DNA of 57,486 bases from a virus, in IMG/VR virus record IMGVR_UViG_3300027704_000029, positions 1-57,486 of that record; one strand, 5' to 3'. The translations under genes were made by a program, and so were the position numbers. Every line of letters starts with the position of its first letter. Position 1 is the first letter of the stretch. The notes beneath the pieces were generated by a model, which did no database searches, was not told where the DNA came from, and was given only the letters and a program-made list of their open reading frames with translations. Below, one piece after another: positions 1-57,486 of the stretch.

Positions 1-83
1 AACTGTACTACCAACGTCTATACGGATATCCAGTGGACATAGTTCCTTATGATAAATTAAATTGCAATAAAAATAAATTAAAT

Positions 84-716
84 ATGAAAGTAAACGTAAC
101 AGAACAAACAACAACATTTCCTTGCCCGGTTAACAAGCTGAAAGGAAGACTTATGGATAACAAAGGTTTAACATGGGAAACAGAGCACGGCGTGTTCTTT
201 ATAAATGAATCATCTATCAATTGGATAATGGCTAATTTAAAGACCTCTATGTTTAACGATCAAAGATCGTATGTATATAACAAGGCATTCGCTAGGTTCT
301 ATGACAACCACGAAGGAGCAAACGAAAGAGACAGAGTAGTTACTTTGACTGGAGGTTTATCCCCAACAGGTGTTCAAGAGAGATCTTACAGCGAAGAGCC
401 TCAGTTCTCTAGAAGACCTAAGCAAAAATCTCAGTTTGATTTAATTAGAGACTGGGCTGATGAAAGAGGTCTATATGAAAATGGTGATCCTAAAACTCAG
501 GCTTTAAAATTAGTTGAAGAGGTTGGCGAAACCTGTAGAGCTATACTTAAGAATGACTTTGAAGAGACAGTTGACGGTATTGGTGACTGTGTAGTTGTAC
601 TGGTTAATCTATCTGAGCTAATGGGTGTAGATATTGAAACGTGTATCGCAGCTGCTTACGACGAGATCAAAGATAGAAAGGGTAAAATGGTTAATGGAAC
701 TTATAAAAAAGATTAA
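84..716 (+). CDS. MazG-like nucleotide pyrophosphohydrolase with unknown N-terminal domain
   Basis: The C-terminal half (about residues 115-200) has the all-alpha MazG/NTP-PPase layout: LVEEVGE gives the EExxE motif (E145, E146, E149) and VDGIGD gives the second acidic site. The family hydrolyses (d)NTPs to monophosphate and pyrophosphate, which would fit pool clean-up beside the reductase gene downstream. The first ~110 residues are not recognised. I chose ATG 84 because AAATAAATTAAAT precedes it, the usual start context here. The same frame stays open back to base 3 without a stop, so this could instead be the 3' part of a longer gene cut by the window edge. The domain call is good, the start is uncertain. 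Confidence 0.8.
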   Translation: MKVNVTEQTTTFPCPVNKLKGRLMDNKGLTWETEHGVFFINESSINWIMANLKTSMFNDQRSYVYNKAFARFYDNHEGANERDRVVTLTGGLSPTGVQERSYSEEPQFSRRPKQKSQFDLIRDWADERGLYENGDPKTQALKLVEEVGETCRAILKNDFEETVDGIGDCVVVLVNLSELMGVDIETCIAAAYDEIKDRKGKMVNGTYKKD

Positions 717-717
717 T

Positions 718-1044
718 ATGAGTAGCAGAGAGATTATGGACGCAAGAGACGGTGTAACTACAAAGGTTATAAAGTTTAGAGATCCAGTAGTTGAGAATGT
801 TGTAGACAAGTTTGTTTCACGTTCTGATGTTGGTTATGCTAAATACGGTAGAACACTAGATACCGAACGTAGAGGTAAACATAAAGACTTAGCTGGATAT
901 CTTAATGATATACAAGAAGAGCTAATGGATGCGATACTCTACATACAAGCCGCACGCGAAGAGCTTGCTGAACGAGATGCTAAAACAAGAGCTTTTGCTC
1001 ACGATGTGCTAATGGATCATGGTGATGATGAAGAAGAGGATTAG
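718..1044 (+). CDS. Small MazG-like / phage nucleotide-metabolism protein
   Basis: A 108-residue acidic helical protein. The core (VENVVDKF, RSDVGYAKYG, then NDIQEELMDAILY) resembles small phage proteins usually annotated MazG-like; EELMDA is the nearest thing to the acidic metal-binding helix. It begins one base after the stop of the preceding MazG gene (TAATATG) and overlaps the next gene by 26 bases, so the three are probably translated from one message. The tail is strongly acidic (DHGDDEEED). A role in nucleotide hydrolysis is inferred from resemblance and neighbours. Confidence 0.7.
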   Translation: MSSREIMDARDGVTTKVIKFRDPVVENVVDKFVSRSDVGYAKYGRTLDTERRGKHKDLAGYLNDIQEELMDAILYIQAAREELAERDAKTRAFAHDVLMDHGDDEEED

Positions 1045-1480
1045 TCGAAATAGAGGTCCTGTCAGAGCTAAGAAGGTTAGCTTTGACGGGATTAACTTCG
1101 CCTCTGGTCTTGAAAAGTATATGTATATAGCATTACAAAAAGCTAAAATCAAGGCTGATTATGAAGGTAAAACATACGAGCTTCAAGAAGGTTTTATGTT
1201 TGATACTGATTCATACGAGAGGCAAGGCAACGGTAAAGGTGATATGGTTAATAGAGGTAGAAAGAAAATACTGAACATTAAGTACACACCCGATTTCGTA
1301 GCTGATTCGTTTATCATAGAGTGCAAGGGAAGAGCTAATGAAAGTTTCCCAATTCGTTGGAAAATGTTCAAGAAACATGTAAAAGAGCGTATTCCGCATG
1401 TAACTTTATATAAACCACAGAATCAGAAAGACTGCGACAAAGTAATTGAATTAATAATAAAACAACAAAACAACAAATGA
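1019..1480 (+). CDS. DUF1064-like PD-(D/E)xK nuclease
   Basis: A 153-residue basic protein with a compact restriction-endonuclease-like core: FASGLEKYMY near the start (E32), TPDF (D92), then IIECKG (E101, K103), which fits the D...ExK catalytic signature. This matches the DUF1064 group of phage nucleases, thought to act in recombination or junction resolution. The start at 1019 is one of three in-frame ATGs (1019, 1025, 1028); the N-terminus is rich in Lys and Arg. It overlaps the upstream gene, and its stop overlaps the next start (ATGA). The actual DNA substrate cannot be read from the sequence. Confidence 0.8.
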   Translation: MVMMKKRISRNRGPVRAKKVSFDGINFASGLEKYMYIALQKAKIKADYEGKTYELQEGFMFDTDSYERQGNGKGDMVNRGRKKILNIKYTPDFVADSFIIECKGRANESFPIRWKMFKKHVKERIPHVTLYKPQNQKDCDKVIELIIKQQNNK

Positions 1481-1620
1481 AAAACGATGATTGGGAAATA
1501 AGTGTTGGTGTTTATTCTGGTCTTCTATTAGGTTTTAGAACTTATGAAGAGCAGTTTAAAACAAACCATGTCTTATACATCCCGTTTGTAGACGTTTGCT
1601 TAACAATATGGAAGAAATGA
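1477..1620 (+). CDS. 47-aa hypothetical protein
   Basis: A short frame linked on both sides by ATGA-type overlaps: its ATG overlaps the nuclease stop and its TGA overlaps the likely reductase start. The product (begins MKNDDWEISVGVYSG) has hydrophobic stretches SVGVYSGLLLGF and VLYIPFVDVCLTIW but no clear membrane helix. The tight coupling at both ends is the main reason to call it real. No function can be assigned. Confidence 0.65.
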   Translation: MKNDDWEISVGVYSGLLLGFRTYEEQFKTNHVLYIPFVDVCLTIWKK

Positions 1621-3488
1621 TAGATACAAACAATAAAATACTATCGGACATAACAGTACACATGAAGTATGCAAAATATGTTCCGGAGTTAAACAGAAGA
1701 GAGACTTGGGAAGAACTAGTTACTCGAAACAAAGAGATGCACCAAAAGAGGTATCCTGATTTATATAATGAAATAGAAGAAAACTACAGATATGTCTATA
1801 AGAAAAAAGTTTTACCAAGTATGCGAAGTCTTCAGTTCAGCGGTAAACCGATTGAGATCTCGCCGAATAGATTATACAATTGTAGCTACTTACCTATCGA
1901 TCACGTTGATAGCTTTAGTGAGTGTATGTTCCTTTTGTTATCTGGTTGCGGTGTTGGTTACAGCGTTCAAAAGCATCATATAGAAAAACTACCACACATC
2001 ACAAAGCCTTTCGACATGAGAACTAGAAGGTTTGTTATTGGTGATAGCATTGAAGGTTGGTCAGATGCAATAAAAGTCTTAATCAAGTCTTATTTAGGTC
2101 TTAAGAGATCATCTAAGATAAAGTTTGATTATTCTGATATTAGACCAAAGGGAGCAAGACTTGTGACCTCTGGAGGAAAAGCACCGGGACCACAACCTCT
2201 AAAAGAATGTTTATTAAAAATTAAAGGAATACTAGATGCCAAACAAGACGGATCCAAACTTGAAACACTCGAAGTACATGATATTGTGTGCCATATTGCT
2301 GATGCCGTTCTTGCCGGTGGTATCCGCCGTGCTGCTCTCATATCTTTATTTTCAGCTTATGATGAAGAGATGATATCATGTAAGTCAGGTGATTGGTGGG
2401 AAAAGAATCCACAACGTGGAAGAGCCAATAATTCAGCTGTACTTATAAGACACAAGATTACTAAAGAGTTCTTTATGAGTCTATGGAAACGTATTGAGCT
2501 ATCTGGTTCTGGTGAACCTGGCATATACTTAAACAATGACAAAGACTGGGGAACTAATCCTTGTTGTGAAATAGCACTGAGACCATTTCAATTCTGTAAC
2601 CTATGTGAGGTTAATGTATCTAACATAGTTGATCAAAAGGATTTTAATGCTAGAGTTAAAGCAGCAGCATTCATAGGAACACTACAAGCTGGATATACTG
2701 AATTTCATTACTTAAGAGAAATATGGCAAGAAACAACAGAACGCGACGCTCTTATCGGTGTGTCCATGACAGGAATCGGGAGTGCCGTTGTGCTCCAAAT
2801 GGATATGAAGGAAGGTGCAAATATCGTAAAACAAGAGAATGCGAGGGTTTCAAAGTTAATAGGTATAAACAAAGCCGCGCGTACGACGTGCGTAAAACCT
2901 GCAGGGACGACATCTCTCGTGCTTGGAACATCATCAGGTATTCATGCATGGCATAACGATTATTACATCCGTAGATTGCGTGTTGGGAAAAACGAAGCTA
3001 TATACAAATACCTAGTTAAAAACCACCCTGAACTTGTTAAAGACGAATATTTCAGACCACACGATACTGCTGTGATCGAGATACCACAATCATCACCAAA
3101 AGGTTCTATATTAAGAACTGAATCTGCATTTGATTTGTTGAAACGTGTTAAGCACGTAGCTACTGATTGGGTTGCGACTGGTCATGAGACTGGATCGAAC
3201 ACTCACAATGTATCTGCAACAATAAGTCTGAAACCAGATGAATGGGATAAGGCTGGTAAATGGATGTGGGATAATAGAACATCTTATAACGGTCTATCAG
3301 TATTACCTTATGATGGTGGATCATATACTCAAGCTCCTTTTGAAGATATAACTAAAAAGAAGTTTGATGAATTAATCAAACACTTACAAGATATAGATTT
3401 AACTCTTATAAGTGAAGAATCAGACGAAACAGATCTATCAGGCGAATTGGCTTGTGCCGGTGGATCTTGCGAAGTAACAAGCCTTTAA
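1617..3488 (+). CDS. nrdJ: Adenosylcobalamin-dependent (class II) ribonucleoside-triphosphate reductase
   Basis: Reduces ribonucleotides to deoxyribonucleotides through a B12-generated thiyl radical, so it needs no small subunit and no oxygen. With the start at 1617, C89 lies in NCSYLP, NPCCE supplies N314, C316 and E318, and C327 (CNLCEVN) is 11 residues after C316. The tail ends with C613 and C618 five apart. That pattern and spacing match the Lactobacillus leichmannii-type monomeric enzyme (C119, N406, C408, E410, C419, C731, C736). LSGCGVGYSVQ is also typical. The length of ~623 is shorter than the ~740 of that enzyme. ATG 1608 is an alternative start. The phage would depend on host or imported cobalamin. 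Confidence 0.93.
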   Translation: MIDTNNKILSDITVHMKYAKYVPELNRRETWEELVTRNKEMHQKRYPDLYNEIEENYRYVYKKKVLPSMRSLQFSGKPIEISPNRLYNCSYLPIDHVDSFSECMFLLLSGCGVGYSVQKHHIEKLPHITKPFDMRTRRFVIGDSIEGWSDAIKVLIKSYLGLKRSSKIKFDYSDIRPKGARLVTSGGKAPGPQPLKECLLKIKGILDAKQDGSKLETLEVHDIVCHIADAVLAGGIRRAALISLFSAYDEEMISCKSGDWWEKNPQRGRANNSAVLIRHKITKEFFMSLWKRIELSGSGEPGIYLNNDKDWGTNPCCEIALRPFQFCNLCEVNVSNIVDQKDFNARVKAAAFIGTLQAGYTEFHYLREIWQETTERDALIGVSMTGIGSAVVLQMDMKEGANIVKQENARVSKLIGINKAARTTCVKPAGTTSLVLGTSSGIHAWHNDYYIRRLRVGKNEAIYKYLVKNHPELVKDEYFRPHDTAVIEIPQSSPKGSILRTESAFDLLKRVKHVATDWVATGHETGSNTHNVSATISLKPDEWDKAGKWMWDNRTSYNGLSVLPYDGGSYTQAPFEDITKKKFDELIKHLQDIDLTLISEESDETDLSGELACAGGSCEVTSL

Positions 3489-3502
3489 TTAAATTAAATA
3501 TT

Positions 3503-3691
3503 ATGAATAAAGTAGTCAATGCTTTCGATGAATTACAAAATGTAATTAACGATTGCCAATCAGATGTAACTAAATTTGCTGAAGGTAACTCCTCAGCGGG
3601 AACTAGAGTAAGAAAAGTGATGCAGGAAATAAAGTCCTTAGCTCAAGGTATTAGAGTTGAAGTACAGGATCAAAAGAACTCATCATTCTAA
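3503..3691 (+). CDS. Histone H1-like DNA-binding protein (Bacteroidetes Hc1-like)
   Basis: A 62-residue protein starting at ATG 3503 after AATTAAATATT. The motif GNSSAGTRVRKVMQEIK (residues ~28-44) closely resembles the small lysine/arginine-helix proteins annotated as histone H1-like in Bacteroidetes, which carry the GN-AAGTR-RK pattern. In hosts these are abundant nucleoid-associated proteins. A phage copy could coat or compact phage DNA or compete with host nucleoid proteins; that part is inference. It is the last gene of the rightward cluster and is followed directly by a strong terminator. Confidence 0.75.
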   Translation: MNKVVNAFDELQNVINDCQSDVTKFAEGNSSAGTRVRKVMQEIKSLAQGIRVEVQDQKNSSF

Positions 3692-3714
3692 AATTTGTTT
3701 TGTTTTGTTAAATG

Positions 3715-3752
3715 AAAAAAGGGATAGCCAATTACGGTTATCCCTTTTTTTT
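3715..3752. terminator. Bidirectional intrinsic terminator between convergent operons
   Basis: Nine base pairs (GGGATAGCC with GGTTATCCC, one G-T pair) close a 6-base loop. The stem is flanked by six A on the left and eight T on the right, so it can end transcription from either side. It lies between the + strand H1-like gene and the - strand M15 peptidase gene. Confidence 0.9.
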
Positions 3753-3791
3753 ATATCTAATTGAATATAGTCTCAATGATTTTAGTCAAAT

Positions 3792-3809
3792 TATATTCAT
3801 TTGAATATA
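3792..3809. repeat. Perfect 7-bp inverted repeat behind the M15 gene
   Basis: TATATTC, four bases, GAATATA; it ends one base before the stop codon of the - strand M15 gene. TTGAATATAG also occurs just upstream as a direct repeat (near 3760). It may be a weak second terminator hairpin for the leftward transcript, but AT-only stems are common in this genome. Confidence 0.4.
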
Positions 3810-3810
3810 G

Positions 3811-4266
3811 TTATATAACCATGTATTTAGTTTTACCTCCCTCTTTGTATGCTTTTAAGCATCGATTCCTATTGTCAATTTCGTTCACGTAACTAATATG
3901 TACCCAGTTAGGATTATTGTCATCACCGAACTCCCAGATCATTTGATCAAAGTTTAAGTTTTCTTTAATCCACTCATACATCTCAGCATTAGTCTTCTTA
4001 CAACCTCCATCATCTATATCCATTGCTTGACCTTTACAGTGTTGAGATGTAGTTGATCCTCCAATAGCTTTGTTCAAAGCTTTTCCCCTATAAAAACTAT
4101 TAATTCTTATTGGTCCACCAACCCAAGCTCTTAGCGGTTCAAATATCTGCTCTGCAACTTCCTTCATGTTAGCTAACTCAAATTGACTTGGCTTATTCTC
4201 TAAACCTCTTCTTGTTGCTGTTATACTAAATATTCCTTCTTTGTCGCTTATATGTTTACTTATCAT
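3811..4266 (-). CDS. Peptidase M15 family endolysin (D-Ala-D-Ala type)
   Basis: A 151-residue protein with the zinc ligands of M15 peptidases: SQHCKGQAMDID gives H76 and D83, and WVHIS gives H123. R60 in NSFYRG fits the conserved substrate-side arginine region. The family cleaves peptide crosslinks of peptidoglycan. No signal peptide is visible, so release would need the holin encoded at 45.3-45.7 kb. It is the last gene of the long leftward block and overlaps the preceding secreted repeat protein by 11 bases. The fold call is strong; use as the main lysin, rather than a virion-bound muralytic enzyme, is inferred. Confidence 0.9.
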   Translation of the reverse strand: MISKHISDKEGIFSITATRRGLENKPSQFELANMKEVAEQIFEPLRAWVGGPIRINSFYRGKALNKAIGGSTTSQHCKGQAMDIDDGGCKKTNAEMYEWIKENLNFDQMIWEFGDDNNPNWVHISYVNEIDNRNRCLKAYKEGGKTKYMVI

Positions 4267-6637
4267 GTCTTAAATACTTTTCTGTTGTACCGTCATTATA
4301 TATATAAATCAAAACTCCTTTTTGATTCTTCATTGCTGGTCTTCCTAACACATCTGTTATGCTTATTAATTTTCTTTCTGATACTCTCTTAGGTAAAGGA
4401 CCAATCCAAGTACCTCCACAGTAATCGTAAGTAGCTTGACATATATCATCCCACTCATTCTCACAACAATAACTATCTACGTCTATAACCCAAGCATAGC
4501 AAGGATCATTTAACCAGTAAGGAATACTATCGCCAGTAGCACAACCTGCGCTGTAACGACAAGATAAAGAATCGTTAGTATTAGCATTTCCGTCATAGTT
4601 ATACGCCGTGATATCCATGCAACCCATAACGATAGTGATACACGAACCGTTATCCGTGTTAGCAAGTGAATCGAAGTTAAGAGCCAAACTATCCATACAC
4701 CCATAAACATAAGCAATACAACTAAAGTCCTCCGTATTTGCTGATGGGGAATAGTTAAGAGCAGAAGGGTCCGTGCAACCATATATAAAAGCAACACAAG
4801 AAGAGTTATCGGCATTTGCAAGTGGGTTATAATTAAATGCTGTACTATCTGTACAACCATAAACAAAAGCTATACAACTTCCGTTGTCACTATTTGCCAA
4901 TGGGTTAAAGTTGAAGGCCGTAGCATCCATGCACCCGTAGATTACAGCAACACAACTACCATCGTCCACGTTAGCTAGTGGTTGATAGTTAAATGCTAGT
5001 GGATCTGTACAACCTAATACTATAGTTAAACAACTACCATCGTCTACATTAGCAAGTGAATCATAGTTTAGAGCTGTTGAGTTAGTACATCCGAAGACCA
5101 TAGCTATACAAGTATCTGTAGTATTAGCTATTGGATTGTAGTTGAAAGCTAGTGGTTGCATACAACCTAAGACAACCGGTAAACATCCACCGTTATCAAC
5201 ATTAGCTGTAGCATCGTAATTAAACGCTGTTAAGTCTGTACATCCAAAAATAGCTGTATTAATACAACTATCCTGAATGTGTAAATCCGTATAGTAACCA
5301 AACGTAGTATCTACGTGGTATTCTAAGTATGCTGGGAACGAGCAACCTGGGTAGTAGTAACAAGTTGCATTTGTATTTGCTGAAGCAATATAGTTAACAG
5401 CTAATGAATCCATGCAACCAATAACTATTGGATCACATGAGTTACCACAGTTAGTCGTGCCAACTAAGATACCAGATGGCTGAACATAACCGAAGGTTAA
5501 GTCAAACATTACAAATCCGTCAGGACCAGTTAAAGACCAACCACACTCAGTAGCTGTTCCATCAGTTTGTGGTAAGAACTCCACTGTAACCTCAACAACG
5601 GCTGGTGATTGTAACCATACGTATTGTGTGTCTGTAAATCCTGATGCTAGAGTAAATGTATCTAGTTCGTTTATTATTAAATCTGTACCAACCCAACCGT
5701 TACCGATAAGATCGTTCATCACTAACATGTATAAGCAACTATCTATAAAATCACTGCTGTTCGCTAGCGGATCATAATTAAACATGGTTGTATCAGTACA
5801 ACCGAATATCTTTAAGGTAGCACAATAAGTGCTATCACTTGCTGTAGCGGATGGATCAAACTCTAAGTAGTCGTAATCCATACAGCCATATACTAGAGGA
5901 GGTGGAATACAAGTATCAGATGTGAATGCGTGAGTGGAATCTAACCCAAAGTTAGCTACGTCTCCGTAAACTAAGGTATCTCCACATTGCACCACGTAGT
6001 ACGACCCATCTTGTCCTCCCCATAAACTACCACTCAAACCATCTCCATACATATCATATATAGTAAATGTCAAATCACCCTCGAGTAAGCAATTGTTTAT
6101 TATTTGTGGTTGGTAGTTAGGTACGTTTCCGTAAGGTCCACCGCTTAAAACGGTTGCACCTGTTGAATCTTTTATATCCCATGATGTTTCACTTGGGTAT
6201 TGATCTAAATTTATTATTACAGTTGTCGGTACACACTGGCTTGGTGGACCAGGTGGAGGTGGTGGTGGACAAGGCAATATAGTTATAGTAGTATCTCTCT
6301 GGAAGAAAGAACCTAAAACTGGGTCCCAATTTATTATGTCTCCTTGACAGTCATTACCCATTTTAAATGAAGCTGGATTAGTTGAAACCCATCCATCACC
6401 AAAGCTATCCATAATTGTTAATGTGTAGCTTCCACTAAATACAGGTAGTATTGTGTCTAGGTACTCATACTGTATTGTCGGCTGAAAGAATATAGAAGTA
6501 TCCCCATAAGCGTCTGAAATCATAAAAAAATTAGACTCAGAAGGTGCATAGAAATCAAATTGAACTTGAAATCTAACCCATGAGTCTTGAGCTAATAAGC
6601 TTAGTGGTAATAAAAATATAAATAATAGTTTTTTCAT
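4256..6637 (-). CDS. Secreted cysteine-repeat protein (GC(T/M)D..DDGSC repeats) with sorting-tail-like C-terminus
   Basis: 793 residues beginning with a clear signal peptide (MKKLLFIFLLPLSLLAQ). Residues ~20-400 hold modules with DSFGDGW- or DMYGDG-type motifs, seen in Bacteroidetes adhesin-like proteins, and a proline run near residue 127. Then come 12 units of ~20 residues of the form GC(T/M)D--A-NY(N/D)P-AN-DDGSC, each with two cysteines, probably disulfide-bonded outside the cytoplasm. The last ~40 residues (KLISITDVLGRP ... VLIYIYNDGTTEKY) resemble short C-terminal sorting tails of flavobacterial type IX-secreted proteins. Such proteins are cellular surface proteins, so its presence between phage lysis-side genes is unusual. 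It could act in envelope disruption, in exclusion of other phages, or as a decoy. Confidence 0.88.
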   Translation of the reverse strand: MKKLLFIFLLPLSLLAQDSWVRFQVQFDFYAPSESNFFMISDAYGDTSIFFQPTIQYEYLDTILPVFSGSYTLTIMDSFGDGWVSTNPASFKMGNDCQGDIINWDPVLGSFFQRDTTITILPCPPPPPPGPPSQCVPTTVIINLDQYPSETSWDIKDSTGATVLSGGPYGNVPNYQPQIINNCLLEGDLTFTIYDMYGDGLSGSLWGGQDGSYYVVQCGDTLVYGDVANFGLDSTHAFTSDTCIPPPLVYGCMDYDYLEFDPSATASDSTYCATLKIFGCTDTTMFNYDPLANSSDFIDSCLYMLVMNDLIGNGWVGTDLIINELDTFTLASGFTDTQYVWLQSPAVVEVTVEFLPQTDGTATECGWSLTGPDGFVMFDLTFGYVQPSGILVGTTNCGNSCDPIVIGCMDSLAVNYIASANTNATCYYYPGCSFPAYLEYHVDTTFGYYTDLHIQDSCINTAIFGCTDLTAFNYDATANVDNGGCLPVVLGCMQPLAFNYNPIANTTDTCIAMVFGCTNSTALNYDSLANVDDGSCLTIVLGCTDPLAFNYQPLANVDDGSCVAVIYGCMDATAFNFNPLANSDNGSCIAFVYGCTDSTAFNYNPLANADNSSCVAFIYGCTDPSALNYSPSANTEDFSCIAYVYGCMDSLALNFDSLANTDNGSCITIVMGCMDITAYNYDGNANTNDSLSCRYSAGCATGDSIPYWLNDPCYAWVIDVDSYCCENEWDDICQATYDYCGGTWIGPLPKRVSERKLISITDVLGRPAMKNQKGVLIYIYNDGTTEKYLRHDK

Positions 6638-6933
6638 TATGATTTTTTATGTTTTGCGCAGAAAGCAGAAGCAGCTCCAACGCTGCCAAACCCCCACTTC
6701 TTTAAAGCTATAGCTTTTTTAGTATCTCTACCTTTTGAATCTTTCATTGGACCTTTCATACCAGCAAACCTACAAGCAAAGCTTACTCTTCTAGGATCTA
6801 CTCCTGAAGTAAGTCTATTACCTAAAGTTTTACCCGTTTCACTTTTATGCTCCTTACGCATTTTGGCGTTTTGTTTTTCGTAGCTTGCGTTTGTTATTTT
6901 AAGTGGCCCTACATTCCTATTAGTATATGTCAT
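6637..6933 (-). CDS. Small basic protein with KALKKWGFGS-type C-terminus
   Basis: 98 residues, rich in Lys and Arg. The central part reads RRVSFACRFAGMKGPMKD and is followed by ALKKWGFGSVGAASAFCAKH, an ending seen in many small uncharacterised marine phage proteins. Two cysteines and a histidine near the end could bind metal, but the spacing is not a known finger. The next downstream gene starts at the last base of this one. The MKGP string is reminiscent of the MKG tag family at 45.7-53.4 kb, but too short to claim kinship. Unknown function, possibly a minor virion DNA-binding protein. Confidence 0.72.
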   Translation of the reverse strand: MTYTNRNVGPLKITNASYEKQNAKMRKEHKSETGKTLGNRLTSGVDPRRVSFACRFAGMKGPMKDSKGRDTKKAIALKKWGFGSVGAASAFCAKHKKS

Positions 6934-6934
6934 T

Positions 6935-7297
6935 TTAAAAATCGCTCATTAATAACTCATCTATAATTGCCTGCATGTCTTTCCTTGTGGCTTTCATGCT
7001 AAATGATATATCAGCTTGAAACCTCTTCACTTCTTCTCCATCTTTAAATATAACAACTGTTGGTACAACAACTATCTCGTGCTTAGCTTGTAACTTAGGT
7101 GCTACTGCTATGTCTACATAAACAATATCACAGTCAGTTAACTTTCCAATGTAGTCTACTTTATTAGGATCATTCCAAGCGGCATTAAAGTGAGTAACAA
7201 CAATCTGAGCATTCGCTTTGGCACTGAATACACATACAAATAACAACACTAATAAGTATATACCTAATATCTTCCAGGAAATATCTAATTTTTTCAT
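6935..7297 (-). CDS. Exported thioredoxin-fold protein lacking the CxxC site
   Basis: 120 residues with an N-terminal hydrophobic segment (about 10-30, ending AKANA) that acts as a signal peptide or anchor. The rest follows the thioredoxin fold: a beta strand, then AAWNDPNK where WCxxC would stand, and VVPTVVIFKDGEEVKRF with the conserved cis-proline and strand-turn. The redox cysteines are missing; one cysteine remains in TDCDIVY. It therefore cannot be a normal dithiol reductase. In the periplasm it might bind a partner, as T7 DNA polymerase uses thioredoxin as a scaffold, but nothing here shows the partner. Confidence 0.75.
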   Translation of the reverse strand: MKKLDISWKILGIYLLVLLFVCVFSAKANAQIVVTHFNAAWNDPNKVDYIGKLTDCDIVYVDIAVAPKLQAKHEIVVVPTVVIFKDGEEVKRFQADISFSMKATRKDMQAIIDELLMSDF

Positions 7298-7302
7298 TTA
7301 AT

Positions 7303-7587
7303 TTATCTTAATTTATCGATCTTATCCTCCATCCGTCTTAAGTTAATTTTCAATTCTTCAACAGCTTTCTCTGTGTTCTCTATAGATAGCCTAATATTCT
7401 TGTCTTTCATATCAAATTCCATCCTGCTAACACTAGGAGGTATTGGAGCTGGTAACGTCTTTGCTTCGGCTATATCAGCTTGTAGAGCAAACCACATACC
7501 TATAATAGTTGCCATACCAAATCCTATAGCCATTAACGTTTTAATACTTACATTGAAACCAGTATTCTCATTCAATTCTTTCCCCAT
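7303..7587 (-). CDS. Single-TM coiled-coil protein (spanin- or holin-like)
   Basis: 94 residues: a short polar N-terminus, a membrane helix at ~15-37 (TLMAIGFGMATIIGMWFAL), a proline-rich hinge (LPAPIPPS), then a charged heptad-like helix to the end (MEDKIDKLR). One membrane span plus a coiled coil matches inner-membrane spanin (Rz-like) or accessory holin architecture. Its place next to exported proteins and the M15 peptidase fits an envelope role. It has no lipobox, and no overlapping Rz1-like frame was found, so the exact role is open. Confidence 0.72.
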   Translation of the reverse strand: MGKELNENTGFNVSIKTLMAIGFGMATIIGMWFALQADIAEAKTLPAPIPPSVSRMEFDMKDKNIRLSIENTEKAVEELKINLRRMEDKIDKLR

Positions 7588-8618
7588 TATCTTATTATGT
7601 AATTAACTCCTAATTTAAAATCGTACCATTGTCTGTTCCAGTATTTACTATATTTACCTTCGGTAAACAAACCTAATCTTTTATTGATCTTAGTTCCAAA
7701 TATCAAACCACCAGAATAATCCAACCACTGATTGCCTTCATATTTATGATAAGAATACTCACTGCCGTCATCATAGTGATAAGGCATTAAGTTACCCCAA
7801 GCGTGAGTCCAAAAAGTTTTAGTGTAATGGTAGTAGTCAAACCCTACTACAATAGAGTGTTGTATAGCTAAATCTAGCTCACCTCTTTTTCTTTCAGAGT
7901 AGTCAGATAAAACTTCTGGTATAACGATTAAATCCCAAACCTCAGCGCTGTTAGCTACTATGTTTCCATTAGGATCGTAATATAATTGATGCCAAACATC
8001 AACGTTATATCCTTCTTGTAACGCTAGGTAAGTGTAATGTATATCTCCATTGTCTAGCTTCCATTTATCTAAAGGATCATAACCATAAGGCTCTGATAGT
8101 CTCTGAGCAAATCCAGCATTAAAAGATAACTTGTTATTTACTTTGTATCTGTATCTCTCTGAAACCTCCAAGTATTTTATATCAGCAAAACCATCTTCTA
8201 GGTATTCTCCTTTAACGATGTATAGATCTTGTACATATCTAATGAAGTGATGCTGATCGATATATTCGTTACCTTGCTGCCTAGTGTAATCGATCTCAAA
8301 TAGAAATTCGAGTCCTTTAGCTTTTCCAACACTAGCTCCGTCCGACCAAGAATCTTCCGTACCATCATAAAATGTATTTGCTCTATTCTCGTATCCAAAC
8401 CTAGCTATCTTACGTACGCCAAAGGCTATATTGTAATCAAAAGGTGTTTTTACGGTAGATGTTTGTAGTCCGTTAGTAACTGAGAATGTCTCGACATCAG
8501 ATATAGAAGTACCTCCACTTGCAGCTCCATAAAAGGTTGCAAACTTAAAGTATTTCTTAAAATCCTGAGCTTGAGCTATATTCGTAACAAAAACCAGTAG
8601 TATTAATAATTTCTTCAT
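7587..8618 (-). CDS. Signal-peptide protein, likely outer-membrane beta-barrel
   Basis: 343 residues with a typical signal peptide (MKKLLILLVFVTNIAQAQ). The mature part alternates aromatic and polar residues in strand-length stretches (for example HSIVVGFDYYHYTK, LGLFTEGKYSKYW) and ends DFKLGVNYIIR, close to the terminal strand signature of outer-membrane barrels. It is rich in Tyr and Trp. No enzyme motif is seen. An outer-membrane protein made by a phage could block its receptor against superinfection or help break the outer membrane at lysis. The barrel call is by eye. Confidence 0.8.
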   Translation of the reverse strand: MKKLLILLVFVTNIAQAQDFKKYFKFATFYGAASGGTSISDVETFSVTNGLQTSTVKTPFDYNIAFGVRKIARFGYENRANTFYDGTEDSWSDGASVGKAKGLEFLFEIDYTRQQGNEYIDQHHFIRYVQDLYIVKGEYLEDGFADIKYLEVSERYRYKVNNKLSFNAGFAQRLSEPYGYDPLDKWKLDNGDIHYTYLALQEGYNVDVWHQLYYDPNGNIVANSAEVWDLIVIPEVLSDYSERKRGELDLAIQHSIVVGFDYYHYTKTFWTHAWGNLMPYHYDDGSEYSYHKYEGNQWLDYSGGLIFGTKINKRLGLFTEGKYSKYWNRQWYDFKLGVNYIIR

Positions 8619-8648
8619 ATCTTTAAAATCACTTGTAAATTAAGTATT

Positions 8649-11600
8649 TTACTGGTGAGCATAGCATTTACCAGACTTATTTTCAGTTTTGTTTTTACAT
8701 CTCGATCCTTTACCTTTCTGCTTTATACCAGAGCACTGAACTTCTCTTATACCTTTAGCTTTCTTTTCAGCAGCTTCTTTCTTCTTAGCTGCCTCTTTCT
8801 TATCCTTTTCTTTCTGTTTTCTTGCCTTAACTTTTATAGCCTCAACACTTTCTTTAGCTTCATTTCTAGCGTCATTTTCAACATCAACATCCCATCTGTT
8901 CCAACCTAACGCTAAGGCTATTCTCTGCCAAGCAGCATTGTCTGAATTTAAAGCCTCTCTAACGTTGTTTGTTTTATTAATAACTCTATCTAAAGGAATA
9001 TTTGTAGTAGCAGAAACAATGTTACCTATAACTTCCCACATAGGATTATCTAAGGTATTTTTAGGCATGTAATCTATAACTTCCCTGTTAAATTGTAAAG
9101 TAGAAAAACCAGACTTTAGCTTTCTAGCTTTAGATCCAATAGGTGGTGATAAGTTAAGGAATTCAAGTATAACCTTATCATAATCAGCGTTCCAACCTTT
9201 CTGATTTTCTTCAGCAAACTTAAGTATCATGTTCTTAAGAGTTGACACTACAGCTCCTCCAACCCCCATACCTCTTAGTAGAGAATCTAACATACCGTTA
9301 GCCATAGATATTTCTTTCTTTCTTTGTTTCTTCTTATCGTCTTCGTCGTCATCATCAAATGCAAATGCAAACATGGCTTTTTGTAAAGATGAAAATATCA
9401 TATTCTGAACAGCACCGTAGTAAATAATTTTACTAATGTTATGCTTCATATCACCCCTACCATTAGCTATATCCATTATAGCTTTCTTCATTAACCTAGT
9501 GTATTGCATAGGTGTATTTTGAAACGCTAGAACTAATCTACCCAATGGAGATGCTTGTTGTTGAGATATCATATCAGGTCTAGAAGACTGCTGAGTTTCC
9601 TCTGCTTTTTGCTGGAATTCCGTAAAGGCTTTTGACTTAGCCTCAACCTCAGACATACCTTTCTTCATTAAATCATTAACTCTGTTTCTGTAAAAAGTTG
9701 CACCACCAGAGGCTATAGCAAAGCTATCTGCTATCTGCGTAGGTAAGAAACCTAGTTTTAATAGTTTTTGAAAAACTGCTTTTGCTGGGTTTTTAGAGTT
9801 TGAAGCTGCTTCTGCTAGCTCAGCATGACTAACAGATGATCTTAAACCATCTCTTCTTTGCTTAAGCATGTCAGAGTTAAATATCATACTAAAATCTTTC
9901 CAGAACTGTGGTTGATTAGCAAACGCTTGAGCGGCTCTAAGTGGATTGTTAAAGTCCCAGTTTATAAAGTTGGCTGTAGAAAGTGTTTGAAGAACAGCAG
10001 ATCTAGCATTGAAAAACATTATAGCTCCAACAGAATTGTTTACCCAGTTAGCAAACCTATTAGTAAGAGCATTGTCACCAAAGTTTCTATTGGTACCATT
10101 CTCCATACGCCAAAGCATATCTTCTAGTGCATTTCTAAACTTAGCACCATATACAGCTTCTATCTTATTCATGTTAGGACCAACTAACTTTCCATTCTGC
10201 CATGTACCAAATATAGCTTCTCTGTTTTGTGTAAACTCTTGCAGCAAAGCTTTTCTACCCGGACCTTCAGTCATGTTGTTTAAGTCCGATGCTATAGTTT
10301 CTGTCATCCAATAGTCTCCAGGTTCTGGGTATCCATTTGTTACTTGCTCCAAAGCAGCAGCATAAGCAATCATCTCAGGGTTTTGTTCAACTGCTTTTAT
10401 TAAGTCAGCTGAATCTTTCTTTGATAACCCATCAACCTCTCTACCTGCTTTCACCCAATTGTAAACTCTTATAGCTGTATCATAAGTGAAGTCTCCAGTA
10501 GGAACGGTTTTGTCCAGCATTTTCTTCGTATTAGGAAATCTCTTATTAAGTGCGTTGTAATCATTAGACAACCTACTCTTAAGCTTATCCATTTCTTGAG
10601 TTGCCCTAGCAAAAGGATTCATAAGAGTATCTTTAAACCACTGTAGCTGTTGTTCACCTTTCTTTCCTTTGCCTAAGAATTTATATATTAAACCTTTGAA
10701 ATCCTCAGCGGAAGCAGGTATGAATATACCCCAGTTACCAACATTAGCTCCTCTCTTCTGTGCTTTAGCATCTGAGAAAGTAGCATTTCTATTTATACCT
10801 TGACTATCTTCTAGTATTTCGTTGAAAGTATCTGAAGCTTTGCTGTATAAAGTTTTTCTAGCTAACTGCACCTTAGACTTAACATCGAATTGATCTAGCA
10901 TGTTCTGCACGGCTTGTACATTCTGTAAAGCATCATCAGCAAAGTAGAAGTCATTATACCCGTCTCCAACCTTCTCAGCAATCCAAAGAGCTTTTGCTTC
11001 AGCTGTTGAATTACCAAGACCAGTGATGTTTTCCATAGGTATGTTTAACCCATGTTGGTTTAAAAATGAGTTTATAGCCGCTGCTGCAGCTGCTGGTCTA
11101 GCTGTTAGTACAAACATATTTTCAGGACCAAACTTACCTTGTAACTTCATGGCTTTGTTAAACAAAGGAGCTAATTGACCCTTGACAACTTCATTAAACT
11201 CTGAGAAATCCCACTCATAGCCTAGCTCCGTCAGGTTTTCAAACTGAGAAGCATATTGCTCTGCATTTAGTTTGCCCTTTGTACCATCTGGCTTAGTGTA
11301 CCTTATCATTGACTTTGTAGTAGCTAGTGTATCGTCGAAATCTAAAACAGTTATTCCTCTAGGTTCTCTAGCAAGTCTAGACTCTTTTACTGCTTTATCT
11401 ACTATACGGTTTTTTCTGTTCATTTCAAAGTCTGAATCAGACGCTTTTGAAAAGTACAACTTACTTCCACCAACCGCTTTAGTGTTGTTCTTTCTCATTA
11501 GCTTTTGTTGAGCTTGGTCAAAAACAAAGCTTGCTCCAACGGTTTGTCCAGTGGAAAGTTGCTTCATCTCAAGATCAAAACCTGGCATTTCTAAGTTGTA

Positions 11601-14600
11601 ATATCTAACAATACTAGGCGTCTTAGCATTAGCGTACACGGGTGTATCGCTTTTGTAATGCTTGTTAACCATGTTATCATACTTCATAGGAAGGTAAGCA
11701 ACTTTATAACCATCCATCATATCATTGAAGTTAGCATTATTCTCAGCTGAAGGATTTATTATTTGATTTAAAGCACTAAGATTTATTTGTAAAGCTGGTG
11801 TCATGTGCTCTAACCTAAATTCTCCCTTGTAGTCGGCATACGCTCCAGTGGGTATAAAGTCTAGAACAGCTGCCATTCTAGTTAAGCCCCTTGGGTTTGC
11901 ATTGTGAGCTTGTAGTATAGCGACAACATCACTTGCCGATATTTTTTTATTATCTTGATAAAGCTCTGTCAACACTTCGGTTAGTTCTTTAAGCTTCTGA
12001 TTAGCTTCTTGTTGCTCTGCAACTATATTTTTCATGTTCTTCTCACTAGGTATGCCTTCTCCCGTTTTAGGGCGTTCGTAGGCTCTTAGATCTCCTGAGT
12101 CATAATTGTTCTCAACATCAACATCAGCAGTACCAAGTAGAGCATCCATATCTGAAGTGCTTCCAAAAGAAAACCTATTTCTAAAGCTCTTCTTTTTTCC
12201 TTTTTTATCTAATATCGGAGCAAGCTTGTAAGTGCTAACGCTTCCATCTAAATAAACTCTTACACCGGTTCCAGTCTGTGTGTTGGCAGACAAACCGTCT
12301 CTGAAGAACTTCTTAATATCAGATTCTGACCAACCTTTCTCCCTTAGCCTAGCTGCAACATCCTTAGCTGCTAGACGAGCGCTTTGTTCTCCCTCAGGAG
12401 TTGTCAAGCCGTCAATATCCCCAACTATACTTTTATACCTAACAGTGTCTTCGCTCGCGTCATCTTTGAATTGCTCTATCACCATATCAGCCACACTCTT
12501 GCCATCAAAAACAAAATTAGTAGAAACAGATCCATCTCTAGTGTACATATCGTGTATCACTTGTAACCTTTTACCTATTTTATTTATGAACTGAGCGGTT
12601 GTTTGCCCTTTTACATCATAAACACCGTTCTCAATCTCTTCAGCAAACTTAACTCTTAAAGCGTTTGTAACATTACCATCTTTAACTGTTAGATTGTTAC
12701 CGCTTAAAGTATTTACTTTATCAAAGAATTGAATTTGATTAGATTTACCTATTTTATTTATGTCACCCGCTAAAGAATACATGGCATCGGACTTACCGTC
12801 ACCTAGTAATCTAATTCTAGCAGCAACTTCTTTGTCGCTACCGTTATTATTTGCATCTAACTCTTGCCTAACAGTTTGATTAGTTATCGTTTTACCAACC
12901 TCGTCCATCAACCCAGATATTAGAGTAGCTGGGTTTTGTCCTTTAACATTAGTTAGCTCGCCCTTTATAACTCCAAATGGCGCTGTAAATTGATCATCAG
13001 ACATTGTATTTTTTATCTGAGGAAATATACCAGCCCCACCTTCTTTAGGGTCATACTTAGCTCTAGTTTCAGATTTAGTATAAAAGTTTTTTATTATAAC
13101 TTGTTTAGTACCTGTTGCTGTTCCTGATGCTGTAATACCTAGAGGCAGAGAAGCTTTTAAAGCCGATGCTTGTTTAGCTATAAACATCCTAGCTCTAATG
13201 ACATCGTCATTCTTAAGTGTCTTAGTAGGTGATAAGTAATTTTCAACAGACTTTATACCAAATATCCCAGCAACCTCTGAGGCCACTAGGTTTTTAAGTG
13301 TCTTGTAGTTTAACTTAGCTATGTCAACAAAAACTCCAGGTTCTACTTCTATCGTAGTGCCTTTTATTTTAGATCTTATTTTCTTTTGTATTTTTAATAT
13401 AGTTTCTGGGGAAGCAATTCTTTTTAATAGAACAAAACCAGGAGTGCTTTCTGTTATTGGCCCAGACTCTTCTGCTGTTAGTTCAGCGGCTTTGTCTAAA
13501 CCAACTGTAGCACCTAAACCTCCTTCTTCTACCGTTGATTCAATACCTAGGTCAGACGCTAACTTGTTAGCTCTTAAATTTAATCTATTGCTAATAAATT
13601 TATCAATATTTTGTTTTGTTGGATCAAACTCTCTTTCTACCAATGTAGATGCTATAACTGTTAGCTCGTTTAAAAACTTAGCTCTAGTGTTACCAGCTCT
13701 TAAGTTATCAGGTATTGGGTCAAACAATCTTTTAGTTATAGTCTCTGTTATAGGCGCAATTTCTTGACCAAACTCTGATTTGAAAAAGTTATCCTCAGCA
13801 TATTCGCCTCTATTATTCTTTAGCTCCATCACGCTTCTACCGTCTTTAGTCCTCATTAGCGTTTCAGAGATCATTTTTCTTTTGTTACCATCATACTTGT
13901 TAAGCAAACCCTCAACATTACTTGGTTTTGATTTTAAAAGAGCTTTACCGTCTGTTGAGAATGGGTCTACTTCCATAGATGCCAGCATGTCTCTTTTAGT
14001 TTGTGGGTCTTTCTCCATTGCTAAGTCATAAACAGCACTGCTATCGATCTCCTTTTGCATATCCTTACCTATAATAGCTCCCTTGTTGTAAACGTCTTTT
14101 TGTGCTTGTGATAAGTTGCCATTTTCCACAGACTTGTTGTAATCTTTTATAAAATTAAAAACATCTTTACCGGTGTTAAACTTAACCGGAACGCCAGCTT
14201 TCTGAAGACCTCTTCTCATAATATCCCCTAGCTTAGTAAATGGTCCTTCTTCAAATTTCATATCCCCAGACACCATCGAATCAGACAAGATTGTCATTAT
14301 CTCTTGGAATTGAACCTCGTTACCTTGATCATTATATTGCGACATTCTATTTGTCAAAGTAGGAGAAACACCTACGCCGCTATTCACAACCCAATCAGCT
14401 AGCTGACCGCCTATGGCGATAGCTTTCTTTTTATCAATTTTTATATTGCCATCTTGATCTCTGACGACGTCTCCGTTAGCATCTTTTTGTGCAAATGTTG
14501 TCTGCATCATATCATGCAAAAACTCATGCGCAGCTACATTAACACCGTCACCAGTACCTTTAGAAGCTTCTTTATTTATTACAAGAGTTTTGTTACCATT

Positions 14601-17600
14601 TTTATCCGTAATATATGTTCCTAGGAAATCTCCCTTAGAAACGCCATCTCTATCTTCTTTGGAATAAAGAAAATCTCCATCAATATCATTCCCGTCTTTA
14701 TCTTTCTTTGTTTCTTTTTCGTTCAAGATCTTGAGCAACTGTTCCTTTGCGGTACCTTTTTTTGGATCGTCTTTAAGCTCAGCAACAGTTCTAGTTTTGC
14801 CATCAACATTTTTAGTACCATTAATCATCTTAGTAACATTAGCAACTGTCTTATCATAAACCTCACCTTGCTTTTGCTCAACTACAGACTCAGATATCTT
14901 AGCATCAATTTTTTCTATTTGCAAGTCAATTTCACCGTGAAAGCTTGGATCTTGTTTTTTCTTTAACTCCGTTAACCTCATCTTTTCAGCAAGGTCAGCT
15001 AGTTGTTCGTTTGTAACGTTTTCTGGAGCTATGTTTAAAGCTAACTTAACGTTGTTTACATAGTTTTTAGTCTTGATGATATTAGCTATCTCTCCCTCGT
15101 AAGCTGCTACAGCATCCGTGTCACCGTCTAGCTTAGCTTTTTCTAGTTTTACATTTAACTCAGAACCCATCATATTTATGGTCTTCATGTACTCACCAGT
15201 ATCTCCTTTTAACTGATTTATAACATTATTCTGAACTCCTTTAAAATCTGCCTTCGCACCAACAGCTCCCATACCACCAGACAACCACACGGTGTCATGT
15301 ATCAGTTTAAAGTGATTATTAATATCTGTTGACTCCATAGTATGAGCAAGTCCAAAAGTTGCCTTAGCGACATCCCCAAGCACCATCTCAGCCTCCTCTT
15401 CAATAACTTCCTTAACAACGTTTTCACCCCATCTCTTACCAGCAAACATTATACCCTCTCTTGTAGTAAACTGTTTTAGCGTACCAGCAAAACCTTCTTT
15501 CATAACTTTATCAATAACACCAGCTTTGAAAAACTCTGCATCTGGCATTATCATTTGAACCATACCTGTTATAGTACCTATAGTACCACCATAAAGAGAT
15601 GCTTGTAGTGGGTTTAACCCTAAAGCTTTACCCTCCAAAGTATTATCCATAGCCGTTAAGCGGAAACCAGTTTGAGCAGCTCTAATTTTGTTAGCAAAAT
15701 CTACATCTAAAAGTTTCTTACCAATAGTCTTAGTAAACATACCTGGTTTAAAAGCTTCTTTACCAGAAGATGCGGCTATTGCTAGCATAAAAGGTAGACC
15801 CTCGGCTATAGCTTGTGATCCTTTTGAAAAGAAACCTTGTTCACCTTCTTCATAGTCACCAGCCTGTGCTTTACCAAAGTGATCATAGTTGGTATATTTC
15901 TCATACATAGCATTTAAACCATCTAAACGGCTATATCTTTCATCACCACCACTTATAGCACCACCTGTTACGCCATCTAAAAGGTTTAAACCCCATAGGC
16001 TTGTTCCAGTATAGTATTTAGCGCCAGTATTTACTAAGCCTTGAGCGAGTGTTGAGTATGTATCTATGTCTAAAAAGCCTTTTGTTATCTTATTTTTCTT
16101 TCTCCACTCTTCGTATTCTTTTATACTACCGTAGTCACTACTGGTTTTCTTCATCATTCCATCCATCACCGTAAAACCATACTCACCCATTATCTCTTGG
16201 CGCTCGGTAGCAGCGGTCTCGTACTCTGACTCAAACCTTTTTAGGTTATTATTAAACTCCTCGCTAGTTAAGTTAAACTTATCACCGTCAGCTTGTAGTA
16301 TCTCTCCTTCTTTCTGTAGCTCTTCGTATTTCTTGAATGTTGCTCCAGATGATTTAACGAAGTTGTTATAAGTAGCAAGCTCTTTCTCGTAATCCTTTAT
16401 TTTACCGTTATATATATCAACTTCTTCTTGTGTTGTTGGTTCTGGTAAACCCTGTAGTTCTTCCTGCAAAGCTACTAGCGAATCTTCTTTTAATAGTTTC
16501 TCTCCCTCTATTTCTTCTAACTTCTGTATAACTGGGTTCATCTTGCCATTGAAAGCGGTAACTCTACCATCTAGCGCTTCTTGTTCTTTTACTATATCTT
16601 TCTTTCTCTTATTAACCAGTACTAGCTCGTCTTGATTTTTTCTATCATTCCTGTCAAGGTGCCTTGATTTTTGCTTAAGAAGCTTAAGTTTGATAGCATC
16701 TACGTGAGCTTCTTTTTTCTGTGAGTTCCATAAAGTGTTTTCCATACCTACGTCATCACCATTTGTTCTCATACCAGATAACTCCTGAATTTGTGGTGTC
16801 GTTAAACCATCTAGTAGCTTATACCAATCTTCTTCGGGTAACCACTTAAATTTATCGGTTATGTCCTCTACACTTCCGTCATTACTATAACCTTCCTTAA
16901 CATCCCTCATTAAATTAGCTATAGCAGCCGCATCAATCTCCTTTTGGGTATGCTTTTTATATTCATCTGAACCCCAATCTTGCTTCAGTTTTTTCTTAAA
17001 GTCCATCTCCTCACCAGATATTGTAGACACAACAGCATCGATAGGTGTAGCTAAAAGCGATAATGTTAATGCAGCAACACTAGGAGCTTCTTGAGCCTCA
17101 TTTTCTTGTATACCTTCACTGTCAGTTATACCTTGATATTCTTCTATATCTTTTAAGTTTCCAGCGCCAACACCTGTGTTATATTGATTTCTAACGCGAT
17201 CTAAACCATCTTTCCACTCTGGAGAACCTTCTTCTATACCTTCGCTTTTCATGAAACTAGCATGTTGGTCTAACTTACCCTTTAGTTCTTCATTGTACTT
17301 GTCAGCTTTTTTAGCAGTCTTAACACTAGTCTGATCAAACTCATTGTCTCGCTTGTCGTAAGTATAGTTAGCTAGTTCTGCTGTTTTTTCAATGTGAGCA
17401 TTAGACATAACCGGTAAAGCAGCTATATCTTTTTCTAAACTTAAAATCTTAGTGTCAGTGCCTTCAGTGGCTGTTGAGTTATTGTAAGTTGGTAAACTCA
17501 TTGCAACCTCGTCTACTTCAGCATTTGTAAGTGGTTCTTCACCCTCTAGAGAACTGTTCATCTCCCTACCTTTGTCAACCCACTTATGTAGATTAGTCAT

Positions 17601-18200
17601 CATCTTGTCATCACCCGTGTTGCTACCTGGGTTTATTTCATGCTTTCTTCCAAACTCATCTGTAACAACTATAGTATCGTTAGTACCCCATTCGTTTTTA
17701 ATCTCAAACTTTAGTTTGTCATTTTTGTAAGACTTCTCTAAGTTGGCTATAAAACCAGTTTCTTTATCACCAAAAACACTGACATCGGAAGTGTCATTCA
17801 ATTGATCGAGAGTTATATGTCCCACTCTCTCTTGCTCTTTCTCGTAACGTTTATCTGCCTCTTCAAGTGTTTCTGTTACTACTGGGGTATTTGTATTAGG
17901 CTTAACAGATGTGCTCTCAGCAACTGCTGTTGGTGGTTGGTCCACCAAGCTTTGCTCTTGCTCTTTCTCTTTAGTTTCTTTTTTCTCCACACCTTTAACT
18001 TCTTCGATAACCTTCTCCTCTTTTGGTATAACTTTAGGAGCTGGAGTTGGCTTCAAGTAACTAGCTATTCTCTTAGCTTGATCTTGAGCCTCAGCGTCTT
18101 TAGCTTTATTTTTTTTATAAGCATCTATAACGGCTGTGATTCTTTCGTGTGACTCACCAGCACTATGCATTTGCTTTATAACTTCTTGGATACTAGCCAT
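8649..18200 (-). CDS. Giant polyvalent virion protein with zincin and HAD motifs
   Basis: 3183 residues, the longest gene here. In order: a Lys/Glu-rich N-terminus with long charged helices; hydrophobic Gly/Ala segments around 740-880; a zinc-metallopeptidase motif AHEFLHD near residue 1225; an HAD-type phosphatase module with VLDFDDTLATT (~2285), VLTARP (~2361) and FADDA (~2419); a helical region with a DDDDEDDKKK patch near 2985; and a Cys/His C-terminus (CSGIKQ...RCKNKT...CYAH) like short zinc ribbons on nucleases. This matches the large polyvalent protein theme described for phages and conjugative elements, in which one ejected polypeptide carries several activities. It follows the 604-aa internal virion protein, so delivery with the DNA is likely. 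No transglycosylase motif was found. Confidence 0.9.
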   Translation of the reverse strand: MASIQEVIKQMHSAGESHERITAVIDAYKKNKAKDAEAQDQAKRIASYLKPTPAPKVIPKEEKVIEEVKGVEKKETKEKEQEQSLVDQPPTAVAESTSVKPNTNTPVVTETLEEADKRYEKEQERVGHITLDQLNDTSDVSVFGDKETGFIANLEKSYKNDKLKFEIKNEWGTNDTIVVTDEFGRKHEINPGSNTGDDKMMTNLHKWVDKGREMNSSLEGEEPLTNAEVDEVAMSLPTYNNSTATEGTDTKILSLEKDIAALPVMSNAHIEKTAELANYTYDKRDNEFDQTSVKTAKKADKYNEELKGKLDQHASFMKSEGIEEGSPEWKDGLDRVRNQYNTGVGAGNLKDIEEYQGITDSEGIQENEAQEAPSVAALTLSLLATPIDAVVSTISGEEMDFKKKLKQDWGSDEYKKHTQKEIDAAAIANLMRDVKEGYSNDGSVEDITDKFKWLPEEDWYKLLDGLTTPQIQELSGMRTNGDDVGMENTLWNSQKKEAHVDAIKLKLLKQKSRHLDRNDRKNQDELVLVNKRKKDIVKEQEALDGRVTAFNGKMNPVIQKLEEIEGEKLLKEDSLVALQEELQGLPEPTTQEEVDIYNGKIKDYEKELATYNNFVKSSGATFKKYEELQKEGEILQADGDKFNLTSEEFNNNLKRFESEYETAATERQEIMGEYGFTVMDGMMKKTSSDYGSIKEYEEWRKKNKITKGFLDIDTYSTLAQGLVNTGAKYYTGTSLWGLNLLDGVTGGAISGGDERYSRLDGLNAMYEKYTNYDHFGKAQAGDYEEGEQGFFSKGSQAIAEGLPFMLAIAASSGKEAFKPGMFTKTIGKKLLDVDFANKIRAAQTGFRLTAMDNTLEGKALGLNPLQASLYGGTIGTITGMVQMIMPDAEFFKAGVIDKVMKEGFAGTLKQFTTREGIMFAGKRWGENVVKEVIEEEAEMVLGDVAKATFGLAHTMESTDINNHFKLIHDTVWLSGGMGAVGAKADFKGVQNNVINQLKGDTGEYMKTINMMGSELNVKLEKAKLDGDTDAVAAYEGEIANIIKTKNYVNNVKLALNIAPENVTNEQLADLAEKMRLTELKKKQDPSFHGEIDLQIEKIDAKISESVVEQKQGEVYDKTVANVTKMINGTKNVDGKTRTVAELKDDPKKGTAKEQLLKILNEKETKKDKDGNDIDGDFLYSKEDRDGVSKGDFLGTYITDKNGNKTLVINKEASKGTGDGVNVAAHEFLHDMMQTTFAQKDANGDVVRDQDGNIKIDKKKAIAIGGQLADWVVNSGVGVSPTLTNRMSQYNDQGNEVQFQEIMTILSDSMVSGDMKFEEGPFTKLGDIMRRGLQKAGVPVKFNTGKDVFNFIKDYNKSVENGNLSQAQKDVYNKGAIIGKDMQKEIDSSAVYDLAMEKDPQTKRDMLASMEVDPFSTDGKALLKSKPSNVEGLLNKYDGNKRKMISETLMRTKDGRSVMELKNNRGEYAEDNFFKSEFGQEIAPITETITKRLFDPIPDNLRAGNTRAKFLNELTVIASTLVEREFDPTKQNIDKFISNRLNLRANKLASDLGIESTVEEGGLGATVGLDKAAELTAEESGPITESTPGFVLLKRIASPETILKIQKKIRSKIKGTTIEVEPGVFVDIAKLNYKTLKNLVASEVAGIFGIKSVENYLSPTKTLKNDDVIRARMFIAKQASALKASLPLGITASGTATGTKQVIIKNFYTKSETRAKYDPKEGGAGIFPQIKNTMSDDQFTAPFGVIKGELTNVKGQNPATLISGLMDEVGKTITNQTVRQELDANNNGSDKEVAARIRLLGDGKSDAMYSLAGDINKIGKSNQIQFFDKVNTLSGNNLTVKDGNVTNALRVKFAEEIENGVYDVKGQTTAQFINKIGKRLQVIHDMYTRDGSVSTNFVFDGKSVADMVIEQFKDDASEDTVRYKSIVGDIDGLTTPEGEQSARLAAKDVAARLREKGWSESDIKKFFRDGLSANTQTGTGVRVYLDGSVSTYKLAPILDKKGKKKSFRNRFSFGSTSDMDALLGTADVDVENNYDSGDLRAYERPKTGEGIPSEKNMKNIVAEQQEANQKLKELTEVLTELYQDNKKISASDVVAILQAHNANPRGLTRMAAVLDFIPTGAYADYKGEFRLEHMTPALQINLSALNQIINPSAENNANFNDMMDGYKVAYLPMKYDNMVNKHYKSDTPVYANAKTPSIVRYYNLEMPGFDLEMKQLSTGQTVGASFVFDQAQQKLMRKNNTKAVGGSKLYFSKASDSDFEMNRKNRIVDKAVKESRLAREPRGITVLDFDDTLATTKSMIRYTKPDGTKGKLNAEQYASQFENLTELGYEWDFSEFNEVVKGQLAPLFNKAMKLQGKFGPENMFVLTARPAAAAAAINSFLNQHGLNIPMENITGLGNSTAEAKALWIAEKVGDGYNDFYFADDALQNVQAVQNMLDQFDVKSKVQLARKTLYSKASDTFNEILEDSQGINRNATFSDAKAQKRGANVGNWGIFIPASAEDFKGLIYKFLGKGKKGEQQLQWFKDTLMNPFARATQEMDKLKSRLSNDYNALNKRFPNTKKMLDKTVPTGDFTYDTAIRVYNWVKAGREVDGLSKKDSADLIKAVEQNPEMIAYAAALEQVTNGYPEPGDYWMTETIASDLNNMTEGPGRKALLQEFTQNREAIFGTWQNGKLVGPNMNKIEAVYGAKFRNALEDMLWRMENGTNRNFGDNALTNRFANWVNNSVGAIMFFNARSAVLQTLSTANFINWDFNNPLRAAQAFANQPQFWKDFSMIFNSDMLKQRRDGLRSSVSHAELAEAASNSKNPAKAVFQKLLKLGFLPTQIADSFAIASGGATFYRNRVNDLMKKGMSEVEAKSKAFTEFQQKAEETQQSSRPDMISQQQASPLGRLVLAFQNTPMQYTRLMKKAIMDIANGRGDMKHNISKIIYYGAVQNMIFSSLQKAMFAFAFDDDDEDDKKKQRKKEISMANGMLDSLLRGMGVGGAVVSTLKNMILKFAEENQKGWNADYDKVILEFLNLSPPIGSKARKLKSGFSTLQFNREVIDYMPKNTLDNPMWEVIGNIVSATTNIPLDRVINKTNNVREALNSDNAAWQRIALALGWNRWDVDVENDARNEAKESVEAIKVKARKQKEKDKKEAAKKKEAAEKKAKGIREVQCSGIKQKGKGSRCKNKTENKSGKCYAHQ

Positions 18201-18212
18201 ATTGTATTTTAT

Positions 18213-20027
18213 TTATTTATCTACTGAGTTAATGTATACCTCAACTGGCGGTAAACTAACAGCATTTGACTCGTAGCCGTCATTATAATTTTTTTCTATA
18301 CTAAGGGTGAAATAGTTAGCCATCAAACCTCTAGTTGTTTCCTCGTTATATAGTTCATTCTTAGGGTTTGTTAACGCATCAACTATCATATCTGTGTGAC
18401 CCAACTCTAATAAAGTTTTCTTTTCGTTATCTTGTATTATTCCATCTGGTCCTCCTCCTTTACCATCACCAGTATCAACCTTAGCAACAATATCTTCCTC
18501 CATTAATCCAAGAGACTCATAAGTCATACCGGTTATCTCTGGGTTCTTTTTAATAGCATCTATAAATGGCTTGCCATTTTCTAAAACATCATCATGCATC
18601 ATAGAGTTTAAATTAGCATTTTTAAGCGTGTTATCCATCTTTGCCACGGTTTTAGTCTTATCAAAGTCAGAGGCGTTTTGTGGACCTCCCTTGCTTCTAT
18701 TAGCACCTGATTCTTTAGCTTTTATAATTTGATCCCTAATACCAACCATGTTAGTGTAATCTTGCTTGTTATCTGTAGCTAGTTTTTCTATGTCTTTTGA
18801 AGTCATCCAACCTTGTGGTGTTTCAACTTCAAACACTCTGTTACCATCTACCATCGCAATTCTTTTATTTGAGTTGTTATCCATAAAAGCACTAATAATG
18901 CCTTGGTCTTCTGCATTCAAAGAGTTACTCCAATCACTTTTTTCTCCAGGTGGACCTTGCCACTCTGCTATCTGCGTGTTTAAATCTTTTAAAGAAGCAA
19001 TTTCTGCAGACAAAGTATTTAAGTCTTGCATGCCCTTAGCTTTCTTACCTTTTCTGTTAAAGGCTGCAGCGGTTTTGTAATCACCGTGCATTCCCTCGAC
19101 TTCTCCTCTTGTAGCATCTAACCAACTAGTACCCAATGCACCACCAGTGTCTAATATTCCTTGAGCTAAATCATCTCCTTTCTTACCAGCCTCTTGTCTA
19201 TTTTTAGCCATGTCAGCACCCATTTCACTAGTGATCTTCATCAAGTCGTCCATACCTTGAGCCATTCCGTCTTGTTTTTGCCTCCCACCACCAGCGGCAG
19301 CATACGCTCCTTGTACTAAGTTTTGATCAGCTTGTTTTAATGGTGAACCTTTCATTGTGATAGCACTAGGATCGACCTCGGTCTCGGTAAGCGGTTTTGA
19401 CCCAAACATACCAGCTTTATTCATATTACCTAAACCACCTGCAGCAGCTCCAGCAGCTCCAGTTATTCCAGACCACATTTTAGAGTCAGCAGCAGCAACT
19501 TTCTCTCCTTGAGCAGCTACATCTGATTGTGACATACCTAAAAGAGTAGAAACTTTGTTTCTCTCCATATCTCTAGACATAACTTCACCTGATGCTTTCT
19601 TGTTTTGCAATTGATCAGCAGCCTGTCTTTCAGCCATTTGATTACCTTGCTCTTGCTTACCAATTGATATAGCAGATTTCTGAGCATCCATAGAGCCTTG
19701 GTTAGCCATAGTTTGAGCTAAAGCTGCAATACCAGATCCACCAGCAGCTCCTTTCATTTGCTGCATTACATTTGCTTGTGATTGTTGTTGTTGTTCTTTC
19801 ATGAAGTCAGCCTCACCCTGGTTAACGGTTAGGTTGTCCATCTTATTCTCCATGTTAGCGTAAGGGTTGCTAGTGTCAAGCTTTGAAAAAGCATCTTTTT
19901 GTTTTTGCATCTCCGCCTTTGCCTTTTTCTCTGCTGCTTTAGCTGCCTTCTTCTGCTTACCACCAGATATAGCTTTAGCCACACCAGCTCCAATACCAAC
20001 AACAGCTCCTGCTATTAAAAAACTCAT
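18213..20027 (-). CDS. Internal virion / ejection protein (T7 gp14-like role) carrying an internal MKGSPLKQ motif
   Basis: 604 residues. The N-terminus is a Gly/Ala membrane-active helix (LIAGAVVGIGAGVAKAI) followed by a Lys/Ala/Gln-rich helical region, the composition typical of podovirus ejection proteins placed between tail genes and the giant internal protein. At about residue 224 it contains MKGSPLKQ, the core of the N-terminal tag shared by the small proteins at 45.7-53.4 kb. An EF-hand-like acidic stretch, DTGDGKGGGPDG, occurs near residue 520. Function is by position and composition; no enzymatic motif is evident. Confidence 0.82.
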   Translation of the reverse strand: MSFLIAGAVVGIGAGVAKAISGGKQKKAAKAAEKKAKAEMQKQKDAFSKLDTSNPYANMENKMDNLTVNQGEADFMKEQQQQSQANVMQQMKGAAGGSGIAALAQTMANQGSMDAQKSAISIGKQEQGNQMAERQAADQLQNKKASGEVMSRDMERNKVSTLLGMSQSDVAAQGEKVAAADSKMWSGITGAAGAAAGGLGNMNKAGMFGSKPLTETEVDPSAITMKGSPLKQADQNLVQGAYAAAGGGRQKQDGMAQGMDDLMKITSEMGADMAKNRQEAGKKGDDLAQGILDTGGALGTSWLDATRGEVEGMHGDYKTAAAFNRKGKKAKGMQDLNTLSAEIASLKDLNTQIAEWQGPPGEKSDWSNSLNAEDQGIISAFMDNNSNKRIAMVDGNRVFEVETPQGWMTSKDIEKLATDNKQDYTNMVGIRDQIIKAKESGANRSKGGPQNASDFDKTKTVAKMDNTLKNANLNSMMHDDVLENGKPFIDAIKKNPEITGMTYESLGLMEEDIVAKVDTGDGKGGGPDGIIQDNEKKTLLELGHTDMIVDALTNPKNELYNEETTRGLMANYFTLSIEKNYNDGYESNAVSLPPVEVYINSVDK

Positions 20028-20030
20028 ATC

Positions 20031-20483
20031 TTATTTATTTTTGTTAATGTATTCTTCATATTCTTTAAAGTCTTTAGCTACAATCTCTTTTTCTAAAAAT
20101 TCTATGTCTTGTGAGTTTGTAGGGTTTTTATGTATATTGACAAATATACTATCTTCGTTAGCGTATATAACTCTCTTGGTTCCTGGAGTTGCTACTACGT
20201 AACATGGTGCTACGTAATCTTCTAAACCATCTTCCGTTACAACAGAGATGTTGCCAGTTAAAAGAAACCATACATGTAGATGTTTATGTATAGCTCCAAC
20301 CACAACCGTATCTGCATTCATGCTCATCTGTCTAACGTATATCCCATCCGCAAAAGTATGTTTCAGTGGAAATAACAATGAGTCTTGATGAGTAACAACA
20401 CTAATTTCATCTGCATTATCAACTAACATCGATTGAAAATCTAAGATTTTCTTTTGTGAAGATAAATTTATATCTTTATTCAT
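20031..20483 (-). CDS. Cupin-like phage protein
   Basis: 150 residues with a single cupin barrel. GAIHKHLHVWFLLTG (residues ~65-79) carries the histidine cluster of cupin motif 1, and APCYVVATPGTKRVIYA with FVNIHKN forms motif 2. Small cupins with the same PGTKRV segment are found in many phages among tail genes. The metal and substrate are unknown. It ends three bases before the ejection protein start and sits downstream of the giant tail protein, so it may be a minor tail or sugar-binding component. Confidence 0.82.
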   Translation of the reverse strand: MNKDINLSSQKKILDFQSMLVDNADEISVVTHQDSLLFPLKHTFADGIYVRQMSMNADTVVVGAIHKHLHVWFLLTGNISVVTEDGLEDYVAPCYVVATPGTKRVIYANEDSIFVNIHKNPTNSQDIEFLEKEIVAKDFKEYEEYINKNK

Positions 20484-20524
20484 ATTTAATTTAATTATAA
20501 CTAAATAATCACACTTTTTTGCAG

Positions 20525-20869
20525 TTATTTACTACTTTCGAAGATATCCATGCTTATATTAAACATCTCAGCATAACTATCACTATCATTGGCTATCTTA
20601 ATCTCTGCGTAATAACCTAGCACACTGCTTAGGTTTGCTTTGTTATCTTTACTGAACAATATAAACGCACCACTAGGAACGGATGCAACTAAGTTGTTGG
20701 TTACTGTTATCACCAATCCAGATATAATGGTTATTATACCTATCTCCACTATAGCAGAATGAGCAGCCGTAGTAAAACCACCAGATGTTGCTACTGGTAC
20801 GTAGTAAGCTGTGTCACCTACCTGGCAAGACACGTTTAATGGATCTGTAAATGTTAGTGTTGTTGGCAT
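20525..20869 (-). CDS. Small conserved virion protein
   Basis: 114 residues, mostly beta, beginning MPTTLTFTDPLNVSCQVGDTAYYVP and containing FILFSKDNKANLSSVLGYYAEI. That second segment resembles small proteins found beside tail genes of marine phages. It starts one base after the 2583-aa tail protein stops, so the two are probably made together. No catalytic motif. A minor tail or tail-tip protein is inferred. Confidence 0.72.
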   Translation of the reverse strand: MPTTLTFTDPLNVSCQVGDTAYYVPVATSGGFTTAAHSAIVEIGIITIISGLVITVTNNLVASVPSGAFILFSKDNKANLSSVLGYYAEIKIANDSDSYAEMFNISMDIFESSK

Positions 20870-20870
20870 A

Positions 20871-23800
20871 TTAAGATACTGTTAAAAAGTTAGGTGTTAT
20901 TACAAAGTTTGCCGCTGCTGTTCCAGAAGAAAATAAACTCACGGTACCTGTTAGGTGGGCTTTTTTATTGTCCACAGTTGTTACTTCAGCAGAAGATGAA
21001 GCGCTGACTGTTTCTAGCATAACAACATTTAAGTTAGAGGTTATGCCCCAACCGTTTGTAATTTCAAAAGTGCTACCGGTTGGTATAATAGCTATAACGT
21101 TGTTGGATATGGTTAGATTCGAATAAGTAGAAGAATCACTAATACCTGTTATAGTAGATCCAGAAACCATAACACCACTAAAAGTAAACGTGGTTCCAGC
21201 TGCTGGTGGACTAGCCATTGTTTTAGATAAATCTACTAAGTAAGCACCATTTACAACTCTCTTGGCACTAACCAACGTACTAGCTTGTACGGTACCACCA
21301 CTGACGCTGGTTCCAATACCCACCAAAGCGTAGTCAGATGCACTGAATACCAAGCTGTCGTTATTTGCGGCTAGAGGTATAGTGTTTTGTATCGTTACAT
21401 TAGTATTATCACTTTCAATTGTCATTCCAGTTGTTAACCCAACTCTATCTGCTTTTGATACTCTAACTACGTTTGCTCCAGACGCTGTAGCAGTTATGCT
21501 TACAACGTTTTTATTACCACCAGTAAAATCACTATCGTTTGGCTGTCTGTTTATAGCTATAGTTTTACCCTCACCAGCTGTATATATAACTGATATATTT
21601 TTGATTAAATTTATACCGCTAGACCCTAATGTAGTTGAGAAGCCAGTTGTTGCGGTTGGTATTCTAGTTGTATTCGCTAGAGCAGTGTTGGTTATAGTGC
21701 TGTTAGTAAAAGCCTGTTGGTTGAAGGTTACAGGTGATTCGGATGTGGGTGCATTAGCACCTAAAGCTAAATTTGTACCAGCCCCAGTTGTAGCCTGTGC
21801 ATACATGCTAAACGCAGTATTAGCGGTGGTTGCATTAGGAAGTGTAATATCTATTGATTGAGATAACGAGACAGGCAAAGCAACTACATTGACTACGGCT
21901 GAGCCACCTTCGCTCCAGCTCCCAGCGCCAGCATAACCTCTAACGCCAGCTGATGGTAGAGTGTAGTATGAAGATCCACTTCTCAATACAAGCCCAACAT
22001 TACCAGCGGAAGTGCTACTCATATTTAAGATGTTCTGGTTACCACTAACGTTTAAGCTTGTAAAACCCATAGAGTTTAATGTTGACGTGTTGTTAGTAGA
22101 TGTCGTTATCGGTCTAGCCAACCAGGTCAATTCCACACAATGCATAAAAGTACACCAATCACCCTCGCCGCTAACTGGATCAGGATCTAAACCTAAAACT
22201 CCAACTGGAGGCGTGTAAAACACCTCAACAACTGTTTTCTTAATTTTATTAGTATTATTTGTTGATGTGTGGTTTGTGTTAGTTATAACGTAACTGAAGT
22301 ATGATTGCCAAGGGGAAGCGCTGCTATGAGTGTGGTATTGAGTTTTAACACCCTTACCAGCAGTTTGTGGTATTAGGTACTCTGCATTCCCAGCTGTTAT
22401 CGTGTATTCAGCCATTTTTGTTGTTTGGCCTTGTAAAACCCCATTCGTAGCCTCGTGTTCATTAGACTTTTGTGCGTGTCCGTTGGGGTCAAATTGATCT
22501 ATGTTTGTTTCCGTTATACCCGCTATATCGGTTTGAGCTACTGTTACGGTTCTACCATTAGCATTAGCCGTTTGGTTATAGTGAACTTTTACGCAAGCAT
22601 TTCTATATATATTACCTCCAGAAGAAGTAGATCCACCGTGGTCTATGTCTACAAATAAATTAACAGCTGTTGAAGGAGCTGTAAAAGCACTATAGTATAT
22701 TCTAGCTCTAACTGTATTACCAGGGTCACCAGCAATACCGACGTTAGTAAATTCAACTTTAGTTATACCAGAATCAGCGTTCCAACCACCAGCAGCAGTG
22801 TGAACGTAAACCGTTGCATTACCAGTACCAGTTGTTGAAGCTGTTCCACCGGGCACGGTAAAAGTTGCCGCATCTAAATCTAAGCCTGAGTAAACTAACG
22901 CTCCACTTTGGTTAAATGTTATGTTGTGCAATATAGCGTCTTTGTATCCAGCTGGGTAAGCTGTACCACTTGATATCACTTGCGTTAAAGTACCCGTGAA
23001 GTTCCAGTCAACACTATCAGCACTAGTATCCCAATTAGTACCACTATTGCTCTGTGTTCCCGGTGAAACTGTTAACTTACTTTGTGTAACAGGTGTTCCA
23101 GTTGTGTTACTAGAAGCAACACCTAAACCTTGCACTGAGAATTCTCTTTCATCTAAGTTTGCTAAGTCTGTTGCTATTCCCTTAACTGTACTAAACCACT
23201 TGCCTTCTTTTGACTTAAACTCTAGTTGGCCAATCTCCTGAAGGTCAGTAAACATGTTGTCTACATACCAACCGGTTTTTGCTGTTAAGTTGTAGTAGTC
23301 TGGATCTGTTAAGTGAGCTGTTATCCTAGATTGAGTTCCCTCATAGTTTATTAAGTTAAAACTTTTAACAGAGCTATGTTGCTCGTTGAATATTAAAGTT
23401 ACATCAGGATAATATTGTACTCCATAAAAATTATTAGGTGCTACGGCAGCTGGGCTGTATGCAATTGACTCTGAAACATGGTGTTGCCACATTTGCCCAT
23501 TTTTAAAGGTATAGTACTCATTGTTAAGACTAACACCCATTTCAGGTTCAAATGACTTAAATGCAACCCAACCCTTTACTACCTCACTATATGTTATAGT
23601 TGTTTTTGTAGAAAACACTTGTGATGATGTTACTTTTTTACCAATACTTATGTTGTAGTCAGCTTTCTTTTCGTCGTAAGTACCTATGACATCAGCCACA
23701 TCTACCAACGTATCATTAAAGTAATCCTTCATACCAACGTCTGATAGCACTTTTATTGTAGAGTTACCCTCTAGTTTTAAAACTTTACCTCTCATTGGAT

Positions 23801-26800
23801 CACACCAGTACATAGCGCCAGGAGCAACAGCTAGGGACTCTGGACTTGTAGATATACCATAATCACCAGGTATTGGAGTTGGAGCTCCTAAGACGTTATT
23901 AGACGATGTTACATTCGAATTACCATCAGCATTGTAAAGTGCATCTTTGTTTGTTAATATGTTTAATACTTTATCTTCGCAGAAAACCAAAGTGTTTGTG
24001 TTCCTAGCATGCATTCTCTGTATCGTTCCATAGCTAGGGTTTATATCTTTCGTTATAGGTTCTGCTTGTATGAATTGGTTAAGATTGTTAACGCCACTAG
24101 TTGAATTAAATATTCCAGAGAATATCATACCACTACTTCTTCGCTCTTCCTCATAAGGAGTTGCTAGAGTTGTCGATGCTTTAACTCCATTATCAAGTTG
24201 TGGTGCGTTGTAGTCGTCTCTGACTCTATCTGACTCAACACCGTTACCAAACGCCCAGCAATTAGACCAAGCAAGTAACATTGGATTATGCCATGGAGCT
24301 CTTTCAGATGAAAATATCGCGCCTGTTGTTTGGTCTATAGCGTTTTCACCTGTTGTTAGTTGAATATTTTTTTGACCAGAAGCAGCGCCACCAACTTTAT
24401 TTACAAATAATATTAGTTTTGTTTTATCAGGTCTCTCTACGTATATCCAAGCATCATGAGCTAAAGCTATAGCTAGGTTGATATCTAAAGTTATTGTTGT
24501 TAGATACGGTTTGCTAGTTACAGAGTTTACAAATTTAACAGTATAAGTAACTCCGCCTCTAACGTATTTAGACCCTATAGGTATTAACAACTCGTTTTGA
24601 GTATGATCTGGGTTTAAAGGTATCTTAGCGCTAGCTTCGTAATATATATCTAAACCTACGTCTTCTTTTGGCTCTGTTTCCCATATAGCTGGGTTGGTAC
24701 TACTAAAAGTTTCCCCACCCCCATCTTCAACGCTTATCATAGGCTCTAAAAACTCTATAGTTATATCGTGGTTGTTGTATTGGTTTACACCTCGTTGGTG
24801 TACAAACTTACCATCGTTAACACCGTTAGGGTTAGGATAGGTTGTGTAATGCCTAGGCGGTCGCCACCCGTACGTACTAGAGTTCCAATGATTTGGCTCA
24901 CCGTATACAGTTCCATCTACTAATTGGTTGGCCGTGTTTAGAATAGCGCCACTATTACTTGTCATTGGCCACCAGTTATGAGGGTCGCCAATATTGTAGG
25001 ATCCTGAGGTAACTGTACCTCCAACTATCCCTCCATCGTACCTCTCTCCATTTAATATTGGTACTTCTTCAAGGGTAAGAGGATGCACTCTATTCATAGC
25101 AACGTGCTGGGTATCATCAAAAATATGACTACTACTACTACCAAACATCTTGTCAACTTCTATCCTGAAGCTATACCTTTGGTTATCATCATCACCACTA
25201 TCTGCTCCAGATCCACGATGATTCCATTTATAATCGCCACTACCACCTATTAATGGTGCACTAGACGACTCATTGACCGAGTTGCCATTGTAGTATACTA
25301 AGTTACCAATATTCAGTGGAGCACTACCGTACCTCATCCTAGAGCCCAGCCTTCCGTGTACGCCTTCTATTCTATATACTATTTGCGCCGGATCTTGCTT
25401 GAACCTAAACAAGGTACCAACATTTTTTAAGTAAGTCCAAGGTGTCGTAAACCTACTACCTTGGCTTGATATGCCGTCTTCAGCACTCCAATTAGAGTAG
25501 GATATATCCATCAACCCTTTGCAACCAATACTTTCAAGGCCAGTAATAGCGTTGTTCCCGTTCCAATTGTACATACCCCCACTATTTATACCATCGGTAG
25601 CAAAGTTTGCAGGTCCTGTAGTTGATCTAGTATCAACGTTGTCAATAAACCACCTATTCTTTGTACTGTACTGATCACCACCATTGTGGTATTCTCTCCA
25701 TTCAGTCCAAGCACCTTCTTGCAGCCCTTCGTTTCCACCTAAATATCCCATCTGCATGGTATCCTTAACAGAGTAAGACACCTTGGACACAGCTAAGTCC
25801 ATCAACTCGTTTTGTAGAGTCAAATCTTTTAGTATTTTAACAAAGAACCTACCGTCAAACTCAGGCTTGTCTTCAAATTTGTTTTGAACCACTTCCAGCT
25901 TCATAGCTAAAGTAGGGCTTAATATCGAGATAGCACCTAACTCCTCACCCAAAGGCTTACTTAAGGTTAATTTCAAGAAAGTTCCTTGTGAAGCTATACC
26001 AGCTACATCGTACATTTCTGACAGATATGTCTCTGAGCCACTTACACCCCCTATTCGTATTTGTAAGTTATCTAAAACCTGTGGTGACCTAGTTTGGAGG
26101 AAGGCGTTATCAAAGTGTGTCTTTCTAACTCTGACGTACTTTCTACCGGGCTCTGGTAATCCAGAAGTTGCAAATTCAACAGTTTCAAAACCAAAACTCT
26201 TTCTCAGCTTCTTTATAAAAAGAGGAGCATCGTTCTCTATAGCCACAACTCGGTACCTTGCTTTCTCGACAACAGGTAGGTTTGTATCATGAGCTTTTTT
26301 AAGGTATAAATAAGTGTCTGCTTGTACTTTATTTCTTTCAGCAGATGGAAATGATAGCCAAACGTTACCATCTTCAGCATCGTAAAAACGATCCATAGCT
26401 AAGTTGTAGTACTCATTAGATGTTTCCTTAACATAGTAAGAAACGAACTCAGCCCAAGGTGGTCTAAGCACAGACTCTATTATCTTTGCGTTTAAGTAAT
26501 TTTGATTGACACAATCCTTTTTGTCGATTGTCACGGAACCACCCTCTCTAGGTACCATGACCGGAGTTTCTCTTCCGTACTTGTCAGACCAAACAACACC
26601 AATTTGGTATGTTCTAAGGGACTTAACAGACCTGTTAGGCATTTCTTCGTCCTCTATTTGCGAATCTGGTATAGGGTAAGAGTTGTGCTTACAGTTCATT
26701 ATTAGTGAAGCATCGATGTTATAATTCTGAACATAGTTACCAAAAACCAACCTATTGGCTGTCATGACTTGAGTTTTAGCTAACCTAGGTACGTTGTCCC

Positions 26801-28622
26801 AAGGTCTTAATAATTGGTTAGAAGGCACTACAGCGTGGATTAACTCTGATTTTATTTCAAATCCTCCTCTCGCATAGGCATCAAGACTCCCGTCTGGCCA
26901 TATAGGATGACCGTCTAGAGGTTTTAATGTTTTAACCGTGTAAACAGTAGACTTATTTGTTTCTTTATAGAGAAGGTCAACTTCTATGACATCTTCTGGA
27001 AGTGCACCCCACTCTGGGAAGTAATTTTCTAACTTCAAATACCTCAACCTATTTGACATGGCTAGGTTAAAACCTTTTTTTGGTAGGTAATCGAAGTCAC
27101 CAGGAAGAAAAGCTATTTCAGACCAAGGCGCAAAAGTTGAGTATTCGCCATCCTGGTATCTCCATCTATAAGAAAACCTAGGAAACTTAAACTCAAACAT
27201 TGGTTTTTGCAATTCAACTCTACCTGACCATGCTACGTCTTCACGTGCTATTGACCCATCAATAGAGTTGATTATCAAGTTAAAAGTACCTGTAGTAATA
27301 GTATTTGGTGGACCACTAGCGCCAACTTGTAGCGGTAGCGGACTAGCAACAGTTGCTCTCACTAGCGCTTCGTCAGAAGGAAAGCTCTGTGCTGATACTG
27401 TTTGGTCGTTAGTAAGCATGAGTACATCACCAACCCTAAGATCTATATCGGTGACAAAGTCCACCGTGATAGCATCTCCAACTACTAGCACTTCAGGCGT
27501 AGACTGTGAATCATAAAAATTCATTGCTGTAGTGACACCAAAGACAGCGTTCTCCTCACCAGCGTCGTTAACCCTATCACTTTTCGTTGAGAACATTTTC
27601 AGCGATAGCGCGTTTGTTGGTGATTTTTTAATCACCGTTATATGGTCTTCTTTAACGTATACCGGTTGATCTTTTACTCTGTTTAAAGCAACAACTAATT
27701 GTGTAGATGTAGATTCTGCTCTCTTAACTAATCTCGTGTGAAACAGTCCAGTGTTTAGAGCATCACTAAAAGTAGCGTTAGTCATAACACCAGCAGGCAT
27801 TGTATTGTGATAAAACAATTTATTTCTACCAATAAGCGGACCACCAACTCCACCTGTACCTCTCTTGCTTCTTTCTAAGTGTATTTTTTTAGGCTCGTTC
27901 TGATTATCAGTCCAAAACATCATGTCATTAAGAATGTCGATGCTATGAATAATGTTGTGTGGGTTGAATTTTAAAACTCTTGGAGCAGATACTGTGAGAA
28001 TATCTCCAACAGAACTAGGTATAGCATTAGCGTTATCATGGTGAATCCACCAAACAGATGCGTAGTATCTTATTTTAGTAACTTTCACGTCCCAAGTGCT
28101 AGATATACCAATTGTGTTTCCAGAGTCTGTAAAACTACCACTCAAATTCATACCGACTCTTATGCCGTGTGCCCAGCTTTGATCACCACCTTTTATTTTA
28201 AAAACTTTAGTACCATCAGCACAGGCTGTTGTAACAGAGTGTTTTGCTGTATGTATGTCTACAAACACAAAGTCAGTTGTTTTCTTTTTAGTATTGTATT
28301 CTACTATGTAATCTTTCTGAGGAGTTCCAACTGGAACCGCAGCTACATCACTACCACTGTATACCATGAAATATACTTTGTCTTTTTCAGGCAAAGCTTT
28401 AACCCCGACGACTTTAGATATAGTTGGGTCGATAAAAGTATATACAGTGTCTTCTGTAACGTTTGTATTACCTAGCAATGTCTGTAAAGAACCAACGTCG
28501 GATCCGTCAGATGTAGATATCTGAATATTATTGGCGTCACGATACTGACCAGCGGGTAAAACCCTCTCATCCATATCTTTGTTCATCTTTCCTCCAGAGA
28601 AATTTCTTTTTAATTCTGCCAT
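20871..28622 (-). CDS. Giant tail protein (T7 gp12-like nozzle position)
   Basis: 2583 residues. The start MAELKRNFSGGKMNKDMD and the DERVLPAGQYRDANNIQIS segment resemble the opening of large podovirus tail-tube or nozzle proteins (role of T7 gp12). The body is beta-rich with many Asn, Gly, Thr and Trp residues. The last ~700 residues are low-complexity Ser/Thr/Ala/Gly strands (for example SGSTITGISDSSTYSNLTI) like fibre or Ig-like stacks. It is about three times the size of T7 gp12, so it may fuse nozzle and fibre functions. It follows the connector genes, as expected for a tail. Confidence 0.82.
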   Translation of the reverse strand: MAELKRNFSGGKMNKDMDERVLPAGQYRDANNIQISTSDGSDVGSLQTLLGNTNVTEDTVYTFIDPTISKVVGVKALPEKDKVYFMVYSGSDVAAVPVGTPQKDYIVEYNTKKKTTDFVFVDIHTAKHSVTTACADGTKVFKIKGGDQSWAHGIRVGMNLSGSFTDSGNTIGISSTWDVKVTKIRYYASVWWIHHDNANAIPSSVGDILTVSAPRVLKFNPHNIIHSIDILNDMMFWTDNQNEPKKIHLERSKRGTGGVGGPLIGRNKLFYHNTMPAGVMTNATFSDALNTGLFHTRLVKRAESTSTQLVVALNRVKDQPVYVKEDHITVIKKSPTNALSLKMFSTKSDRVNDAGEENAVFGVTTAMNFYDSQSTPEVLVVGDAITVDFVTDIDLRVGDVLMLTNDQTVSAQSFPSDEALVRATVASPLPLQVGASGPPNTITTGTFNLIINSIDGSIAREDVAWSGRVELQKPMFEFKFPRFSYRWRYQDGEYSTFAPWSEIAFLPGDFDYLPKKGFNLAMSNRLRYLKLENYFPEWGALPEDVIEVDLLYKETNKSTVYTVKTLKPLDGHPIWPDGSLDAYARGGFEIKSELIHAVVPSNQLLRPWDNVPRLAKTQVMTANRLVFGNYVQNYNIDASLIMNCKHNSYPIPDSQIEDEEMPNRSVKSLRTYQIGVVWSDKYGRETPVMVPREGGSVTIDKKDCVNQNYLNAKIIESVLRPPWAEFVSYYVKETSNEYYNLAMDRFYDAEDGNVWLSFPSAERNKVQADTYLYLKKAHDTNLPVVEKARYRVVAIENDAPLFIKKLRKSFGFETVEFATSGLPEPGRKYVRVRKTHFDNAFLQTRSPQVLDNLQIRIGGVSGSETYLSEMYDVAGIASQGTFLKLTLSKPLGEELGAISILSPTLAMKLEVVQNKFEDKPEFDGRFFVKILKDLTLQNELMDLAVSKVSYSVKDTMQMGYLGGNEGLQEGAWTEWREYHNGGDQYSTKNRWFIDNVDTRSTTGPANFATDGINSGGMYNWNGNNAITGLESIGCKGLMDISYSNWSAEDGISSQGSRFTTPWTYLKNVGTLFRFKQDPAQIVYRIEGVHGRLGSRMRYGSAPLNIGNLVYYNGNSVNESSSAPLIGGSGDYKWNHRGSGADSGDDDNQRYSFRIEVDKMFGSSSSHIFDDTQHVAMNRVHPLTLEEVPILNGERYDGGIVGGTVTSGSYNIGDPHNWWPMTSNSGAILNTANQLVDGTVYGEPNHWNSSTYGWRPPRHYTTYPNPNGVNDGKFVHQRGVNQYNNHDITIEFLEPMISVEDGGGETFSSTNPAIWETEPKEDVGLDIYYEASAKIPLNPDHTQNELLIPIGSKYVRGGVTYTVKFVNSVTSKPYLTTITLDINLAIALAHDAWIYVERPDKTKLILFVNKVGGAASGQKNIQLTTGENAIDQTTGAIFSSERAPWHNPMLLAWSNCWAFGNGVESDRVRDDYNAPQLDNGVKASTTLATPYEEERRSSGMIFSGIFNSTSGVNNLNQFIQAEPITKDINPSYGTIQRMHARNTNTLVFCEDKVLNILTNKDALYNADGNSNVTSSNNVLGAPTPIPGDYGISTSPESLAVAPGAMYWCDPMRGKVLKLEGNSTIKVLSDVGMKDYFNDTLVDVADVIGTYDEKKADYNISIGKKVTSSQVFSTKTTITYSEVVKGWVAFKSFEPEMGVSLNNEYYTFKNGQMWQHHVSESIAYSPAAVAPNNFYGVQYYPDVTLIFNEQHSSVKSFNLINYEGTQSRITAHLTDPDYYNLTAKTGWYVDNMFTDLQEIGQLEFKSKEGKWFSTVKGIATDLANLDEREFSVQGLGVASSNTTGTPVTQSKLTVSPGTQSNSGTNWDTSADSVDWNFTGTLTQVISSGTAYPAGYKDAILHNITFNQSGALVYSGLDLDAATFTVPGGTASTTGTGNATVYVHTAAGGWNADSGITKVEFTNVGIAGDPGNTVRARIYYSAFTAPSTAVNLFVDIDHGGSTSSGGNIYRNACVKVHYNQTANANGRTVTVAQTDIAGITETNIDQFDPNGHAQKSNEHEATNGVLQGQTTKMAEYTITAGNAEYLIPQTAGKGVKTQYHTHSSASPWQSYFSYVITNTNHTSTNNTNKIKKTVVEVFYTPPVGVLGLDPDPVSGEGDWCTFMHCVELTWLARPITTSTNNTSTLNSMGFTSLNVSGNQNILNMSSTSAGNVGLVLRSGSSYYTLPSAGVRGYAGAGSWSEGGSAVVNVVALPVSLSQSIDITLPNATTANTAFSMYAQATTGAGTNLALGANAPTSESPVTFNQQAFTNSTITNTALANTTRIPTATTGFSTTLGSSGINLIKNISVIYTAGEGKTIAINRQPNDSDFTGGNKNVVSITATASGANVVRVSKADRVGLTTGMTIESDNTNVTIQNTIPLAANNDSLVFSASDYALVGIGTSVSGGTVQASTLVSAKRVVNGAYLVDLSKTMASPPAAGTTFTFSGVMVSGSTITGISDSSTYSNLTISNNVIAIIPTGSTFEITNGWGITSNLNVVMLETVSASSSAEVTTVDNKKAHLTGTVSLFSSGTAAANFVITPNFLTVS

Positions 28623-28630
28623 GTTCTATT

Positions 28631-29611
28631 TTAGTGTTTAATCCATTTAGATTTACCTCTCATTATCTGAGTAATCTCTTCTAACTTAATTTCTGATAAC
28701 CTTATCTTTGCTTTTCTAGTCTCAGCAAATCTTTCCTTCTTTAATAAAGCAACCATATTGGGGTTTGCTTGTGCTTTTGATTGCATACAGCCATATAATA
28801 CGTGTTTAATCAAAGCTTCTTGAGCAAATTTATGTACTATAAAGTCTTTTTCTACATGTATTTCATTTTGCCAAGGGTCAGATGCTGTAGCCCCAACGTT
28901 TTCAACGCCGTCATTTAGATAAGCCACACCATCGCTGATGTACTTAAAGGTCACAGTTTTTCCTGCACAATTACTACTAAAGTGAATTCTTCCTTTGTGA
29001 TAGTCTATATAAAATGACCCATTAACATTCATTGACTTTGGATCAGCCCCAAAAACAGCACCGTTAAAAGCTTGTATAACATCGTTGTCATCAACATTAA
29101 CCCCATTCTGTGTTGAGTTAGGGTTGTTTTGAGCATAATCAAACCAAGTGTTAGAATCACTTGCGTGCGTAGTGTTATTGTTACTATCGAACTGTAAGAA
29201 GTAATTACTATCTTGATTATAAGGCTTCGGGTTACTTGTTAGCAATGCTGGGTATAAAATATGCTCAATACCATAAGTATCTTTCCATGAAACCTTAGTG
29301 TACCCAACGTAGTCGTGTGGCAATGCCATCACTAGTGAAGGTGGTATTTCAATCTCAACACTTCTAGTAGACCTAAATGTATCAAAGCTTAATTCTTGCA
29401 AAGCTCTATTAGCATGGTACTTTATATTCCTAAGTCTAATGCCATCTAACATCATCCCAGTACCACCATAATTAGCGAGTATGTCGTTTACAACATCACC
29501 AACTTTTATGAATTGGTAATTACCGTACTGCCTATCGTCACCTGATAGTTGAGTACCATCCTTACCTTCATAGTATTGCTCGTGTGTTAATGTTATTAGA
29601 TTATCTGCCAT
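28631..29611 (-). CDS. Head-tail connector / tail tubular protein A-like
   Basis: 326 residues. The N-terminal half has NDILANYGGTGMMLDG, then RNIKYHANRALQELSFDTF, a helical pattern like adaptor proteins of short-tailed phages, followed by strand segments. The C-terminal ~70 residues are helical and basic (KKERFAETRKAKIRLSEIK). It lies between another neck protein and the giant tail protein, which supports a gp11-like adaptor role. The assignment rests on order and composition. Confidence 0.75.
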   Translation of the reverse strand: MADNLITLTHEQYYEGKDGTQLSGDDRQYGNYQFIKVGDVVNDILANYGGTGMMLDGIRLRNIKYHANRALQELSFDTFRSTRSVEIEIPPSLVMALPHDYVGYTKVSWKDTYGIEHILYPALLTSNPKPYNQDSNYFLQFDSNNNTTHASDSNTWFDYAQNNPNSTQNGVNVDDNDVIQAFNGAVFGADPKSMNVNGSFYIDYHKGRIHFSSNCAGKTVTFKYISDGVAYLNDGVENVGATASDPWQNEIHVEKDFIVHKFAQEALIKHVLYGCMQSKAQANPNMVALLKKERFAETRKAKIRLSEIKLEEITQIMRGKSKWIKH

Positions 29612-29617
29612 TTCTTA

Positions 29618-30436
29618 TTATTTTGTTTGGTTTATATTTTGTGCTTCTTCATTTGAAGCTAGAGTAACTAGACCTGGTTTGTTTATAGTTATACCAGCAA
29701 GTTCTAATATTTTTATTACTATGTTAGTTTCTTCCGACCTATGTAGGTTAAAATCAACAGATGTACTAACATTGTAAAGTGCTTTTTCACCAGTAACAAC
29801 ATATCCCCATTTAACTTCTCTAGGTACTTCTGCTACAACTTCTATTTTTAAACCGCTAGTTAAAGGTGTTTGACCTGTATCTTCTTTGTATAAAGAAAAA
29901 CTTCCATCTGTATTCTCCGTATAATAGTATTCAGCCGCATCATTAGAACTCCATCTTGAGGCATTTCTAGCTACATATAATTCTTTTAACTCTGGTAAAG
30001 CGTAGTACTCCATGAGTTTCAATGGTATACCAGAACCACCCGTTCCCGAGTAATACATTCTACCAGTTCTATAAATTGTTGAGGATAAAGCGGGCATTGA
30101 AAATGACCCGTTTGCAGCACTGTATGTCAGAGCGACATCAGTACCTTTGTATATACTTATTTTTTCTCTAAGTATATTTACTACGTCACCAAAATCAGGT
30201 TCTAACGGGTTGTTAGCTCCTGGTGACTGTTGCTTATCGACTCTCTTACTGACCTGCGTCATTGTCGCTAGATCATAGAAGTAAGCGTCGAATATATCTA
30301 ACTGAGCTTGGTTAGCCAGTAGATTAAATTCTTGTGGTGTAATGTAGCCTCTTTGTTCTTTATTAGCCAGAGCCAGTACTCTTTGATATACTGTATCTAT
30401 ACTTATTGTCGTTTGTCCTGCTACTATTAATGCCAT
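29618..30436 (-). CDS. Neck / structural protein
   Basis: 272 residues. An N-terminal helical part (QRVLALANKEQRGYITPQ, then EFNLLANQAQLDIFDAYFYD) is followed by strand-rich sequence with AAEYYYTENTDGSFSLY. Proteins with this opening occur next to connector genes in flavobacterial phages. It starts after an A/T-rich leader that directly follows the structured hairpin at 30450-30490. Probably a second adaptor or stopper; this is inferred from position. Confidence 0.72.
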   Translation of the reverse strand: MALIVAGQTTISIDTVYQRVLALANKEQRGYITPQEFNLLANQAQLDIFDAYFYDLATMTQVSKRVDKQQSPGANNPLEPDFGDVVNILREKISIYKGTDVALTYSAANGSFSMPALSSTIYRTGRMYYSGTGGSGIPLKLMEYYALPELKELYVARNASRWSSNDAAEYYYTENTDGSFSLYKEDTGQTPLTSGLKIEVVAEVPREVKWGYVVTGEKALYNVSTSVDFNLHRSEETNIVIKILELAGITINKPGLVTLASNEEAQNINQTK

Positions 30437-30449
30437 ATATATATTTATT

Positions 30450-30490
30450 TTGTAGTTTACGATCGCCCCGAAGAGCGACCGCGTCTACAA
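30450..30490 (-). promoter_or_regulatory. Intercistronic RNA hairpin with C(UUCG)G tetraloop
   Basis: On the - strand the gap between the 284-aa and 272-aa genes folds into a long hairpin: outer TTGTAG/CTACAA, a small internal loop, then about ten pairs (GCGGTCGCTC with GGGCGATCGT, a few G-T pairs) closed by TTCG inside C-G, the extra-stable UUCG loop. No T-run follows; A/T-rich leader and the next start codon come instead. That argues against a terminator and for an mRNA processing or stability element. Its GC-richness contrasts with the surroundings. Confidence 0.7.
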
Positions 30491-30495
30491 GGTTT

Positions 30496-31350
30496 TTACT
30501 TCATTTGTTTTTCAATAGAAATCAATGCTTCCATACCTTCGTCAGTTTTAAACCAAGCGGCTAAAGCTGAGTACGGATGCTCCTCAAAAGGAACATTCAA
30601 TAATCTTCTACCATTAGAAGCGTAGTTTACTGTTCTTTGATCAGAAGATATAGCTAGTATACCCATCTCAACAGCTTTTATACCAACATTTCTAAGGTGT
30701 ATATTCTCATCATTCATCAACTCTAAGAACAATCCTGGTTTAGACTTTGCAAATATAAGCAAATCTCTTTTGAGCTCCTTAGAACTCATGCTAGATACTT
30801 TAGATCCATTCTCAACTCTCATTACAGCTTCTGCCATATTGATGTCCATGTTTCTAGCTGCTATCATCGCATCTAATTGCCAGTTAATAATTTCTAAATC
30901 ATCAGCAGCCTCAACTTGTGGTTTTACTTCATCCCAAGTTTTTCCAGCTTGCGGGTGATATATTGACATGATTTTTTGTAAGATAACCTTATTCTTTGGC
31001 ACGTGTAAAACACCTGCTCTAAAAATAACTCTACCTGGTCGTACAACTCCTTTGAATTCATCTACAAAAACTGTATTTTGATTTTCAGCGTATTGTACTT
31101 CTCTTTCATAACCAGCTACCTCATCAAACCATCTCAAGTTTTTAACTCCAATCATGAAGCTTAAAGGTCTTCTCTCACTTACTAAAACGTAGGTTCTGTC
31201 TTTGATCTCCCAATCGTTAATAATTCTTTTTTTTGGTTCTGTTCTCACATTAACCGGTGGTGCCTCCGTAACTGGAGTTTTTACCACTACTGTTTCTACA
31301 TGCTCATCTCCAGGATCTCCTGCATAAGCTTTTGCTTGTTTTTTTGCCAT
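30496..31350 (-). CDS. Head-associated hypothetical protein
   Basis: 284 residues between the major capsid gene and the neck genes. The first ~45 residues are disordered and rich in Val, Pro and Lys; the middle is beta-like (RVIFRAGVLHVPKNKVILQK) and the C-terminal half helical (RVENGSKVSSMSSKELKRDL). It is separated from the capsid gene by a strong terminator, so its level is probably lower than capsid. Likely a head completion or decoration protein; no family is recognised. Confidence 0.7.
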   Translation of the reverse strand: MAKKQAKAYAGDPGDEHVETVVVKTPVTEAPPVNVRTEPKKRIINDWEIKDRTYVLVSERRPLSFMIGVKNLRWFDEVAGYEREVQYAENQNTVFVDEFKGVVRPGRVIFRAGVLHVPKNKVILQKIMSIYHPQAGKTWDEVKPQVEAADDLEIINWQLDAMIAARNMDINMAEAVMRVENGSKVSSMSSKELKRDLLIFAKSKPGLFLELMNDENIHLRNVGIKAVEMGILAISSDQRTVNYASNGRRLLNVPFEEHPYSALAAWFKTDEGMEALISIEKQMK

Positions 31351-31373
31351 AATATAATATAATATAAGTTAAT

Positions 31374-31402
31374 AAAAAAAGGGGAAGGAGTTTTCCTCCC
31401 CC
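31374..31402 (-). terminator. Intrinsic terminator behind the major capsid gene
   Basis: Read on the - strand: GGGGAGGA, a short AAAC loop, then TCCTTCCCC (8 pairs, one bulged base) followed by seven T. It lies ~25 bases after the capsid stop codon, the usual place for a partial terminator that keeps capsid message abundant. Confidence 0.88.
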
Positions 31403-31427
31403 TCTTAAAGTTATAGGTTGCTATCGA

Positions 31428-32888
31428 CTATGCGTTAGTACCTTTTAGTAAAAAGAAGTTATTAGCTCCTTGTACAACTAGACATCTTTCAGATAAGAAG
31501 TGCATTTCCATCGCATCTAAATCAGAAGTAGTAGCGCCAACTGAACCAGTAGTCCAAGTTTTGTACTTTCTACTTTCCATTTGAGAAGCTCTGTATCTTA
31601 CGTGTAAGAATGGTCTCTTAAGGTTTTTCCCTAAGTTTTGATCGTATACTGAAGAAACTCCAGCAGGAATCATAACTCCGTGAATTGCATTAACAGCATC
31701 AGTACCATTAATCAAACCTCTTGTAGAAGAATCATTAAGGTATTTGAAGTCAGACTTGTAAAAGTCATAAGAACCTCTTCTGAAACCAGTAAATCCTAAG
31801 TTAAGTGCCATGTCCTCTTCGTTGTTAAACACACCGTAAGAAGTACCACCTTGAGCACCATCAGATAAACCAGCTAACATGTCATCTACTTGTAAAGACG
31901 CTCCTCTATCTAAGAACATCATGTTCTCTTCAATAGCACCATTTTTATCTAGTTCAGCTAACATTAAGTCGAACTCAGCAAGTAAAGCACCAGTTCCATC
32001 AAAAGCATTAGTTATGTTACCTCTAGTTTCTAGAGCTTCCCATAAACCTTCAGTACCTTGAACTTTACCACCACCAGCAGCACTTGGCATAACGATACCT
32101 GCAGCAACTGTTTTCTCTGACTCCATCATTGACATCTCTAAGTAATCTGAGAAACGAGCTTTAGTATCACCAGAAGCTTTTAAGTACCACATGTAACCAT
32201 TCTGTCCTTCTTCACCAGAAACCTCAACCCATCCAATAGCAGATGCATCAGATCCTGATACTTCATACTTATCTTTCAAGATAATTGGTCTGTTAGTTCT
32301 AGACGTGAATTGTGGTTTGTTAGCTCCAGTTCTACCTATAGAACCTTTAGCAAAGTTTGATCCAAATACTAGAATCGAAACATTACCAGCAGCTAAATTT
32401 CCTGAAGCTATATTTGCGTCGTCAAAACGTAATATAGTACAAACTCCAGAAGCAGCTACAGCAGTAACGTAACATCTAGTAGTAGAATCAGCATCAGATA
32501 CTAAGATCATGTCACCAGCACGAACACCGTGATTAGCTCCAGTCATTGCTTTTCCATCAGCATCAGTTGATGCAGTAAAAGTAAGTGTTCCTACTTTTGA
32601 AGCTGCAGTTAAAGCAACAGTCTTGTAAGATAAATGTAATCTACCTTGCTCTGACCAAATCACTTGATCAGCAGACATAGACTCTTCAGCTCCTACTTGT
32701 GAAAGAAATCCTGAGATAGTTCTGTTTCCAAAAACCTCAGCTTCTTTTTCCATAAGATCTGGTAAATATTGTTGCGCCCAGTTAGCACTATTTGCTCCCG
32801 CGTTAGCGAAGTCAATATAGTTCTCCTGCAACGCCTGTTTAGTTGGTGCTGGTGTTATTCCAGCAGCCGGTACAGATGTAATTGCCAT
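31428..32888 (-). CDS. Major capsid protein
   Basis: 486 residues beginning MAITSVPAAGITPAPTKQAL, then a helix-turn region with NWAQQYLPDLMEKEAEVFG. It lies downstream of the portal and scaffold genes and has its own strong terminator, the normal arrangement for the major capsid gene. Composition is balanced with many Ala and Gly, and there is a C-terminal LSERCLVVQGANNFFLLKG strand. No protease gene is recognised nearby. The call rests on order, size and the expression signals, not on a specific motif; the shell fold is presumably HK97-like. Confidence 0.82.
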   Translation of the reverse strand: MAITSVPAAGITPAPTKQALQENYIDFANAGANSANWAQQYLPDLMEKEAEVFGNRTISGFLSQVGAEESMSADQVIWSEQGRLHLSYKTVALTAASKVGTLTFTASTDADGKAMTGANHGVRAGDMILVSDADSTTRCYVTAVAASGVCTILRFDDANIASGNLAAGNVSILVFGSNFAKGSIGRTGANKPQFTSRTNRPIILKDKYEVSGSDASAIGWVEVSGEEGQNGYMWYLKASGDTKARFSDYLEMSMMESEKTVAAGIVMPSAAGGGKVQGTEGLWEALETRGNITNAFDGTGALLAEFDLMLAELDKNGAIEENMMFLDRGASLQVDDMLAGLSDGAQGGTSYGVFNNEEDMALNLGFTGFRRGSYDFYKSDFKYLNDSSTRGLINGTDAVNAIHGVMIPAGVSSVYDQNLGKNLKRPFLHVRYRASQMESRKYKTWTTGSVGATTSDLDAMEMHFLSERCLVVQGANNFFLLKGTNA

Positions 32889-32924
32889 ATAAAAATATGT
32901 TTTAAATTATAGAAAGTAATCTAT

Positions 32925-34010
32925 TTACTTTCTTTTTCTTACTCTTAGCTTCATATCGTTACCACTTTCTCCTAGAACTTTAAACTTCATACCTCCTTCA
33001 CCTTCATAAACTTTATGAGACTCTCTAGATGTGTTGATATTCTTTGATTCAGCAACTGATGTCTTTATAGCATCAGATTTGCCTTGTTCGTAAAAATGCT
33101 TAGCTATTGCGTCAGGGTTCATAGCGGTGAACAATCCTTTGTGATAACCAGCAGCATCTTCCATAACAGAATCTTTGTCTAGGAACTTCCCAACAAAATT
33201 GTTTATGTCTAACTGTGTAGTTTTCACCTTCTCAATGTCCTGAACATTGTAGCTCATCTCCTTGTCACCGACTTTAAACTTAAAACCATCAAAATCTTTA
33301 TTAAAGACTTTTTCAGTTTTGTTTAAAAACTTAGACTGTTGATTCTCTACCATCTTCGTGTTCTCTTCTTCCTGAACGTTATACTTATTTGCGAAATCAA
33401 TAGCATCTCTTTGCTCGGTTGTGAGCTTCGAACCTGCTTTGATCTCTTCGTAATATTTAGATTTTGACTCTTCTAAGTGAGTTCTAGCCTCAGCAACTTG
33501 CTCTTTTAAGGCTAACTTTTTTCTTTTAACATCTCTTTCTTCATCGACATCTTCGTCGTAAGAGAATTGATCTTCCATAAGGAAGTTAATTTCTTCTGCA
33601 TCTAAATGCGGTTTTGTTTTCTTGTAGTAATCTTGCATTACATCGGCATCATCCATTTCTTTGATGTCTGTGTTTAGCTTTACGTAATCGTTAAAGTCTC
33701 CACCAGTTTCCTCCATGAAGTCCATTAGTTTTTGAACATTCTCTGGTATATCTACTATGTCACTTGGTTGTTCTTCAACAACCTCATCCTCAACAAACTC
33801 TTCTACTACTTCTTCTACTGTTTGTTCTTCAGCAACTGGTTCTTCTACGGTTTCCTCTACTACTTCTTCAACCGGTTCTTCTGCTGGTATCTTTGACATA
33901 TCGATTTTAATGTCACCATCTTCATTGTATGATATTGGTGATTCTTGCTCTGTAGTTTCTTCTACAGGATCTTGTGTAACTTCTTCAGCTACTTCTTTGT
34001 TTTCTTCCAT
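32925..34010 (-). CDS. Scaffolding protein
   Basis: 361 residues, highly acidic. The first ~95 residues are long Glu/Val/Pro runs (VEEVVEETVEEPVAEEQ), then come coiled-coil helices (KKLALKEQVAEARTHLEESK) and a basic C-terminus (LRVRKRK). An acidic, helical protein with a basic tail between portal and capsid genes is the standard picture of an internal scaffold, the basic tail binding the capsid shell. It would leave or be cleaved on maturation. Confidence 0.8.
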   Translation of the reverse strand: MEENKEVAEEVTQDPVEETTEQESPISYNEDGDIKIDMSKIPAEEPVEEVVEETVEEPVAEEQTVEEVVEEFVEDEVVEEQPSDIVDIPENVQKLMDFMEETGGDFNDYVKLNTDIKEMDDADVMQDYYKKTKPHLDAEEINFLMEDQFSYDEDVDEERDVKRKKLALKEQVAEARTHLEESKSKYYEEIKAGSKLTTEQRDAIDFANKYNVQEEENTKMVENQQSKFLNKTEKVFNKDFDGFKFKVGDKEMSYNVQDIEKVKTTQLDINNFVGKFLDKDSVMEDAAGYHKGLFTAMNPDAIAKHFYEQGKSDAIKTSVAESKNINTSRESHKVYEGEGGMKFKVLGESGNDMKLRVRKRK

Positions 34011-34030
34011 GATAAAATAATATTAAATAA

Positions 34031-36436
34031 TTAGTTACTTGATAATCCAGAAACTCCCATTCCATTTCCTAATGAGTCGTTACCAGATGATTCAAAGTTT
34101 TTGGGCTCTTTTACATCTTTCTTCTGTGCTATTAAATTGCTTTGTTCAGACGCTTTTATTTTCTCTCTATCGTCTTTACGATCGTCCTTTTGAGATTCTT
34201 TTCCTTTAGCAGCCTCGTTGTCTAGGTTTCTAAGCTTCATGTTTATTTCAAACTCATGATCCATTAACTTTATTTTCATCTCAGCTTCTGCGTTCATATA
34301 CTGAATCTTCATTCCGTTTCTTTTTTCCTCCATTTGCATATCACCCTCCATTTTAGCTTGGTTTTTCTGAGTCTCTGCTTGCGCTGCTGCTTGTGCTGTT
34401 TGTTGTTGTGATTCTCCTTGAGCTTTAATATTTTGTTGTTGCATTGCTTGTTCTCTCTCAAGCTTCTTTTTCTTCTTATACTTAAGTAGTTGGTTTGCCA
34501 TTTTAAGGTTCTTAACCTGACGAACATCTATTGCGTCATCAACATCTAAAGCTTTTTGCTGTATAGCCATTTGTATGTTTTGCTCTAGCATAGCTTTCTC
34601 CTCTTCATCTGGAGCTAAGTCAATAAATATACCAAATTCATAAAGATGTAACTCTGACATCTCTTTTAGTGTAGCTACGTTGTGAGCACCGATTTGCTGT
34701 ATAAAAGCTTCTTTTGTCGGTGAGTATTCTATTATATCAGATATTCTTAATGATAGTTGCTCTGCAACTTCTACTGTTAAGAACAAACCAGCATCTAATA
34801 TATGTCTAGTTGCAACATTTGAGTTTGCTGCAGCTAGTTTTTGTATACCTACAAGTGATCTAGAATCTGGTGTAGAAGCGTCTCTAGCTTCGTTAAGACC
34901 AGTTACATCTCTAATCATCTGTAGATAGTAGTTATAGTTACCTATAAGTGCTTGTAATTTATTACCTACTCCAGCTCCATTTGAAATTTCTTGAATAGGA
35001 ATTTTAGCGGCATTTTGATCACCTTCTCCAGTGTAACTTCTACCAACAACAGAACCTGTTTGAAAGAACATGTTTAAAGCTTCTTGAGCATTGTAATTTG
35101 TTCCGTTACCTAAATCAACTTCAGCTAATCCATCTACATCTAAAAACACACCGTCAGGTACCATTCTGGACAATACTTGCTGTATCTTCAAGTGTGTAAG
35201 CTGTATCATATCAGCAAAAGAAGTAACTCTACTAACTAGCGACTCTATTTTACCATTATACATCTTAGGTGCAACTATAGAGTAATTCATCTTGACCTTA
35301 GTCATATCACTCTTCTCTCTCATCATGTTCTCAGCTTTCTGCCACTTTATCAAATGCTTAGTACCTAATACTATAGCTCCTTCAAATAAACACTCTGTAG
35401 TTTTTTCTAATCTTTTGTAATCAGCAGCATCGGTTGGTGGTAAGAAAGTATCATCTCTCTTTATAGATCTTTCAGATCCAGAGTTTGTCGCCTTAACTTT
35501 ATAAACATCATTCATGTATGTCTTATAGTTAAAGTACATAACAGCTACTTTGTTCTTATCGTTACCTCCATTAAAACCAGGTACAGCATACATACTAGCG
35601 TACTTACCTGTTATTTCTTTTAAAGCGTATTGATCAAGGTGTGGAAACTCTTTAGCTAACTCGTTAATTGGTATATACTTAACCTCACCAACGTAGTATA
35701 TATCTTCAAAGTAAGGAGAATCTGTATACGAATAAACTAAGTTTGCTGGGTCAACGTACTCTACTTTTGCTCCTTCAGACCAATTGAAACTTGTTTTTGT
35801 AGCACCTATACCTAATACGGTTAGATCTTCTAATACTCTTCTTCTTATTAAATCATACTTGCAACCATCGAGCAATGTGTTTATAGCGGTTTCATTTGCA
35901 ACCTCAACAGCTTGCTTGTAAGTTAATTGCATGTGTAACTCTAACTCTTCTTTATTTTCTGGTAACTCAGAAGGATCATTCTCATACATGTCTACATTTA
36001 AGTTTTGCTTAGCTGTATCATTAAACTCCTTTGTTTGCATGTCAGCTATCATACTATCCATGTACTTTGTTCTTTTAGAAACTCCGTACTGATCTTGTGA
36101 GTATGATTTTATGTCATAACCTCTACCAGCCATACCATTAACAACTATATCCACAAACTTAGGTATAATCGGAACTGGCGTCCAGTCTAAATTAAGATAA
36201 GATAAATCACCATTTATAGATAACTCATCTTTATATTTTTGTATTGATTGTTCTCCCCTAGCATATAATCTAAGGTTGTGAAACTTCCTTGCTGAGTTAG
36301 AGCTTCTACTTTGAGCAGGACCATCGAACCATTCCAGCTCTATAGCTTTAGCTACCTTCAATCCATACTCCTTAGAGCTCTTTTCAGAATCACTAACTAC
36401 TTGGGAAGGAAAATTTTTATGTACAGACTCTGCCAT
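34031..36436 (-). CDS. Portal protein
   Basis: 801 residues in the position between terminase and scaffold. It has a helical N-terminal region, TPVPIIPKFVDIVVNGMAG (residues ~85-103) and DVTGLNEARDASTPDSRSL (~510), a stretch conserved in P22-like large portals, then a long charged C-terminal coil rich in Gln, Lys and Glu (barrel and crown region). Length fits P22-type portals (~725). It forms the DNA channel at one head vertex. The terminase gene ends two bases before its start. Confidence 0.87.
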   Translation of the reverse strand: MAESVHKNFPSQVVSDSEKSSKEYGLKVAKAIELEWFDGPAQSRSSNSARKFHNLRLYARGEQSIQKYKDELSINGDLSYLNLDWTPVPIIPKFVDIVVNGMAGRGYDIKSYSQDQYGVSKRTKYMDSMIADMQTKEFNDTAKQNLNVDMYENDPSELPENKEELELHMQLTYKQAVEVANETAINTLLDGCKYDLIRRRVLEDLTVLGIGATKTSFNWSEGAKVEYVDPANLVYSYTDSPYFEDIYYVGEVKYIPINELAKEFPHLDQYALKEITGKYASMYAVPGFNGGNDKNKVAVMYFNYKTYMNDVYKVKATNSGSERSIKRDDTFLPPTDAADYKRLEKTTECLFEGAIVLGTKHLIKWQKAENMMREKSDMTKVKMNYSIVAPKMYNGKIESLVSRVTSFADMIQLTHLKIQQVLSRMVPDGVFLDVDGLAEVDLGNGTNYNAQEALNMFFQTGSVVGRSYTGEGDQNAAKIPIQEISNGAGVGNKLQALIGNYNYYLQMIRDVTGLNEARDASTPDSRSLVGIQKLAAANSNVATRHILDAGLFLTVEVAEQLSLRISDIIEYSPTKEAFIQQIGAHNVATLKEMSELHLYEFGIFIDLAPDEEEKAMLEQNIQMAIQQKALDVDDAIDVRQVKNLKMANQLLKYKKKKKLEREQAMQQQNIKAQGESQQQTAQAAAQAETQKNQAKMEGDMQMEEKRNGMKIQYMNAEAEMKIKLMDHEFEINMKLRNLDNEAAKGKESQKDDRKDDREKIKASEQSNLIAQKKDVKEPKNFESSGNDSLGNGMGVSGLSSN

Positions 36437-36437
36437 A

Positions 36438-38654
36438 TTATCGTTTAATTATTGTTGAATTTGATCCTTTATTGTTATACCTTGAGATACTTATATTTAC
36501 TTCTTTCTTTTCTACCTTAGCGTTTGGAGCATATAGATGTCTGTTACAAGCCATTATAGCTAAACCAGAACTTATTGTTGCATCGAACTTTGTTCGTCTA
36601 TTAATATCAAACTTGCTCCAATCGTTTAAAGTATCCATGAAATACATATCACCATAGTTACCCTCAGTTACTTCTCCTACTTTTTCCTGTATATACATCT
36701 CAATTGCAGCAGCGTGTGCTTGCTTAATATCTTCACTTGAATTAGGTATTCCACCTATTTCTTTTTCTGTTACAGATAACTTGTTCCAAGTTTTGTCTGG
36801 TCTATTCATACTGAAACCTCTGTAACCTCTTCTTCTAAAGTAATACAATAACCTAGGTTTGTTATTCTCACATAATAATGGCATACCATAAAAAACACAA
36901 GCCATTAAAACATCTTCAAAAAACATATCAGCTGTTTGTGGTCTAGCTATGTACTCTAGGAAAAACTGACTTGGTGGTGCATCTTCCATACTAAACTTAG
37001 TTAAACCGTGTAAAGCTCCTTTAGAACCTACTCCATCTACTGTTCCTGATATATCGTAACTATCACAACCAAAAGCTCCCATGTGTTCGTTACCAGGATA
37101 TCTTATTCCTTGTTTGATTATCTGCCTATTTTGCAGTTCCATCTTTGGAACCCAACTAACATTAAATCTACCTTGTGGGTTAGGGTAAAATATAACTTGA
37201 CTATCTTTAACTCCATTGACCCACTGAAAACTACCTCTTGTTAAACCTATAGTGTTACCTAGACTTTCGTTATAATCTATTTGTTGATAAAGTTTTACTA
37301 AGTTGAATATACTATTTTTTGATTCATCTCTAAACGCATGCTCTGTTGTTCTTGGAAACTGACGGTAGAATTCGTTCAAAGCATCTTGATCATCTTTTAA
37401 ACCATCAACTTCATTCTGCCAATTATCAATAACACCTACATCTATTAACTCTCCTTGGGGATCGAGGATGTCCCTATCAGGTGTGTCAAATACAGGAATT
37501 CCGTACTCGTCAATAAATCCTTCATAGTTCCATTCCATTGGGATAAACAGAGAATAGAGACCAGACTTAGTTTGGCCATTTCTATTTCTTTCTGTGACAT
37601 CTGAGGAGTTGTATAATTTTTTAAAATTGTTCCCACCTTTATCTAATGCGTTTGAGGTTGATCCCATCATACATTTACCTATAATCCTACTTCCTAATCG
37701 TAAACATGTTTTTGTAACCCTCCAGTTATTTAAAATATTATCAGGTCTTTCCCATTTACCACTTTCATCATGTACTAGTAAAGCTAGTTTTTCACCATCA
37801 TAACTGTTATCACCAGTGTTCTTCCAATCTATAGTTGTATCTAGTCCAGCTAAATCCTCTAGCTTTTCACCAGAAGTTATTTTCTTTCTTGTAAACCTAC
37901 TAGCAGGTACTCTAAATGCTAGTTCTGTTTTTGGTCGATCCATACCATCTTGAATCGGTTTAAAGAAGAAAGGGTAATTTACACTAATAGGAACCACTTT
38001 GTCTGTAAACATTTTCTTTGCATCCGCACCCGACTTAGATAGTATACCATATCTACTATCACTCTTTGCTGTTGCTAAGTTAACTGTTTCTGCTGAAGAC
38101 ATAAAAGAAAATCCAGATCTTCTATTTTTAAGGTAACACATACCGTAGCATCTCTTATCAGCCTTACAAGCTTCCCAAAATATAAAGAACAATCTATTTG
38201 CTTCTCTAAAGTCTGGTGCTCCAACATCAATCTTACTCCATTGCAAGTACATGTAGTGTGTCCCAACTAAGTACGTAGGTTTCCCATCATTAATAAACCA
38301 AAACCCCTCGTCTCTTCTTTTAAACTCTTCGTCTATATAATCGTGCCACTGATCCTTCTGGTCATCCGGATAACTTCTCCAATCAAATATATTCTTTAAT
38401 CGTGAAAGCTGCTTAGGATACTCCTGTTTGACCCACTTGTTGTCCTCGTGCTTGTATATATCCTTAGGTTGCTTAGGTAGAGCTATAACCAAGTTTTGTA
38501 TCTCTACTATATCACCTATCTCACCAGTTTTAGATATTACAATAATATCGTGTTCTTTGTTGTAGCCATAATCCCACTTCTTACCGCGATTCATCCTAGT
38601 AATAGTGTTCTGTTTTATTGGTGTTACTACCTTACATAATTCTTGATCATACAT
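36438..38654 (-). CDS. Terminase large subunit
   Basis: 738 residues. The ATPase half has MCYLKNRRSGFSFMSSAETV (residues ~165-184), a Walker A-like loop with Arg/Ser, and ALLVHDESGKWERPD (~290), the hydrophobic strand plus DE of Walker B. The C-terminal half carries GAFGCDSYDISG (~525), which fits the first acidic residue of the RNase H-type nuclease. It packages DNA into the head through the portal. Its start overlaps the end of a small helical gene, a likely small subunit. Confidence 0.88.
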   Translation of the reverse strand: MYDQELCKVVTPIKQNTITRMNRGKKWDYGYNKEHDIIVISKTGEIGDIVEIQNLVIALPKQPKDIYKHEDNKWVKQEYPKQLSRLKNIFDWRSYPDDQKDQWHDYIDEEFKRRDEGFWFINDGKPTYLVGTHYMYLQWSKIDVGAPDFREANRLFFIFWEACKADKRCYGMCYLKNRRSGFSFMSSAETVNLATAKSDSRYGILSKSGADAKKMFTDKVVPISVNYPFFFKPIQDGMDRPKTELAFRVPASRFTRKKITSGEKLEDLAGLDTTIDWKNTGDNSYDGEKLALLVHDESGKWERPDNILNNWRVTKTCLRLGSRIIGKCMMGSTSNALDKGGNNFKKLYNSSDVTERNRNGQTKSGLYSLFIPMEWNYEGFIDEYGIPVFDTPDRDILDPQGELIDVGVIDNWQNEVDGLKDDQDALNEFYRQFPRTTEHAFRDESKNSIFNLVKLYQQIDYNESLGNTIGLTRGSFQWVNGVKDSQVIFYPNPQGRFNVSWVPKMELQNRQIIKQGIRYPGNEHMGAFGCDSYDISGTVDGVGSKGALHGLTKFSMEDAPPSQFFLEYIARPQTADMFFEDVLMACVFYGMPLLCENNKPRLLYYFRRRGYRGFSMNRPDKTWNKLSVTEKEIGGIPNSSEDIKQAHAAAIEMYIQEKVGEVTEGNYGDMYFMDTLNDWSKFDINRRTKFDATISSGLAIMACNRHLYAPNAKVEKKEVNISISRYNNKGSNSTIIKR

Positions 38655-38932
38655 TATTTAGATCTGCTTTCAGCGAAACCCTTAAATGCTTTGGTATCGT
38701 TTTCATCAGGCATCTTGCCCTCAAGTAAGTTCTCCTCTTCTTGTATCCTGTTCAATATTTCAAAGGCATCGAATATAGCTAGTTTCTTTGATGCTGCGGC
38801 ATTTTTTAACTTGTCAGCCGTTAAGTCATCTTCAGAGTCAGTGACAATAGCTTCTTTAGCTACCTTGATTAACTCTTCTACTGCTTTATGCCCAGCTTGG
38901 ATTATACTCCTCTTCGTCTCCTTGATATTCAT
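38654..38932 (-). CDS. Candidate terminase small subunit
   Basis: 92 residues, entirely helical and charged, with AVEELIKVAKEAIVTD and DDLTADKLKNAAASKKLAIF. It overlaps the large terminase start by one base and the preceding gene by 47 bases. Helical proteins of this size just before the large subunit are often small terminases. There is no clear helix-turn-helix, so the role is from position and composition. Confidence 0.72.
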   Translation of the reverse strand: MNIKETKRSIIQAGHKAVEELIKVAKEAIVTDSEDDLTADKLKNAAASKKLAIFDAFEILNRIQEEENLLEGKMPDENDTKAFKGFAESRSK

Positions 38933-39464
38933 ACTTAAGTGTTATTAAATTAGATTTGACTCTGTATAGTCTTTCACCATCGACTATAAATTCATATTGA
39001 CCTACTGGTTTGAATCTAACTAAACTGTTTTTTTCAACAATCCCGTCAGTATGCTTTACAACTCCCATTAACTTCTCCGTATTAGTATTAAGCATACCTG
39101 TTTCTTTTAGCGGTTTTATAAAGCAAAAACCTTCCATTGCTTTCCACTCATCATTTCTTTTGTATGCGAAGATTTGATCTTCGTAAACGATGTAGTTATC
39201 TTCATCTATAAAGCTAGAACTATTCTTCTCTTCTTTCTTTATATTATACCACCTTCTAAATACATTGTGGTGTACTATCACAGTATCTCCTTTTCTTATA
39301 TCTGTTTCAAAAGCAAGAGGCGTAGCTTTTACAATACCTTCTCTATTTAAGAATTCAAAGTTAGATATCTCAGCATTCAATATCAATTCCTTATCACCTA
39401 TTTTTTTTATGTTATTGTACCTCTCTCCTTTTGGTTCTATTAAAAAACCATTAAGACCTCTCAT
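38886..39464 (-). CDS. Tandem GroES-like barrel protein
   Basis: 192 residues that I read as two GroES-like beta-barrel units. Unit 1 (~38-113) has GIVKATPLAFETDIRKGDTV, then DEDNYIVYEDQIFAYKR; the KGD-V-V and YI---DQIFA pattern mirrors GroES GDKV and YLI-RE-DILA. Unit 2 (~128-183) has MGVVKHTDG, SLVRFKPVGQYEFIVDGERL and RVKSNLITLKY. It sits directly before the terminase genes. Function could be chaperone-related or a structural use of the same fold. The gene is clear; the fold is an inference by eye. Confidence 0.72.
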   Translation of the reverse strand: MRGLNGFLIEPKGERYNNIKKIGDKELILNAEISNFEFLNREGIVKATPLAFETDIRKGDTVIVHHNVFRRWYNIKKEEKNSSSFIDEDNYIVYEDQIFAYKRNDEWKAMEGFCFIKPLKETGMLNTNTEKLMGVVKHTDGIVEKNSLVRFKPVGQYEFIVDGERLYRVKSNLITLKYEYQGDEEEYNPSWA

Positions 39465-39637
39465 TATTTATACTCGAGGTTGTATTCTACAGATATAGCC
39501 ATGTTCTTATTAAAATCTTTCCAAGGTATAACCTCGTTATTTTTCTTAATAAATACAGAGTACTTTTTATCCTCTTCTACTATATCACATATAGTATGAC
39601 CACCATACACTTCTTGCCCCACGGCATAGTGCATAGC
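39464..39637 (-). CDS. 57-aa hypothetical protein
   Basis: Small beta-rich product from ATG 39637 (MHYAVGQEVYGGHTICDIV ... WKDFNKNMAISVEY). VGQEVYGG followed by strands suggests a small SH3-like or KOW-like barrel. A longer start at 39724 would overlap the previous gene by 56 bases, so I prefer the shorter form. The ending meets the start of the GroES-like gene at one base. Function unknown. Confidence 0.6.
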   Translation of the reverse strand, partial: AMHYAVGQEVYGGHTICDIVEEDKKYSVFIKKNNEVIPWKDFNKNMAISVEYNLEYK

Positions 39638-39668
39638 GTCATTCTTATAGTTTGTGCCTATTGATATT

Positions 39669-39956
39669 TTACGAATCAGCTTCTGCACTCTTAGCTTCTT
39701 TAATTGCTCCGTTAGTGATATCAATATCTATGTTACCGTAAACTTCTTTTAACGCAACCTGCATAACCTGCATTTTCTCTTGCAATTCTCTCACTGTGTG
39801 ATTGAATCCATGTTTTCTAGTCTCTAAGATACCTATCTCCCTGTAGTGCTGATCAAGCGATCCTACTAACGCTTGCAATTCAGTTAATTCTTCCTTCGTT
39901 ATAAACTCTGCTTTTGGTGCTAAGTCTACTATTTTTGCTTTCTTGTTCTTTGCCAT
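39669..39956 (-). CDS. Coiled-coil hypothetical protein
   Basis: 95 residues: a basic start (MAKNKKAKIVDLAPKAEF), then a long helix rich in Glu, Gln and Leu (ELTELQALVGSLDQHYREIG ... VRELQEKMQVMQVALKEVYG). It is the first gene of the packaging block, just after the intergenic region at 39957-40033. No motif. Possibly an accessory to head assembly, by position only. Confidence 0.68.
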   Translation of the reverse strand: MAKNKKAKIVDLAPKAEFITKEELTELQALVGSLDQHYREIGILETRKHGFNHTVRELQEKMQVMQVALKEVYGNIDIDITNGAIKEAKSAEADS

Positions 39957-40033
39957 AATTAAATTTAATTAAAATTGTAGTACCCAAAATAGGTACTATA
40001 TATACTATCACTTGTTTTTACCTTGTTTTTACT
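39957..40033 (-). promoter_or_regulatory. Boundary region: dyad, tandem 11-bp repeat, promoter-like AT block
   Basis: Separates the fibre genes from the packaging genes. It holds a perfect dyad TAGTACC-N7-GGTACTA (39978-39998) and a perfect tandem repeat of CTTGTTTTTAC (40011-40021 and 40022-40032, GTAAAAACAAG on the - strand). Between them on the - strand is GATAGTATATA, close to the GATAATATA half of the early element, but without TACGA at the right distance. It could hold a leftward promoter with an operator. Confidence 0.45.
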
Positions 40034-40600
40034 TTATCTAAGGGATAACGCCACTCCTTTACTGAAACCTCTTGGGCCAGTAACATTAATTGTTAGCGTA
40101 TAAGCACCTCTGCTCTCGGTTACAGCTAGTGTTGCCGCGTATCCTTCTGTTATTGCTAGTGATCCAGCTGCTCCAGCGCTTCCAGTTGCTCCTCTTGCCC
40201 CAGCACTTCCGGTAGCTCCTCTCGCTCCGGCAGATCCATTATTTCCGTTTGAACCATTACTTCCAGCTGACCCAGTATCTCCAGTATCTCCTTTTGAACC
40301 GTTTGACCCGTTGCTACCAGCGTTTCCAGTTGGCCCTCGAGCTCCAGTTGCTCCTCTATCTCCATCACTTCCATCAGTTCCAGATCCTCTATTTGTATTA
40401 GCTGTTATAGCTGCTTTTAAAGCATCCATACCCATATCGTTATCATTATGCTGCAAATCATCAACAGATGCTCTAAGTGATTGTATAGCGCTTATTATAG
40501 GGTCGTCAGATAAGTCAGTATCATCTAATACGTTTTTACCAGCTGTTTTACCTGATTCAGCCATTTTGGCTGCCATTGTTTTTACTGTTCTTCTTGCCAT
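40034..40600 (-). CDS. Collagen-like fibre protein
   Basis: 188 residues. A helical N-terminus (~1-65) leads into about 25 Gly-X-Y triplets (for example GARGPTGNAGSNGSNGSKGD) and ends in a small beta domain (YTLTINVTGPRGFSKGVALS). Collagen-like triplets form trimeric rods in phage tail fibres. It stands first after the boundary region, ending the fibre cluster. Probably a minor fibre or spike. Confidence 0.85.
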   Translation of the reverse strand: MARRTVKTMAAKMAESGKTAGKNVLDDTDLSDDPIISAIQSLRASVDDLQHNDNDMGMDALKAAITANTNRGSGTDGSDGDRGATGARGPTGNAGSNGSNGSKGDTGDTGSAGSNGSNGNNGSAGARGATGSAGARGATGSAGAAGSLAITEGYAATLAVTESRGAYTLTINVTGPRGFSKGVALSLR

Positions 40601-40601
40601 A

Positions 40602-42566
40602 TTATACTGTTGTTCCGGTTAGTGTAAAATTAATTCTTGGTTTTTGACCATTACCTCCACTTGTTTTACCAAATCCTACTATTATCAAATCACCTGCTGA
40701 TACAGCTGTTGATCCTGTTGCATCAAGAGTAGTCATTCTACCATTCACGGTTGAGACAGATGCTGTTGCTATTTGCGTTAAAGCTAGGTTACTTGTGTTA
40801 ACACCTGTTGCTCTAGCCATTTTATACACCCTAACTTGCATGGTTCCGTCAGCTGCATTCATTCTAACTTGACTCATTATCGAAACTTGAGAAAGGTTAA
40901 CCGGGCATATTATACCGTTATGCTGATCGTTTTGATTTATAACAGGTGCATCGACATCTACTAAGTTTGTTGCAGTATCTCTTGAATCATTCCAACCGTA
41001 GTTATTACTACCGATGTATACTTTATCAGTTCCATCAGAAGCAAACTGAGCAGCTGTTTTATTTATATAACCTGAGTGAGAAGCTATACCTATCACCTGC
41101 CCTTTTATTGGAGAGCTAAAAGTTTTAGATCCAGCTATTGTTTGTGATCCTGTTGTTATACCAACTTTACTTGTGTTGGTTGATATATTGCTTATCTCAC
41201 CACTAGTTATAGTTCTTTCGGATGTTGTTGCTGAGTTACCGTTAACACTACCAACTATTGTGCTAGAAAATGTTTTTACTCCACCAATTGTTTTGTTACC
41301 AAGTATTGGAACAGCAATACCGTCAATTGCACCTTTGACACCTCTAGATGTCGTAGCTTTACCTGAATCAGTTCCTTCTATTACTTCATCATTAGTTGCT
41401 AGTTCAACTACTCCCTTTGTACCTTCAGCAGCATCTTCTTCATCATTATTTTGAGTGTTAGCCCAAGGCACGTTTACGTACATCTTTCCAGAAGATAATT
41501 CTACTGGATAATTCTTACCAGACTCAGTATAACCTATTTTAACTAAACCTAATGTAGAGCTCGTTGCTGTACTGTATGTAGTGTTTGTGTTAGTTGTATA
41601 AGAAGGTGTTGCCCAGACAGCCGTTCCACTTGATGTGTATTTTAAAAACTGACCACTTGCTCCACCTGTTGGTACATGCTTGTTACCAGCGCTTGTTGGG
41701 TGGGTATAAACAGTGTTTGTGTCAGGTAATGTAACCGATCCGCCGTTTGTTAATGACAACGTTTGACCTGATATACTTAAGTCTTGTGTATCAGTATTTG
41801 CAATTACAGCTCCATCAACATAGGCTTTACTTGCGGCATCTGTACTAGCGTCCACAGTGTCAATACCGGTTATTCTACCAGTACCAGTTATAGCAACTGT
41901 GCCTGTAAATGTTTTAGCTCCAGTAAATGTTTGAGTGCCATCAAGCATTGCAACAGTCCTTATAGTGCCCCAAGTAGAAGCAGATCCTGTTCTAAAGTAT
42001 AACTCATTGTCACCGGCTGAAGAATCAGCTTCTGCGATAAGTTGCCATGCAGCATAGTTACCCGACCAGCCTTTCATTGTTATACCACTGTACCAAGAAC
42101 CTAATCCTCCAAAATCATCAGTAAAGCTAAATGAAGCACTAGTGGTTGGAAAGTTAGCTGGAGTAACATCACCAGAACTTCTAGTATCTTTAATTTTAAT
42201 ATCTCCTATTATAGGGCTATTAAATGTATTGTTTCCGCTAAACGTTTGGTTGGCATTAGTGTAAGCGCCATTAGTTACTGTCCCAGCATTACCTGACACT
42301 GTTGTTTGAACAACATTCTCAATATAGTTACTTGCATGAATAGTACCTGCGCCAGAAGCTGTCCAATCTATTATAGCGTTACCAGTTGGTATACCGGTGC
42401 TATTAAACGCATTGCTACCAAGCGTTCTTTTACTAAGAACACCAGAACTGTTTATCACCACAGCATTTGTTTCTGTTGTAGCGGCTAAACCCGAAAAAGT
42501 AACAGTAGCAGGAGCTGTTAAATCAGCCCCCGCACCTGTCAATACAATGTCGTTTAAAAACTTCAT
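40602..42566 (-). CDS. Repeat-built tail fibre protein
   Basis: 654 residues opening MKFLNDIVLTGAGADLT. It has recurring fibre motifs of the form Q-T-I/F-x-G-x-K-T-F-x-S/G (GSQTIAGSKTFSSPI, GTQTFTGAKTFTGTV, NKTIGGVKTFSSTI) separated by Ser/Thr/Asn-rich strands, typical of trimeric beta-structured fibres. The last ~130 residues are less repetitive (TDKVYIGSNNYGWNDSRDT...) and could be the receptor-facing tip. The first five residues nearly match those of the next fibre gene, suggesting a shared attachment end. Confidence 0.83.
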   Translation of the reverse strand: MKFLNDIVLTGAGADLTAPATVTFSGLAATTETNAVVINSSGVLSKRTLGSNAFNSTGIPTGNAIIDWTASGAGTIHASNYIENVVQTTVSGNAGTVTNGAYTNANQTFSGNNTFNSPIIGDIKIKDTRSSGDVTPANFPTTSASFSFTDDFGGLGSWYSGITMKGWSGNYAAWQLIAEADSSAGDNELYFRTGSASTWGTIRTVAMLDGTQTFTGAKTFTGTVAITGTGRITGIDTVDASTDAASKAYVDGAVIANTDTQDLSISGQTLSLTNGGSVTLPDTNTVYTHPTSAGNKHVPTGGASGQFLKYTSSGTAVWATPSYTTNTNTTYSTATSSTLGLVKIGYTESGKNYPVELSSGKMYVNVPWANTQNNDEEDAAEGTKGVVELATNDEVIEGTDSGKATTSRGVKGAIDGIAVPILGNKTIGGVKTFSSTIVGSVNGNSATTSERTITSGEISNISTNTSKVGITTGSQTIAGSKTFSSPIKGQVIGIASHSGYINKTAAQFASDGTDKVYIGSNNYGWNDSRDTATNLVDVDAPVINQNDQHNGIICPVNLSQVSIMSQVRMNAADGTMQVRVYKMARATGVNTSNLALTQIATASVSTVNGRMTTLDATGSTAVSAGDLIIVGFGKTSGGNGQKPRINFTLTGTTV

Positions 42567-42590
42567 CTATTAAATTTTATTTATTATTAT

Positions 42591-44441
42591 CTATGCGTAT
42601 GCAACACTTGTTCCAGCTATAGGAGTTCTAACAGCAGTTATAACAACTCTCACATTTGAAGTTGGTTGTGCAGAGAACTCAAGCTTAACAACTGTTGTAG
42701 ACATAACTGTAACATTAGCGTATATCTCTTCCAAAGTACCACCTTCACCAGCTATTAAGTAAGTTCTAACTACAACATCTTTAGTAGCTAGAGCATGCGT
42801 TACATTAGCTCGCTTGTTTGTAGCCGATCCAATTGAAGATGCTGACAGAGTCATCACTGTACCCGTAGACAAACCTGAACCACTTATTTGTATTCCTTGA
42901 TTTGCAGCAACTGTTGTAATACCATTTACACCGGTAACCGCTAGAGCTGTTGCCGAGGCATTTGCTGTAGCTGTACCAGAGTTACCAGTAACAGTGCTGA
43001 ATAAGTTTTGGATTATTTTCTTAGAAACTAAATTACCACCATTAGCATTTGTAACAGACTCAGTTAAATACCAAGTGTCACTAGATTCTATCCACTGCAT
43101 GTTTACATTTGCAGAGTTACCTCTTTCAACTTCAATACCAGCGTTTTCACTAGGCGTTGATGCAGCGTTAGAGTTTAACAAGATCATGTTGTCTTGTATA
43201 GTAACTGTTTCAGTGTTTACTGTTGTTGACGTACCGTTGATAGTTAGATTACCAGTAACTACTAAGTTACCACTAACAAGAGCGTTGTCTGTCACCGTTA
43301 GATCACTACCAATTGTTACATCGTCAGGTAAACCTATAGTCACAGTACCATTGTTACCAGTACTCTCTGTAACTGCTACCTCGTTTGTTGTACCGGCAAA
43401 TGTTAACGTCTCTGTAGTTGAAGCAGCACCACCACCAGTAAGAGTCACAATAGCAGTGTTACCTGCACCAGCAGTTACAGGTATAGTATATGTAGCCTGT
43501 GTATTTGTGTCAGCTGTTTGAGTGTTAGCCCAAGGTACATTCACAACAAGTTTACCCGCAGTGTCCGTTGCTACTCTATACCATTTACCAGAAGTCTCAC
43601 TAGCAGTTGACGCGTTTGTTGCGAGTGATATTTGACCCCAAGTATTTACAGTGAACGTAGTACCAGATAAAGTTATACCTGTAGCAACCGTAGCAGTGTA
43701 TGTTGTGTTTGTATTTGTAACCGAATTTGTTAAAGTAATAACATCACCAGCTCTAGCTATAGTAAGACCAGTTCCAGCTCCTATTTCAACAAAATCAGTT
43801 GTTGAACCAGCTGCTCCACTACCAGTTAATACAATTTTCTCTCTACTAGTAGTTGACCCATCAGCTGCGGAAACAGCGTATGCGTTCTGTGTGTTTGTAG
43901 TTGTATCTACCCAAGGCACTTGAACAACTAATTGGTCAGAGCTATTTTTTTGTACACCGTAAGTTCGGGCAGCAACCTCTGACAAAGCTACTGGCGTTAC
44001 ATTGTTTAGAGCAGCAAACCTTGTTTTAGCTAAACCAAGAGCAGTGTTAGTAAGCGCACCATAAGTTGTATTAGTATCAGTAGTAGTTATAACTATTTGA
44101 CTAGCATTTCCTAGTGAGACGGTTGCACCTCCAGCTCCAAGGAACTGAACATCATCAGTTGTGTTCCCTGCAGCACCAGATCCAGATAGTCTTAATTTTA
44201 TACCACTTGAACTTATAGCAGAAGTAGCATAAGCATTCTGTGTGTTTACACCACCAGTAGTGTTGTATGAGAAATCTCGCCAAGCTGATCCATCCCACCA
44301 TTTAGGGATGTTGTTGCCGGTGTCCATAATTATATTACCAGATGTTGTAATGCCTGGAGTATAACTAGTAGCAGCGATACGGTACATCTTTAACCGTCTT
44401 GCTTCGTTTTCGACCAGGTCGAGGTGATTAAGAAATTTCAT
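42591..44441 (-). CDS. Repeat-built tail fibre protein with shared N-terminal anchor
   Basis: 616 residues. The start MKFLNHLDLVENEARRL echoes MKFLND of the 654-aa protein. The opening contains MDTGNNIPKWWDGSAWRDFS, a short fibre motif found in many phage fibres. The body repeats LTGSGAAGSTTD-like units several times, then GNLVVTGNLTINGTSTTVNT and DNMILLNSNA, a motif known from T4-like and cyanophage fibres. Ends in a beta domain with VRVVITAVRTP. Probably the main receptor-binding or connecting fibre. Confidence 0.83.
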   Translation of the reverse strand: MKFLNHLDLVENEARRLKMYRIAATSYTPGITTSGNIIMDTGNNIPKWWDGSAWRDFSYNTTGGVNTQNAYATSAISSSGIKLRLSGSGAAGNTTDDVQFLGAGGATVSLGNASQIVITTTDTNTTYGALTNTALGLAKTRFAALNNVTPVALSEVAARTYGVQKNSSDQLVVQVPWVDTTTNTQNAYAVSAADGSTTSREKIVLTGSGAAGSTTDFVEIGAGTGLTIARAGDVITLTNSVTNTNTTYTATVATGITLSGTTFTVNTWGQISLATNASTASETSGKWYRVATDTAGKLVVNVPWANTQTADTNTQATYTIPVTAGAGNTAIVTLTGGGAASTTETLTFAGTTNEVAVTESTGNNGTVTIGLPDDVTIGSDLTVTDNALVSGNLVVTGNLTINGTSTTVNTETVTIQDNMILLNSNAASTPSENAGIEVERGNSANVNMQWIESSDTWYLTESVTNANGGNLVSKKIIQNLFSTVTGNSGTATANASATALAVTGVNGITTVAANQGIQISGSGLSTGTVMTLSASSIGSATNKRANVTHALATKDVVVRTYLIAGEGGTLEEIYANVTVMSTTVVKLEFSAQPTSNVRVVITAVRTPIAGTSVAYA

Positions 44442-44472
44442 GTTTTTGTTTGTTTATTATTAATTGTTTTGT

Positions 44473-45273
44473 TTAGTTGCAATAAGCTTCCCCACTACCA
44501 TCGGCCGATAAATATATCTTTAATTGATTGACGGATATGTGTTCCACGTTGGGTATAAATATAGTGCTACCGACAACGCATTGTACGGCTGGGTATTTGT
44601 TTAGGTTATGATTAACAGTCCACGTGGAAGAGCTATTGTTTTCCACATGTCTATAGTGCTTGTCACCACCATCACCAAAAGGCTCTAATATATAAAGATC
44701 TGGAAGCGGATGTGCTGTTAGCGATCCATTTCCAGATATATACGTAAGCGCCATATCATAGAAGTTAGTATTAGAACTATCTTGAGCAAAACTAGCTACT
44801 GTGTATATACCGTAAACGTTTGGATCATTAACCCAAGACCACTTAACTTTCATACCTGTGTATTCAGCTAATATGTTTTGAGCTGTGTTTGGTGTAGGGT
44901 TGTTTAAATGTGTAGCCCAAGGAAACTTACTAATCTTTAGTGTTGTTACAGATGAAAAAGCTAAAGAGTTAGCGGAACTTGATACATTTATAGTTCCTCC
45001 AGTATAATTACTACCACTACCATGTAAGGTATTATTGTGATAAATAAAAGCTAAAGCCCTAGGATCAGCCTCTGTTATAAAGTTAACAACCGAGTTGTTT
45101 ACAGTTGTGTTAGCTACATTTGTTATGTAAGTGTTACTAGTTCCACCACCTGGTGCAACCGGTCCACCTCCACCCATCTTGAAATTTCTTGTTACCCCAT
45201 TCTCATCAGTACCATGAAGCTTGTCTAGTTGGTCTAGTACCGGGTCTATTGCGTATGTACTAATTCTAGCCAT
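44473..45273 (-). CDS. Fibre-associated structural protein
   Basis: 266 residues beginning MARISTYAIDPVLDQLDKLH, a stretch that often opens baseplate or fibre adaptor proteins. A Gly-rich linker (MGGGGPVAPGGG) follows. The C-terminal ~65 residues, HYRHVENNSSSTWTVNHNLN and NVEHISVNQLKIYLSADGSG, match a widely shared phage fibre end module (HNLNKYP...A-V). It is the first gene of the fibre group behind the holin. Confidence 0.78.
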   Translation of the reverse strand: MARISTYAIDPVLDQLDKLHGTDENGVTRNFKMGGGGPVAPGGGTSNTYITNVANTTVNNSVVNFITEADPRALAFIYHNNTLHGSGSNYTGGTINVSSSANSLAFSSVTTLKISKFPWATHLNNPTPNTAQNILAEYTGMKVKWSWVNDPNVYGIYTVASFAQDSSNTNFYDMALTYISGNGSLTAHPLPDLYILEPFGDGGDKHYRHVENNSSSTWTVNHNLNKYPAVQCVVGSTIFIPNVEHISVNQLKIYLSADGSGEAYCN

Positions 45274-45279
45274 TTATAT

Positions 45280-45672
45280 TTATTTTTTAACTTTCTCCAA
45301 ACTTCTACCTCCGAAGTAAGCTCCTATTACTGTTATTAATACTAATTGTAAAAGATCTGTCCATTTGTCCTCAACTTTAAAAGAGATAACACCTGCATCG
45401 ATAAAAATCAAGAATACAGTTGATACAACTAGAAAAACTAAAACTAATGGTCTTATATTCTTACTTAACCATGAATCTGAATTCATGTCCATTTTCCATC
45501 TCTCTGTTACTTGCTTCTGCATATCAGCCTCATAACCCATCATAAGATCTTTGATCTTAGCTTCGGCTTCTAGCTTCTCTTCTTTTGAAGTATGCAAGTT
45601 GTCTATGACGCCACCAACACTCTTTATGAGCTCGGTTGCCCCACCAGATAGTATTTTTGTTAATATACTCAT
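45280..45672 (-). CDS. Holin (3TM holin superfamily-like)
   Basis: 130 residues: an amphipathic N-terminal helix, a charged central helix, then NSDSWLSKNIRPLVLVFLVV leading into a membrane segment (~74-95) and a second one (~105-122) ending GAYFGGRSLEKVKK. The W-SKNIRPLVL and AYFGGRSLEK signatures fit the phage/GTA three-helix holin group. It would permeabilise the inner membrane at lysis time. It is far from the M15 peptidase (about 41 kb), which is unusual for a lysis pair. Confidence 0.85.
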   Translation of the reverse strand: MSILTKILSGGATELIKSVGGVIDNLHTSKEEKLEAEAKIKDLMMGYEADMQKQVTERWKMDMNSDSWLSKNIRPLVLVFLVVSTVFLIFIDAGVISFKVEDKWTDLLQLVLITVIGAYFGGRSLEKVKK

Positions 45673-46134
45673 TTAATTATTGTAGTAACTTTTTTTCCCA
45701 GCTTTGTTTTTACTTCTATCTCTCATTATCTCAGCTTCACGCTCGAGATCTGCTTTTTTTTGCTTTTGCGTTTTAGTTTCTTTTTTCCCCGTACGATTCG
45801 ACTCTTCGTTAACAAAAGATTTTCTGTCTTCTAAATCACCAATTCTCTCCATTTCAACAAACCTATCTCCAGCACCAGCACGCTTTTTTGGTGGTCTATT
45901 GTTGTCGTTTATAGTTTTTCTATCGTTTTCCATTTCCTTTATACCATCTTTAGGGTTATCACCATTATAACCTCTACCGTACACCCAAACATCATCATTA
46001 TCACTCTTAATGTTTTGCTCTGGTATTGGACCTTGTTGATCACCTTTTGATGACTCGTAATTTTTACCTTTATTCTTTTGAAACAATGGAGTTCCTTCCC
46101 CAAAGCTCTTCATACCTTTCATTTTAAATGCCAT
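45673..46134 (-). CDS. MKG-tag family small protein A (153 aa)
   Basis: Begins MAFKMKGMKSFGEGTPLFQK: the family MAFKMKG head is intact and SPLKQ is changed to TPLFQ. The rest is charged and low in hydrophobics (KNYESSKGDQQGPIPEQN ... KNKAGKKSYYNN), likely disordered. Its leader contains AAATAAATAATACT before ATG. It is the last tag-family gene before the holin. No function recognised; virion cargo is inferred from the family. Confidence 0.7.
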   Translation of the reverse strand: MAFKMKGMKSFGEGTPLFQKNKGKNYESSKGDQQGPIPEQNIKSDNDDVWVYGRGYNGDNPKDGIKEMENDRKTINDNNRPPKKRAGAGDRFVEMERIGDLEDRKSFVNEESNRTGKKETKTQKQKKADLEREAEIMRDRSKNKAGKKSYYNN

Positions 46135-46142
46135 AGTATTAT

Positions 46143-46439
46143 TTATTTCTTATATTTTGCTTTAACTTCTCTTTTCACTTCCCTAGCTTTAGCTTTGAAT
46201 TCCTTCTTTTCACTCTTATATTTATCCCTAGCTTCTTTTTTCCCCTCCTTATAATCCATCACTTTTGAAACCTCAATATTTTGGTTCCTCTCGTTCTTCA
46301 TTTGCTTTATTACCCCTCTTTTTGCCTTTCTCAAGCTTTTTAACTCATCTCTCTTGTTATCAAAAACTGGGGGAGTGTATTCTTCTTTTTGTGGTAGTGG
46401 TGAGCTGTAGAGGCTCGATCCTTTCATCTTAAATGCCAT
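46143..46439 (-). CDS. MKG-tag family small protein B (98 aa)
   Basis: Begins MAFKMKGSSLYSSPLPQKEE, a near-complete tag. The remaining ~80 residues are a Lys/Glu/Arg-rich helix (KSLRKAKRG, ending REVKREVKAKYKK), probably nucleic-acid binding or disordered. The first ~50 coding and leader bases are nearly identical to those of the next gene upstream, pointing to recent duplication. Function unknown. Confidence 0.72.
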   Translation of the reverse strand: MAFKMKGSSLYSSPLPQKEEYTPPVFDNKRDELKSLRKAKRGVIKQMKNERNQNIEVSKVMDYKEGKKEARDKYKSEKKEFKAKAREVKREVKAKYKK

Positions 46440-46449
46440 AGTTTATTTC
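46399..46449 (-). repeat. Tag-region DNA repeat, copy 1
   Basis: 51 bases spanning the leader, start codon and tag codons of protein B. About 44 of 51 bases match copy 2 at 46858-46908 by eye, including TAAACTATGG around the start. The conservation crosses the stop of the preceding gene and the start of the next, so the unit copied is the junction itself. Confidence 0.75.
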
Positions 46450-46898
46450 TTTTTCTTTTTCAATTTTGCTTGTTTTTCTTTCTTTAAATCATCTAACTGA
46501 TACTTTTGCCAAGAAGGAACTTTAGTTTTCTGTTTTTGCGCATCACCTTCTTCTAGTTGAGTTTCATCAATTAAAAGACCTTTTGGATAATTGTTACTAA
46601 CCATAAAAGTATCTCTTGGTGCGGTTCTATCCACGTCATAATCATTACCCTTAAAAGTTTTTCTTGATGTTGTAACTGGGTTATCAGAATCTCCAGAGTA
46701 AGATTCATGATCTGTTAATGATGTTACAAAGCTGTTTCCTTTTTTATCTTTTTGTACAGCTGAAATGTTTTGTACATTGTTGTTTTTAAGATCATTATCT
46801 CCAGAGGTATTTCTAGCCTTTACCTTACTTGCTTTACTCGCTTGTGATTGTTTCATTGGTGAGCTGTAAAAACTCGATCCTTTCATTTTATACGCCAT
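46443..46898 (-). CDS. MKG-tag family small protein C (151 aa)
   Basis: Begins MAYKMKGSSFYSSPMKQSQA, a complete tag. The body is polar and Lys/Ser/Asp-rich (KNNNVQNISAVQKDKKGNSF, DRTAPRDTFMVSNNYPKG) and ends in KKEKQAKLKKKKK. The Lys-rich end merges into the start of protein B (the genes are 3 bases apart). No domain recognised; likely a disordered virion-associated protein. Confidence 0.72.
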   Translation of the reverse strand: MAYKMKGSSFYSSPMKQSQASKASKVKARNTSGDNDLKNNNVQNISAVQKDKKGNSFVTSLTDHESYSGDSDNPVTTSRKTFKGNDYDVDRTAPRDTFMVSNNYPKGLLIDETQLEEGDAQKQKTKVPSWQKYQLDDLKKEKQAKLKKKKK

Positions 46899-46908
46899 AG
46901 TTTATTTT
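46858..46908 (-). repeat. Tag-region DNA repeat, copy 2
   Basis: Second copy of the 51-base junction described at 46399-46449, here at the start of protein C. Looser versions occur at the starts of most other family genes, preserving CCTTTCAT-TTA-A-GCCATA on the + strand. Confidence 0.75.
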
Positions 46909-46923
46909 TTTGTTTAACTCTTT

Positions 46924-47112
46924 TTAATAATCTGTATATTTATTAATCTCTTTAGAAGCCTCGTTTAATTCTTTTCCTTTCTCCATAAGGCTAGCATCTT
47001 TCTTTTTAGATACTTTGTCAGCAACGTATGTTCTAGCCTTTGCTTTAGCTTTGTTTAATCCTTGGTTTTTAGAGTTGAAATCAAAGTGACTTCCTTTCAT
47101 TTTATATGCCAT
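46924..47112 (-). CDS. MKG-tag family small protein D (62 aa)
   Basis: Begins MAYKMKGSHFDFNSKNQGLN: the head is intact and the SPLKQ part is replaced by NSKNQ. The rest is a short charged helix (KAKARTYVADKVSKKKDASL). The smallest member of the family. It lies between proteins C and E with a 3-base gap to E. No function recognised. Confidence 0.65.
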   Translation of the reverse strand: MAYKMKGSHFDFNSKNQGLNKAKAKARTYVADKVSKKKDASLMEKGKELNEASKEINKYTDY

Positions 47113-47115
47113 AGT

Positions 47116-47478
47116 TTATTTCTTTTTATCTGATTCTTTATAAGCAGCTTTCTCCCAAGGAAAATCTTTACTTCCTTCGTCTATCCACTTTCCATTGTAC
47201 TTTATCTTACCATTCTCTCTGTGGTATGACTTACCGTTATACCTTACGTGATCATCGCCGTAACCCAGTTTTCCAGAAGACATATCCTTAGCGTGCTTAC
47301 CTTCATGTGCTATTACTTCTCTTTCTTGCTTGCTACCAGGTTTTATGTCTTTACTGATAAATATACTTCCATCATTATTAGCTTCACCTAATATACCTTT
47401 GTCTAGTTTTTTTCTAAATATAGGTGTTTGTTCAGAGTTCTTAATACCTCTTGATTCTCTTCCTAGTTTAAATCCCAT
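47116..47478 (-). CDS. Small zincin-like protein with diverged tag (protein E, 120 aa)
   Basis: Begins MGFKLGRESRGIKNSEQTPI, a diverged head followed by TPIFRKKLD, the place of SPLKQ. Residues ~55-63 read VIAHEGKHAKD, an HExxH zinc-peptidase helix (H58, E59, H62). The rest is Gly/Lys/Tyr-rich (YGDDHVRYNGKSYHREN). Either a very small metalloprotease or a relic binding zinc. It shares a base with the start of protein F. A peptidase among the small tagged proteins could process other virion proteins or act on the host. Confidence 0.7.
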   Translation of the reverse strand: MGFKLGRESRGIKNSEQTPIFRKKLDKGILGEANNDGSIFISKDIKPGSKQEREVIAHEGKHAKDMSSGKLGYGDDHVRYNGKSYHRENGKIKYNGKWIDEGSKDFPWEKAAYKESDKKK

Positions 47479-47735
47479 TACTGACCAGTTGTATCAGGGT
47501 TTCTCTTCATCTCAGCTTCTAACTCCTTATTCAGCTTTTCCTGATACTTTTTGTTTCTTATTAACGCTAGCTCAGCTTTAGTATAGTCACTCCTCTTCTT
47601 ACCGTTATTACCGTTCTTTCCAATATCCAAAGCGGTTTTCTTTGCGGCGATACTTAATTCAGTATCTTCACTTATCACTTTAGAGTTAGTTCTTTTTGTT
47701 GATTGTTTAAACGGGGATGTCATTTTAAATGCCAT
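47478..47735 (-). CDS. MKG-tag family small protein F (85 aa)
   Basis: Begins MAFKMTSPFKQSTKRTNSKV: a shortened tag in which MAFKM is joined directly to SPFKQ, showing which parts of the motif persist. The rest is a Lys/Asn/Glu-rich helix (KGNNG absent of hydrophobic core) ending EAEMKRNPDTTGQ. It starts one base after the winged-helix-like gene ends. No function recognised. Confidence 0.68.
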   Translation of the reverse strand: MAFKMTSPFKQSTKRTNSKVISEDTELSIAAKKTALDIGKNGNNGKKRSDYTKAELALIRNKKYQEKLNKELEAEMKRNPDTTGQ

Positions 47736-47736
47736 A

Positions 47737-48177
47737 TTATCTGTCTTTGTCTTTTATCATATCTTCTATAGCTTTATTGTAAACTTTATCCGTATATGAT
47801 TTGTTATTGTAAAACACACTTCTCTCTGAAGTGGGTAGATCTTCTTCTCCTAATAGTATCCTGTAAATCCTGCTAATGAGTTGAGAACACTTAAAAGAAG
47901 TTTTAAAAACTGAGTACTTTATAGTTGTTCGGTTTCGATGTCGCCAAACTTCTATCCAATCACTTCTTCTAAGTTTCTCCCATCTGTTCTTATCCCAACT
48001 CATAGTGTATACTCCATCTATAAAGTCTTGTCGGGTAAATCGGCCTTTACAGTCTAAGTATATCAGTAGTTCTAATTCAGCGTCTGTGATGTTATAAGTC
48101 TTACAAGCCCATTTTCTTACTAACCTGTAATACTTCAAGAGATTCATCTCTCTTACATCCTGAGCTGTTATTCGCAC
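47737..48177 (-). CDS. Winged-helix-like putative DNA-binding protein
   Basis: 146 residues: helices with YYRLVRKWACKTYNITDAEL and ELLIYLDCKGRFTRQDFIDG, then SWDKNRWEKLRRSDWIEVWR followed by a short hairpin (HRNRTTIKYSV). Helix-turn-helix plus a basic beta wing is the MarR-type layout. It overlaps the groES stop by 10 bases, so it is co-translated with the chaperonin genes. A transcription regulator of late genes is plausible; the target is unknown. Confidence 0.75.
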   Translation of the reverse strand: MRITAQDVREMNLLKYYRLVRKWACKTYNITDAELELLIYLDCKGRFTRQDFIDGVYTMSWDKNRWEKLRRSDWIEVWRHRNRTTIKYSVFKTSFKCSQLISRIYRILLGEEDLPTSERSVFYNNKSYTDKVYNKAIEDMIKDKDR

Positions 48178-48431
48178 TCTATCAGTACAACGTTTTCGTC
48201 TCTTATAACGTAGTATATCTTTTCTTTAAAATCAACACCATTACCAGCATGTTTGTCATAATGAATGATATCACCTTCCTTCAACACTTTGACTTTATCA
48301 CCAGTGGATAATATCTTAGCTCTAGCGTATCTATTGTCTACGTCTGTTTTCTCTGTTAGTAATAATCCATTAACTTCCTTAGTCTTCTCAGAAAGTTTTT
48401 CTACTAGTATGTAGTTTCCTATTGCTTTCAT
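48168..48431 (-). CDS. groES: Co-chaperonin GroES
   Basis: 87 residues from ATG 48431, chosen because it overlaps the groEL stop (ATGA) and begins MKAIGNYILVEKL like normal GroES. Mobile-loop region GLLLTEKTDVDN, then ARAKILSTGDKVKVLKEGDI and ends IRDENVVLIECE, matching the GroES barrel and its VLI strand. It caps the GroEL ring. The order groEL-groES reverses the usual bacterial groES-groEL order. Confidence 0.9.
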   Translation of the reverse strand: MKAIGNYILVEKLSEKTKEVNGLLLTEKTDVDNRYARAKILSTGDKVKVLKEGDIIHYDKHAGNGVDFKEKIYYVIRDENVVLIECE

Positions 48432-49993
48432 ATCTCTCTTGCGTTTGAAATTACACAATCTGCAGAGATAATTGTCGATACAACACTTACTGCATTCTTA
48501 AGTGCTGACTTAGTTACTAGTACTGGATCAATAACTCCTTCTTTAATCATATTGATTCGTTTACCACTAATAGCATCTACTCCCATTCCCTCATGATCAA
48601 CCGTACCTTCCATTATGTGTATACCAGCATTGTGTAGTATTGTATGGAAAGGAGAAGTAATAGCCTTGTATAATAGCTCTTCACCTAGATTTTTAGGTTT
48701 ATTCTCTTGTGCAGCGTTTAATAGTGCAACTCCTCCACCTGAGACTATACCTTCTTTTAAAGCTGCTTTTGTTGCATATATAGCATCTTCAACTCTATCT
48801 CGTTTTTCTTTTAGCTCGACCTTAGAATCCGCACCCACTTTGACGATTCCAACACGACCAGATAACATAGACAATCTCTGTTCCAGCTTTTTCTTAATGA
48901 AACCATTTTTCTCCTTCGAGATAAGTTTTTCAACGAGTGTGATTCTTTCCTCAAGGTTATCCTGTATTTCATCTATAGTTGTTATAACTGTTGTTTTTTC
49001 ATCTGTAACAGAGAATTCAGCTTCACCTAAGCTATCTTCGCTTATAAGGTCTAAATCATCTCCTAACTCTTCATTTATAACAGTTGCTCCTGTTAGTATT
49101 GCTAGATCTTCAGTAGCATCTCTTTTAGTAGGACCAAAGCCTGGTAAGTCAACTATATTAACCTTTATATTACCTTTGGCTTTATTCATCATCAAAGCCG
49201 TTTTGACTTGCTGTGAAACTGGTGCTACTATTAATAATGCTCTTCCTTTCTTAATTACATACTCAAGTATGTTTTGTATTCTACGTACATTAGGTATTTC
49301 ACTAGATACTATTAAAACTAATGGATTTTCTAACTCAGCTTTGTTTTTTTCTTTATCAGTAACAAAATAGTGAGAAGTTAATCCAGATTCAATTTGAACT
49401 CCTTCTACAATGTCTACATACGTCTCATCTGTTTCAGATGACTCCATTAGTACGATACCATTTTTACCAACTGTTTCGTAAGCCTCTGCTATAATCTCTC
49501 CAAGTTCTTTATCGTTGTTGCAACTAATAGAACTTACAGATCTCAGCATATCGCCCTCGATCTTGACAGCAGACTTATCTAAATATTTGTTGATCTTTAC
49601 TAAAGCATCGTTAATACCTTCTTTTATTTCTCTTATTGAAGTTTTCTTAGTATCAGCACTATAAACCTCTTTCAGTAAAGCTTGAGCAAGGACGGTAGCC
49701 GTTGTGGTACCATCTCCTGCTTCGCTTACTGTTTTGCTTGCAGCTTCTTTTATTAGAGTTGCCCCTAAGTTTTCAACCGGGTCGTGTAAGACTACGCTAT
49801 TAGCTACGGTTACTCCGTCTTTTGTTATGACCGGGTTTCCTCTGGCATCTTCGTATATTACACATTTACCTGATGCACCAAGGGTTGATTTTACTGCTTC
49901 GGCTAGCTTATCTACTCCAGCCTTAATTTTACGTTTAGCGTCGTCACCAAAGTTCAATTCTTTGATTAACTCGCTAGGCAAGTTGTACTCCAT
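48428..49993 (-). CDS. groEL: Chaperonin GroEL
   Basis: 521 residues. The ATP site is intact: D59 in TKDGVTVA, GDGTT at 93-97, and RVEDAIYATKAALKEG near residue 402 holding the catalytic aspartate equivalent to E. coli D398, followed by VSGGGVALL. The length is slightly short of ~548 and it ends ...VISNAREI without a Gly-Gly-Met tail. It folds proteins in a ring with GroES; a phage copy presumably serves its own large virion proteins. Phage groEL is known from some Pseudomonas and marine phages. The N-terminus (MEYNLPSELIKELNFG) is longer than usual. Confidence 0.95.
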   Translation of the reverse strand: MEYNLPSELIKELNFGDDAKRKIKAGVDKLAEAVKSTLGASGKCVIYEDARGNPVITKDGVTVANSVVLHDPVENLGATLIKEAASKTVSEAGDGTTTATVLAQALLKEVYSADTKKTSIREIKEGINDALVKINKYLDKSAVKIEGDMLRSVSSISCNNDKELGEIIAEAYETVGKNGIVLMESSETDETYVDIVEGVQIESGLTSHYFVTDKEKNKAELENPLVLIVSSEIPNVRRIQNILEYVIKKGRALLIVAPVSQQVKTALMMNKAKGNIKVNIVDLPGFGPTKRDATEDLAILTGATVINEELGDDLDLISEDSLGEAEFSVTDEKTTVITTIDEIQDNLEERITLVEKLISKEKNGFIKKKLEQRLSMLSGRVGIVKVGADSKVELKEKRDRVEDAIYATKAALKEGIVSGGGVALLNAAQENKPKNLGEELLYKAITSPFHTILHNAGIHIMEGTVDHEGMGVDAISGKRINMIKEGVIDPVLVTKSALKNAVSVVSTIISADCVISNAREI

Positions 49994-50021
49994 ATTTTAT
50001 TTAATTTAATTTAATTGATTA

Positions 50022-50315
50022 CTAGAAGGTCTTTATAACCTTTGGACCACTTGTTGCCTCTAATCTTTTAGAGAAGTGTTCGATACTTCCATCTATAGCT
50101 GCTTCCGCGCCTTCAATGGTTTCTCTTCGTGTTACGTCTCCCCACTCGTCATCTGTGTTGGGTCGTAATACTTCTGTTTGGTAGAAACCGTTGGGTAACT
50201 GAACAATCCTCCAGTTTGCTTTATTGGCGAGATGTTCTAATTGGTTAATAGTTTCTTTACTCGGTTTTTGGTTGCCAACAGTGTGAGTGCTGGTCTTGTA
50301 GTACAAATAAGTCAT
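50022..50315 (-). CDS. 97-aa hypothetical protein
   Basis: Polar alpha/beta protein with QLPNGFYQTEVLRPNTDDEW and TRRETIEGAEAAIDGSIEHF, ending GPKVIKTF. Small proteins with this RETIEGAEAAIDGSIEH pattern recur in flavobacterial phages, always short. It precedes groEL by 28 bases and lacks the MKG tag. No function recognised. Confidence 0.72.
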   Translation of the reverse strand: MTYLYYKTSTHTVGNQKPSKETINQLEHLANKANWRIVQLPNGFYQTEVLRPNTDDEWGDVTRRETIEGAEAAIDGSIEHFSKRLEATSGPKVIKTF

Positions 50316-50358
50316 TATTTCTTGGTTTTAGGTTATTGACTTGGTGTAGGGTGTATCC

Positions 50359-50679
50359 CTATCTTTTTTTATAATCAGTAGAATCTCGTAGTTTTCTGCT
50401 TGCTGCGGATGACTCCTTGCTAAAAACTCCTTTTTCATTCTCCGTCTTAGTGACGTTAGCTCTATTATTCTTTATAGTCTCGGGGCTTTCAACAGGCCCG
50501 GTTTTTCTACTTGTTTTAGCTGCGTTTGTATCTGTGTCAAAAACACTGCCAACAACTGGTCCTGGAGTTTCTGACCTACCAGTTTTAGAGTACTTTCCTT
50601 TTTCTCTATTCTTCTCTAATGTTACGCTTTGCTTTAATGGTGACCCGTAGAAGTTACTACCTTTCATTTTAAATGCCAT
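50359..50679 (-). CDS. MKG-tag family small protein G (106 aa)
   Basis: Begins MAFKMKGSNFYGSPLKQSVT, the fullest form of the tag. The remainder is Ser/Thr/Lys/Asn-rich and probably disordered (EKGKYSKTGRSETPG, RKTGPVESPETIKNNRANVT). It ends STDYKKR. The 43-base gap after it holds no clear gene. No function recognised. Confidence 0.72.
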   Translation of the reverse strand: MAFKMKGSNFYGSPLKQSVTLEKNREKGKYSKTGRSETPGPVVGSVFDTDTNAAKTSRKTGPVESPETIKNNRANVTKTENEKGVFSKESSAASRKLRDSTDYKKR

Positions 50680-50681
50680 AA

Positions 50682-51008
50682 TTAGTCTTTTTCACAACTG
50701 CCAGGTGCGCACGGCTTAGTTCCAGGAACTCTGCTATGTCCTTTCCAACAGTTACATGTTTTTAATAAAGGGGTTTCCTTTACTTTTTTATCTCCAGGAA
50801 AAGTATATTCGTTACCTGGTTTCATTATCTTTGTGTTACCAGTAGTAGTACCGGTTCCTTTTATTGTTCCTTTTTCTAATGGAGCACCATTCTCCTCTGT
50901 CATAGTAATCTTATTAGAATCTATAACTTTAGATGCGGACGGAGTATGTCCTTTTCTATACCCATTAACTTCTCGGTAAAGAGATGGTCCTTTCATTTTG
51001 TAACTCAT
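50682..51008 (-). CDS. MKG-tag family small protein H, Cys-rich end (108 aa)
   Basis: Begins MSYKMKGPSLYREVNGYRKG: head and Y present, SPLKQ absent. The C-terminus has four cysteines, TCNCWKGHSRVPGTKPCAPG plus SCEKD, a pattern (CxC, two further Cys) suited to a small metal site. It starts at the last base of the next gene upstream. No known finger family fits exactly. Confidence 0.7.
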   Translation of the reverse strand: MSYKMKGPSLYREVNGYRKGHTPSASKVIDSNKITMTEENGAPLEKGTIKGTGTTTGNTKIMKPGNEYTFPGDKKVKETPLLKTCNCWKGHSRVPGTKPCAPGSCEKD

Positions 51009-51277
51009 TACTTACAGTTACACTTTTTCTTACCACAACCACACATTTTATGAGGAGATCCTTTGTGGAACAAACCAGTTGCTCCAGCTACAGCACCCAT
51101 AGGTCCCAATGCTAATCTACCAACGTCACCGATGCCAAACTTACCATCTTTACCCATTAAAGCTCCTTTTGCAGCTCCACCTATCTTCTTTGCTAGTCCA
51201 CCAAAAAAACCTTTCATTGGAGAAGGATCAGAACATGTATTGTTCTTGCGGTTACCTTGTTTCATTTTATATCCCAT
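51008..51277 (-). CDS. MKG-tag family small protein I, Gly/Ala hydrophobic and Cys end (89 aa)
   Basis: Begins MGYKMKQGNRKNNTCSDPSP, with SPMKG at residues ~19-23 standing for SPLKQ. Then FFGGLAKKIGGAAKGAL and LALGPMGAVAGATGLFHKG form Gly/Ala amphipathic segments like membrane-active peptides. It ends in a dense Cys cluster (CGCGKKKCNCK) after HKGSPHKM, a second tag-like string. A membrane-associated payload is conceivable; nothing proves it. Confidence 0.7.
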   Translation of the reverse strand: MGYKMKQGNRKNNTCSDPSPMKGFFGGLAKKIGGAAKGALMGKDGKFGIGDVGRLALGPMGAVAGATGLFHKGSPHKMCGCGKKKCNCK

Positions 51278-51279
51278 GA

Positions 51280-51546
51280 TTATTTCTTTTTCTCTATTTT
51301 AGCATGCTGAGCTTTCGTGTGCATTACTTTCTTACCATTTACATAATCACCTACATGCTTGCCACTTTTATCAAAAATCTTGTTTTCATCTGCACCTTCA
51401 CCGCCTTTTGTTACTCTTTGTTGAAAAGGAGATGACGTTGCTCTACCATCAGCTTGTCCATCGTATCCAGTCTTTTGATTTTTTATTGCTCCTTTCACTC
51501 CAAACCCTGAGTTGTATAGTGATGGACCTTTCATCTTGTATGCCAT
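51280..51546 (-). CDS. MKG-tag family small protein J (88 aa)
   Basis: Begins MAYKMKGPSLYNSGFGVKGA; the SPLKQ-like element is displaced to residue ~38 (ATSSPFQQRVTKG). The C-terminal part (IFDKSGKHVGDYVNGKKVMH) is a small beta/turn unit with three histidines. This member shows that the two tag halves can be separated. No function recognised. Confidence 0.7.
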   Translation of the reverse strand: MAYKMKGPSLYNSGFGVKGAIKNQKTGYDGQADGRATSSPFQQRVTKGGEGADENKIFDKSGKHVGDYVNGKKVMHTKAQHAKIEKKK

Positions 51547-51577
51547 AATTGTTTTGTTATATTATTATTATTACGTG

Positions 51578-52459
51578 TTATGCTATAGATTTATTACTTT
51601 TAGCTTTATAGTTCTCAGCATATTTCTTTTTATTCTTTACCTCTTTCGGTTTGCTTACATAGTCAGTACCTTTCTTTATTCCGGTTTTCGCTGTTTTCTT
51701 TACTACACCTTGAGTTACTTTTGAAGCTAGCTTCTTCCCACCTGTTTTTAGCGCTTGTTTTCCTGCAGCGTAAGCTAATTTAGTACCAGCAACTCCTTGT
51801 CCAACAACAGGTATCATCATCGCAGCGTTTAATGCCATATTCGTAGTGTGCTCTTTTACTCCTTTCTTGTCACCAGTAGCTCCAGCGTAAGCAGCTCTTC
51901 CTCCAGAAACAGCAGTATTCACTCCATCAGCTATAATACCTACACCTGGAATTGTTCCAGCAGCTGTTAAAGCGATTTGTCCAGCGTCAAGAGCATCTTT
52001 CCAACCAAACTCTAACGGAGATTTTTTAGTTTTTTTTTTAGCAGCAGCTTTAGCTAAGTTAGCATCATAAATTGCTTTACCTTTTGCATCTAAATCTTCA
52101 CGTCTAACTACATCTTCTTTTTGTTTATCTAAAAACTTCTTATCTTTTTTAGTATAACCCTTTGGAAGTGGCTTGCCATTTACTTTTTGCTTAAAAGGTG
52201 GAGAAACTCCTCCTTTAGCTGTTGTTTGAGCTTTAGTTAATGCAGTAGATTTTTTCGATGCAGCGTTATTTGATCTATCTTTCTTAATCTTCGCTTTATT
52301 ACCATTAGCATCGGGATCATTAGTGGATTTACCACCTTCATCACCTCCTGGTTTATTCTTATAAGCATTGTAAGCTGCTTTAGTAGTATTTTTACCGTTT
52401 ATCTTGTACCAATACGCACTAGCAACCTGTTTTATCGCACTATATCCTGTGTTTGCCAT
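51578..52459 (-). CDS. Basic protein with pretoxin-like hydrophobic segments
   Basis: 293 residues. The N-terminal ~150 are Lys/Asn/Ala-rich and include SPPFKQK (86-92) and KKSPLEFGW (~146), tag-like strings away from the start. The segments ALDAGQIALTAAGTIPGVGI (155-174) with IADGVNTAVSGGRAAY, and MALNAAMMIPVVGQGVAG, have the GxIPGVG--AD-xN--xS layout of pretoxin domains that precede toxin tips in polymorphic toxins. A basic helical tail follows where a toxin domain would be. It may insert in membranes during DNA delivery. The similarity is by eye and could reflect convergent Gly/Ala helices. Confidence 0.72.
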   Translation of the reverse strand: MANTGYSAIKQVASAYWYKINGKNTTKAAYNAYKNKPGGDEGGKSTNDPDANGNKAKIKKDRSNNAASKKSTALTKAQTTAKGGVSPPFKQKVNGKPLPKGYTKKDKKFLDKQKEDVVRREDLDAKGKAIYDANLAKAAAKKKTKKSPLEFGWKDALDAGQIALTAAGTIPGVGIIADGVNTAVSGGRAAYAGATGDKKGVKEHTTNMALNAAMMIPVVGQGVAGTKLAYAAGKQALKTGGKKLASKVTQGVVKKTAKTGIKKGTDYVSKPKEVKNKKKYAENYKAKSNKSIA

Positions 52460-52914
52460 TATCCTTGAGTTTTATTCATTTTACCAGTAACTAAGTTACG
52501 GGTTCTTCTTACTTTCCTGCCTTTTTTCAACTTAGGCAACTTAATCTTTTTTATTTTGTCAACAATTTTTCTGCCGATGGATCTATTCTTCTTCTTATCA
52601 CGAGCATCGGATATAGCTTGTGTCTTTTTATCTAAAGTAACAGCTGGAGCAGTATAAGAAGGAGCTTTTTTAGCCTTAATAAGCTTACCTTTCTTCACTT
52701 TCTGCTTCCTCATCTTCTTAACCCTCATTTTCTTAGGATTGTATGATTGATCGGTCTGCTCTCCGTCTTCAAACCTATTAGTTACAGTAGCTCCGTCTTC
52801 CTTCTTTACTGTAAATGCCTGTACTTTCTTACCTGCTTCATTAGTACCTAGGTTTTTTACAGGCTTGACGCGAGCAATACCTTCCGATGTGTTAATTTTC
52901 TTATCCTTTGGCAT
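52459..52914 (-). CDS. Very basic hypothetical protein
   Basis: 151 residues, about a third Lys plus Arg (MRVKKMRKQKVKKGKLIKAK, IKLPKLKKGRKVRRTRN). The first half has a small strand-rich part (VQAFTVKKEDGATVTNRFED). It lacks the MAFKMKG head but sits inside the family cluster, its stop overlapping the next start by one base. Nucleic-acid or DNA-condensing role in the capsid is plausible from charge alone. Confidence 0.7.
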   Translation of the reverse strand: MPKDKKINTSEGIARVKPVKNLGTNEAGKKVQAFTVKKEDGATVTNRFEDGEQTDQSYNPKKMRVKKMRKQKVKKGKLIKAKKAPSYTAPAVTLDKKTQAISDARDKKKNRSIGRKIVDKIKKIKLPKLKKGRKVRRTRNLVTGKMNKTQG

Positions 52915-52919
52915 ATCGC

Positions 52920-53390
52920 TTAGTTTTTGTCCATTCCGTCATCACCAGCGAATTTAACATCCTTGTACTGATCTTCACCTTTCTTTGGTTTTGGAGCATA
53001 CTTACCTCTTTTATGGAATTTATCTGCTTTATCGTTAGCAGCATCTTGTAGAGCTTTCTTTTCAGCAGGAGTCTTCTTAGCGAAGTCAGCTTTATTCTTA
53101 GCAATCTTTGCAGCTTGCGTCTTGTTAACAGCACCATCTTTCATAACCTTACGGTTACTACCGTTACCTTTTCCTTCAGCATCTTCTTTCTTATCTAATG
53201 CTTTATCGTCATACTCATTAGTATTAGGTTTAGTAGGATCAACCTTGTATTCGCCCATCTCATAACGAGATTTAGCTAATTCTCTACTTTGGTCGTCATC
53301 ACCCTTTGCAGCACGTGGTCCGAAGTTACTTGTTTTTACTTGTTTCATTGGACTTCCATATAAAGAAGGTCCTTTCATCTTAAATGCCAT
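52920..53390 (-). CDS. MKG-tag family small protein K, first gene of the leftward block (156 aa)
   Basis: Begins MAFKMKGPSLYGSPMKQVKT, a complete tag. The body is Lys/Asp/Ala-rich and probably mostly helical or disordered (NRKVMKDGAVNKTQAAKIAK, KTPAEKKALQDAANDKADKF). It is the first gene after the divergent control region, with a ~220-base leader from the - strand promoter-like element. Early position suggests strong expression. Function unknown. Confidence 0.73.
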   Translation of the reverse strand: MAFKMKGPSLYGSPMKQVKTSNFGPRAAKGDDDQSRELAKSRYEMGEYKVDPTKPNTNEYDDKALDKKEDAEGKGNGSNRKVMKDGAVNKTQAAKIAKNKADFAKKTPAEKKALQDAANDKADKFHKRGKYAPKPKKGEDQYKDVKFAGDDGMDKN

Positions 53391-53432
53391 GATATTTATT
53401 ATTGAGTTAATATACTAATATATTATTACATA

Positions 53433-53492
53433 GTAAATAGGTTATTTACAAAGTGTGACACTAGCCTCTTACTATACCTTGTTAATAGGCTA
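53433..53492. promoter_or_regulatory. Cluster of three inverted repeats
   Basis: GTAAATA-GGT-TATTTAC (53433-53449, perfect), AGTGT-G-ACACT (53452-53462, perfect) and TAGCCT(C)TTA ... TAA(T)AGGCTA (53462-53492, ten pairs with one mismatch). They lie in the presumed 5' leader of the leftward message. They may be operators or RNA hairpins that slow decay or translation. Confidence 0.55.
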
Positions 53493-53608
53493 ATGTCCCA
53501 AAAAAAATTTGTTAAAAATATAGAGATGTTATGCTGCTCCCCCCTATACTGGCCACCACCCCCTAGTAAAAGTCAACTTATTTGGCCGGCCTAGCCACTT
53601 TCTATGTT

Positions 53609-53645
53609 AATATTATCCATTTGTATTCGTTTTTGCTTTGTATTT
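53609..53645 (-). promoter_or_regulatory. Promoter-like element on the - strand
   Basis: Read on the - strand: TACAAAGCAAAAACGA, nine bases, GATAATATT. This matches the + strand elements (TACAATGTAA-TACGA-N9-GATAATATA) except AACGA for TACGA. It faces the tag-family and structural genes, whose first start is ~220 bases downstream. Confidence 0.6.
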
Positions 53646-53660
53646 AACATTTAACATTTA

Positions 53661-53697
53661 TTTTACAATACTAATACGACTGATCATTGATAATATA
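53661..53697 (+). promoter_or_regulatory. Promoter-like element copy 1
   Basis: TTTTACAATACTAA then TACGA (53675-53679), nine bases, GATAATATA (53689-53697). Followed by TATGTAACAAGA, which also follows copy 2. The spacing between the two blocks is identical in all copies. Confidence 0.7.
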
Positions 53698-53751
53698 TAT
53701 GTAACAAGAAACAAACAAACAGTTTAACATTTCAAGTTACTAAATAAAGAA

Positions 53752-53788
53752 TTAAACAATGTAAATACGAGTCAATAATGATAATATA
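53752..53788 (+). promoter_or_regulatory. Promoter-like element copy 2
   Basis: TTAAACAATGTAAA then TACGA (53766-53770), nine bases, GATAATATA (53780-53788), followed by AATGTAACAAGA. The intervening nine bases differ from copy 1, so the two blocks are selected while the spacer is free. Confidence 0.7.
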
Positions 53789-53816
53789 AATGTAACAAGA
53801 GAACGTTAAGAACACA

Positions 53817-53891
53817 ATGTCACAATCATTAGCAACTATCATGAACAGTGAAGTCGCGGGCAAGGGGTGTAGTCGATCGTATAGCACATAA
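53817..53891 (+). CDS. Possible 24-aa leader peptide
   Basis: A short open frame (begins MSQSLATIMNSEVAGKGC) between promoter-like copies 2 and 3, after AAGAACACA. It is locally richer in GC than its surroundings. It could be a chance frame; only its position after a promoter-like element and the A-rich leader speak for it. Confidence 0.22.
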   Translation: MSQSLATIMNSEVAGKGCSRSYST

Positions 53892-53904
53892 ACAATAGTA
53901 GTAC

Positions 53905-53941
53905 TTTTACAATGTAAGTACGAATAGTTAAAGATAATATA
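53905..53941 (+). promoter_or_regulatory. Promoter-like element copy 3
   Basis: TTTTACAATGTAAG then TACGA (53919-53923), nine bases, GATAATATA (53933-53941). It stands 25 bases before the ATG of the first rightward gene. Confidence 0.72.
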
Positions 53942-53966
53942 AGTATAAATAAATAAATAATTAAAT

Positions 53967-54212
53967 ATGAAGAATGAAAACAAAGTTGAAGAACTTAAAA
54001 CTAAGAGATTTGTAGTAAGAAAGTCGTTAATTGGAAAGAATGTAGTATTCAGTTTCACTAACAAAAAAGGAGTAGAAGTAAAGTATAATCATGATAAAGT
54101 ATATGATATTATGAAGTCAAAGTTAGAAACTCTACCATGCTGGATTAAGTACAAGTCGTATACTGCTACTAATAACATACCATTAGTGTGTAGAAATCTA
54201 GAGTTAGTATAG
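53967..54212 (+). CDS. Early-type hypothetical protein (81 aa)
   Basis: First gene of the rightward block, starting after AAATAAATAAATAATTAAAT, the typical leader here. The product is basic, with strands VVFSFTNKKGVEVKYN and SLIGKNVVF and a C-terminal part containing TLPCWIKYKSYT. No family recognised. Position directly behind promoter-like copy 3 suggests early expression and a host-takeover or regulatory role; this is inference. Confidence 0.72.
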   Translation: MKNENKVEELKTKRFVVRKSLIGKNVVFSFTNKKGVEVKYNHDKVYDIMKSKLETLPCWIKYKSYTATNNIPLVCRNLELV

Positions 54213-54279
54213 TAATATACACTCAAAAGTATAGTCGTAGTTCCACTTGTTTAGCGACTCTAAATAATACGAATGAGTA

Positions 54280-54320
54280 TGTAGTTATGGTAGGCAGGTG
54301 AGTTCGATTCTCATACTACA
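54280..54320 (+). other. tRNA-like mini structure (acceptor-like stem plus T-arm)
   Basis: TGTAGT (54280-54285) pairs with ACTACA (54315-54320). Immediately inside the 3' strand is a perfect T-arm: GTGAG, loop TTCGATT, CTCAT (54298-54314), matching the invariant TTCRANY pattern. Only about 12 bases separate the 5' stem strand from the T-arm, including GGTAGGCA, which recalls a D-loop, so the anticodon arm is absent. Either a decayed tRNA, a processing or decoy element, or a tRNA 3'-end attachment core; no integrase is present in the window. Confidence 0.5.
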
Positions 54321-54335
54321 ACTAAATAAATAATT

Positions 54336-54383
54336 ATGGGTGAATTCCGATACAAACAAAAAGTAAAAATATGTTCAAAGTAA
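54336..54383 (+). CDS. Possible 15-aa peptide
   Basis: MGEFRYKQKVKICSK, directly after AAATAAATAATT, a very typical start context here. It overlaps the start of the next gene. It may be a leader that couples translation; its shortness makes the call weak. Confidence 0.25.
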   Translation: MGEFRYKQKVKICSK

Positions 54384-54586
54384 AAGAAAATGATATATTC
54401 GCTAAGAATATGAGTGGCGCAGAGCTACACGAAACAACTAAGCTATTCCAGCAAGGTCCGAAGTATACACAACGACCAGCAGAAAAGCCGGGCGGAATGA
54501 TACTACTCGAGTTAATAGAAGCAGAGAGAGAGATGGATAGTTTCCTTGGTGATTTAATAGCCAAAAATGGCATAACAAAGTATTAA
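54371..54586 (+). CDS. Early-type hypothetical protein (71 aa)
   Basis: 71 residues, begins MFKVKENDIFAKNMSGAELH, then a helical C-terminus (GGMILLELIEAEREMDSFLG). No motif recognised. The next gene begins one base after its stop (TAATATG). Real by context and coding look; function unknown. Confidence 0.68.
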   Translation: MFKVKENDIFAKNMSGAELHETTKLFQQGPKYTQRPAEKPGGMILLELIEAEREMDSFLGDLIAKNGITKY

Positions 54587-54587
54587 T

Positions 54588-54875
54588 ATGAGCGTGTCTA
54601 GAGAAGAGTTAAAGAGAATGTGGCTAAGTATACCACACGGTAAACAAAGTCCGCCAGAACGCACGATAGTAGTAAGATTTGACAAGTATGAAGGTCGTAA
54701 AGGACAAGGTACAGTGACGATCACTCGCGATGGCGATGGTGGATTCAGTCAGTTCAGTACTCATCAAGTAAAACCGATCGAGTATGTACTAAACAAAATG
54801 AAAGATAAGTGTGACAATAGATTAGAGTACGATATAAACTATGATTACAGTAAATACAGACTAATAATTAAATAA
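54588..54875 (+). CDS. Early-type hypothetical protein (95 aa)
   Basis: 95 residues, mixed alpha/beta and basic: an N-terminal helix (SREELKRMWLSI), then TIVVRFDKYEGRKGQGTVTI strands. No family recognised. Its stop is followed after two bases by the signal-peptide gene, so the genes are in one message. Confidence 0.68.
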   Translation: MSVSREELKRMWLSIPHGKQSPPERTIVVRFDKYEGRKGQGTVTITRDGDGGFSQFSTHQVKPIEYVLNKMKDKCDNRLEYDINYDYSKYRLIIK

Positions 54876-54877
54876 AT

Positions 54878-55177
54878 ATGAAGAAAATAACATTAAGTGT
54901 AGCAGCACTAGCAATTGCGATCAGTAGCTATGGTCAAACAAATAGCCAAGAATATAACAAGCAGAAGAAAGACTTCATGTCATTTGAGTACCAAATACTC
55001 GACTTGATAGATGCAGTGAGAATGGACATGTACTATGGTTACTTACAACAAGATAAAGGTATGTACTATATCAACGAAATGGTGAAATTACAAGCGCGAA
55101 ATCGAGATATGATGGCTGACTCTTACAAACTATTTAGTATAGGTGAAGACATGACAAGAATAGACAATAATTTATAA
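54878..55177 (+). CDS. Small exported early protein
   Basis: 99 residues with a clear signal peptide (KKITLSVAALAIAISSYGQ, cleavage likely before Q). The mature ~80 residues are helical and rich in Met, Tyr and Asp (DLIDAVRMDMYYGYLQQDKG). Exported small proteins in early phage blocks are often superinfection-exclusion or envelope-modifying factors; that is inference. It overlaps the next start by one base (ATAATG). Confidence 0.78.
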   Translation: MKKITLSVAALAIAISSYGQTNSQEYNKQKKDFMSFEYQILDLIDAVRMDMYYGYLQQDKGMYYINEMVKLQARNRDMMADSYKLFSIGEDMTRIDNNL

Positions 55178-55431
55178 TGAGTAGAAAGATAATAATAGAC
55201 AAGTACGAGAACAACACTCACTACAGCATAACAGTAGTAGATAAGTATAATCAAAAGTTCCACCTTGGTTACGAACGATCACTAGATAACACAGTATTAA
55301 GTAAGTATGAACAACTCGCTTGTGATATATGGGCGCATGAAGTGTATAATACACCAAGTTTAATGGATAAAGCGATCGCACAATGTATAGAAATAGACAT
55401 AGCGAATGGTAAAGAACCATCACTAGACTAA
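55177..55431 (+). CDS. Early-type hypothetical protein (84 aa)
   Basis: 84 residues, beta N-terminus (RKIIIDKYENNTHYSITVVD) and helical C-terminus (LMDKAIAQCIEIDIANGKEP). Stop and next start share one base (TAATG). No family recognised. Confidence 0.68.
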   Translation: MSRKIIIDKYENNTHYSITVVDKYNQKFHLGYERSLDNTVLSKYEQLACDIWAHEVYNTPSLMDKAIAQCIEIDIANGKEPSLD

Positions 55432-55508
55432 TGGGAGCGTGGATAGTTTTAGCAGCGATAACTGCTATGATGGCAAGACACTTATTAAGTGAGTATATAG
55501 ACAACTAA
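55431..55508 (+). CDS. Single-helix membrane peptide (25 aa)
   Basis: MGAWIVLAAITAMMARHLLS then EYIDN. A hydrophobic helix of ~18 residues that could span or lie on the membrane. It is translationally coupled to the preceding gene through TAATG and stands just before promoter-like copy 4. Short, but coupling and composition support it. Confidence 0.5.
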   Translation: MGAWIVLAAITAMMARHLLSEYIDN

Positions 55509-55542
55509 TACGATATAAATACGATAAAAGTTGGATAATATA
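55506..55542 (+). promoter_or_regulatory. Promoter-like element copy 4
   Basis: TACGA (55520-55524), nine bases (TAAAAGTTG), GATAATATA (55534-55542). The upstream block is weaker (AATACGATATAAA). It lies 18 bases before the ATG of the zinc-ribbon gene. Confidence 0.65.
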
Positions 55543-55560
55543 TGTATAAAAACAAACAAT

Positions 55561-55809
55561 ATGTACAGAAACGAAGAAGAATATGAGTTTTTCAACTCAA
55601 CAAGATGTAAGTGTGACGAAATAATACCAATACAAAGAGTTCAACTTGGCCATCAAGTATGTGTCGACTGCTCCACAGTAGAAGCGTATGGCTGTGCTCC
55701 ACTAATTAACCATAAAACGGGTAATTCTATCCAGATTATGTCAAGTAGTGATGCAAGAAAGATAGCTAAGCTGACTCAACGTAGAGGTTATGGCACAATG
55801 TTAGGATAA
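55561..55809 (+). CDS. TraR/DksA-like zinc-ribbon protein (82 aa)
   Basis: Start chosen at ATG 55561 behind AAAAACAAACAAT; a TTG at 55531 would place the start inside the promoter-like element. TRCKCDEIIPIQRVQLG and CVDCST give CxC-x15-CxxC with I-P-x-x-R between, like the C4 finger of TraR/DksA proteins, which bind the RNA polymerase secondary channel. The rest (SSDARKIAKLTQRRGYGTML) is helical. A transcription-modulating role is plausible but not shown. Confidence 0.72.
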   Translation: MYRNEEEYEFFNSTRCKCDEIIPIQRVQLGHQVCVDCSTVEAYGCAPLINHKTGNSIQIMSSSDARKIAKLTQRRGYGTMLG

Positions 55810-55949
55810 TGAAGCTTACTAATAAACAAAAGCGAGGTGTAAGGAGACGAGTAGATCTTGAAACCGGTGTAAAATGCACCCACACTCGTGTGTTTGTTAG
55901 TAAAAAAGTATACACAAGAAAAAAGAAACATAAACAATGGAAGAAATAG
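55809..55949 (+). CDS. Very basic small protein (46 aa)
   Basis: Begins MKLTNKQKRGVRRRVDLETG and ends VYTRKKKHKQWKK. It starts inside the stop of the preceding gene (TAATG). More than a third of residues are Lys or Arg, so it may bind nucleic acid. No family recognised. Confidence 0.6.
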   Translation: MKLTNKQKRGVRRRVDLETGVKCTHTRVFVSKKVYTRKKKHKQWKK

Positions 55950-56095
55950 ATCAAAAACTAGATCACTGGATACACAATAGCCTGATCAAAGCAGAAATAC
56001 GTAAAGTAATAGAAAAACATATACTTAACGAGAAGGGAGAGGCTTTTAAAGCTGGTTGGACAAAAGGAGCGTTAAACATAATAAATAATAAATAG
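55937..56095 (+). CDS. Small helical protein (52 aa)
   Basis: Begins MEEIDQKLDHWIHNSLIKAE, acidic at first and then ...KAGWTKGALNIINNK. It overlaps the previous frame by 13 bases, with ATG in the A-rich context AAACA. No motif recognised. Confidence 0.58.
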   Translation: MEEIDQKLDHWIHNSLIKAEIRKVIEKHILNEKGEAFKAGWTKGALNIINNK

Positions 56096-56098
56096 TAT

Positions 56099-56263
56099 AT
56101 GAATAAGAAATGGATCACCGTATTAGATTACGAAACAAGTAGGGTATACCAATACCGAGTAGCAATCAATAAACATGCTGAAGAGTACATAGCATTTAAA
56201 GGACATCGACTAAAAGATGTAGAGTGGATGGAACACCAAAACAGCAAGCCAATTACAAACTAA
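56099..56263 (+). CDS. Small alpha/beta protein (54 aa)
   Basis: Begins MNKKWITVLDYETSRVYQYR; strands then a helical end (GHRLKDVEWMEHQNSKP). It starts three bases after the prior stop and ends just before the TACGA block of promoter-like copy 5. No family recognised. Confidence 0.6.
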   Translation: MNKKWITVLDYETSRVYQYRVAINKHAEEYIAFKGHRLKDVEWMEHQNSKPITN

Positions 56264-56287
56264 ATACGATAACCAAAAGATAATATT
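56251..56287 (+). promoter_or_regulatory. Promoter-like element copy 5
   Basis: TTACAAACTAAA then TACGA (56265-56269), nine bases, GATAATATT (56279-56287). The next ATG starts only three bases later (56291), so a message starting here would be nearly leaderless. Confidence 0.62.
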
Positions 56288-56290
56288 AAC

Positions 56291-56476
56291 ATGAATACAA
56301 TAAAACATTTAAACAACGACTACATACAGCTTGGTCAACTGATTTACAAACCATACAAAGTATGTGATCTACCTCAAAACTTCGGTTGTATCGAGTTTAA
56401 CGAGAAAGAAGGCGTAAGCGAATGGTTCAACTACAAAGGCTTCACATACCTTTTCGATAAAATGGCTAAATCATGA
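56291..56476 (+). CDS. Early-type hypothetical protein (61 aa)
   Basis: 61 residues with an aromatic, beta-rich make-up (YIQLGQLIYKPYKVCDLPQN, WFNYKGFTYLF). Its start lies directly behind promoter-like copy 5. The end overlaps the next start (ATGA). No family recognised. Confidence 0.66.
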   Translation: MNTIKHLNNDYIQLGQLIYKPYKVCDLPQNFGCIEFNEKEGVSEWFNYKGFTYLFDKMAKS

Positions 56477-56577
56477 GTCCATGGGAGATGGTAGCTGAAC
56501 TCGGTATATATACTGAAGAGCAGATCGATGACATGGTGTTATGCGAGTGCGAAGAAATACTAAGACAACAAGAATAA
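56473..56577 (+). CDS. Acidic 34-aa protein
   Basis: MSPWEMVAELGIYTEEQIDD then MVLCECEEILRQQE. Acidic helical peptide, ATGA-coupled to the previous gene and one base before the next start (TAATATG). No function recognised. Confidence 0.55.
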   Translation: MSPWEMVAELGIYTEEQIDDMVLCECEEILRQQE

Positions 56578-56578
56578 T

Positions 56579-56791
56579 ATGAAATTTAATATACAAGATA
56601 GGATAGTGCTAGACGAAATGGTAGACACTTTCACAAGAGAAATGAATAAAGATCACGACAAAATGACAGATGCTAGTCAAAGGCCGATAATAACTAGAGA
56701 ATATTGGTTACAAATGATAGACGAAGTACAAAGTAAAATAGATAGCTTTACAACAGTCAAAGCTTTAACCCACAGTAGTAAATATAGATAA
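56579..56791 (+). CDS. Early-type hypothetical protein (70 aa)
   Basis: 70 residues, helical and charged (RIVLDEMVDTFTREMNKDHD, REYWLQMIDEVQSKIDSF). One-base gaps on both sides put it in a tight run with its neighbours. No family recognised. Confidence 0.66.
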   Translation: MKFNIQDRIVLDEMVDTFTREMNKDHDKMTDASQRPIITREYWLQMIDEVQSKIDSFTTVKALTHSSKYR

Positions 56792-56792
56792 T

Positions 56793-57386
56793 ATGAATAA
56801 ACACGAAAGATACGTAGAAGTATGTAAACAAATGGAATTACTAGGCATCAAAGATGTTAGTACACAAAGACAAAAGAATAATGATACAAGAGTATGGCGA
56901 TTACCGATCAAAAACAAGTGGAAAAACGGTAGTTTCATTGAAGTAGCAAGTTTTACTACAGGTTACGTACGTAATCAAAATAGTGGTTATAGTAACTATC
57001 AGTTAAACAAAAGATGTCAAAGCGAGCCACAATACTATCCAGAATACAAGTGGTGTGATAAGAAAGGCGAAAGCTTACTAACGGGTAAATACAACATGTA
57101 TACCACCAAAGCTTGTGTGCTAATACCTAACGAAATAGATAGATTAGAATACTTAATAGCCTATTGTCTTAAAAACTATTACATCAAGCATGCTAACTTT
57201 GTAGCCGAAGGTGTTTATGTGTCTAAGTGGGAGCATGAGTATAAGTTGAAAGTACAAGACGCTCAATATGATTGTGGTCACTATGATAGAATCAAAGAGT
57301 TGGAAAGCGACGTACACAACTTAGAGAATAAGTTAGCAACAATAGAAAGAATAGCGAGCGATAGAAATAAATGGGAAAAGGAATAA
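56793..57386 (+). CDS. Early-type hypothetical protein with coiled-coil end (197 aa)
   Basis: The largest gene of this block. The N-terminal ~95 residues are polar and basic (VWRLPIKNKWKNGSFIEVAS, NQNSGYSNYQLNKRC); the middle holds DRLEYLIAYCLKNYYIKHAN; the last ~40 form a coiled coil (RIKELESDVHNLENKLATIE). It overlaps the next start by one base. No enzyme motif or family recognised. Confidence 0.72.
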   Translation: MNKHERYVEVCKQMELLGIKDVSTQRQKNNDTRVWRLPIKNKWKNGSFIEVASFTTGYVRNQNSGYSNYQLNKRCQSEPQYYPEYKWCDKKGESLLTGKYNMYTTKACVLIPNEIDRLEYLIAYCLKNYYIKHANFVAEGVYVSKWEHEYKLKVQDAQYDCGHYDRIKELESDVHNLENKLATIERIASDRNKWEKE

Positions 57387-57486
57387 TGGGTAAACAAAAT
57401 GAAAAGTTATTCGCTAATATAGATAATTACGAACAAGAAGTAAAAGAAAAGAAGAAAAAAACAAGACAAAAGCCTGTTAAAGGCAG
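57386..57486 (+). CDS. Start of a gene cut by the window end
   Basis: Begins MGKQNEKLFANIDNYEQEVK and continues with a run of Lys (EKKKKTRQKPVKG) to the last base. It overlaps the previous stop (TAATG). Too short to classify. Confidence 0.6.
   Translation, partial: MGKQNEKLFANIDNYEQEVKEKKKKTRQKPVKG

What the first reader, a model, noticed from the sequence alone, without database searches (positions are those of the whole stretch)
53661..56287. Repeated promoter-like element TACGA-N9-GATAATATW with fixed spacing
Five + strand copies (TACGA at 53675, 53766, 53919, 55520, 56265) each have exactly nine variable bases before GATAATAT(A/T), and four share an upstream TTWACAA(T) block 14 bases before TACGA. 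All lie just before small early-type genes. This is not the usual Bacteroidetes promoter (TTTG ... TAnnTTTG). Copy 1 also shares TAATACGACT with the T7 promoter, probably by chance since only TACGA is shared by the others. It may be read by a phage RNA polymerase or by a modified host enzyme.
Basis: seen in the sequence. Interest (0 to 1): 0.78.

Follow-up and report, generated by a model that had tools for sequence, protein, structure and literature searches.

The report
Phage sigma-factor promoter in uncultured phages
The repeated element is a real promoter shared by hundreds of uncultured, probably flavobacterial, viruses, and it is most likely read by a sigma factor that these viruses encode themselves to redirect the host's RNA polymerase.

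Summary
All five copies exist (none in shuffles), and a position matrix finds a sixth on the minus strand (53602-53643), back-to-back with copy 1. In 70 loci chosen by protein homology the exact element occurs 208 times forward and 4 times reverse, with one match in all at ten other spacings. The full element is TTACAAAcTAAATACGA-N7-TR-GATAATATA-N3-[R]. A purine lies 7 bases past GATAAT in 96-99% of sites and is often the A of the start codon: a -10 box plus start site.

Near-complete relatives with the element encode a sigma-70-family factor (TIGR02937 above cut-off; PHROG 351, E 1.6e-22) beside a conserved helix-turn-helix protein. Of 23 sigma-bearing records 22 carry the element; of 16 same-lineage records without sigma, none do. 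No T7-type RNA polymerase was found (T7 control positive). The window, a fragment, ends about 5 kb before where its closest relative has the sigma gene.

Best reading: promoters of a phage sigma acting with host core RNA polymerase, not a phage RNA polymerase. Phage sigma factors are known; this family, its promoter and its partner look undescribed (no relative among 50,697 phage records). Transcript ends, timing and binding are untested.

The parts
53663..53704 (+). promoter copy 1 (TACGA 53675, GATAAT 53689-53694, predicted start 53701)
53754..53795 (+). promoter copy 2 (TACGA 53766, GATAAT 53780-53785, predicted start 53792)
53907..53948 (+). promoter copy 3 (TACGA 53919, GATAAT 53933-53938, predicted start 53945), 22 bases before the ATG of the 81-aa gene
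55508..55549 (+). promoter copy 4 (TACGA 55520 with a second TACGA at 55509; predicted start 55546), before the zinc-ribbon-like gene whose first ATG is near 55561
56253..56294 (+). promoter copy 5 (TACGA 56265, GATAAT 56279-56284, predicted start 56291 = A of the ATG: predicted leaderless)
   Evidence: same back-to-back pair in G018 (9127-/9167+)
53967..54212 (+). 81-aa first gene of the rightward block, conserved beside the promoters in 70 viral loci
55531..55809 (+). open frame holding a small CxC...CxxC (zinc-ribbon-like) protein downstream of copy 4 (listed from a TTG; the likely start is the ATG near 55561); clusters with a protein in all five near-complete relatives first compared
57386..57486 (+). 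end of the fragment; in the collinear relative G018 the sigma gene lies about 5 kb beyond this point and is therefore not in the window

Best explanation
The element is a dedicated promoter of a large group of tailed phages (probably infecting Flavobacteriia or other Bacteroidota). Its parts, counted from the predicted start site (+1): box A TTACAAACT (-38 to -30), box B TACGA (-26 to -22, inside the spacer), -10 box GATAATATA (from -12), and a purine +1, often the A of AUG. It is read by host core RNA polymerase carrying a phage-encoded sigma-70-family factor of about 252 residues: sigma region 2 on GATAATATA and region 4 at box A, with box B as an auxiliary contact, made by sigma region 4 or by the adjacent, often overlapping, helix-turn-helix protein. 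Shown: the element, its grammar, its strand and position bias, the homology of the sigma, co-occurrence and gene adjacency. Inferred: transcription start, binding, which domain reads which box, early timing, and that the window's own phage carries the sigma in the part missing from this contig.
For: Motif; 208 forward/4 reverse with other spacings about zero in homology-selected loci; 635 forward/5 reverse in 142 sigma-selected loci. Start-site signature: purine at +1 in 96% of pattern-selected sites and 99% of 575 matrix-selected sites; ATG exactly at +1 for 72 of 569, 0 one base upstream and 5 one base downstream. Sigma: Pfam Sigma70_r2 5.8e-6, PHROG 351 1.6e-22, TIGR02937 over cut-off, SigA regions 2 and 4 in PDB 6.6e-10, AF2/Foldseek SigA 3.4e-6. 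Co-occurrence: 22/23 against 0/16 (90, 91); the 23rd has a diverged version. Coordinated drift inside one genome: G068, GATATT at all 10 sites found; G064, TACGT/TACGC (88, 91). No T7-type polymerase with T7 control. Host-type promoters about as frequent as in shuffled sequence upstream of sigma (15 against 11) and in the window (5 against 6.4) but enriched in the sigma-lacking relative Panino (18 against 7.4) (105; see also 55).
Against: No transcript, binding or proteomic data. The sigma, its partner and the promoter may travel together only because they mark one clade; the partner co-occurs almost as well (137 of 142 loci). Box B inside the spacer is not a usual sigma-70 contact. Sigma residue 220 is the column most associated with loss of box B, but the family-wise p is only 0.06. 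In most loci the sigma gene lies 2-3 kb downstream of a copy of its own promoter, so the first round of transcription needs another source. The window itself does not include the sigma gene.
Confidence: 0.75

Rival explanations
1. The promoter is read by host RNA polymerase with a host sigma (primary or alternative); the phage sigma serves other promoters, such as the late ones.
For: Early genes usually need host machinery; the sigma gene itself lies in the block driven by this element; the late block has its own different recurrent leader.
Confidence: 0.12
2. Promoter recognition is chiefly by the helix-turn-helix partner acting as activator on boxes A and B (an 11-bp direct repeat TACAA/TACGA on one face of the helix), with host or phage sigma contacting only the -10 box, as with T4 MotA or PhoB-type activation (comparison from general knowledge).
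For: 11-bp repeat geometry; partner gene adjacent to or overlapping sigma in most loci; either box can be lost in a lineage while the -10 stays.
Against: The partner has no recognisable activator family; box A sits where sigma region 4 would bind; the partner's covariation with box B is weaker than that of sigma.
Confidence: 0.1
3. Promoter of a phage-encoded RNA polymerase (T7-like or crAss-like virion enzyme).
For: TACGA-N9-G has the same register as the T7 promoter (-14..-10 and +1); giant virion-type proteins exist.
Against: PF00940 absent from 34 records while found in T7; DxDGD not conserved in the giant proteins; start codons and the purine signature place the start 12 bases past that G.
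Confidence: 0.02
4. Repressor operator, replication or packaging site rather than a promoter.
For: Repeated, directional, clustered near the divergent intergenic region.
Against: Copies precede successive small operons, on one strand, at a bounded distance from starts, with a -10 box and a purine start signature.
Confidence: 0.01

Closest known systems
Phage SPO1 gp28 / gp34 middle and late sigma factors
   Same: Phage sigma that redirects host core RNA polymerase to dedicated phage promoters
   Different: Different host phylum and promoter sequence; here the element lies across the rightward (replication-side) block, with a conserved partner gene, and the spacer carries an extra box
T4 gp55 with co-activator gp33
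   Same: Two phage proteins, a sigma-family factor and a partner, plausibly acting together on host core
   Different: T4 late promoters have only a -10 box and need the sliding clamp (general knowledge); here region 4 is present and there are upstream boxes
Bacteroidota primary sigma promoters (TTTG / TAnnTTTG)
   Same: Likely host background, A-rich leaders
   Different: Neither the -33 nor the -7 element is present; GATAATATA resembles the E. coli-type -10
T7 promoter
   Same: TAATACGACT in copy 1 and the TACGA-N9-G register
   Different: No T7-type RNA polymerase; the nine bases before the G are not conserved as in T7; start site predicted elsewhere

Membership tests
sigma-70 family (the encoded factor) | Region 2 and region 4 homology | tested here: met
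   Pfam r2 5.8e-6 over cut-off and r4 1.8e-4, the latter just below its curated cut-off; TIGR02937 53.3 bits over cut-off 42.9 (106); SigA regions 2 and 4 (49)
sigma-70 family (the encoded factor) | Sigma2-sigma3-sigma4 fold | tested here: met
   AF2 pLDDT 76 (moderate; domains loosely placed, so global TM-scores are low); Foldseek best hits are SigA chains, E 3.4e-6 (73, 78)
sigma-70 family (the encoded factor) | Binds core RNA polymerase and directs initiation | not testable with these tools
   needs biochemistry
sigma-dependent promoter | -10 hexamer with purine start about 7 bp downstream | tested here: met
   (sequence signature only)
sigma-dependent promoter | -35 element about 17 bp upstream of -10 | tested here: inconclusive
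   The CAAACT part of box A fits a 17-bp spacing, but conserved box B lies inside the spacer
T7-type phage promoter | Genome encodes a single-subunit RNA polymerase | tested here: not met
   PF00940 absent in 34 sigma-bearing relatives, present in T7; the window's own missing part could not be searched
Bacteroidota host promoter | TTG-N17-23-TAnnTTTG | tested here: not met
   absent from the element; no intergenic example in the window
crAss-like virion RNA polymerase system | Giant virion protein with a catalytic DxDGD-type motif | tested here: not met
   DIDGD in the window's 3183-aa protein is not conserved in relatives; a motif search only

The most novel reading that the evidence does not exclude
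The phage carries its sigma (and perhaps the helix-turn-helix partner) in the virion, so that host RNA polymerase is redirected to phage promoters from the first minute: these genomes show almost no intergenic host-type promoters, and the sigma gene usually lies downstream of a copy of its own promoter. The composite promoter, with two interchangeable boxes 11 bp apart, would then be a two-protein recognition system not described in phages.
Probability: 0.2. Interest if true: 0.8.

Novelty: new variant of a known kind. Interest (0 to 1): 0.64.

Why it matters
It links a sequence motif to a candidate reader across hundreds of uncultured viruses and offers a candidate orthogonal promoter/sigma pair for Bacteroidota. 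The motif predicts operons and start sites in otherwise unannotated genomes, and repeated loss of one box gives a natural experiment on how sigma and promoter co-evolve. It also raises a testable question: how transcription starts when the sigma gene lies behind its own promoter.

Tried and rejected
T7-type polymerase and giant virion RNA polymerase: no support. Motif as a host promoter: one genome scan gave nearly only single hits in unrelated phyla in the listed part. Isolates: no phage record encodes a sigma relative or the 81-aa protein. Host-type promoters near the sigma operon: not clearly enriched. Residue-level covariation of sigma or partner with motif variants: best hit sigma residue 220, family-wise p 0.06, so only suggestive. 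Partner fold: no PDB match. Literature on such promoters in Bacteroidota phages: none found in seven searches of the open library, which lacks most subscription journals.

Full report
Observation. The five TACGA-N9-GATAATAT copies are exact, all on the + strand and confined to 53675-56286; shuffled windows give none. The window is an IMG/VR record, a fragment of a podovirus-like phage whose terminase and capsid proteins are related to those of Elemovirus and Cellulophaga phages; the closest terminase in the phage collection is that of a 60.9-kb environmental genome, MW202828.

Extent. To avoid selecting on the motif I fetched 70 loci by homology to the 81-aa gene at 53967: 208 forward and 4 reverse exact copies, one match in all at ten other spacings from 4 to 14, and one match to the reversed control pattern. 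A 42-column matrix from these finds the five copies plus one on the minus strand at 53631, with none in shuffles. Back-to-back sites recur in the relative G018.

Grammar. Consensus TTACAAAcTAAATACGA-N7-TR-GATAATATA-wwTR. Box A (TACAA) and box B (TACGA) form an 11-bp direct repeat. Seven bases after GATAAT a purine occurs in 96% of sites chosen by pattern only and 99% of 575 unique matrix-chosen sites, usually after T; 72 of 569 downstream ATGs lie exactly there, none one base upstream and five one base downstream. This fits a -10 box and a start site, with some leaderless genes, copy 5 of the window included. It argues against the T7-like reading in which the G of GATAAT is +1.

Reader. Five near-complete motif-bearing relatives were compared with four motif-lacking ones (MW202828, elemoE, Panino, phi38:1). 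Genes found only in the first group include a 252-aa sigma-70-family protein and an adjacent 206-aa protein with a C-terminal helix-turn-helix. The sigma assignment rests on Pfam, PHROG, NCBIfam, PDB profile and fold searches. The partner, modelled at pLDDT 90, has no structural match. The pair is adjacent, mostly overlapping by 14 or 4 bases.

Association. Loci fetched by sigma homology, independent of the motif: 68 of 80 have sites, with 356 forward and 5 reverse; most of the 12 without are cut within about 2 kb upstream of sigma. Over all 142 sigma loci (2.2 Mb): 635 forward and 5 reverse. Among 39 whole records, 22 of 23 sigma-bearing ones carry the element; 0 of 16 sigma-lacking members of the same terminase lineage do, twelve of these picked by terminase similarity alone. 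Eight of those twelve are only 34-43 kb and may be fragments. The one exception among the 23, G066, carries a diverged form, TTGACACGA-N9-GATAATATA. Of the 39 viral records searched, 31 had sigma; six of the other eight are 50-52 kb and may be fragments.

Drift. In G068 all ten sites found read GATATT; in G064 box B is TACGT or TACGC; several lineages lose box B but keep box A and the -10. Loss of box B needs about 11 changes on the sigma tree. Such within-genome concerted change is expected if one phage-encoded factor reads all sites. The residue-level search points to sigma residue 220, in the region 4 helix-turn-helix, but only at family-wise p 0.06.

Rivals. No T7-type polymerase in 34 sigma-bearing records, with T7 found in the same search. 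Host-type promoters: 13 intergenic in Panino, none in the window or G021, up to 4 in the other sigma phages; upstream of sigma they are near shuffled frequency. The Flavobacterium consensus is taken from PMC6847099.

What is not shown. No experiment; timing, binding and start sites are inferred. Co-occurrence could reflect one clade. The window's own sigma is inferred from G018, collinear at 73.7% identity over 31 kb, where it lies about 5 kb beyond the homologue of the window's right end. Sigma usually lies 2-3 kb downstream of a copy of its own promoter, so how the cycle starts is open. The host is inferred from the hosts of related isolates only.

Known or new. Phage sigma factors are known (T4 gp55, SPO1 gp28 and gp34; PMC9429907). 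I found no description of this family or promoter, and no relative of the sigma among 50,697 phage records. I rate it a new variant of a known kind.

Noticed in passing
window 31350-31428 and 34010-34031 (minus strand): A second recurrent leader, like TTATTAAYT..TATTATATTATATYATG, sits directly before some structural genes here and in the five near-complete relatives; possible late promoter or translation element.
   Followed up: no
L215/L216 (Maribacter phage Panino): Sigma-lacking relative with 13 intergenic canonical Bacteroidota promoters, most 20-45 bases before genes.
   Followed up: partly
G002 and G016 records (loci L012, L078): Two sigma matches in one phage record each.
   Followed up: no
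L469 (G066): Sigma-bearing phage whose promoters lost box A and read AAAAAAGGTTGACACGA-N9-GATAATATAAATGTAACTAA.
   Followed up: partly
window 54275-54322: Sequence resembling the 3' half of a tRNA (GGTGAGTTCGATTCTCATACTACAA) that ARAGORN does not call.
   Followed up: no
window 8649-18200: 3183-aa giant virion-type protein with an HExxH-like motif and a HAD-like DFDDT stretch; no PHROG match and no RNA polymerase motif conserved in relatives.
   Followed up: partly
G011 (L069): Sigma gene appears frame-disrupted in this record.
   Followed up: no
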